From the IMG/VR virus record IMGVR_UViG_3300047370_000063, positions 1-23,090 of that record: a stretch of DNA of 23,090 bases; one strand, written 5' to 3'. The stretch is from a virus. Below the pieces are notes generated by a model. That model ran no database searches, was not told the origin of the DNA, and saw only the letters and a list, made by a program, of their open reading frames with translations. Shown one piece after another: positions 1 through 23,090 of the stretch; the first letter of the stretch is position 1; the number at the start of each line of letters is the position of its first letter. The position numbers and the translations under genes are program-made.

Positions 1-9
1 ATCCATCAT
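1..9 (-). CDS. First codons of next minus-strand gene (cut by window edge)
   Basis: An ATG at 9-7 (followed by a second ATG at 6-4) sits 7 nt behind a GGAG Shine-Dalgarno sequence, in the same direction and with the same tight spacing as the gene upstream, whose stop is at 20-22. Only three codons are inside the window, so no function can be given. The ribosome site and operon context are the whole of the support. Confidence 0.35.
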
Positions 10-19
10 GCAATTTCTC

Positions 20-241
20 CTAGATTATTTCATAGACTTTTTTCATGATGTGATCGCGAGCGGTTGAGAACGGTGCCTCAAACCAGTCAGACGAACCCAT
101 CACTGTAGGCGCAATACCATACTTGAGGTATGCGTTCGCAAGTTCAGCGACACTGTTGGACTCACACACTGGACGGAATTCGTCGGAGTCATAGAGACGG
201 ATCGTTGAACCGTCTTCGGTACAAGAAATGTAATCTATCAT
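20..241 (-). CDS. Small hypothetical phage protein, 73 aa
   Basis: An acidic 73-residue protein with no motif that I recognise, no membrane segment and no cysteine pairs. The start is well supported: GGAGG lies 6 nt before the ATG, and this ATG overlaps the stop of the upstream gene by 4 nt (ATGA), which implies translational coupling. It is the second gene of an early operon driven by the promoter at 526-554. Its size, position and lack of homology signals fit an early accessory protein acting on the host, but that role is only inferred from context. Confidence 0.75.
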   Translation of the reverse strand: MIDYISCTEDGSTIRLYDSDEFRPVCESNSVAELANAYLKYGIAPTVMGSSDWFEAPFSTARDHIMKKVYEII

Positions 242-492
242 GCGGCACCTCCAATAAATGCATAACGAGGATTCTTACAAAACATTCCGATCTCATCGAA
301 ACCCATCAAACAAAAACCGTCTAAAGGATCGGTATCTGCCTCATACTCGACCAGTTCGAAACCGGCACGGAAATTCTTAACGTCTTTGATGTCTACTGGA
401 ATAACTTTCATGGCGACATCGTACTCTTCCTGTGTTAGGAAGGTAGCGTCTTCGTTGGTTTCTGTGTTGTCTGTCCAGTTCTCATTAGTCAT
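238..492 (-). CDS. Small hypothetical phage protein, 84 aa
   Basis: First gene of an early operon. It is an acidic 84-residue soluble protein with a Glu/Asp/Thr-rich N-terminus (residues 1-20) and a C-terminal half containing a short hydrophobic stretch and two cysteines. The start has a purine-rich GAGAGAG ribosome site about 7 nt upstream, and a clear sigma-70 promoter lies 34 nt before it at 526-554. The next gene overlaps it by 4 nt. I recognise no domain, and the function is unknown. Confidence 0.75.
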   Translation of the reverse strand: MTNENWTDNTETNEDATFLTQEEYDVAMKVIPVDIKDVKNFRAGFELVEYEADTDPLDGFCLMGFDEIGMFCKNPRYAFIGGAA

Positions 493-525
493 AATCTACT
501 CTCTCTTTATCAATTTAATGTAGAC

Positions 526-554
526 ATTATACATGTTTTTGAAACAGGAGTCAA
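526..554 (-). promoter_or_regulatory. Early sigma-70 promoter for 20-492
   Basis: Read on the minus strand, TTGACT (554-549) is followed after 17 nt by a perfect TATAAT (531-526). The spacer carries the CTGTTTC/ACATGT words found in other early promoters of this window. The start codon of the 84-aa gene lies 34 nt downstream of the -10 box. Recognition by host RNA polymerase is inferred from the consensus. Confidence 0.85.
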
Positions 555-629
555 CAACAAGAGCGAAAATAAATGGATTATTTTTAGAATATTTTGGAAT
601 AACCTTATAACTTTTTCGTATATAGAAAG

Positions 630-690
630 AAAAAAATAGGGAGTGGTCCACACTGCTGTCAGTCGCATTCTCCGAAAGACCGACTCCCCT
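630..690 (-). terminator. Terminator of the 699-1600 early operon
   Basis: Just after the stop at 699, the minus-strand transcript can form a long hairpin: GGGAGT-C-GGTC pairs with GACC-ACTCCC (one bulged C), with a small CTG/CAG hairpin inside the loop, followed by TATTTTTTT. The rest of the 493-698 intergenic region contains the promoter at 526-554 and AT-rich sequence; I see no gene in it. Confidence 0.75.
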
Positions 691-698
691 CTAAACTA

Positions 699-1160
699 TT
701 AACTGGCGAATCCGGTGCCGTCACACATGTAACAGTCTTCATCGCCGTAGTCATCGTACCCATAACCCGAACACTCTTGACACGTCTCATCAAGATCTTC
801 ATCCGAATAGTCGAACATGTCTTCGGTGTTCTCCATCGTCATCAACTGAGGATTGAAGGTCACCATCTTAGTGGTCATCTCCACGATGCGATCGATGGCA
901 ACATGGAAAAAGTCGTTCTCATACTTACCTTCATAGAGTCGTCCCGTCGTATAGGGTAGGACGTACTCAAACAACTCCTTATCGATCGCGCTTTTCTCAC
1001 GTAGGAACTTCAGGGCACCGGACGTATTGTTACCCATACCGTTGTTGTAAAAGTCGTAACGAAGGCGACCTGCAGCACGGATCATTTCACCAGCGACAGT
1101 AGCGGCGTTACCTTCACGAGGAACCAACTCTTCCCAGATTCGATCAAAAGTAGCAGTCAT
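699..1160 (-). CDS. Protein with C-terminal DnaJ-type zinc finger, 153 aa
   Basis: Residues 1-110 form a mostly helical domain that I do not recognise. After an acidic linker (residues 113-126) comes a CxxCSGYG motif at C127/C130 and a CxxCDGTG motif at C143/C146. These match the CxxCxGxG repeats of the DnaJ zinc finger, so one zinc site is expected. There is no J domain, so this is not a complete DnaJ. The start has GGAGG 7 nt upstream and overlaps the previous stop (TAATG). It is the last gene of an early operon, followed by a strong terminator at 630-690. It may bind a host or phage protein, but nothing in the sequence identifies a partner. Confidence 0.8.
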   Translation of the reverse strand: MTATFDRIWEELVPREGNAATVAGEMIRAAGRLRYDFYNNGMGNNTSGALKFLREKSAIDKELFEYVLPYTTGRLYEGKYENDFFHVAIDRIVEMTTKMVTFNPQLMTMENTEDMFDYSDEDLDETCQECSGYGYDDYGDEDCYMCDGTGFAS

Positions 1161-1459
1161 TAGATCACCTCCACACGGTTATCAAAATCAGTCAATGACA
1201 TTTCAAAAGGGACGTACATGATACGACCCACACGTTCCATATCGTGATTCACAGAACCTGTCTCAGAATCCTTAACAAAAACAGTGTATCCGTTACACAT
1301 ATGGACTTTACGGGGAAAGGTGTGGTGGGGTTTCGCCCAAATCTCACCTTTCTCAAGAACCTCACCTATGAGGTAAGAATCAGGACGATCGGGCATAGGT
1401 TGGAAGTCATATGCACGGATCATGTCTCCGACGTTCGCAGTGTTTTCAAATTTTAACAT
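1160..1459 (-). CDS. Hypothetical phage protein, 99 aa
   Basis: A 99-residue soluble protein in the middle of an early operon. An AAGGA ribosome site lies 6 nt before the ATG, and the stop overlaps the next start (TAATG). The protein is predicted to be mostly beta, with motifs such as GEVLEKGEIWAKPHHTFPRK near residues 32-51 that suggest a small barrel-like fold, but I cannot assign a family. There are no cysteine clusters or membrane segments. Function unknown. Confidence 0.75.
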   Translation of the reverse strand: MLKFENTANVGDMIRAYDFQPMPDRPDSYLIGEVLEKGEIWAKPHHTFPRKVHMCNGYTVFVKDSETGSVNHDMERVGRIMYVPFEMSLTDFDNRVEVI

Positions 1460-1468
1460 AATAAATCC

Positions 1469-1600
1469 TTAGTAGACGTAGGGTTCAACTGGGTGACCGG
1501 CGGCGAGTTGCATCGCAGTATAGACAAACATCCAAAGGATTGCTTGGCCGAAGATCACTTCAACATATCGCTGGGTAGTTGCGGGTTTCAGTTTGATCAT
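1469..1600 (-). CDS. Small membrane peptide, 43 aa
   Basis: A short gene between the early promoter at 1635-1664 and the 99-aa gene. The 43-residue product has a charged N-terminus (MIKLKPATTQRY), one hydrophobic segment at about residues 14-34 (including AILWMFVYTAM) and a Pro/Tyr-rich tail. A GAGAGAGAA purine tract lies about 5 nt before the ATG at 1600. An in-frame ATG at 1618 would add six residues but has a poorer ribosome site. As the first gene of an early operon it is likely to be translated. It is probably a single-span inner-membrane protein; its function is unknown. Confidence 0.6.
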   Translation of the reverse strand: MIKLKPATTQRYVEVIFGQAILWMFVYTAMQLAAGHPVEPYVY

Positions 1601-1634
1601 TTGGTTTCTCTCTCTCATCTCAACTTACAGGGTA

Positions 1635-1664
1635 AGTATAACACGATTTGGAAACATGTGTCAA
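1635..1664 (-). promoter_or_regulatory. Early sigma-70 promoter for 699-1600
   Basis: On the minus strand a perfect TTGACA (1664-1659), inside the extended word AAGTGTTGACA, is followed by TATACT with an 18-nt spacer (or TTATAC with 17). It stands directly upstream of the 43-aa membrane peptide and shares the spacer word ATGTTTCCAAA with the promoter at 20066-20094. Confidence 0.8.
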
Positions 1665-1693
1665 CACTTTTTGAAAACTTTTTTATGGTAATT

Positions 1694-2095
1694 TTACCAA
1701 TACGCCTTTGTTAACCAAACTTCCTTTTCGAACGCTTCAATCTCCCAAGGTTGACTGCGATAGGGAATCATCACATCTTCAGGGATGCGGTCTCTTTTCC
1801 ATCGATCCATGTCGGCGTTTAATTCCTTGCGAATGAACTGTTTGACGTGGACCAGTTCGTGGGCAAGAGTCTGGGCTATCTCACCAGCACTCTGATTAGT
1901 GTTAATCTGGACACCAATCACGTCTTTTTCTTCAACATGACAAAGACCCATCTCTTCAATGTTTTTAGTGAAGTGAACAAACACGCTAATGTCTCTTTTG
2001 AAGGACCGTGGTAATAAGTCATTGATGACATTAATTGCAAACTCTTCGTATCTTTTCCGATTCTTAACTCGGCCTCCAAATTCTAAAGTAATCAA
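1694..2095 (-). CDS. Zincin-like metalloprotease domain protein, 133 aa
   Basis: A small single-domain protein with the zinc protease signature HELVH at residues 79-83 (H79, E80, H83), in the context AHELVHVKQ, followed by PWEIEAFEKE at about 117-125 that can supply the glutamate third ligand. This arrangement is typical of SprT-like and related zincin families. Phages carry many such small, poorly characterised zincins. The likely start is a TTG at 2095, with AGGAG 9 nt upstream inside the end of the previous gene; no ATG is available near it. It is the last gene of the early operon 1694-3558. A peptidase activity is predicted from the motif; the substrate is unknown. Confidence 0.8.
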   Translation of the reverse strand: MITLEFGGRVKNRKRYEEFAINVINDLLPRSFKRDISVFVHFTKNIEEMGLCHVEEKDVIGVQINTNQSAGEIAQTLAHELVHVKQFIRKELNADMDRWKRDRIPEDVMIPYRSQPWEIEAFEKEVWLTKAYW

Positions 2096-2101
2096 ATTTG
2101 A

Positions 2102-2437
2102 TTATCTCCTCATAGACGCAAGGTCTTTCATCTGTTGTTCGTCAATTACGGGAATCGCATTTGACTTGTGCATAGTACCGATACCCTTTACGAGAGTTCC
2201 AGTGTACTCTTTTCGTTCGGGCTTAGAACATGACTCCGGTGTTGCGAAGTCTGACCGACTGGGGTACTGATTTGACTCCGCGCATCTTTGCTCTGCATAT
2301 GAAAGGATGCGCGTTGGTTTCGTTGTCTTGATTGCACGGAACGCTGGCGGTTGGTATTTCCCATAAACTTCTCCTTTAGGTTTCACTTTTTTAATCTTAC
2401 GACCACTAGGGGTATGTCTCATTGAACCGTGAATCAT
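2102..2437 (-). CDS. Hypothetical basic phage protein, 111 aa
   Basis: A basic, low-hydrophobicity 111-residue protein rich in Lys, Arg, Pro and Ser, with an N-terminal run of lysines (KIKKVKPKGEVYGKY), so it may be largely disordered or bind nucleic acid. The start overlaps the stop of the HNH gene by 4 nt (ATGA), and an AGGTG lies just upstream. The stop lies 6 nt before the TTG start of the protease gene, and the ribosome site of that gene is inside this gene's end. I recognise no domain. Confidence 0.75.
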   Translation of the reverse strand: MIHGSMRHTPSGRKIKKVKPKGEVYGKYQPPAFRAIKTTKPTRILSYAEQRCAESNQYPSRSDFATPESCSKPERKEYTGTLVKGIGTMHKSNAIPVIDEQQMKDLASMRR

Positions 2438-2847
2438 ACTGCACCTATTAAGTGTGGGTTTCTCTCATTAAAATGCAATTCATTATGGCACCCTCCACAT
2501 AAGACCATACATTTATCAACCTCAGACTGCCATTTGGCAAGTCCACCTTTAGTCAGATCTGAAGGGTTGCCAGTCTTGTCTCCATTCGGATGATGAAATG
2601 TCATTCTCCTCCATCCTACCATGCCACAATTTTCACATTGATTGTATTTTTCTGCACGAATCTCATAGATTTTGCGTTTCCGATCAGATTCGTATCCTCT
2701 GTTCGAAAAGGTGTGACATGGTTTGCACCTAGATAAAAATCTACGAGTACCATCAACATTCCACCCGTTGAAGTGGAACATGCTTTCTTCCTTAACCTCA
2801 CTGGTTCGCTTGGTCTCTTTACATAAAGTACATTTTTTTGTCTTCAT
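2434..2847 (-). CDS. HNH-type zinc-binding endonuclease-like protein, 137 aa
   Basis: The protein has paired cysteines C6/C9 and C41/C44 (an N-terminal zinc knuckle), then CENCG at 71-75, an HH pair in TFHHPNGDKTG at 85-86, and CxxxCxxCHNELH at 113-125 (C117, C120, H121, H125). The second half matches the HNH/beta-beta-alpha-metal nuclease layout, in which the HH pair and a distal histidine hold the catalytic metal and the CxxC pairs hold a structural zinc. It could be a free-standing homing endonuclease or a host-DNA nuclease. Start and stop overlap both neighbours by 4 nt, so it seems integrated in the operon rather than recently inserted. Confidence 0.8.
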   Translation of the reverse strand: MKTKKCTLCKETKRTSEVKEESMFHFNGWNVDGTRRFLSRCKPCHTFSNRGYESDRKRKIYEIRAEKYNQCENCGMVGWRRMTFHHPNGDKTGNPSDLTKGGLAKWQSEVDKCMVLCGGCHNELHFNERNPHLIGAV

Positions 2848-3011
2848 AGTTCTTTCTCTATTCGACGTAGTATCTGTTGCATCGCACCCAACTCTGCTGT
2901 TAAGAAATGCAACTTGGTGTTGGGTGATGTGTTGTCAACGGGAAGATTTCGTATCTGGTCCATCTTCTCAGAGAGTTCTTCTTTGATGATCTTAAGCACT
3001 TGCTCTTTCAT
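2844..3011 (-). CDS. Small coiled-coil hypothetical protein, 55 aa
   Basis: A short gene nested between two larger ones: its start lies 20 nt inside the end of the 188-aa gene and its stop overlaps the HNH start (ATGA). The 55-residue product is almost entirely charged helix with heptad-like leucines and isoleucines in both halves (MKEQVLKIIKEELSEKMDQI, then LGAMQQILRRIEKEL), broken by a loop with NLPVDNTSPN, so a helical hairpin is likely. No purine-rich site is strong, and translation is probably coupled to the upstream gene. Function unknown. Confidence 0.65.
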   Translation of the reverse strand: MKEQVLKIIKEELSEKMDQIRNLPVDNTSPNTKLHFLTAELGAMQQILRRIEKEL

Positions 3012-3558
3012 TCTTTACCTCAAACCATGATGGGACGGAACGACTAGTCCACGTCATACTAAACCGATCTTGCTTGGTCTGATAGAATGCACGGTATGAC
3101 TCTACTGGGTCAGACATCATACACTCAGGGTTGGAACCCATAGCAAGCTTGAACGGTGTCCGCTCGACGTGTGGTATACGCGCCGGTGGAGTGAGTAATA
3201 TATCACGTAGAAGGGTGTCTGTCAAGTGTCGTTTACCATAACGATACATATATTCATCACAGAGAGCGATGAAGTGCTTGTAGTGCCAGATGTAATTGCA
3301 GATAGATTCCATCGTCCAGATGGTGCAGGGGTGTCCGTGATGGACTGCTTTGTAGAGTTGGTCGTCTAGGGTAGGATGATCGTAGTACTTGATCATGGTC
3401 TTACCAGACTTGGAAGGTTTGCGATAAGATTGACCGTCAAGCATACGATGTGCTGTTGACAACATCTGTGCAGACTCGACGATCATTTTGACAACATGTT
3501 TGTCACACTGTTCTTGTGCAGATATGACAGGACATTCGTTCAGTATAAATATGTTCAT
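2992..3558 (-). CDS. Conserved phage protein of unknown function, 188 aa
   Basis: The N-terminus reads MNIFILNECPVISAQEQCDKHVVKM, followed by ESAQMLSTAHRML. I recognise this as a conserved type seen in marine T4-like phages without known function. The protein is rich in His, Tyr and Trp, with conserved-looking HGHPCTIWT and YKHFIALCDEYMYRYGK stretches. Upstream in-frame starts at about 3612 or 3582 are unlikely, because the -10 box of the promoter is at 3599-3594, so the ATG at 3558 is chosen. It is the first gene of the early operon that runs through the HNH and protease genes. Confidence 0.75.
   Translation of the reverse strand: MNIFILNECPVISAQEQCDKHVVKMIVESAQMLSTAHRMLDGQSYRKPSKSGKTMIKYYDHPTLDDQLYKAVHHGHPCTIWTMESICNYIWHYKHFIALCDEYMYRYGKRHLTDTLLRDILLTPPARIPHVERTPFKLAMGSNPECMMSDPVESYRAFYQTKQDRFSMTWTSRSVPSWFEVKNERASA
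3544..3551 (+). promoter_or_regulatory. Distal late promoter (TATAAATA) for the plus-strand unit
   Basis: An exact T4-type late -10 element on the plus strand, lying inside the first codons of the divergent minus-strand gene. Transcription would begin near 3557 and give a leader of about 90 nt before the gene at 3648. The same bases encode Ile-Phe-Ile of the minus-strand protein, so chance or double use is possible. Confidence 0.5.
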
Positions 3559-3593
3559 AATTGTGGTATTTACTCTCCCCATTGGATAGAGAT

Positions 3594-3622
3594 ATTTTAC
3601 CACCAAAAACACGTACTGTCAA
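3594..3622 (-). promoter_or_regulatory. Early sigma-70 promoter for 1694-3558
   Basis: On the minus strand a perfect TTGACA (3622-3617), within AAAGTGTTGACA, is separated by 17 nt from TAAAAT (3599-3594). It lies between the two plus-strand late elements at 3544 and 3634, so early and late transcription are divergent and physically interleaved here. Confidence 0.85.
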
Positions 3623-3633
3623 CACTTTTTTTG

Positions 3634-3641
3634 TATAAATA
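3634..3641 (+). promoter_or_regulatory. Proximal late promoter (TATAAATA) for the plus-strand unit
   Basis: An exact TATAAATA preceded by a run of seven T, as is usual for T4-type late promoters. A start site about 6 nt downstream would fall at or next to the ATG at 3648, which would make a leaderless message. Confidence 0.75.
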
Positions 3642-3647
3642 TACCGT

Positions 3648-3902
3648 ATGGATAATGAACTTTTTGACTTTGGTTTCACCCTAGTCGACGAATCAGAACT
3701 CGAATCTGCGCAGAGATTAGAGTCTGTCGAGTCTTCAGTCGATGAATACCAAGCGCGCTTAGATCTTTTATATGACGCGATACTGCCCTTGCTAGCAAAC
3801 TTGAAGATGAGTCCTGAGAAGGAATACATCCTATGGCCGGATCGCGTTGATAAGATCGAAAAATTTGAAACACACATTCAAAACATTTACAAGGGAAACT
3901 AA
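3648..3902 (+). CDS. Conserved acidic phage protein, 84 aa, late-expressed
   Basis: An 84-residue acidic protein beginning MDNELFDFGFTLVDESELE, then a helical region with LDLLYDAILPLLANL and a C-terminal helix ending in HIQNIYKGN. I recall similar short proteins with an N-terminal DFGFT motif in marine T4-like phages, without known function. No upstream in-frame start exists (a TAA lies 12 nt before), and there is no Shine-Dalgarno sequence, which fits a leaderless message from the late promoter at 3634. It stands 3 nt before the 285-aa gene, so the two form one late transcription unit. Confidence 0.8.
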   Translation: MDNELFDFGFTLVDESELESAQRLESVESSVDEYQARLDLLYDAILPLLANLKMSPEKEYILWPDRVDKIEKFETHIQNIYKGN

Positions 3903-3905
3903 CCA

Positions 3906-4763
3906 ATGTTTTTTAACACAAAACTAGAAACCATTGTTCGTAAGCCTGGGTTAGAGCAGACTGTTCGCGGCGTAGAGAAAGAAAATCTTTCACGTGATAT
4001 CAACGGCGAAATGAAGTCGTGGACACAGTCAGAAGGCACTTATGTACGTTGGGCGGATGAAGATGTCAACGTAGTAGAAGAAGGCCTAAATCGTGCACCA
4101 ATGTTCTGCAACATGATCGCAAATCGCGGTTACTCAAACATTCTTTTTGTAGGTCATCACCAAGCGTCTCAGTCACACTGGATGCTAGATCAATACGCTG
4201 GTCGTATGATTGATGTGATGCCGCCTGAAAGAACTGGTATGCAGACATTCCCAGACTTAAACATTGTCGCACAATTCATTCCAGCATGGTGGAAGTGGGG
4301 AAAGTATGACGCAAGCATGACTGTCATGGCACCACCATCACCTTCACATCAAGGTGCAATGCACAATGCAGTATACCCAGCGATGGGAGTAGATGAAAAT
4401 ACGATGCCTTGTTCGTCTCAGTATCAACATGGTATGAGTTCATGGGAAATGAACGGTTCGACTTCAGAGAAGTTCGACGCAGTAGTATTCTTAGGTGTGC
4501 CTATGGCGCATCCTGAAACAGGATTTGAAGAAGATCAAGTACGTGAGATGTTCGCACCTCATTGTACAGAGGACTTCGACATCATTGATATTTGGTATGG
4601 TGCTCCTACCCCTAACCGTTGGATAAACGGTGAAGAACAAGATTCTTCAGTAGGTGTAGAGGAAGCATTTGCGGTAAGATCTATTTGGGATGGTGATGTT
4701 CAATCTCAGGGCGGCCGCCCAGAGGAAGAGATGATCATGAAAGGTATGGTCAAAATCTTCTAA
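3906..4763 (+). CDS. Unknown late protein, Met- and Trp-rich, 285 aa
   Basis: A soluble 285-residue protein with about 20 methionines and many Trp/Pro/His residues. Visible blocks are GYSNILFVGHHQASQSHWM (about 75-93), FIPAWWKWGKYDASMTVM and, in the last third, FDAVVFLGVPMAHPETGF followed by DFDIIDIWYGAPTPNRW, which reads like alternating strands and helices of an alpha/beta fold. I do not recognise a family. AAGGGAA lies 10 nt before the ATG. It is the second and last gene of the plus-strand late unit and ends at the bidirectional terminator. Late timing would fit a virion or assembly protein, but this is only inference. Confidence 0.8.
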   Translation: MFFNTKLETIVRKPGLEQTVRGVEKENLSRDINGEMKSWTQSEGTYVRWADEDVNVVEEGLNRAPMFCNMIANRGYSNILFVGHHQASQSHWMLDQYAGRMIDVMPPERTGMQTFPDLNIVAQFIPAWWKWGKYDASMTVMAPPSPSHQGAMHNAVYPAMGVDENTMPCSSQYQHGMSSWEMNGSTSEKFDAVVFLGVPMAHPETGFEEDQVREMFAPHCTEDFDIIDIWYGAPTPNRWINGEEQDSSVGVEEAFAVRSIWDGDVQSQGGRPEEEMIMKGMVKIF

Positions 4764-4787
4764 AACTTACCCGACAAGTAAGAACCA

Positions 4788-4812
4788 AAAGGGGGACCAT
4801 GTGTCCCCCTTT
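4788..4812. terminator. Bidirectional terminator between convergent genes
   Basis: A perfect 10-bp stem (AAAGGGGGAC with GTCCCCCTTT, loop CATGT) with flanking A and T runs, so it can end transcription in both directions. It lies between the stop of the plus-strand 285-aa gene (4763) and the stop of the minus-strand 42-aa gene (4816). Confidence 0.9.
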
Positions 4813-4815
4813 CTT

Positions 4816-4944
4816 TTATATGAAGTATAGTATGAGTCCAGCGACACCACACCAGATCAGAACGTTGGGATAATCTTCCCAACAATGTTTGATGTCTACC
4901 CCAGTATACTTGATAAAATCTAAAACTTTTTTAATCTGTTTCAT
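4816..4944 (-). CDS. Small membrane protein, 42 aa
   Basis: A 42-residue protein with a basic N-terminal helix (MKQIKKVLDFIKYTG), a short polar middle and one C-terminal hydrophobic segment (PNVLIWCGVAGLILYFI, about residues 26-42). The start lies 13 nt inside the end of the sialyltransferase-like gene, with a GGAGG about 11 nt upstream. A longer reading of the same frame back to 5091 would lie wholly within the upstream gene and is rejected. It is probably a single-span membrane peptide at the end of the operon, just before the convergent terminator. Function unknown. Confidence 0.6.
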   Translation of the reverse strand: MKQIKKVLDFIKYTGVDIKHCWEDYPNVLIWCGVAGLILYFI

Positions 4945-5587
4945 CCAGTTTCCCGACCTCCACCGTAACGTTTTCTGGCAATATGAGTTTAATGTCCGCA
5001 TGTGAGTGGTGAATGATAAATTTGGTATCTTTAAACTCTGTAAAGAATTTCGTCCAAATTGGTCTCCAATTTGATGACATGCGGTGTACATTTAGAGCAC
5101 TGCGATCACTGGTCAAAAAGTTATCAGTATAACTGTTGAGGTTCATGTCGAACATTGAGTCGAACCCGTACATGTGAACTTCGGTTGCTTTCATAATTCT
5201 ACACACGTAGTCTGCTGCGACGTGACCACACGAATAGTTTGTCGCCGCCTCTTCCAGTTTGTGGCCTGGTAGTTGTGCATACTTAGGAACGTAGGTGTGG
5301 AACCCTTTCACGTTCTGTGCGTACTTTAAGTAAAATGATGGTTTTTGTTCCATCCAACGACGGGGTCTAGTACCAAGAATCCAGTCATACTTCCCTAACT
5401 CGATTTTACCTTCGTCTAGTGCGATCATCATTTTGAAATCGACCATAACCGAAGCGTAAACCTCTATCGATAACATGTCTAAAGGCGGCATATTGCATAC
5501 GACATTAGACCCTGTTGGGTATGTTCCATCTAAACGTCTTTTGAAAAGACCCGCATTGTCGCCGTTACCGATTAAATTAACCTTCAT
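4931..5587 (-). CDS. Sialyltransferase-like (GT29/GT42-type) protein, 218 aa
   Basis: The N-terminus (MKVNLIGNGDNAGLFKRR) resembles the VGNSGN region of sialylmotif L in GT29 enzymes, with CNMPP after it where acceptor or donor contacts usually lie. Residues 119-144 (SCGHVAADYVCRIM, then EVHMYGFDSMF) resemble sialylmotif S, which has the form STG-A-A-EV-YGF. Both motifs sit in the expected order and spacing for a compact Rossmann-like transferase. The start at 5587 overlaps the upstream stop (TAATG); a longer form starting at 5647 would begin inside that gene. CMP-sugar use is not shown, and this is a fold-level guess. It may belong to the glycan-modifying set of this region. Confidence 0.6.
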   Translation of the reverse strand: MKVNLIGNGDNAGLFKRRLDGTYPTGSNVVCNMPPLDMLSIEVYASVMVDFKMMIALDEGKIELGKYDWILGTRPRRWMEQKPSFYLKYAQNVKGFHTYVPKYAQLPGHKLEEAATNYSCGHVAADYVCRIMKATEVHMYGFDSMFDMNLNSYTDNFLTSDRSALNVHRMSSNWRPIWTKFFTEFKDTKFIIHHSHADIKLILPENVTVEVGKLDETD

Positions 5588-5940
5588 TATCTCTGACCCT
5601 TTGGGTGATACGATCCATAGACGCAATGCATCAATTCGTGTCCCCATGTTTCCATTTGATTATAATCTTTAGAACCTTTTGGTTCTACAACGTATATATC
5701 ACATCTTTTGACCTTGTTTAGGTCATCTTTAGGATGCGCCCACTGAGCGAGACCTTCAACCTCGTCACCCTCTTTTCGTTTTAAGTGCTTGTTGAGTTGA
5801 CGTTGTGATGAGAATGTCTGTACTCGAATATCGACATATTCTCCTGTGGTGTCGTGTGTCTTGTTTAGTGGCGAAGGAATTGGATCACACGAAACCATTA
5901 TTCCTAATAAAACTACCGCGCCGATTATTTTAATATTCAT
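5587..5940 (-). CDS. Predicted lipoprotein with HExxH zinc motif, 117 aa
   Basis: The N-terminus MNIKIIGAVVLLGIMVSC is a classic lipoprotein signal: lysine, a hydrophobic core, then a lipobox-like MVSC with the modified cysteine at residue 18. The C-terminal region holds TWGHELMHCVYGSYH, where HELMH is a zincin HExxH motif and the histidine six residues on could be a third ligand. The mature protein would be anchored in a membrane facing the periplasm. The start at 5940 is chosen because it places the signal at the N-terminus; an in-frame start 12 nt upstream is possible. It overlaps the nuclease gene by 11 nt. Protease or amidase activity on the envelope is conceivable but untested. Confidence 0.7.
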   Translation of the reverse strand: MNIKIIGAVVLLGIMVSCDPIPSPLNKTHDTTGEYVDIRVQTFSSQRQLNKHLKRKEGDEVEGLAQWAHPKDDLNKVKRCDIYVVEPKGSKDYNQMETWGHELMHCVYGSYHPKGQR

Positions 5941-6283
5941 ACCTGACCGCATGTCCTTCGAAGGTGAGTAAGGTATTCAGATTTTGTTGACCGTCGGGCG
6001 TATCTATGATGATCTCGCCGAGTATGCGACCGAACTTTCCCTTGCCGTCCTTCTTGGATCGAAGGATTACTTTAGATCCGTTGGGAGCCATACGTTCGAC
6101 AAAGTCTTTCGCGGCCAGACCTTTCTGCTTTTCGTGCAAGTCTCTTGTTCTTGTCTCGAACGCGTCGATACCAAAGAGGCGAACCCTTTGATTAGCGTAT
6201 AAGACACCAAAACCAAGATCGATATCAAGGTCAACAGTATCACCATCAACCCACCTGCGAATAGTCGCACTATATTCATACAT
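5930..6283 (-). CDS. Staphylococcal-nuclease-like (SNase) protein, 117 aa
   Basis: A single SNase (thermonuclease) OB-fold domain. DGDT at 13-16, VRLFGIDAFETR at 34-45 (R35, D40, E43) and KFGRILGEI at 83-91 (R86) correspond to the calcium-binding and catalytic residues of staphylococcal nuclease (D21, R35, D40, E43, R87). There is no signal peptide, so it would act in the cytoplasm, probably on host DNA or RNA. Length is close to one bare domain. It starts directly after the stop of the 72-aa gene. Similar nucleases are widespread in marine phages. The catalytic set seems intact. Confidence 0.85.
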   Translation of the reverse strand: MYEYSATIRRWVDGDTVDLDIDLGFGVLYANQRVRLFGIDAFETRTRDLHEKQKGLAAKDFVERMAPNGSKVILRSKKDGKGKFGRILGEIIIDTPDGQQNLNTLLTFEGHAVRYEY

Positions 6284-6502
6284 TTATTCCGAATCAGGAA
6301 CAATGGTGTAAGCAACTTCCAAGATATCTTGATACTCGGCAACCTGCTTTAACTCTTGTTCCAAAGCCTCCATTACGTCTGAATGTTCACCGATACCCGC
6401 TGGGTTTTGTAGATAGACCTCCACGTTTGCTTTGTGTAAGGCGATCTTTCCTTTCATATGAGCGATAGTCGCATCGATCATACGATTACGTAGGGTTTTC
6501 AT
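6284..6502 (-). CDS. Conserved small helical phage protein, 72 aa
   Basis: A 72-residue, mainly helical protein beginning MKTLRNRMIDATIAHMKGKI and containing NPAGIGEHSDVMEALEQEL. I recall close relatives in marine T4-like phages, always without a function. There are no cysteines or membrane segments; the two long amphipathic helices could dimerise. An AAGGA ribosome site stands 6 nt before the ATG, and the stop is immediately followed by the ATG of the nuclease gene. Confidence 0.8.
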   Translation of the reverse strand: MKTLRNRMIDATIAHMKGKIALHKANVEVYLQNPAGIGEHSDVMEALEQELKQVAEYQDILEVAYTIVPDSE

Positions 6503-6514
6503 AATATATCCTTG

Positions 6515-6979
6515 TTAAATTTGAGAGCGTGCCTTTTCGACCGCCCGTGACCCGAACCAAAACGAGATGATCGCGGCAAAGATTGCCTTTGTATCATCGT
6601 CCCATAATGTGTTTAAAGCCTCTGATAACGGTGTCCCGTTACTGAGGGTTTCTTGCAACAATGCAATTTCTATCGCTGCAAATAGACCGAAGAAAGCGTA
6701 AGTGATGACAGGACGCACTGACTTTTGAAGTGCGGACATAAACCCAGTCCCCCTAGAAATCGCCGTGTCGTGTTCTAAAAGAGCCTTCTGTTCTTCGTGA
6801 AGACCCATCTCAGCAAAACGTCGAATTTCATGTTCGTAACCTTTGGCAGTGAGTTCCGCCATCTTCTCCATTTTCTTGAGTTCAAACTCCATACTTTTTT
6901 TGGTCTTATAGTGTTCCGTAATGGCAGGAACGACTGAACTACCGAACCCCAATATTGACCCTATTAAACCACTAAGCAT
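6515..6979 (-). CDS. Holin-like protein with three membrane segments, 154 aa
   Basis: Hydrophobic segments lie at about residues 2-20 (with GLIGSILGFGSSVVPAI), 86-108 (SVRPVITYAFFGLFAAIEIA) and 130-148 (IFAAIISFWFGSRAVEK), separated by a long charged helix at 24-72. The RPVITY motif and the WFGSRAVEK end resemble the three-TM holin family first described in gene transfer agents. A perfect AGGAGG lies 5 nt before the ATG. As a holin it would form lesions in the inner membrane to release endolysin. The lysozyme gene is about 9 kb away, and other small membrane proteins here are also holin candidates. Confidence 0.7.
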   Translation of the reverse strand: MLSGLIGSILGFGSSVVPAITEHYKTKKSMEFELKKMEKMAELTAKGYEHEIRRFAEMGLHEEQKALLEHDTAISRGTGFMSALQKSVRPVITYAFFGLFAAIEIALLQETLSNGTPLSEALNTLWDDDTKAIFAAIISFWFGSRAVEKARSQI

Positions 6980-6988
6980 AACTGCCTC

Positions 6989-7654
6989 CTATGACAGGTT
7001 CATCATCTGTTTTATTTTTAGGTTACCCTTCTGTCCGGTATGATGGATGATTACCGGATTGGTAACCGCTACATTGTCTATATAGTCCAACCTTAACGTA
7101 TTATATTTATGCGGTATAGGATTTATTTTTCCCAATTTTTCTATAGGGGATAACATATAGTGCAATACTTCTTGATCTCCCTGTTCCGGTCGAGACTCTG
7201 TTTTGTCTTTCCATGCACGTAGAATTTCATTTCTATCAGTCATCACCACTCCCGAATTGTACCAGTCTCCATTTTCAGGACGACGTTTAGTCCACGGCCG
7301 ATCTTGAACCATGTTGAGAATGTTGGGTTGAAAGTGATCCCAGATAGTGTCTATCTTAGCGTTTATTTGACAGTCGGTGTCTAACCAACAAATACGAGAA
7401 GACATATTCGTGGCGACCCAAATTGCAGTGGGTTTCTTGAACCACCCCGCAACCGAAGATTCGAACGAAAAGATCTGCATTCGTTTCATGTAGGTGGGGT
7501 GTTGATGAAGGTGTCCTATCATTTCTTCTGACATGCCAAAATTTGCAATCAACAGAGGAACACCAGAGTGTTTCTGCCAGTTCTCTAGGAACCAAGGTAA
7601 CTGCCACTCCGTGTTAGAGTCGCATCCTGTCAGATAACACTTTTTATACTTCAC
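6989..7654 (-). CDS. GT8-like glycosyltransferase (GT-A fold), 221 aa
   Basis: Three family features are visible (numbered from the ATG at 7663): the metal-binding DxD in CWLDTDCQ (residues 95-97), WYNSGVVM at 134-141, which matches the NSG element of GT8/GT-A enzymes, and HHTGQKG at 207-213, which matches the C-terminal H-x-x-G-x-K nucleotide-sugar motif. A GTG at 7654 with AGGAA 9 nt upstream is the preferred start; the ATG at 7663 is almost fused to the AGGAA. The terminator of the sulfotransferase gene lies just upstream and no clear promoter follows it, so expression may depend on read-through. Donor and acceptor are unknown. Confidence 0.8.
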   Translation of the reverse strand: MKYKKCYLTGCDSNTEWQLPWFLENWQKHSGVPLLIANFGMSEEMIGHLHQHPTYMKRMQIFSFESSVAGWFKKPTAIWVATNMSSRICWLDTDCQINAKIDTIWDHFQPNILNMVQDRPWTKRRPENGDWYNSGVVMTDRNEILRAWKDKTESRPEQGDQEVLHYMLSPIEKLGKINPIPHKYNTLRLDYIDNVAVTNPVIIHHTGQKGNLKIKQMMNLS

Positions 7655-7672
7655 TAGTAACATTTCCTAGAC

Positions 7673-7709
7673 CAAAAAAAAGACGGGTAGGTTTCCCATC
7701 CCGTCTTTA
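7673..7709 (-). terminator. Terminator of the sulfotransferase gene
   Basis: On the minus strand AAAGACGGG pairs with CCCGTCTTT around a partly paired apical region (GG with CC), followed by a run of T. It lies 20 nt after the sulfotransferase stop codon. Confidence 0.85.
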
Positions 7710-7729
7710 TCTATCATGTTAATAAGTGA

Positions 7730-8449
7730 TTATTGTTGCGCTTCCCACTCATCAACTAGGTCTGCTTCTTCTGGAGTTAACCACTCCTTCCAAATACCCA
7801 CGCGTTCCATTAGGTCTTCACCTGTTCCCTCACGGCAACGGCGGATACCTGAATCTTGAACAACTACGTCGATCATGTTTTGATCGATTTCAGACTTAGG
7901 AGTACCGAAATCTTCACGATTACTGTTATCTTCACGTGGTAAAAGTGCGTGTACCAACTCAGCCATGAACTGGTGTGGATTTTCGACCGCTTCCTCATAT
8001 GACCACTCTTTAGATGCGACAACATTCTTTGACGCTTCTACGAAATCTGATAGCATAGAAAAACCCATTGGTCCTTCTGCGAACTCAGAGAATGACTGAT
8101 CTGGGGCGTATGTCTTCCAGTTAGAGACCATTACGTCTTTCCAGTCACGCGTGACTTTAAAAATCTGAGAAGTGGATAGTTGACCTGACGAAATATCTTC
8201 TAGTGCTTGGTCACCAGATAAGAAATCTGCGTCTGGAGTGCATCCTAATGATGTCGCACATACTGGTTTTTGGTCAACGTGATACGCATGTTTTGCGATT
8301 TCTAGGTTTGAACCAGTTTCAACACCGTGACAGTTACGGACATACATACCGTATAAGTTTTGAAAGTAAGTGTTCCCTGAAGAAGGAGCTCCGACCATCC
8401 AGTGGTCGTGCATTGAACGCATACTTAATTGAGATGCTGGATTACTCAT
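7730..8449 (-). CDS. Sulfotransferase (PAPS-dependent), 239 aa
   Basis: The PAPS 5'-phosphosulfate loop is visible as MVGAPSSGNTYFQN (18-31), the 3'-phosphate-binding element as IFKVTRDWKDVMVSNWK (96-112; R101 and S109), and the C-terminal signature as RVGIWKEWLTPEE (216-228), equivalent to the GxWK-x-x-T motif of the family. It would transfer sulfate from PAPS to a hydroxyl or amino group of a sugar, peptide or small molecule. No signal peptide, so it is cytoplasmic. It is a monocistronic unit with its own late promoter (8525) and terminator (7673-7709), which suggests a product needed in quantity late. GAGG lies 10 nt before the ATG. Confidence 0.85.
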   Translation of the reverse strand: MSNPASQLSMRSMHDHWMVGAPSSGNTYFQNLYGMYVRNCHGVETGSNLEIAKHAYHVDQKPVCATSLGCTPDADFLSGDQALEDISSGQLSTSQIFKVTRDWKDVMVSNWKTYAPDQSFSEFAEGPMGFSMLSDFVEASKNVVASKEWSYEEAVENPHQFMAELVHALLPREDNSNREDFGTPKSEIDQNMIDVVVQDSGIRRCREGTGEDLMERVGIWKEWLTPEEADLVDEWEAQQ

Positions 8450-8524
8450 TTTTGTTTTTCCTCGTTAGAATTCTAATGGACTTGGTGTGCATATATCTGG
8501 CCAGAGATCACTTCCAAGTCATAT

Positions 8525-8532
8525 TATTTATA
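8525..8532 (-). promoter_or_regulatory. Late promoter (TATAAATA) for the sulfotransferase gene
   Basis: An exact TATAAATA on the minus strand, fused to the T-run of the terminator before it (TTTTTTTATAAATAAT). Transcription would start near 8519, about 70 nt before the sulfotransferase ATG. Confidence 0.85.
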
Positions 8533-8558
8533 AAAAAACCGGACGCGAAGTCCAGTTT
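8532..8558 (-). terminator. Terminator of the 8566-12302 operon
   Basis: On the minus strand AAAC-T-GGAC pairs with GTCC-G-GTTT around a TTCGC loop, with one mismatch in the stem, followed by a run of seven T that continues into the late promoter. It begins a few bases after the stop of the 68-aa gene. Confidence 0.8.
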
Positions 8559-8565
8559 ATGAGTA

Positions 8566-8772
8566 TTATTTCTGCTCTTCTTTCCAGATAGTCCAGAGTC
8601 CGTATAGGACACCTGCGTATGCGACCATACCGATGAGCGATTCAAACAAGATGTAACTACCACAGACTGCGACGATTACTGTCCCGTCCCATGTAGTACG
8701 TTCCCCTAGGCGTTCTTTAAACCACGCCTGTGCTATTGCGACGTATGCCGCTACTTTAGTCATTCCCCACAT
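8566..8772 (-). CDS. Small membrane protein, 68 aa
   Basis: A 68-residue protein with a moderately hydrophobic N-terminal helix (MTKVAAYVAIAQAWF), a polar stretch (KERLGERTTWDG) and a hydrophobic region at about 31-62 long enough for one or two membrane spans (VIVAVCGSYILFESL, then GMVAYAGVLYGLWTIW). The ATG at 8772 has AGGAG 7 nt upstream; an upstream in-frame start at 8808 lacks such a site. It overlaps the ATP-grasp gene by 13 nt and ends the operon before the terminator. It could be a membrane anchor or substrate for the enzymes upstream, or simply a small phage membrane protein. Confidence 0.7.
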   Translation of the reverse strand: MWGMTKVAAYVAIAQAWFKERLGERTTWDGTVIVAVCGSYILFESLIGMVAYAGVLYGLWTIWKEEQK

Positions 8773-9683
8773 TGTTGTTCTCCTTTTATGTGACTTGCGA
8801 ATACCCAAAAATTTTCGTCAGTATTTTTAGTGAAAGACTCTAACCACGAGTCGGCATCACCCATGAAGTCCGAATACATACTATGTCGTCCGTTGTGTTC
8901 GAACCAATAAACTTTTAAGTCGGATGTGATACACCCCGACACGTTTCCTTCATAATTGCCACCAAGACTTGCCACGTATTCCAACCAGTCTTCGCATTTC
9001 TCTCTGTAGACTTCTTCTTGTTCCGGTGTTAGATCTCTCATGCAGGTCAGATTTCTCCAGTCAGTCTCAGCGCCCAGAATCTTGTAACCCGACACATCAC
9101 CGTGAATCCCTTTGATCGACGTGATCGTATATGTACCGTTGCAGATTCGATATTGACAATATCCTTCAACCTCAAAATCTACCTCTTTCTCTACGTATGC
9201 GGGAGACGCACCTTCTTCGCTGAAAATCATATTCTGATATTCAAGGTCTGCGTCCGGCAAAACCTTCCACGCCTGACACCACGTGTCGTGATACTTCGAT
9301 TTCAGATAGGTTGTGTAAGGAAACCGTTGCATCTCGTTCAGATTGCACTCTAGAATCACTTCTGGGAGTTCGAATCCATACTCCCAAGCCTTCTGTCGCG
9401 TTTCCCACTTATAAAGTTCGAGACGCGAACTTTCCAACGTGTTTCCAAAATAAGTGTAGTCGTCAGACGGAGACAGTGTTAGGCCCGCCATGTTACTTAC
9501 CACAATGTCGGGTTTAAATCTTTCTATCTCTTCCTCTGCCCACGATAGCGCCTTTGGACCACCATAGTATATGTTGATACCTCCGGCGTGTTGATTAATC
9601 AACTTTACGGTGTGACCTTTCTCCTCTAACGCGGGAACGAGACTTTCATACGTCTCTGTCAATGCAAAGAGCAGTATCCTCAA
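8760..9683 (-). CDS. ATP-grasp enzyme, PurD-like, 307 aa
   Basis: The N-terminal domain (MRILLFALTETYESLVPALEEKGHTV) resembles the Rossmann-like start of PurD/GARS and related ATP-grasp ligases. FGNTLESSRLELYKWETRQ (79-97) followed by YGFELPE matches the LE-x-SK-x-x-x-K block before the ATP-grasp. TTYLKSKYH (124-132) offers the ATP-binding lysine, YVEKEVDFEVEGYC (163-176) the adenine-loop region, and YWFEHNGRH (259-267) the E-x-N-x-R metal and phosphate site. Such enzymes join a carboxylate to an amine using ATP. It overlaps the radical SAM gene by 4 nt, which argues for joint function. The substrate is unknown; de novo purine synthesis is not implied. Confidence 0.7.
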   Translation of the reverse strand: MRILLFALTETYESLVPALEEKGHTVKLINQHAGGINIYYGGPKALSWAEEEIERFKPDIVVSNMAGLTLSPSDDYTYFGNTLESSRLELYKWETRQKAWEYGFELPEVILECNLNEMQRFPYTTYLKSKYHDTWCQAWKVLPDADLEYQNMIFSEEGASPAYVEKEVDFEVEGYCQYRICNGTYTITSIKGIHGDVSGYKILGAETDWRNLTCMRDLTPEQEEVYREKCEDWLEYVASLGGNYEGNVSGCITSDLKVYWFEHNGRHSMYSDFMGDADSWLESFTKNTDENFWVFASHIKGEQQCGE

Positions 9684-10672
9684 GTGTTGTCCCTATAGTC
9701 GTTGAGTGTGAAATTTGTTCCATGCATTTTCATGAGGTCACGTTCATGGTTGGTGTATACTAGAACCTCTGGATCATCGACTAAAAAATCACATGATTTA
9801 CAGAAATCTGGGTATTCGCCCGTTCTGTGTTGTTGTCGTAACTCTTCGTATGCCTCACCGAAGAAGATGTCTTCAATAGTGTCGTCCTGACAGTGTCCAA
9901 GGACCGCTTCGTCATCACGTCCCAGTACCTGACAACAAGGGTGTACAGCACCATGTTTACCGTCAAGACCTCCAGCACGTATAACAACATCTGGACTAAA
10001 TGGTCGTCCACAACTCTTCACCTTACCTGTTCTTGCGTTATCACCAATCTCATATGCCCCTGACCAGTTGTGCATCTTCCAGATCTCTGTCTTGACGCCC
10101 AACTCCTCGACCAACGCTTTGTATTTAGTGAGTTCCTCATCTATTTTTTCGTTGTCCGTGATTAGGTGATAGGTGGACACTACGCAATCTGCGCCTGTCT
10201 CATTTACATAGGAAACCATTTCCTGAATGTTGCGCTTAATATGCGCGTAGTGCCCACCCACAGCGTTGTACATCCATTGGGTATAGTCTTGTTCGTCTGA
10301 CCCAATGAATGAAAATCGGTAGAAGTCCAGTCCCGCATCGACACAGTCGCGCATGTACTGACCTTCCATTTTGAATCCGTTTGAGAAGATGAAACACTTC
10401 GCTCCATACTTCTTTACTACCTTTATATATTCAGGTAGATTTTTTGCCATCGTCGCTTCACCAGATCCGTCAAGGTTCACGACACGGACTCCGTGCTTCG
10501 CACAGTCTGCGACGTATCCCTCAAACTCATCGAGTTTCATGATGCGACGGAATCCTCTATGACGACCTCCCTCACGAAGATCTTGTGGGCACATCGAACA
10601 CGAGTAGTTACATCCGCCCGCGACCTCGATGACCGCACGGTCTATCGTAAAGGTTTCTCTAGTCATTTCCAT
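9680..10672 (-). CDS. Radical SAM enzyme with SPASM domain, 330 aa
   Basis: CNYSCSMCP at 21-29 gives the CxxxCxxC motif (C21, C25, C28) that binds the SAM-cleaving 4Fe-4S cluster. DGSGEAT at 68-74 is equivalent to the GGEP SAM-contact motif. The C-terminal part has C221, C246, C247, C261, C291 and C294 (with CKSC), typical of a SPASM domain with auxiliary Fe-S clusters. SPASM enzymes modify peptides, proteins or carbohydrates by radical chemistry. The start overlaps the GT9-like gene by 14 nt and the stop overlaps the ATP-grasp gene by 4 nt. A second ATG two codons later is an alternative start. Confidence 0.9.
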   Translation of the reverse strand: MEMTRETFTIDRAVIEVAGGCNYSCSMCPQDLREGGRHRGFRRIMKLDEFEGYVADCAKHGVRVVNLDGSGEATMAKNLPEYIKVVKKYGAKCFIFSNGFKMEGQYMRDCVDAGLDFYRFSFIGSDEQDYTQWMYNAVGGHYAHIKRNIQEMVSYVNETGADCVVSTYHLITDNEKIDEELTKYKALVEELGVKTEIWKMHNWSGAYEIGDNARTGKVKSCGRPFSPDVVIRAGGLDGKHGAVHPCCQVLGRDDEAVLGHCQDDTIEDIFFGEAYEELRQQHRTGEYPDFCKSCDFLVDDPEVLVYTNHERDLMKMHGTNFTLNDYRDNT

Positions 10673-11540
10673 AATATTGTCTCATTCTATTTTCGTAATC
10701 TACTGCTTTATCTTTAGTGTGTCCAAGTAGGGGGCCTATATTAGATAACCACCACCAAGGATTCTTTTTCTCATACGACACCGTTGGGTTTATCCGTAAC
10801 GCATTCGGTGTATGGTATTTAGTCACACCCTCACCAGAGATTACCGCCATCGGTCGTGCAAAGTTCTTTGCGATGTAGTGCCAGATACCGTCGTAACAGA
10901 TCACCATACGCGAGGTAGATATTAGGTCCATCGCCTCACGGACGGGTGTTCGATATCCCAACTCATAAACGTTAAACCCCATCGTCTTTAGGTCTCTGAT
11001 CAGACATTCCCAATCCTCGTTGGTGAACTGTCTCTTCCACGTTCGGGGTTTCTCTGCGTTCCAAGTCGGTCTCCATATAACCACACGGTTATCAACAATG
11101 TTTCTAAACGCGTCCTCACGAAAAATCCAGTCGTTGTCGGGGGCAGTAGATCCGGTCATGTCATTGTAGTAACCGCTCTCAAACCAAAATCTTGCCTTTT
11201 CCATACCATGACTTTTCGCAGCGATACGTTTCTCTCCACTGGGATCGGTAACAATGTCGTCCGCAAACTTCCAGTGTTTGTATCTACCTTGCGCGTTAAA
11301 GATATGATGTATCTCTACGCGTTCTTTCTGGTGGTAGAAGTTATGAATATAATCACATCGCTCGATGATGGTTTCCGGATCTTCGAAATGGTGCAGGTAG
11401 TCCTCACCGTGTTCCCAGTGAAACTCTAGATTTATTTTAGAAACGTTTTGATCTGCGGCATACCTGTGACACGAGTTCAACGCCCACATGAAATCACCTA
11501 CGCCGGGCGTTCCTCTCCAAGTCACTAATTCTGAGGCCAT
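10659..11540 (-). CDS. GT9-like (heptosyltransferase-type, GT-B) glycosyltransferase, 293 aa
   Basis: The N-terminal WRGTPGVGDFMWALNSCH resembles the glycine-rich GxGD start of heptosyltransferases. NRVVIWRPTWNAE (151-163) opens the second Rossmann domain. GYRTPVREAMDLISTSRMVICYDGIWHYIAKNFARP (195-230; split here as TPVREAMDLI, then CYDGIWHYIA) matches the GT9 block in which the nucleotide-sugar site has the form D-x-G-x-x-H-x-A, followed by MAVISGEG. It is a cytoplasmic enzyme that probably adds a sugar from an ADP- or other nucleotide-sugar. It overlaps neighbours on both sides by 1 and 14 nt in the seven-gene operon. Confidence 0.7.
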   Translation of the reverse strand: MASELVTWRGTPGVGDFMWALNSCHRYAADQNVSKINLEFHWEHGEDYLHHFEDPETIIERCDYIHNFYHQKERVEIHHIFNAQGRYKHWKFADDIVTDPSGEKRIAAKSHGMEKARFWFESGYYNDMTGSTAPDNDWIFREDAFRNIVDNRVVIWRPTWNAEKPRTWKRQFTNEDWECLIRDLKTMGFNVYELGYRTPVREAMDLISTSRMVICYDGIWHYIAKNFARPMAVISGEGVTKYHTPNALRINPTVSYEKKNPWWWLSNIGPLLGHTKDKAVDYENRMRQYYGND

Positions 11541-11875
11541 CAGTTCGTCTTAATACTCTTCACTTTACGTGCCGATCCTGTTGAAGTATATAGACCAAAC
11601 CAAGCAGCGCCTGCTCCGACCACCACAGATATAAGACCTGCTTGTGATGCATTTGGTTCAGGTATCGTCATGAACCATTGTGTGGTTTCAATGAGTAGGT
11701 ACAAATAGGTACCAATGAATGCTCGCGGGAAAAGTCGATACGCATCGATTACATCCGCGAACTGTAGTAGAGGTTCAAAACGAGTCGGTACCACTTCTTT
11801 CTGGGTGGTATCGAATTCGACCTCCAGTTCTAGTTTTTTCTTGATAGGTGCTACTACTACTGTTTCTTCTGTCAT
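11540..11875 (-). CDS. Two-span membrane protein, conserved in marine phages, 111 aa
   Basis: A polar N-terminal tail of about 50 residues precedes two hydrophobic segments at about 53-71 (FIGTYLYLLIETTQWFMTI) and 79-98 (GLISVVVGAGAAWFGLYTS), ending in a basic tail (ARKVKSIK). The VVGAGAAWFGLY signature is familiar from small phage membrane proteins of unknown function. A holin-like role is possible. The start overlaps the upstream gene by 4 nt and the stop overlaps the next ATG by 1 nt, so translation is probably coupled. Confidence 0.75.
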   Translation of the reverse strand: MTEETVVVAPIKKKLELEVEFDTTQKEVVPTRFEPLLQFADVIDAYRLFPRAFIGTYLYLLIETTQWFMTIPEPNASQAGLISVVVGAGAAWFGLYTSTGSARKVKSIKTN

Positions 11876-12141
11876 TTGGTGAACCTTTTATTAATCCATT
11901 TGTAGGCGGCATATATGGACAATCCATAGAACGCAAGAACACTCATTGGCAGACCGATGTAGATCAACTCCCACGGATGAAGAAATAACAACTCCCACGA
12001 AAGATCTACGATTGCCTGCACATCACTTGTTCTAGAAACATCTGTCATGTCCATAGCGACGTTGTATTCGTCTACTATTCCATTCCATGTATCTACGTCC
12101 ATACAGACCAGATCATCTGGACAGATAAATTCTTCTTCCAT
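11872..12141 (-). CDS. C-terminally anchored membrane protein, 89 aa
   Basis: An acidic N-terminal domain with two cysteines (EEEFICPDDLVCMD), a helical middle and one hydrophobic segment near the C-terminus (about residues 60-79, with LPMSVLAFYGLSIYAAY), ending in a basic KWINKRFTK. This pattern suggests one span with the basic end in the cytoplasm. The ATG at 12141 overlaps the stop of the 53-aa gene by 1 nt (TGATG); a GTG one codon upstream is also possible. Unknown function. Confidence 0.7.
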   Translation of the reverse strand: MEEEFICPDDLVCMDVDTWNGIVDEYNVAMDMTDVSRTSDVQAIVDLSWELLFLHPWELIYIGLPMSVLAFYGLSIYAAYKWINKRFTK

Positions 12142-12302
12142 CACTTAACCTTAAAATCTTTTGGGTCGCCGTTGATCAGTTCCTTCGCCTTATCTTCCCA
12201 GACGAATGGTAACAGTCCATGCACAAACGACACAAACGCAATCGTCCATGCTCTGTATAAGTGTTCGAAGTAATTAAGACCTATATCCTTTAGATGTCCC
12301 AT
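12141..12302 (-). CDS. Small DUF6356-like protein, 53 aa
   Basis: The 53-residue product begins MGHLKDIGLNYFEHLYRAW and continues TIAFVSFVHGLLPFVWED. The HL-x-x-x-x-x-YF-H pattern followed by a hydrophobic helix with HGLLPF and WED matches what I recall of DUF6356, a short family found in bacteria and their phages. AAAGG stands 6 nt before the ATG. It is the first gene of the seven-gene operon and lies just after the carbamoyltransferase terminator. No function is known; the hydrophobic helix could associate with the membrane. Confidence 0.7.
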   Translation of the reverse strand: MGHLKDIGLNYFEHLYRAWTIAFVSFVHGLLPFVWEDKAKELINGDPKDFKVK

Positions 12303-12327
12303 ATTCAACCTTTATTTTTATTAAAAT

Positions 12328-12371
12328 GGGGTGCCCGAAGGCACCCCGAGCGAAGTCGGGATTCGGTGCCT
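12328..12371 (-). terminator. Terminator with possible competing (attenuator-like) fold
   Basis: After the carbamoyltransferase stop, the minus-strand transcript contains GGGGTGCC-TTCG-GGCACCCC, a perfect 8-bp terminator stem (12347-12328) followed by ATTTTAAT. The GGTGCC arm can instead pair with GGCACC at 12370-12365, which overlaps the stop codon, with a CCCGA/TCGGG hairpin nested between. The terminator is clear; the regulatory switching is inferred. Confidence 0.75.
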
Positions 12372-13887
12372 AGAACACCTTCACCTCATACTTCTGTTCC
12401 CACATCTCGGCGTCCAGTTCGTCATTAACCATAGGACGGCCTCGAATGTTGAGAGAGGTGTTCAGGAGCATTGGTACTCCTGTCCTGTCGTAGTACTCCT
12501 CGATGACCTTACGGAACACCGATTCGCAATTCTTCTTCACGATTTGAACACGTGCAGTTCCATCTACGTGTGTTACTGGAGCATAGTCATGTTTTGCCCA
12601 TGAGGTGAACTGCATATGTTCATTCATTGGTCCGTCGAAGTATTCCTCCGCATATTCCTCTAGGATAGCAGGTGCGAACGGACGATACTTCTGTCGTCTT
12701 TTAATTGTGTTTACAGTGTCTTGTACGTCGTATCTTACATCAGCAATAAGGGAGCGGTTGCCAAGAGCACGAGGACCGAACTCAGCCCTTCCACTAGCAA
12801 TTCCACAATAGCGATGTTCAAGTAAATGATCGACGATACTGCTAGGATTAACATCCCTTTCGATATTATGCCCCGCATAAGGACTCCATATTAATTTGTC
12901 TTTTCCTGTTGCCTTTGCCCACGATCGGGCTGCTGTCCCCAAACCAGACCCCGCGTCGGTCGGAGATACTGCAATATGTACCTCATCAAACAGTTCAAAC
13001 AATCTGGAGTTGATTACAACGTTCTGTGCACACCCACCAGAATAACATAACTTCTTACCATATTTAGACGCCTCGCGCATTATACCCATAATTGCATAGT
13101 CCGCGAAATCTTGAACCGCACGTGCGACAACTTTGTCTTCTAACGCACTGATTCTTATTTTGAATTCTTCTCTCCACTTCTTACGTGCGATCTCGCGAGG
13201 TGATGTTTCGATACCAACTGCAATACCCTCTGCGATCTCTGGTGCGATGTCCTCTAGGTCATCATACCAGTTGATCAACCACTGCGTCAGTTCGTTGGAC
13301 TTTTCATCGGTTTCGTGGTATGCGGACAGTCCCATGACGACGTATTCGTCTTCGAGTGGGCGTAGACCTAGTAACTTGGTCGCGACTGTGTAGACCAGAC
13401 CGACCGACTTCGGATAGTGCCACTCTTTGATTAGATTGAACTTGTGGTCCATGATGGTCGCAGTCTGCAACTCACCGACACCATCGATCGATACCAAAAC
13501 GGTATCCTCTGCGGAGTCCCACGGGCGCGTGTAGAACGCTGCCGCACAGTGTGACTCGTGGTGTAAGTGGTTTACATCAAAGTGTTGCGCGTTCGGGATG
13601 ATCATGCGATTGAAGGTTTCTTCTGCGGTATCTGGACGACCCTTTAGATGTGTAGTGTCTCCTGTGGTGTCGATTCCTCCACGCATATCAAACTTGAGGG
13701 TTTGGTCCTCGTAGAATGATACGTGATCGTCGTCCCTGACCATATCCCATAGTACTTCTGGAAGATGTGGATCGTTTTTCTTTTTGGAGTAACGTTCTCC
13801 GTGAGTTGCGAACTCGACTGTGCCATCTTCATTGATGATCGCGAATCCAGCATCATGATAATATTCACTGTAACCAACAAATCTCAT
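12370..13887 (-). CDS. NodU/CmcH-type carbamoyltransferase, 505 aa
   Basis: The N-terminal Kae1-like domain begins MRFVGYSEYYHDAGFAII (H11) and holds HHESHCAAAFY (109-119) and VSIDGVGE (132-139), which correspond to the metal- and ATP-site residues of TobZ/NodU. The C-terminal YrdC-like domain holds EFGPRALGNRSL (369-380), KRRQKYRPFAPAIL (396-409) and LLNTSLNIRGRPMV (474-487), all hallmarks of the family. Such enzymes use carbamoyl phosphate and ATP to carbamoylate a hydroxyl of a sugar or nucleoside. At 505 residues it is slightly shorter than many bacterial members. It is a monocistronic late gene (promoter 13916, terminator 12328-12347). The acceptor is unknown. Confidence 0.9.
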   Translation of the reverse strand: MRFVGYSEYYHDAGFAIINEDGTVEFATHGERYSKKKNDPHLPEVLWDMVRDDDHVSFYEDQTLKFDMRGGIDTTGDTTHLKGRPDTAEETFNRMIIPNAQHFDVNHLHHESHCAAAFYTRPWDSAEDTVLVSIDGVGELQTATIMDHKFNLIKEWHYPKSVGLVYTVATKLLGLRPLEDEYVVMGLSAYHETDEKSNELTQWLINWYDDLEDIAPEIAEGIAVGIETSPREIARKKWREEFKIRISALEDKVVARAVQDFADYAIMGIMREASKYGKKLCYSGGCAQNVVINSRLFELFDEVHIAVSPTDAGSGLGTAARSWAKATGKDKLIWSPYAGHNIERDVNPSSIVDHLLEHRYCGIASGRAEFGPRALGNRSLIADVRYDVQDTVNTIKRRQKYRPFAPAILEEYAEEYFDGPMNEHMQFTSWAKHDYAPVTHVDGTARVQIVKKNCESVFRKVIEEYYDRTGVPMLLNTSLNIRGRPMVNDELDAEMWEQKYEVKVF

Positions 13888-13915
13888 GAGTATATTCCGT
13901 AGTTAATAACTTAAT

Positions 13916-13923
13916 TATTTATA
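13916..13923 (-). promoter_or_regulatory. Late promoter (TATAAATA) for the carbamoyltransferase gene
   Basis: An exact TATAAATA on the minus strand, continuous with the terminator T-run before it (TTTTTTTTATAAATAATTAA). The expected start near 13910 is about 23 nt before the ATG at 13887. Confidence 0.9.
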
Positions 13924-13950
13924 AAAAAAAGGGGGGTCAAAAGACCCCCC
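13923..13950 (-). terminator. Strong terminator of the 13974-15105 early operon
   Basis: On the minus strand a perfect stem GGGGGGTC-TTTT-GACCCCCC is followed by eight T. It lies just downstream of the HAD phosphatase stop and isolates the early operon from the late carbamoyltransferase gene. Confidence 0.95.
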
Positions 13951-13973
13951 GACATGCTACCTTGAGCGGGAAC

Positions 13974-14546
13974 TTAATGTCCTAAAACGTAGTCATATAT
14001 ATCTTTCCAATTACGCATCAATGGGAACTCACTGTCCTGATTGTAACCGTGTGACATCACTACAGACTCTAGACCTACCTTCGCACCAGCGACGGCATTC
14101 TCTACCTTGTCCTCTACCCACAGACATCCTGTGTCGCGGTAGAACTCCAACTTTTCGTCTTTGTCGGCTCCCGTGTCGAGATAAATGTACTTCTCAAAGA
14201 CGGTTGGACCAAAAAGTTCTTGGAGATTTTTGGTGCGCAGATGCTGCGCGTATTCGTCGTTACTCAAAGAGGTGATTGCGTGAAATATATAACCGTGATC
14301 TTCGTGCAACTTACGAACATACTTGATTGCGTCACGGAGTGGTGGGATCTTTCTAACTGTCGCACTCTCGTTGAACATACGACAAAGTCGTTGCTTCTCA
14401 TTTCGTTCCAAACCATACATGATACCTACGTCATACACGTCTGGACTCTTTACCACATAACCGTGGCGTTTCATCCACTGTTGGAATGCATATCCCCAGT
14501 CTAATAAAACACCATCACAATCAACAAGTATTACTTTATCCCTCAC
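13974..14546 (-). CDS. HAD-superfamily phosphatase / 5'-nucleotidase-like, 190 aa
   Basis: HAD motif I is VILVDCDGVLLDW (5-17), with nucleophile D9 and general acid D11. The hydroxyl of motif II is in HAITSLSND (89-97), and motif IV is LWVEDKVENA (142-151). The layout, with a short cap after motif I, resembles the phage and bacterial Nt5C-like deoxynucleotidases that remove phosphate from nucleoside monophosphates. The start is probably GTG at 14546, since it overlaps the upstream stop by 4 nt (GTGA) and has GGAGG about 10 nt upstream. It is the last gene of an early operon, in line with a role in nucleotide pools. Confidence 0.8.
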   Translation of the reverse strand: MRDKVILVDCDGVLLDWGYAFQQWMKRHGYVVKSPDVYDVGIMYGLERNEKQRLCRMFNESATVRKIPPLRDAIKYVRKLHEDHGYIFHAITSLSNDEYAQHLRTKNLQELFGPTVFEKYIYLDTGADKDEKLEFYRDTGCLWVEDKVENAVAGAKVGLESVVMSHGYNQDSEFPLMRNWKDIYDYVLGH

Positions 14547-14716
14547 GGGGCGACTCCCTCCTCTCTAACATTTTGCATAATAACATAAACCTCACTGGGA
14601 CTCAATCCCTCATCATACAGTGCGACCTGCATATTTGCCCAATCAGGCGCATATTCTGTTGTGTACATATAGTGAGTGACGATGTCGTCGATTTTAACTT
14701 GGATTTCTCTGGTCAT
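14543..14716 (-). CDS. Small hypothetical protein, 57 aa
   Basis: A 57-residue soluble protein beginning MTREIQVKIDDIVTHYMYT, acidic towards the C-terminus, with SPSEVYVIMQNVREEG suggesting a helix-turn-helix-sized unit but no recognised family. The ATG at 14716 overlaps the stop of the upstream gene by 4 nt (ATGA) and has GAGGGCAAGG upstream; a longer reading of this frame from 14755 would run through the upstream gene. Early operon member, function unknown. Confidence 0.7.
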   Translation of the reverse strand: MTREIQVKIDDIVTHYMYTTEYAPDWANMQVALYDEGLSPSEVYVIMQNVREEGVAP

Positions 14717-14898
14717 ACCACCTTGCCCTCTCGTATAAATTTGTCGGCATACCACTCTAAATCGTGGCGATTTTCACCGAATTTCACAGCTACTGATAGA
14801 CCGTCTTGATACATCACTAGACGATATTCATATTTGTCGGTTGGTGCCTCATCGACTACCGCACGACGACCATGTTTATGGTTTACCGCTTCGTACAT
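14713..14898 (-). CDS. Small hypothetical protein, 61 aa
   Basis: A 61-residue basic-to-neutral protein with a strand-rich middle (YEYRLVMYQDGLSVAVKFGE) and a C-terminal helix (DLEWYADKFIREGK). This looks like a small beta-alpha domain, but I cannot name it. The ATG follows directly on the TAG of the upstream gene, and no strong ribosome site is seen, so translation may depend on reinitiation. Function unknown. Confidence 0.7.
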   Translation of the reverse strand: MYEAVNHKHGRRAVVDEAPTDKYEYRLVMYQDGLSVAVKFGENRHDLEWYADKFIREGKVV

Positions 14899-15105
14899 CT
14901 AGTTAGCCCATGCGTTCACATGTGCAAACTCATCTGCCTTGTCGACGAATCGATCATAGTTATCACCTAACTGAGTCATTACAATCGCGTCAGCGTCGGT
15001 ATCGACCATATACAGGGCATATGTTCGTTTAGAACCTTCTAAGGTTTTGCGTATCTCAGACGCAATTCCTAGTTCGGCGTTCTCAACTCGATAAAGTGTT
15101 TCCAT
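14899..15105 (-). CDS. Small hypothetical protein, 68 aa
   Basis: A 68-residue protein, first gene of the early operon 13974-15105. It begins METLYRVENAELGIASEIRK and has a TYALYMVDTDADAIVMTQ strand region. The ATG at 15105 is chosen because GGAG lies 7 nt upstream and because a longer reading to 15174 would cross the promoter at 15139-15167. No domain recognised. Confidence 0.75.
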   Translation of the reverse strand: METLYRVENAELGIASEIRKTLEGSKRTYALYMVDTDADAIVMTQLGDNYDRFVDKADEFAHVNAWAN

Positions 15106-15138
15106 TTCTAATCTCCGTTCTCTCACTTCCAAGTCTAT

Positions 15139-15167
15139 ACTATACATGAGAGAGGAGTGTTTGTCAA
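15139..15167 (-). promoter_or_regulatory. Early sigma-70 promoter for 13974-15105
   Basis: On the minus strand TTGACA (15167-15162), 17 nt, then TATAGT (15144-15139). The upstream AT-rich block TATTTTTAAAATGAGTG is almost identical to that of the promoter at 19212-19241, which suggests a shared UP element or repeat origin. Confidence 0.85.
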
Positions 15168-15209
15168 CACTCATTTTAAAAATATGCTGGTATTATTCAC
15201 AAAAAACTC

Positions 15210-16076
15210 CTATGGGAATAATGCTCTAGTGAATTTGGTTTCGTCGCCTTCCCGTTGCGTATTGTATCTACGATCGTTCCAGTGGCGTACCATGTCTACT
15301 TTCCATTCACCACCAGTGTAGTGACAGAAACGTGCTTTTTGGAAGAACTCTTCTTCCGATGCATAGTGGGGGGAGTCGTTCCACGTCTGGTCGATGGTTT
15401 CGATATCGAAATCGTGTTTCATCAACTGCGCGGAGATGTAGGGTTGATCATTCATGATGGACATGTGGAAGTCGCCCGTGTAACACCATTCTTCCCAAGG
15501 TAGGAACAGTTCACGTGCACGTAGACGCGCTTCTTTGGTCCATAGGACCACACCCGTGTTCATGATGGTTATCTTAGAGGGACGATTGGGCGGCATCACT
15601 GGGACGATTGGGCAGTCGTGTAGGGAGAACTTACGACAGAAGTTGTCGTAAGTGTCGCCGGGCCCATCCCATGAATTGTAACCACCGCCGGAGGCAGTAA
15701 CGAAATCTGATTCTAAGACACCATAGACATCCGCACCGGACTCCATGAGATCAAAGATATTTTCGTCAGTGTTGACCACGATGTCTGTATCTGCAAACAA
15801 CAGGTTGTCGTATTGGTCAAAAATAGGGTCTAACCAGACACGTGCGCACTCGTGCAGTAGGGATGTCGAACATCCGTGACCTTCGGTCGCTACGCGTTTG
15901 TTGGAGTAAATGTGTGTTGCATCGATTCGTTCTGCATACTTCTCGAACGACTCGCGTGAGATCTTGGCGACCTCTTCGTAGAGAGAGGAACGAGAACCGT
16001 CCCACCCTTTGATACCACCACGTTTGTCGACTTCCTTAGACGTGATCATATACTGAAAGATTACATTTTTAGACAT
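15210..16076 (-). CDS. GT-A glycosyltransferase, GT8-like, 288 aa
   Basis: NLLFADTDIVVNTDENIFD (91-109) contains the DxD metal motif (D96, D98), KITIMNTGVVLWTKEA (168-183) the NTG element, and FCHYTGGEWK (250-259) the C-terminal H-x-x-G nucleotide-sugar motif. The first 60 residues start with a short beta strand (NVIFQYMITS) as in other GT-A enzymes. It overlaps the lysozyme gene by 8 nt and has AGGTTAGAGA upstream. It closes the late unit that starts at 17978, so it is probably made with the lysis proteins. It is clearly different in sequence from the GT8-like enzyme at 6989-7654. Confidence 0.8.
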   Translation of the reverse strand: MSKNVIFQYMITSKEVDKRGGIKGWDGSRSSLYEEVAKISRESFEKYAERIDATHIYSNKRVATEGHGCSTSLLHECARVWLDPIFDQYDNLLFADTDIVVNTDENIFDLMESGADVYGVLESDFVTASGGGYNSWDGPGDTYDNFCRKFSLHDCPIVPVMPPNRPSKITIMNTGVVLWTKEARLRARELFLPWEEWCYTGDFHMSIMNDQPYISAQLMKHDFDIETIDQTWNDSPHYASEEEFFQKARFCHYTGGEWKVDMVRHWNDRRYNTQREGDETKFTRALFP

Positions 16077-16584
16077 TCTCTAACCTTGTCATAAGTCGTT
16101 CGGCACGGTTGCTTACTTGACGATACCATCTCGAATCGCGACCTTCAACTGCCGCATTCTTATAGTCACCACGTTCTAGGTGACCGTTCATTTTCTTAAA
16201 CTTACTTAGTCTTGGTCTACCAAGGTTAAACATCATGTTGACCAAGATCTCTTTGACCTCGCCTGGAAAACAAGACCACATGTGTCCGTATAACACACCA
16301 CACTCTCGCAAGGCGATGTCGAGATCTGATTCGAAGACCTGTGCAACCCTTTCTGGGGAAACTTTCGTTCCGACTGGAGCGCCGTACTCGCCGTCACTTT
16401 TCGTGATGAGATGCCCAACACCGAACGTGGGATAGTTGAGATGGTCGAGGTAAATCTCATAAACAACTCCTTCATCGGTTTTTAACTGTTCAAATACTGC
16501 CTGTCTATTCATTTCAAAAACAACTGCGTTTGATTTACCGATGGGCACTATCTTATCTACAAACTTCGCCCACAGCGAACGCAT
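16069..16584 (-). CDS. T4-type lysozyme (GH24 endolysin), 171 aa
   Basis: The catalytic block TDEGVVYEIYLDHLNYPTFGVGH holds E38 and D47, with the 9-residue spacing of T4 lysozyme E11 and D20, and LITKSDG follows as LLTKS does in T4. The C-terminal helical domain ends SRWYRQVSNRAERLMTRL, as in phage lysozymes. It would cleave the glycan backbone of peptidoglycan. Compared with T4 lysozyme there are about 25 extra N-terminal residues (MRSLWAKFVDKIVPIGK and onward). This extension seems real, because AGGAG lies 5 nt before the first ATG; a second ATG at residue 25 has no such site. No signal peptide is visible, so a holin is needed. Confidence 0.9.
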   Translation of the reverse strand: MRSLWAKFVDKIVPIGKSNAVVFEMNRQAVFEQLKTDEGVVYEIYLDHLNYPTFGVGHLITKSDGEYGAPVGTKVSPERVAQVFESDLDIALRECGVLYGHMWSCFPGEVKEILVNMMFNLGRPRLSKFKKMNGHLERGDYKNAAVEGRDSRWYRQVSNRAERLMTRLENV

Positions 16585-16592
16585 GGTCTCTC

Positions 16593-16784
16593 CTATAGTT
16601 TAACCACTAACGCGGTAAGAATACCCGCGAGAAGAACGTTGGTCATCAACAGTTCTAGTGCTAGGATTGTGTGGTACCAGATCCAACGCGTTTTGTATGC
16701 GTTGTCAACCGAAATATCTTGTGGATCTGGATCATTATCTACCTTATTCACCTTCGCATGTTGAAACCACTTTGAAAAAAGCAT
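16593..16784 (-). CDS. Small membrane protein beside lysozyme, 63 aa
   Basis: A 63-residue protein with a polar N-terminal half (FSKWFQHAKVNKVDNDPDPQ) and a hydrophobic C-terminal half (about 33-61, with WIWYHTILALELLMTNVLL and AGILTALVV) able to form one or two spans. I recall similar proteins in marine T4-like phages. The position directly upstream of the lysozyme gene (8 nt gap) makes it a holin or antiholin candidate, in competition with the three-TM protein at 6515-6979. A GGGAAG ribosome site precedes the ATG. Confidence 0.75.
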   Translation of the reverse strand: MLFSKWFQHAKVNKVDNDPDPQDISVDNAYKTRWIWYHTILALELLMTNVLLAGILTALVVKL

Positions 16785-16792
16785 GATCTTCC

Positions 16793-17035
16793 CTATACGT
16801 TAATTGTATTGTCCTTACCGGACGTTTCTTTTATTTCTTTTAATTTTTCGGACCAATCTCGACCCGCAATCGAATGCGCATCTCTAGTTCCCGATACTAA
16901 TTTAGGGGCGGAAGACGCACTATGATATCGTTCGTATTCCGGATGATCAGCCTTCCACTGATCGTATTCAGATATCCGGAGAATCACGTCAATGACTTCT
17001 CCGGTATCCTTGTTTTTAAACTCATACTGTGGCAT
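16793..17035 (-). CDS. Conserved T4-superfamily protein with FmdB-like N-terminus, 80 aa
   Basis: The N-terminus MPQYEFKNKDTGEVIDVIL resembles the opening strand of FmdB-type zinc ribbons, but the cysteine pairs are absent. ISEYDQWKADHPEYE and APKLVSG follow, and the C-terminus ends LKEIKETSGKDNTINV. I recall this arrangement (FmdB-like start, SG-x-x-x-TINV end) in a short protein conserved across marine T4-like phages, with unknown function. Its own ribosome site is weak (GGAA 6 nt upstream), and a 77-nt untranslated stretch lies before it. Confidence 0.75.
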   Translation of the reverse strand: MPQYEFKNKDTGEVIDVILRISEYDQWKADHPEYERYHSASSAPKLVSGTRDAHSIAGRDWSEKLKEIKETSGKDNTINV

Positions 17036-17112
17036 TATATTTCCATTACCAAGATTTGATCACGTCACTACGACAGGAGTCTCACGGTCGCACCTGAAGA
17101 GATAGTCACCTC
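17036..17112 (-). other. Untranslated stretch before the 80-aa gene
   Basis: No open frame with a credible start is visible. The minus-strand transcript begins here with a near-perfect AGGAGGTGA that lies in the loop of a GATAG/CTATC hairpin (17117-17101) and has no start codon at normal distance (a GTG within it would give only 13 codons). The remainder has short self-complementary words only. It could be a leader structure, a relic of a gene or a small RNA; I cannot decide. Confidence 0.35.
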
Positions 17113-17223
17113 CTATCGAAATTGTTGAAAAGCGGAACGGACGGAGTTTGAATAATTATTCACTCTCGTTCGATTACTCGTATACTTTCCTCGATTGCGT
17201 TGGTTCAACTTTTGTCTCGACAT
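17113..17223 (-). CDS. Very small basic peptide, 36 aa
   Basis: A 36-residue, strongly basic Arg/Asn/Gln/Ser-rich peptide beginning MSRQKLNQRNRGKYTSNRTR and ending AFQQFR. An excellent ribosome site (AAGGAG, 7 nt before the ATG) favours translation. It lies in a late unit between two well-defined genes. The composition suggests nucleic-acid binding or a virion-packaged basic peptide, but it is too short for family recognition. Confidence 0.55.
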   Translation of the reverse strand: MSRQKLNQRNRGKYTSNRTRVNNYSNSVRSAFQQFR

Positions 17224-17272
17224 GGTGTTTCTCCTTAATGTTAGTGTAATGTGTCGAATTGTTTGAGTGTTA

Positions 17273-17707
17273 TCACTCGACGATCAAGTCTGGAAATGCC
17301 TCCTGTACTAGTTTCTTGGTTATATAACGACATGGTGCCTTCTTGGCAACCATCTTCAAGACCAACTCTGCATCCTCTGGATGTATGGATTCGAGCAGGC
17401 CAATGAACTTGTTCTCCCTTTTAAAATCAGGCAGCCGATCGCCCGAACCACCTTGGACAAACCATCCAAAGTCTTTATGCATTTTATTGAGGGATGAAGG
17501 AACCGATTGTGGTTCATTTGGGGTAAAAGGTGGGCGTCCTTCGGGAACATTAAACACCAAAGATTCGTCAAACGAACCGCGAAGAACATCACGGAACGCC
17601 CAGTTGTCGGAGTATTTTTTAAGGACATCGAGTCGATTATCTCGACCATCCGCCTTCTTGAATTCTTCGAAAATTTCGAAAACTTCTCTACGGTAATTCG
17701 TAATCAT
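17273..17707 (-). CDS. DUF6433-like conserved T4-superfamily protein, 144 aa
   Basis: Begins MITNYRREVFEIFEEFKKA and contains NWAFRDVLRGSFDESLVFN, PEGRPPFTPN, VPSSLNK and, near the end, LLESIHPEDAELVLKMVAKK and LVQEAFPDLI. These blocks match my memory of a protein conserved in most T4-like phages (DUF6433), whose function is not established. The ATG at 17707 has GAGAAGG upstream and lies 1 nt beyond the stop of the previous gene; a reading five codons longer would overlap that gene. Part of the late unit starting at 17978. Confidence 0.8.
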   Translation of the reverse strand: MITNYRREVFEIFEEFKKADGRDNRLDVLKKYSDNWAFRDVLRGSFDESLVFNVPEGRPPFTPNEPQSVPSSLNKMHKDFGWFVQGGSGDRLPDFKRENKFIGLLESIHPEDAELVLKMVAKKAPCRYITKKLVQEAFPDLIVE

Positions 17708-17708
17708 G

Positions 17709-17978
17709 TTATGCCTTCTCAATTGGATAACAGACGTATCGCTTCCTCTCTATGAGTATTTCTTGTTTCGTAGTACATGCAAACAAGAATTGCCTTAGTC
17801 CGATATCATACCTAATAATAGTATTGCGATCTTGTCCAGTCTTTCTCTCTAGTTGAGCGATTCGACTATCTTTTTGATCTATCACCTTTATATATTCATC
17901 AAGTAACTTTGTTGTGCCACCAATCCAGACCAAAGAACACAACAAGGCACTAAGTGCCGCTGTATATAAGGTGCGCAT
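17709..17978 (-). CDS. Membrane-anchored coiled-coil protein, 89 aa (spanin-like?)
   Basis: One N-terminal hydrophobic segment (about 4-21, TLYTAALSALLCSLVWIG) is followed by a charged helix with heptad character (KLLDEYIKVIDQKDSRIAQL) and a C-terminal part with cysteines at 68 and 83. A membrane anchor plus periplasmic coiled coil is the layout of an inner-membrane spanin, and the gene opens the late unit that contains the lysozyme. It is shorter than most i-spanins and no partner lipoprotein gene is embedded, so this is only a suggestion. AGGAGAG lies just before the ATG. Confidence 0.7.
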   Translation of the reverse strand: MRTLYTAALSALLCSLVWIGGTTKLLDEYIKVIDQKDSRIAQLERKTGQDRNTIIRYDIGLRQFLFACTTKQEILIERKRYVCYPIEKA

Positions 17979-18003
17979 TCGACTCTCTCCTATAGTCTAC
18001 AAT

Positions 18004-18011
18004 TATTTATA
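18004..18011 (-). promoter_or_regulatory. Late promoter (TATAAATA) for 15210-17978
   Basis: An exact TATAAATA followed by ATTG on the minus strand, 26 nt before the ATG of the 89-aa gene. It starts the late unit with lysozyme. No terminator separates it from the early operon upstream (stop at 18025). Confidence 0.85.
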
Positions 18012-18024
18012 GACAGAGAGAGTT

Positions 18025-18225
18025 CTAGTCGGGCAGTTTGTCTACTTTTGTTTTAACAAATGTGCGTCCCTTAGTACTAAACAGTCGTGTCACAAACGGG
18101 ATGAAGGGCGCACCCTCTTTGGTTTGGTAACCGTGAAGGTGCGTGTTGCGTTCGGACGTGTAGTAAATGTAGTTACTCGCACGTCCATCCCACTCAGTGG
18201 TCTCTATCAGTTTGTTATAACTCAT
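18025..18225 (-). CDS. Small hypothetical protein, 66 aa
   Basis: A 66-residue basic protein beginning MSYNKLIETTEWDGRASNYIYY, rich in Thr, Lys and aromatic residues and predicted to be strand-rich. Its ATG overlaps the stop of the DUF932 gene by 4 nt (ATGA), so it is translationally coupled to it. The late promoter of the lysozyme unit lies immediately after its stop. No family recognised. Confidence 0.75.
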   Translation of the reverse strand: MSYNKLIETTEWDGRASNYIYYTSERNTHLHGYQTKEGAPFIPFVTRLFSTKGRTFVKTKVDKLPD

Positions 18226-19181
18226 GCTGCCACCGCCATTTCGACGGCGAGTTCAGCAGCACGCTTCTTCTTGACTTGGTTTGCACCGTACCATGCAGAA
18301 GTCATTCGACCGTCCGCAGTACGACCCAACTGGTGGTCAGTGAGGTAAGTCACAGAGTTGAATGCCTGCCACCATGAACCACGACCGAACTCAGCGCCAG
18401 GTTGAGTCTCCAACAACTCGAATGCCTTCTTAGCGTTTGGTGCGAGATCTTTGTAACCACGTACTTCATCAGCAGGTGACTGTGATGGGAACAGAGAGTT
18501 GTAGTACTGAATCAGAGTGTCAGCAGTGAACTGTCGATTGGACAACAACTGTGCCATCTCTTTGTACTGGTCGAACTTCTCGTGAGCGAGACCTAGGTGT
18601 TCTTTGACCATCTGTGGGTCAAACGCACGTCGGTGATTCACTTTGATACCGTTAGTTGCAGAACCCTTCAGAGCGAGGGACAGAGTGTTCATGCAAGTCA
18701 CACGAACTGGAGTGAATCGAATGTCGATAGACTTACCGTACTCATGTGGGTTAGAGAACAGAAGGTATGAATCGACTTGATCACCCTTCAGGATGTCGAA
18801 CGACTCTTTGATGCGAGCCATTGCGTATACGATCTTACCGTCTTTGAGTGAACCCGCAGAGTTCATCTCCATGTCACCCGCAGAACAGTAGTCATTGAAG
18901 AAAGTGAATGCTTCCTCGTTCTGACAGGGTGACCATGCACCACCCACCTGAGTGAGAACTGCATTATCAGAAGAACGCACCAGCGCCTCCATACCTGTAG
19001 GTATCAGATCAACACCCTCTTTAGCAGCATAGGTTGGAACTTTCTCGACCGTCCAGTCGACACCAGCTTTCTGCATCATCTGTATGGGAGTTAGATCATT
19101 AGAGACTTCGGTACCAATACCCCAAGGGCATCGACCAACAGTTGCGGAAGTTTCGATTTGCAGTACATTGTTCATAGACAT
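18222..19181 (-). CDS. DUF932-family protein, 319 aa
   Basis: The protein shows the pattern of the phage/plasmid DUF932 family (TIGR03299-like): GTEVSND near the N-terminus, a middle part with VGGAWSPCQNEEAFTFFNDY and VTCMNTLSLALKGSA, and a C-terminal part with AWYGANQVKK. Members are common in phages and plasmids and have no proven biochemical role. AAGGA lies 9 nt before the first ATG; a second ATG two codons later is an alternative. It is the first gene of an early operon (promoter 19212-19241). Confidence 0.85.
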   Translation of the reverse strand: MSMNNVLQIETSATVGRCPWGIGTEVSNDLTPIQMMQKAGVDWTVEKVPTYAAKEGVDLIPTGMEALVRSSDNAVLTQVGGAWSPCQNEEAFTFFNDYCSAGDMEMNSAGSLKDGKIVYAMARIKESFDILKGDQVDSYLLFSNPHEYGKSIDIRFTPVRVTCMNTLSLALKGSATNGIKVNHRRAFDPQMVKEHLGLAHEKFDQYKEMAQLLSNRQFTADTLIQYYNSLFPSQSPADEVRGYKDLAPNAKKAFELLETQPGAEFGRGSWWQAFNSVTYLTDHQLGRTADGRMTSAWYGANQVKKKRAAELAVEMAVAA

Positions 19182-19211
19182 AATATAGATTCCTTATTCA
19201 ATTGAGTAGCC

Positions 19212-19241
19212 ATTGTATCACATGTTTTTGCAACATGTCAA
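19212..19241 (-). promoter_or_regulatory. Early sigma-70 promoter for 18025-19181
   Basis: TTGACA (19241-19236), 18 nt, then TACAAT (19217-19212) on the minus strand. The spacer contains two inverted copies of ACATGT-like sequence, and the upstream block TATTTTTAAAATAAGTG matches that of the promoter at 15139-15167. Confidence 0.8.
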
Positions 19242-19259
19242 CACTTATTTTAAAAATAA

Positions 19260-19460
19260 TTACAAATAATCTGGGCGGTATTTGTGGTAGAGTTTTACCG
19301 ACTCATCTTCGAGTCCCATCTTCTTGAGACGACCCATCATAACACGAATCTTTTGAGACTCATCTCTCCCCTTAATGTATGCACGATGGTCATCACTGAA
19401 GTGATAGGTCCAATCGTGATTCTGGAGCATACTTTCCAACAATTCCATTTCGGGTCTCAT
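19260..19460 (-). CDS. Small hypothetical protein, 66 aa
   Basis: A charged, mainly helical 66-residue protein (MRPEMELLESMLQNHDWTYH, then KIRVMMGRLKKMGLEDESV and KLYHKYRPDYL). The C-terminal LYHKYRPD pattern recurs in short phage proteins that I have seen without a function. The start overlaps the upstream stop by 4 nt (ATGA). Last gene of the early operon with promoter 20066-20094. Confidence 0.75.
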   Translation of the reverse strand: MRPEMELLESMLQNHDWTYHFSDDHRAYIKGRDESQKIRVMMGRLKKMGLEDESVKLYHKYRPDYL

Positions 19461-19759
19461 GCCGCAAACTCCGACTTAGGTGAGAATCTAGGGTAGAGTC
19501 GAAAGTGCGCCAACTCAGTAAGAGTCTGAGTGTACGTGATGGGGTCCATCAAACACTTCGCATCAAGGGCATCATAATACACCATAGAATCATTTTCTAT
19601 TTCTAACCAGAAGAAGTCATCGTTGAAGAAAGAGTTCTCCGATATCTTATGAACCGGAACATTCAGGTTGTTGATGACACGAACGGGAACCTTCAGGAAT
19701 GACGCTGAAGGATCGGTGATGTAAGTAACTGCGTTGGCACGGTTAGTATTGAAACTCAT
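19457..19759 (-). CDS. Hypothetical protein, 100 aa
   Basis: A 100-residue soluble protein with an N-terminal beta-type region (AVTYITDPSASFLKVPVRVI) and an aromatic-rich middle (SFFNDDFFWLEIENDSMVYY). The start overlaps the upstream stop (TAATG) and the stop overlaps the next ATG. No motif recognised; early operon member. Confidence 0.75.
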   Translation of the reverse strand: MSFNTNRANAVTYITDPSASFLKVPVRVINNLNVPVHKISENSFFNDDFFWLEIENDSMVYYDALDAKCLMDPITYTQTLTELAHFRLYPRFSPKSEFAA

Positions 19760-20031
19760 TACACTGACTCCTTTACTTTCAATTTTTGAGAAGACGTATC
19801 GATGATAATGTCACGAACACGTTCACGATCAAGAGAGTCACCATGACCCCAAGTTTCGTGCCGCGTAGTACTAGAACAGATTTCGAGATACTTCATGATT
19901 GCACGTTCAACGATAGACACTGACAAACCCTCTACAGGGTACAAACCGTCATAGGCATAAAAGGACAACACATAGTTACGGAATTCAACTAGGTCTGGGT
20001 TAGAACGCATTGCAATATAGTTAGTAGTCAT
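19759..20031 (-). CDS. Hypothetical protein, 90 aa
   Basis: First gene of an early operon. A 90-residue protein beginning MTTNYIAMRSNPDLVEFRNY, with a helical centre and a C-terminus ending in KLKVKESV. The ATG at 20031 has a GAGAG purine tract 8 nt upstream and is preferred to a TTG two codons earlier. The region STTRHETWGHGDSLDRER has several His/Asp residues but no known active-site pattern. Confidence 0.75.
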   Translation of the reverse strand: MTTNYIAMRSNPDLVEFRNYVLSFYAYDGLYPVEGLSVSIVERAIMKYLEICSSTTRHETWGHGDSLDRERVRDIIIDTSSQKLKVKESV

Positions 20032-20065
20032 AATCAAATCTCTCTTCTCATTAATTTATGTAACC

Positions 20066-20094
20066 ATTATACTTCTTTTGGAAACATATGTCAA
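20066..20094 (-). promoter_or_regulatory. Perfect consensus sigma-70 early promoter for 19260-20031
   Basis: On the minus strand TTGACA (20094-20089), exactly 17 nt, TATAAT (20071-20066): a full match to the sigma-70 consensus at ideal spacing, preceded by TAAGTG and followed by GGTTACATAAA, a word repeated after the promoter at 20602-20630. Confidence 0.95.
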
Positions 20095-20125
20095 CACTTA
20101 AACGTGACTTATTTTAGGTAATTAG

Positions 20126-20293
20126 TCACAAACTAGATTTCTCCAGTTTCTCGATTTGAAATTGAAGCGTGAGGATACGATCCTCGACACGTGCGTTGTC
20201 TTCGGGAGACAACTCCCCACGCACCTCACAGAGGCACATCAACTCGTTATAGAGATCACCTACTACTGCGTTAATGTTGTTAACCAAACTCAT
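20126..20293 (-). CDS. Small helical protein, 55 aa
   Basis: A 55-residue helical protein beginning MSLVNNINAVVGDLYNELMC and ending LQFQIEKLEKSSL; leucine/isoleucine spacing suggests a helical hairpin or coiled coil. The ATG at 20293 has AAGGAGG about 7 nt upstream, inside the end of the previous gene, and the two genes are separated by 1 nt. A longer reading of this frame through the upstream gene is rejected. Function unknown. Confidence 0.7.
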   Translation of the reverse strand: MSLVNNINAVVGDLYNELMCLCEVRGELSPEDNARVEDRILTLQFQIEKLEKSSL

Positions 20294-20294
20294 A

Positions 20295-20570
20295 TTATGC
20301 CTCCTTAGGCGCAAACAATTTACCGAAACCTTCGACCAGAAGGTTGTAAGAGTAGATCTCGTATTTCCACTCATGATCAAAACCGTAGTCGTCAGACTCG
20401 TAGGCATCACGTTCTGCTTTCTCGTAACGCTTCTCAAAACCTTGGAGAGCATCAAGAGTATCTTCAGTACCCATGAAACCTTTGATAATTCTAAGCGCTT
20501 GGTTGAAACCAATGTCTGATGATTCCATCTCTTCGCGGTCAAATGAATCTTGGTAAATAATTCGTGCCAT
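20295..20570 (-). CDS. Hypothetical acidic protein, 91 aa
   Basis: An acidic, Tyr-rich 91-residue protein beginning MARIIYQDSFDREEMESSD, with long helices (QALRIIKGFMGTEDTLDALQ) and YESDDYGFDHEWKYEIYSYN in the C-terminal half. First gene of the early operon with promoter 20602-20630. The many acidic residues could mimic DNA or serve binding to a basic partner, but no family is recognised. Confidence 0.75.
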   Translation of the reverse strand: MARIIYQDSFDREEMESSDIGFNQALRIIKGFMGTEDTLDALQGFEKRYEKAERDAYESDDYGFDHEWKYEIYSYNLLVEGFGKLFAPKEA

Positions 20571-20601
20571 GTCTTTCTCTCTATCTCAACTTTATGTAAC
20601 C

Positions 20602-20630
20602 ATTATAGTACATGTTTCGAAAAGACGCAA
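20602..20630 (-). promoter_or_regulatory. Early sigma-70 promoter for 20126-20570
   Basis: TTGCGT (20630-20625), 17 nt, perfect TATAAT (20607-20602) on the minus strand, followed by GGTTACATAAA as in the promoter at 20066-20094. The weaker -35 box is the only difference from consensus. Confidence 0.8.
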
Positions 20631-20656
20631 GAGTTATTTGTGGTAATTTGTCACAT

Positions 20657-21070
20657 TTATTGGGGGAGATGTTTGGCGTGGATTTTACAACCGATGAACG
20701 CGTTGTAGTAATCGTCTCTCAGGAGCACATCGTACTCGAACTGGAGTTTCGCTTCGTAGTAGGAACACTCGCCTTTGGTTCGACAGAGTTTGAGGATTTC
20801 TCGTTTGTAGTTCTCGGCACCGCGTTGCGCGACTGCCTCTTTTAGATCTTGACTTGATCCGTAGTACTTGGACCAGTCAGATTGGACGCGCGTCTTGACA
20901 CGGCGTTTGCGGGTCTTGGTGACAGGAAGTGTCTTGGGTTTCCAAAAGAACTTCTTACCGATATATTTCATACCAGTGTCCAGTTCGGTGATTTGGTAGA
21001 CGAACCCTTGGTAGTCTTCTAGGAAGGTCTCTTCGGGTTCGAATATCTTGTCTTCATACAACCATGTCAT
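20657..21070 (-). CDS. GIY-YIG-type endonuclease, 137 aa
   Basis: GFVYQITELDTGMKYIGKK (22-40) is a GIY-YIG core with FVY in place of GIY and an intact YIG. SDWSKYYGSSQDLKEAV, then REILKLCRTKGECSYYEAKLQFEYDVL (about 91-117) holds the glutamate expected to bind the metal in the AKLQFE region. The layout resembles Seg-like free-standing phage nucleases. A basic loop (KTRKRRVKTR) could contact DNA. The ATG has no adjacent Shine-Dalgarno; a perfect hairpin lies between GAGG and the ATG (see 21071-21088). Probable DNA nuclease; whether homing or general is not clear. Confidence 0.8.
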   Translation of the reverse strand: MTWLYEDKIFEPEETFLEDYQGFVYQITELDTGMKYIGKKFFWKPKTLPVTKTRKRRVKTRVQSDWSKYYGSSQDLKEAVAQRGAENYKREILKLCRTKGECSYYEAKLQFEYDVLLRDDYYNAFIGCKIHAKHLPQ

Positions 21071-21088
21071 GCAACTATATAGAGTTGC
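21071..21088 (-). promoter_or_regulatory. Hairpin that may bridge the ribosome site of the GIY-YIG gene
   Basis: The minus-strand message reads AGAGG, TTTACA, then GCAACT-CTATAT-AGTTGC, then ATG. If the 6-bp hairpin folds, AGAGG comes to an effective 6 nt from the ATG; unfolded it is about 24 nt away. Known T4 genes such as 25 and 38 use such a structure. The hairpin overlaps the stop of the nucleosidase gene. Confidence 0.6.
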
Positions 21089-21605
21089 TGTAAACCTCTA
21101 TGAAATGTGGTTCACCATTGGCGACACTTTTACTCCATTCCTCCGCTGCACCATCGTCCGCCTTATCACTGACGTACTTGTAACATCGGAACTCGACACC
21201 TGCATCCTGACAGACTTTGGCAATTGCATAGGCCTCCATCTCGACTAGATCTGCTGGGATATCAAGGTTCGGGTCTGCAACGAAATCATCACCTGTACTG
21301 CAAGTGAGTCCGTCACCTTCTCCAAGAACAACCCCATCTTCGAACGGAGTCTGTCCCAGACTGTAACCCAATCCAGCGCAAGACATGTCTCGTTGTACGA
21401 ATTGTGTCACTTCGTGGATACCACCATCTACGGTGATACCACCTGCGGTTCCGAAATTCCAAACCACATTCGGTTTGTGTCGTTCTATTAATTTTGCAGC
21501 AGTCATCGTTGCATTGACTTTACCGACTCCGGTAAAAAAGACATTGTCCCACTGGGACATTTTTGGAGCCTCTAATTCTAAGGCAATGAGGATGATGTCG
21601 GACAT
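21075..21605 (-). CDS. MTA/SAH nucleosidase-like protein (Pfs type), 176 aa
   Basis: The nucleoside phosphorylase/nucleosidase fold is clear. IALELEAP (7-14) supplies the N-terminal glutamate (E12 in E. coli MTAN), VWNFGTAGGI (48-57) the GSAGG site, CAGLGYSLGQTPFE the substrate loop, CSTGDDF (102-108) the SGD-x-F site, VEMEAYAIA (121-129) the ribose-binding E124 and YVSDKADD (144-151) the catalytic D147. It would split the glycosidic bond of methylthioadenosine, S-adenosylhomocysteine or 5'-deoxyadenosine to release adenine. At 176 residues it is shorter than the usual 230, mainly between strands. The ATG at 21605 lies next to the APRT stop; one four codons upstream is possible. Confidence 0.85.
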   Translation of the reverse strand: MSDIILIALELEAPKMSQWDNVFFTGVGKVNATMTAAKLIERHKPNVVWNFGTAGGITVDGGIHEVTQFVQRDMSCAGLGYSLGQTPFEDGVVLGEGDGLTCSTGDDFVADPNLDIPADLVEMEAYAIAKVCQDAGVEFRCYKYVSDKADDGAAEEWSKSVANGEPHFIEVYSNSI

Positions 21606-21606
21606 C

Positions 21607-22134
21607 TTACTTATCATATGTAACCACGCTATAGGTTTTGATTTGTTGACCACGGAGTTTTTCCGTGCCTCCTAGAAACTCTAGGTCGATGACACACCCA
21701 TAAGATATTCTAGAGACATCGAATGACTGTAACAACTCTGTGATAGCAAGTGCGGTCCCACCTGTCGCACTCACATCATCAATGATACACACTTGACTGT
21801 TCTTATTAAGTGGCGCAGTTGTTTTTATTTCAAGTGTTCGTGACGCATACTCGCATTTGTATTCACGAGACTTCACGGGTGGGGGTAACTTGTTAGGTTT
21901 GCGCACAATGTGTAGTGGTATTCCAAGGTAAAGTGCAATAGGCGCTCCCCACAAGAACCCACGCGCATCTGGTGCGACGATGTCCGTATAACCCTTGTCT
22001 TCCATATAGTTTACAAGGGTACGAACACTCTGTTGGAACGCCTGTGGGTTCTGTAGGAGACTGGTTACGTCTACGAAGTTGATCCCTTCTTCAGGCCAAT
22101 CTGGAACCGACTGTATAACTTGTTTTAAATTCAT
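21607..22134 (-). CDS. apt: Adenine phosphoribosyltransferase, 175 aa
   Basis: VPDWPEEGINFVDVTSLLQN (10-29) is the typical N-terminal APRT block, APDARGFLWGAPIA (54-67) the adenine-site block, IVRKPNKLPP (77-86) the flexible-loop region and VCIIDDVSATGGT (115-127) the PRPP-binding motif. All key parts and the usual length are present. It makes AMP from adenine and PRPP. The ATG at 22134 is chosen because it aligns with family starts; a longer reading to 22230 runs through the zinc-ribbon gene. It lies directly upstream of the nucleosidase gene with a 1-nt gap, so the two form a likely salvage pair. Confidence 0.9.
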   Translation of the reverse strand: MNLKQVIQSVPDWPEEGINFVDVTSLLQNPQAFQQSVRTLVNYMEDKGYTDIVAPDARGFLWGAPIALYLGIPLHIVRKPNKLPPPVKSREYKCEYASRTLEIKTTAPLNKNSQVCIIDDVSATGGTALAITELLQSFDVSRISYGCVIDLEFLGGTEKLRGQQIKTYSVVTYDK

Positions 22135-22141
22135 ATCACTA

Positions 22142-22285
22142 TTAATCCGATTCTTCCGCCTCAGCATCTGCACCACACATGGGACAATAACACGGAACTT
22201 CGTCTTCGTACAGACTTGCGTACTGTACACGAATAACCGTGGTCATATCACATATCGGACATTCAATTGTGTACTCATGTTCCAT
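22142..22285 (-). CDS. Small zinc-ribbon protein, 47 aa
   Basis: A 47-residue protein with CPIC at 9-12 and CYCPMCG at 32-38, a four-cysteine zinc ribbon with an acidic tail (DAEAEESD). A preceding ATG at 22288 overlaps the nrdB stop by 4 nt; the ATG at 22285 has the better spacing (7 nt) to GAGG. It lies between nrdB and apt. A role as a redox or adaptor protein for ribonucleotide reductase is possible, but it lacks the CPYC of glutaredoxins, so no function is claimed. Confidence 0.75.
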   Translation of the reverse strand: MEHEYTIECPICDMTTVIRVQYASLYEDEVPCYCPMCGADAEAEESD

Positions 22286-23090
22286 CATGCAACCTCAGTT
22301 TCCAATTCCTCCCAACCGAAGTCGTCGCCGTCCATTCCAGCAACTGAGTATTCTGTCACACGTTTCTCAAAGAAGTTGTCGTGTGATGCACCGTTTAGTA
22401 CCCAGTCTAACCACGGTAGAGGATTGTCTTTTTGATTAAATTTAGGCTTCAGTCCCAACTGAAGCAATCGTCTATCTGCAATGTGTCTAATGTAGTCGCG
22501 GACTTCTTGTTTGGTTAGTCCCTGTACATCATTACCATCAAACGCAAGGTCAATAAATTTGTCTTCTAATTTGACAGCGTTTCGCGACATCTTATATATC
22601 TTGGATTTAAGTTCATCGTTAACTGCGCGGGGGTGTTCCTCGCAGAACGTGCGGAACAACTTTGCGTTACCTTGTACGTGGATAGTCTCATCACGGATGG
22701 ACCATTCTACGATAGTTGCCATACCCTTCATCTTACCGAATCTCTGGAAGTTAAGTAACATGACAAACGACGCGAATACCGACATACCTTCGTTGAACAC
22801 TGACTGTGCCAACGCAAGTGCAAGACCCATATGCGATTGGGTATTTCCCTCTTTCATGAAATCGATCTTGTCCGCCATTTCTTTATAATCAAGAAACTTG
22901 TGGAAGTCTTCGTCTGGTAGACCAAGGGTATCATTCAGTAAGGCATACGCACGTTGGTGCACTGCCTCTCGTGCCGCAAATGATGATAGCATGTTGCGGA
23001 CTTCGTTGTTTTTAAATTTTGGAATCAGTAGTTCGTGGTAGTTCTCTCCTACCTGAACGTCTGACTGCGTGAAGAGTCGTAGGACGTGTG
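22285..23090 (-). CDS. nrdB: Ribonucleotide reductase class I small subunit, 5' end cut
   Basis: The frame stays open to the window edge, so 268 codons of the C-terminal part are present. AAREAVHQRAY has the ExxH iron ligands and the tyrosine in the place of the radical Y122 of E. coli NrdB. SIRDETIHVQG gives the second ExxH, and LGLKPKFNQKDNPLPWLDW and the C-terminal EYSVAGMDGDDFGWEEL with an acidic end follow, as in NrdB proteins whose tail binds NrdA. It holds the diferric-tyrosyl cofactor for dNTP synthesis. The start codon and N-terminal part (with the first iron ligand) lie beyond the window. Upstream genes such as nrdA are not visible. Confidence 0.95.
   Translation of the reverse strand, partial: HVLRLFTQSDVQVGENYHELLIPKFKNNEVRNMLSSFAAREAVHQRAYALLNDTLGLPDEDFHKFLDYKEMADKIDFMKEGNTQSHMGLALALAQSVFNEGMSVFASFVMLLNFQRFGKMKGMATIVEWSIRDETIHVQGNAKLFRTFCEEHPRAVNDELKSKIYKMSRNAVKLEDKFIDLAFDGNDVQGLTKQEVRDYIRHIADRRLLQLGLKPKFNQKDNPLPWLDWVLNGASHDNFFEKRVTEYSVAGMDGDDFGWEELETEVA

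Follow-up and report, generated by a model that had tools for sequence, protein, structure and literature searches.

In the window analysed here, a 23,090-nucleotide stretch of viral DNA, a block of phage glycan enzymes is surrounded by lysis genes: lysozyme and holin-like genes in the window itself, and spanins in relatives. Judged from sequence comparisons, the glycosyltransferase GTa, the carbamoyltransferase CARB, a GT9-like enzyme, and the radical SAM enzyme RSAM form a core that is mostly linked and diverges together. The reading we favour, held at a little under even confidence, is that the block is a late glycan-tailoring module inside the lysis region of T4-like marine phages and that it remodels an LPS/LOS-type envelope glycan. 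The eight enzyme genes that an earlier, sequence-only reading had counted within about 11 kb are all present and open at their places, as an ORF check of the window confirmed, and are listed here with their surroundings.

4931..5587, minus strand: SIA, probable GT42 (CstII)-like glycosyltransferase fold (AF2 and VIA-align; longest ORF to 5647)
5587..5952, minus strand: small ORF resembling a lipoprotein (hydrophobic N-terminal stretch; lipobox MVSC)
5930..6283, minus strand: SNase-like endonuclease (PF00565 9e-9; phrog_452)
6515..6979, minus strand: holin-like membrane protein (PF11351 GTA_holin_3TM, E 8.5e-4, below cut-off)
6989..7663, minus strand: GTb, GT8-like GT-A glycosyltransferase (PF01501 5e-5, below cut-off; DxD at residues 95-97)
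7680..7702, minus strand: terminator-like hairpin after SULF
7730..8449, minus strand: SULF, sulfotransferase-fold protein with a degenerate active site (AF2 model, fold comparison, and alignment)
8525..8532, minus strand: TATAAATA, predicted late promoter of SULF, about 76 nt upstream of the gene
8760..9683, minus strand: ATP-grasp (PurD-like) candidate, sporadic, from a motif only
9680..10672, minus strand: RSAM, radical SAM/SPASM enzyme (CxxxCxxC plus C221, C246/247, C291, and C294)
10659..11540, minus strand: GT9-like (GT-B) enzyme (weak profile matches; adjoins RSAM in every locus where visible)
12141..12302, minus strand: DUF6356 small protein (PF19883, 27.5 bits, over cut-off)
12328..12347, minus strand: terminator-like hairpin after CARB
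12370..13887, minus strand: CARB, NodU/TobZ-type O-carbamoyltransferase (PF16861 4e-44; PF02543 1e-27)
13916..13923, minus strand: TATAAATA, predicted late promoter of CARB, about 29 nt upstream of the gene
13931..13950, minus strand: terminator-like hairpin between HAD and the CARB promoter
13974..14546, minus strand: HAD-superfamily (NT5C-like) protein (phrog_420 6e-36; NT5C E 0.0013, below cut-off)
15210..16076, minus strand: GTa, GT8-like GT-A glycosyltransferase (PF01501 6e-4, below cut-off; DxD at residues 96-98)
16069..16584, minus strand: lysozyme/endolysin (PF00959 1e-6, over cut-off; PHROGs tail lysozyme and endolysin)
18004..18011, minus strand: TATAAATA, predicted late promoter heading the lysozyme-GTa-HAD unit, kept upstream of orf17709 in 50 of 57 loci

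The lysis-gene surroundings of the block were overlooked in the sequence-only reading. That reading did tie one enzyme gene to the lysozyme unit, and this is GTa, which shares 8 nt with the lysozyme gene. The holin-like ORF matches phrog_6637, of unknown function, at 2e-21 and a holin phrog at only 0.004, and relatives encode Rz-like spanins in their lysis context. The small lipoprotein-like ORF had no PHROG match and only a weak match to PcfJ.

Late expression was claimed for two enzyme genes with private promoters, and these proved to be CARB and SULF, with the arrangement conserved in relatives. The window has the octamer TATAAATA five times where 0.65 occurrences would be expected, a count that none of 300 simulations reached; by its sequence and its position upstream of late genes, it qualifies as a T4-type late promoter. 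Among the best 80 loci per scan, it precedes SULF in every one of 48 loci and accompanies the start of CARB in 54 of 63 (in two it falls just inside the gene), and a terminator-like site precedes CARB in 49 of 63. In the related phage record C48C1, at least 8 of 25 such octamers fall within 200 nt upstream of gene starts (from a partial list of starts), the genes so preceded including head-tail adaptor, sheath, tube, and SULF; among the annotated genes of this record are also a late sigma factor and a late-promoter regulator.

Related loci were taken as the best 80 per scan, and co-divergence was measured on a set of 50 dereplicated loci. Within the best 80, the GT9-like and RSAM genes are adjacent in all 78 loci with visible upstream DNA, RSAM is present in 70 of 70 GT9 loci, and the GTa loci contain HAD, the GT9-like gene, and RSAM in 46 of 46 cases each and CARB in 45 of 46, HAD being the constant neighbour between GTa and CARB. 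Correlations of divergence over the 50 dereplicated loci were 0.94 for GTa-CARB, 0.92 for GTa-GT9, and 0.88 for CARB-GT9, whereas HAD, lying between GTa and CARB, correlates with either at just 0.77-0.78, and the GTa-CARB partial correlation given HAD is 0.86. For RSAM against each of GTa, CARB, and GT9 the value is only 0.82, hardly higher than for HAD (0.76-0.80 in two sets), and SIA is lower still (0.48-0.61 with GTa, CARB, GT9, and RSAM). The permutation test ignores the tree, and because the genes share ancestry, the linkage could be inherited synteny. Nor is the full core obligatory, given that at least 6 of 80 RSAM loci run lysozyme-GT9-RSAM with no GTa, HAD, or CARB between and that a good CARB is missing in 8 of 68 loci (best 80 per scan). 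Within these best 80 loci per scan, the core genes were not found to be carried independently in unrelated loci. A tblastn search of 50,697 phage records found GTa, GT9, RSAM, and SIA in only one, C48C1.

The joint pathway first proposed thus narrows to the core, for which linkage, co-divergence, and late promoters speak; its sulfate step lacks support, as does the ATP-grasp protein as a regular member. NodU/TobZ enzymes carry an HHxxH metal motif, an N-domain Asp, and a C-domain GRxEFGPRALG. The motif His and Asp residues and GPRALG are each invariant in 63 of 63 aligned CARB sequences, both domains exceed the Pfam cut-offs (150.5 bits against 27, and 97.5 against 24), and the PDB matches are GdmN/TobZ; by these sequence criteria, CARB is an O-carbamoyltransferase of NodU/TobZ type, as first named. 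RSAM likewise keeps its assignment, with CxxxCxxC present and both the radical SAM (48.4 bits) and SPASM (33.2 bits) domains over the Pfam cut-off; its best PDB match is the archaeal tetraether lipid synthase (core domain, E 3e-5), BtrN is among the matches to its C-terminal part (E 0.002), and it falls below the cut-offs of the NCBIfam models (25 of 31 matches listed). With BtrN and other SPASM/twitch enzymes it has in common the radical SAM core and a C-terminal Cys set, albeit at low similarity. The GT9-like ORF is real, but its family assignment is weak: Glyco_transf_9 matched 2 of 23 family members (best E 0.084), heptosyltransferase II in NCBIfam gave E 0.07, and comparison with WaaC/F/Q/U by hhalign gave a probability of 0.6%. 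Both proteins called GT-A glycosyltransferases stand as such on Glyco_transf_8 matches of 23.4 and 20.0 bits, which do not reach the Pfam cut-off of 24.3, together with a DxD motif invariant in 9 of 9 GTb and 15 of 15 GTa alignment rows.

The downstream genes are more changeable: among the best 80 loci per scan, SIA occurs in 44 of 56, SULF in 35, GTb in 22, and the ATP-grasp candidate in 7 (and in 2 of 12 large records). SIA had been called sialyltransferase-like, and CstII is indeed its first structural match in VIA-align (Z 9.7, 4.1 A, 186 aligned), with sialyltransferases filling nine of the first ten rows; the unrelated SteA is, however, formally tied (Z 9.0, 161 aligned), and no sequence-profile match was found in Pfam or PDB. 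The AF2 model has pLDDT 69, and its first Foldseek match, a Pasteurella sialyltransferase, has E 0.0018, none reaching 0.001. GNG, CN, SxG, and H188 are invariant in 10 of 10 rows, and a GT42 (CstII)-like fold is probable on this modelling. Three of ten alignment rows lack the first ~20 residues; hence, the start is probably 5587 rather than 5647. Of the ATP-grasp ligase, the ORF and an invariant E-x-N-x-R, which we take to be the ATP-grasp motif, are what stands; no profile matched in Pfam, NCBIfam, or PDB, and hhalign against PurD was not significant (E 0.4).

For SULF, the sulfotransferase fold is clear (AF2 pLDDT 90; VIA-align Z 14.0, 3.5 A, 189 aligned), with 47 of the 50 listed structural matches named sulfotransferases and the remaining three being Teg12/Teg14, which are sulfotransferases as well; no Pfam family exceeds the cut-off. 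PAPS sulfotransferases use as catalytic residues the Lys of the PKSGTTW loop and the His of KTHLP, and bind the cofactor through a 3′-phosphate-binding Arg and the Arg of RKG. Both cofactor Arg residues persist (24 of 24 and 23 of 24 rows), and eight of 24 rows, the window's among them, retain a Ser at the 3′-phosphate site. The catalytic Lys is kept in 2 of 24 rows (a basic residue in 2 of 43 variants), the catalytic His in 2 of 24 rows and 5 of 43 variants, and the window has Ser at both positions. Sulfate transfer by SULF is therefore unsupported, since both catalytic residues are gone in 38 of 43 variants, window included, and SULF is the fastest diverging among the eight families compared. 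The degenerate protein is a caution against inferring sulfate chemistry from fold alone.

Several families named in the block belong to LPS/LOS synthesis: GT8-like, GT9-like, CstII-like, and the GT25 'LPS biosynthesis protein' found in the relatives' variable slot and in 5 of 12 large records (though not in C48C1). In the favoured envelope reading, the GT9-like and GT-A enzymes would add sugars to a host lipid-A-core-type acceptor, RSAM may oxidise or epimerise one sugar, CARB would cap a hydroxyl with a carbamoyl group, and the variable downstream transferases (GTb, GT42-like, and sulfotransferase-fold, with GT25 or GT8-like in relatives) would complete the outer part. The host would be the main supplier of nucleotide-sugar and carbamoyl donors. 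A UDP-glucose-dehydrogenase-type gene, found in 10 of 12 records, fits this reading. An envelope altered late in infection might keep other phages, or at lysis the phage's own new virions, from adsorbing to the cell or its debris. Against this, late expression leaves little time for envelope LPS to be renewed, and CMP-sugar synthetase and APS kinase were each found in 0 of 12 records. A fuller version strikes us as improbable: a release programme in which the fixed core caps the host envelope glycan with a carbamoylated sugar that has been radically oxidised, changeable outer transferases track host surface types, the dead, fast-evolving SULF serves as an acceptor- or partner-recognition subunit, and released virions thereby escape capture by debris.

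Alternatively, and we think rather unlikely, the module could glycosylate virion proteins (tail fibres or decoration proteins) at assembly, giving a carbamoylated sugar coat. Late promoters are common to the block and structural genes, a hydropathy scan found no TM-like stretch in any of the block's enzymes, and in C48C1 two large adhesin-like proteins, one of 933 aa (Big_9/cadherin-like) and one of 1480 aa (FG-GAP repeat), are encoded immediately upstream of the lysozyme-GTa unit; yet in the window nothing of that size lies between NrdB and lysozyme and the core is intact, several families fit LPS/LOS synthesis, and the neighbours are lysis, not tail, genes. That there is no joint pathway at all, only independent auxiliary genes collected in a permissive late region and co-inherited by descent, is distinctly unlikely. 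The comings and goings of the ATP-grasp candidate, GTb, SULF, and SIA fit it, as does the weaker co-divergence of SIA, but GT9 and RSAM are inseparable where visible, even in the six loci that have no GTa, HAD, or CARB between lysozyme and GT9, and GTa, CARB, and GT9 co-diverge more tightly than with the intervening HAD gene.

Very unlikely is a role in which CARB modifies 5-hydroxymethylcytosine in phage DNA and some glycosyltransferases glycosylate DNA. CARB is of the same family as the 5hmC carbamoyltransferase described in part of PMC8670742, and C48C1 has a TET/JBP oxygenase, a UDP-galactopyranose mutase, and an annotated DNA methyltransferase. However, the thymidylate-synthase/dCMP-hydroxymethylase family was found in 0 of 8 records and TET/JBP in 1 of 12 (C48C1 only), records that may be incomplete, yet CARB is nearly constant; moreover, an excerpt of PMC8670742 places glycosyltransferases, among others, beside the carbamoyltransferases of unmodified contigs. 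Least plausible, to the point of being hard to credit, is a RiPP-like reading in which RSAM and the ATP-grasp protein make a modified peptide or small molecule. Peptide maturation is a known setting of SPASM and ATP-grasp enzymes, and distant peptide-maturase models are among the NCBIfam matches of RSAM; against this, no precursor peptide was recognised among the small ORFs close to RSAM (four in number, at 8566, 11540, 11872, and 12141), of which one is DUF6356 and two contain a TM-like stretch, and most loci lack the ATP-grasp gene.

For the envelope reading, a late, co-diverging core with a radical SAM enzyme and a carbamoyltransferase offers a testable pathway, and its placement among lysis genes offers a testable reason, a surface change at infection's end; glycosyltransferases of ocean phages are usually catalogued singly, as auxiliary genes of unsettled purpose. 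In the parts of the following sources available, the marine OM43 phages similarly carry sulfotransferase-family genes, whose function the authors call unclear; those proteins are Sulfotransfer_3 by the authors' annotation, whereas SULF reaches no Pfam cut-off and has lost its catalytic residues (PMC10580990). Phages with 5hmC carbamoyltransferases have a NodU/TobZ-type enzyme, as CARB is, but there it accompanies thymidylate synthase homologues (PMC8670742), found in none of eight records here. A possible counterpart that speaks for the envelope reading is the Pseudomonas LPS pathway, in which WapO places an O-carbamoyl group on inner-core heptose: heptosyltransferases, further glycosyltransferases, and a carbamoyltransferase act on one core oligosaccharide, much as the block might, although that pathway is bacterial, includes heptose kinases, and has no radical SAM enzyme in the available part of its description (PMC8005017). 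Marine T4-like phages, including pelagimyophages (PMC7029224), cyanomyophages (PMC3037559), and S-SCSM1 (PMC9602691), likewise carry GT8-type and other glycosyltransferases and sugar-nucleotide genes; cyanophages also carry a carbamoyltransferase and some marine T4-like phages radical SAM cassettes, and host-surface change has been proposed for their LPS/LOS genes, as excerpts of these reports state. Pelagimyophage glycan genes usually sit in a hypervariable host-recognition region, with small clusters elsewhere (PMC7029224, in part), whereas the block described here has a fixed core order, late promoters, and a place in the lysis region.

All eight enzyme ORFs named by the sequence-only reading were found in the window, on the (-) strand. 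The radical SAM/SPASM enzyme (RSAM) and the NodU/TobZ-type carbamoyltransferase (CARB) are firmly assigned. The two GT-A glycosyltransferases, GTa and GTb, are GT8-like, with an invariant DxD motif and scores under the Pfam cut-off; the GT9 identity of the GT9-like (GT-B) enzyme is weakly supported, and the ATP-grasp protein is a putative one, recognised by motifs. Searches with hhalign for GT9, GT8, and PurD relations, using shallow alignments, gave nothing significant. The sialyltransferase-like protein is placed as follows:

Probable start 5587, (-) strand: sialyltransferase-like (GT42/CstII-like) protein, SIA

Its AlphaFold2 model, of modest confidence (69), has CstII as its top match (Z 9.7, 4.1 Å, 186 residues), in a formal tie with the unrelated SteA fold (Z 9.0, 161 residues); sialyltransferases fill 9 of the first 10 rows. 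Foldseek returned nothing for this model at E 0.001, the best match being a sialyltransferase at E 0.0018.

The window spans an entire 23,090-base IMG/VR virus record, which probably represents part of a larger genome. Of the 50,697 phage records searched, only C48C1 is a near relative: a 156-kb circular Kyanoviridae genome with annotated genes for a T4-type late sigma factor and a late-promoter regulator; the record states no host, and the terminase is closest to those of Synechococcus phages (48.8%). Scans of IMG/VR gave 59 loci via the GT9-like protein and 8 via the sulfotransferase-fold protein (SULF), and profile scans gave the best 80 of 198 (RSAM), 152 (SIA), 192 (GT9), and 184 (GTa) relatives. 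Dereplicated numbers are given because the same contigs recur among the loci of different scans. Cellular relatives of RSAM were also sought, but the genome scan yielded only two MAG contigs, one of which (L238) carries GTa-HAD-CARB-GT9-RSAM-SIA (HAD being a HAD-superfamily gene) and is therefore probably phage DNA.

The enzymes had been read as one surface-decorating pathway, and this holds for a core of GTa, CARB, GT9, and RSAM, supported by linkage and co-divergence, but not for the sulfate step, as residues are lost from SULF. Among the best 80 of 198 RSAM relatives, GT9 adjoins RSAM in all 78 loci with the upstream side visible, adjacency being gauged stop-to-stop on open frames rather than from true starts; reciprocally, RSAM is present in 70/70 GT9 loci with 1 kb downstream (best 80 of 192). 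GTa loci with 5 kb downstream (best 80 of 184) contain HAD, GT9, and RSAM in 46/46 cases and CARB in 45/46. Taking a match of >100 bits as presence around RSAM, loci with 5.5 kb upstream (best 80 of 198) contain GTa and HAD in 66/68 cases each and CARB in 62/68, two of the 62 (L136 and L139) being weak remote copies of 109–118 bits. The downstream side is more variable: loci from the same best 80 of 198 with 6.5 kb there contain SIA in 44/56, SULF in 35/56, GTb in 22/56, and ATP-grasp in 7/56, and, in the relatives examined, GT25-type or GT8-like proteins can occupy the slot that follows RSAM. At least 6 of the 80 RSAM loci (best 80 of 198) run lysozyme-GT9-RSAM without the intervening GTa, HAD, and CARB. 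A 53-aa DUF6356 protein (window 12141–12302, (-)) lies between CARB and the GT9 unit and occurs in 18 of 39 dereplicated loci.

Pairwise distances across 50 dereplicated loci correlate at 0.94 for GTa-CARB, 0.92 for GTa-GT9, and 0.88 for CARB-GT9, against 0.77–0.78 for HAD with the genes on either side of it, GTa and CARB, albeit rate differences may depress the HAD values. RSAM correlates with GTa, CARB, and GT9 at 0.82 each, barely higher than HAD. Given HAD, the partial correlation is 0.86 for GTa-CARB and 0.54–0.55 for pairs with RSAM (0/500 permutations as high); given lysozyme, GTa-CARB remains at 0.92 (42 loci). Since the permutations ignore shared ancestry, co-divergence is support and not proof. 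SULF distances track GT9 (0.90) and GTa (0.84), and CARB less (0.62); SIA tracks the core less well (0.48–0.61).

The SULF model (confidence 90) adopts a sulfotransferase fold (Z 14.0, 3.5 Å, 189 residues). Named sulfotransferases make up 47 of the 50 matches listed, and the remaining three are Teg12/Teg14, which are likewise sulfotransferases. In the alignment, the 3′-phosphate-binding Arg is kept in 24/24 rows, the catalytic Lys in 2/24, and the catalytic His in 2/24. Among 43 variants, distinct but without dereplication by similarity and thus containing close relatives, Lys and His occur together in two (L049 and L058), His alone in three, and neither in 38, the window included. With these residues gone from most SULF proteins, the sulfate transfer proposed earlier is unsupported for the window, judging from sequence. 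Mean pairwise identity over 24 dereplicated loci is 0.41 for SULF, compared with 0.88 for RSAM, 0.82 for CARB, 0.81 for GTa, 0.75 for HAD, 0.71 for both GT9 and lysozyme, and 0.68 for SIA. The variants with both Lys and His (2/43; L049:11972–12667 and L058:11298–11993) are possible active forms. In another related locus (L307:11618–12854), the variable slot holds two more ORFs whose openings look P-loop sulfotransferase-like by eye, without a Pfam hit. The function of phage sulfotransferases is termed unclear by the authors of PMC10580990, in the part of that paper available.

The window contains five copies of the T4-type late-promoter octamer TATAAATA versus 0.65 expected, and 0/300 simulations reach five. 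Late promoters of their own had been claimed for two enzyme genes, and the octamer is indeed found upstream of SULF in 48/48 loci and at CARB in 54/63 (two just inside the gene), in counts that contain close relatives; it was absent upstream of the eight other families tested. A further site heads the lysozyme-GTa-HAD unit in 50/57 loci, a count that likewise takes in close relatives. Each of HAD, CARB, and SULF has a terminator-like hairpin downstream in the window, and CARB and SULF therefore look like single-gene late units there; across loci, a hairpin lies upstream of CARB in 49/63 and of SULF in just 10/48. The window scan gave 27 terminator-like sites against 10.2, and a sigma-70 scan gave no signal (27 sites, 25.3 expected). 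A late promoter for the DUF6356-GT9-RSAM unit was looked for and not found; this unit may be expressed through read-through. C48C1 has 25 TATAAATA-type sites, eight of them within 200 nt upstream of gene starts on a partial list; the genes so placed include the head-tail adaptor, sheath, tube, and SULF, but not CARB. On the opposite strand, the octamer is conserved (39/39 loci, close relatives among them) upstream of the first gene of a two-gene unit (window 3648–4763, (+)), the second gene of which (3906–4763) is without a Pfam or PHROG family.

Within or beside the block lie a lysozyme, a holin-like protein (weak match), and a lipoprotein-like ORF, and Rz-type spanins occur in two relatives tested (L153 and L231). 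Large Big_9 and FG-GAP repeat proteins stand directly upstream of the lysozyme unit in C48C1; the window is without such genes there. Elsewhere, C48C1 encodes an isocitrate lyase (L074:44175–45416; PF00463, E 4e-94), a di-haem cytochrome c peroxidase/MauG-like protein (L075:7990–9411), and, in a row at 49583–53030 (L075:1–3030), a TET/JBP oxygenase, a phrog_14998 protein, and a UDP-galactopyranose mutase, a candidate cytosine hypermodification cluster.

Remodelling of the host envelope is the better reading of the module's target, and virion glycosylation is its main rival. Carbamoylation or hypermodification of phage DNA is unlikely: the known 5hmC carbamoyltransferase accompanies thymidylate synthase (PMC8670742, in the text available), whereas, in records that may be incomplete, the thymidylate synthase family is absent from 8/8 and TET/JBP is present in 1/12. 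UDP-glucose-dehydrogenase-type genes were found in 10/12 records, again possibly incomplete. Phage-encoded donor routes were considered and set aside, with CMP-sugar synthetase and APS kinase each in 0/12 of these possibly incomplete records and UDP-galactopyranose mutase in 1/12 (C48C1 only).

No description of this gene set came up in the literature searched, nor did a paper on C48C1. Phage surface-glycan sets are already known, and, as far as these searches can tell, what is new is a late core with RSAM and CARB in the lysis region. As far as the accessible parts of the sources go, host envelope remodelling has known parallels in the LPS-type genes of marine T4-like phages (PMC7029224, PMC3037559, PMC9602691) and in Pseudomonas LPS with its carbamoylated inner core (PMC8005017).
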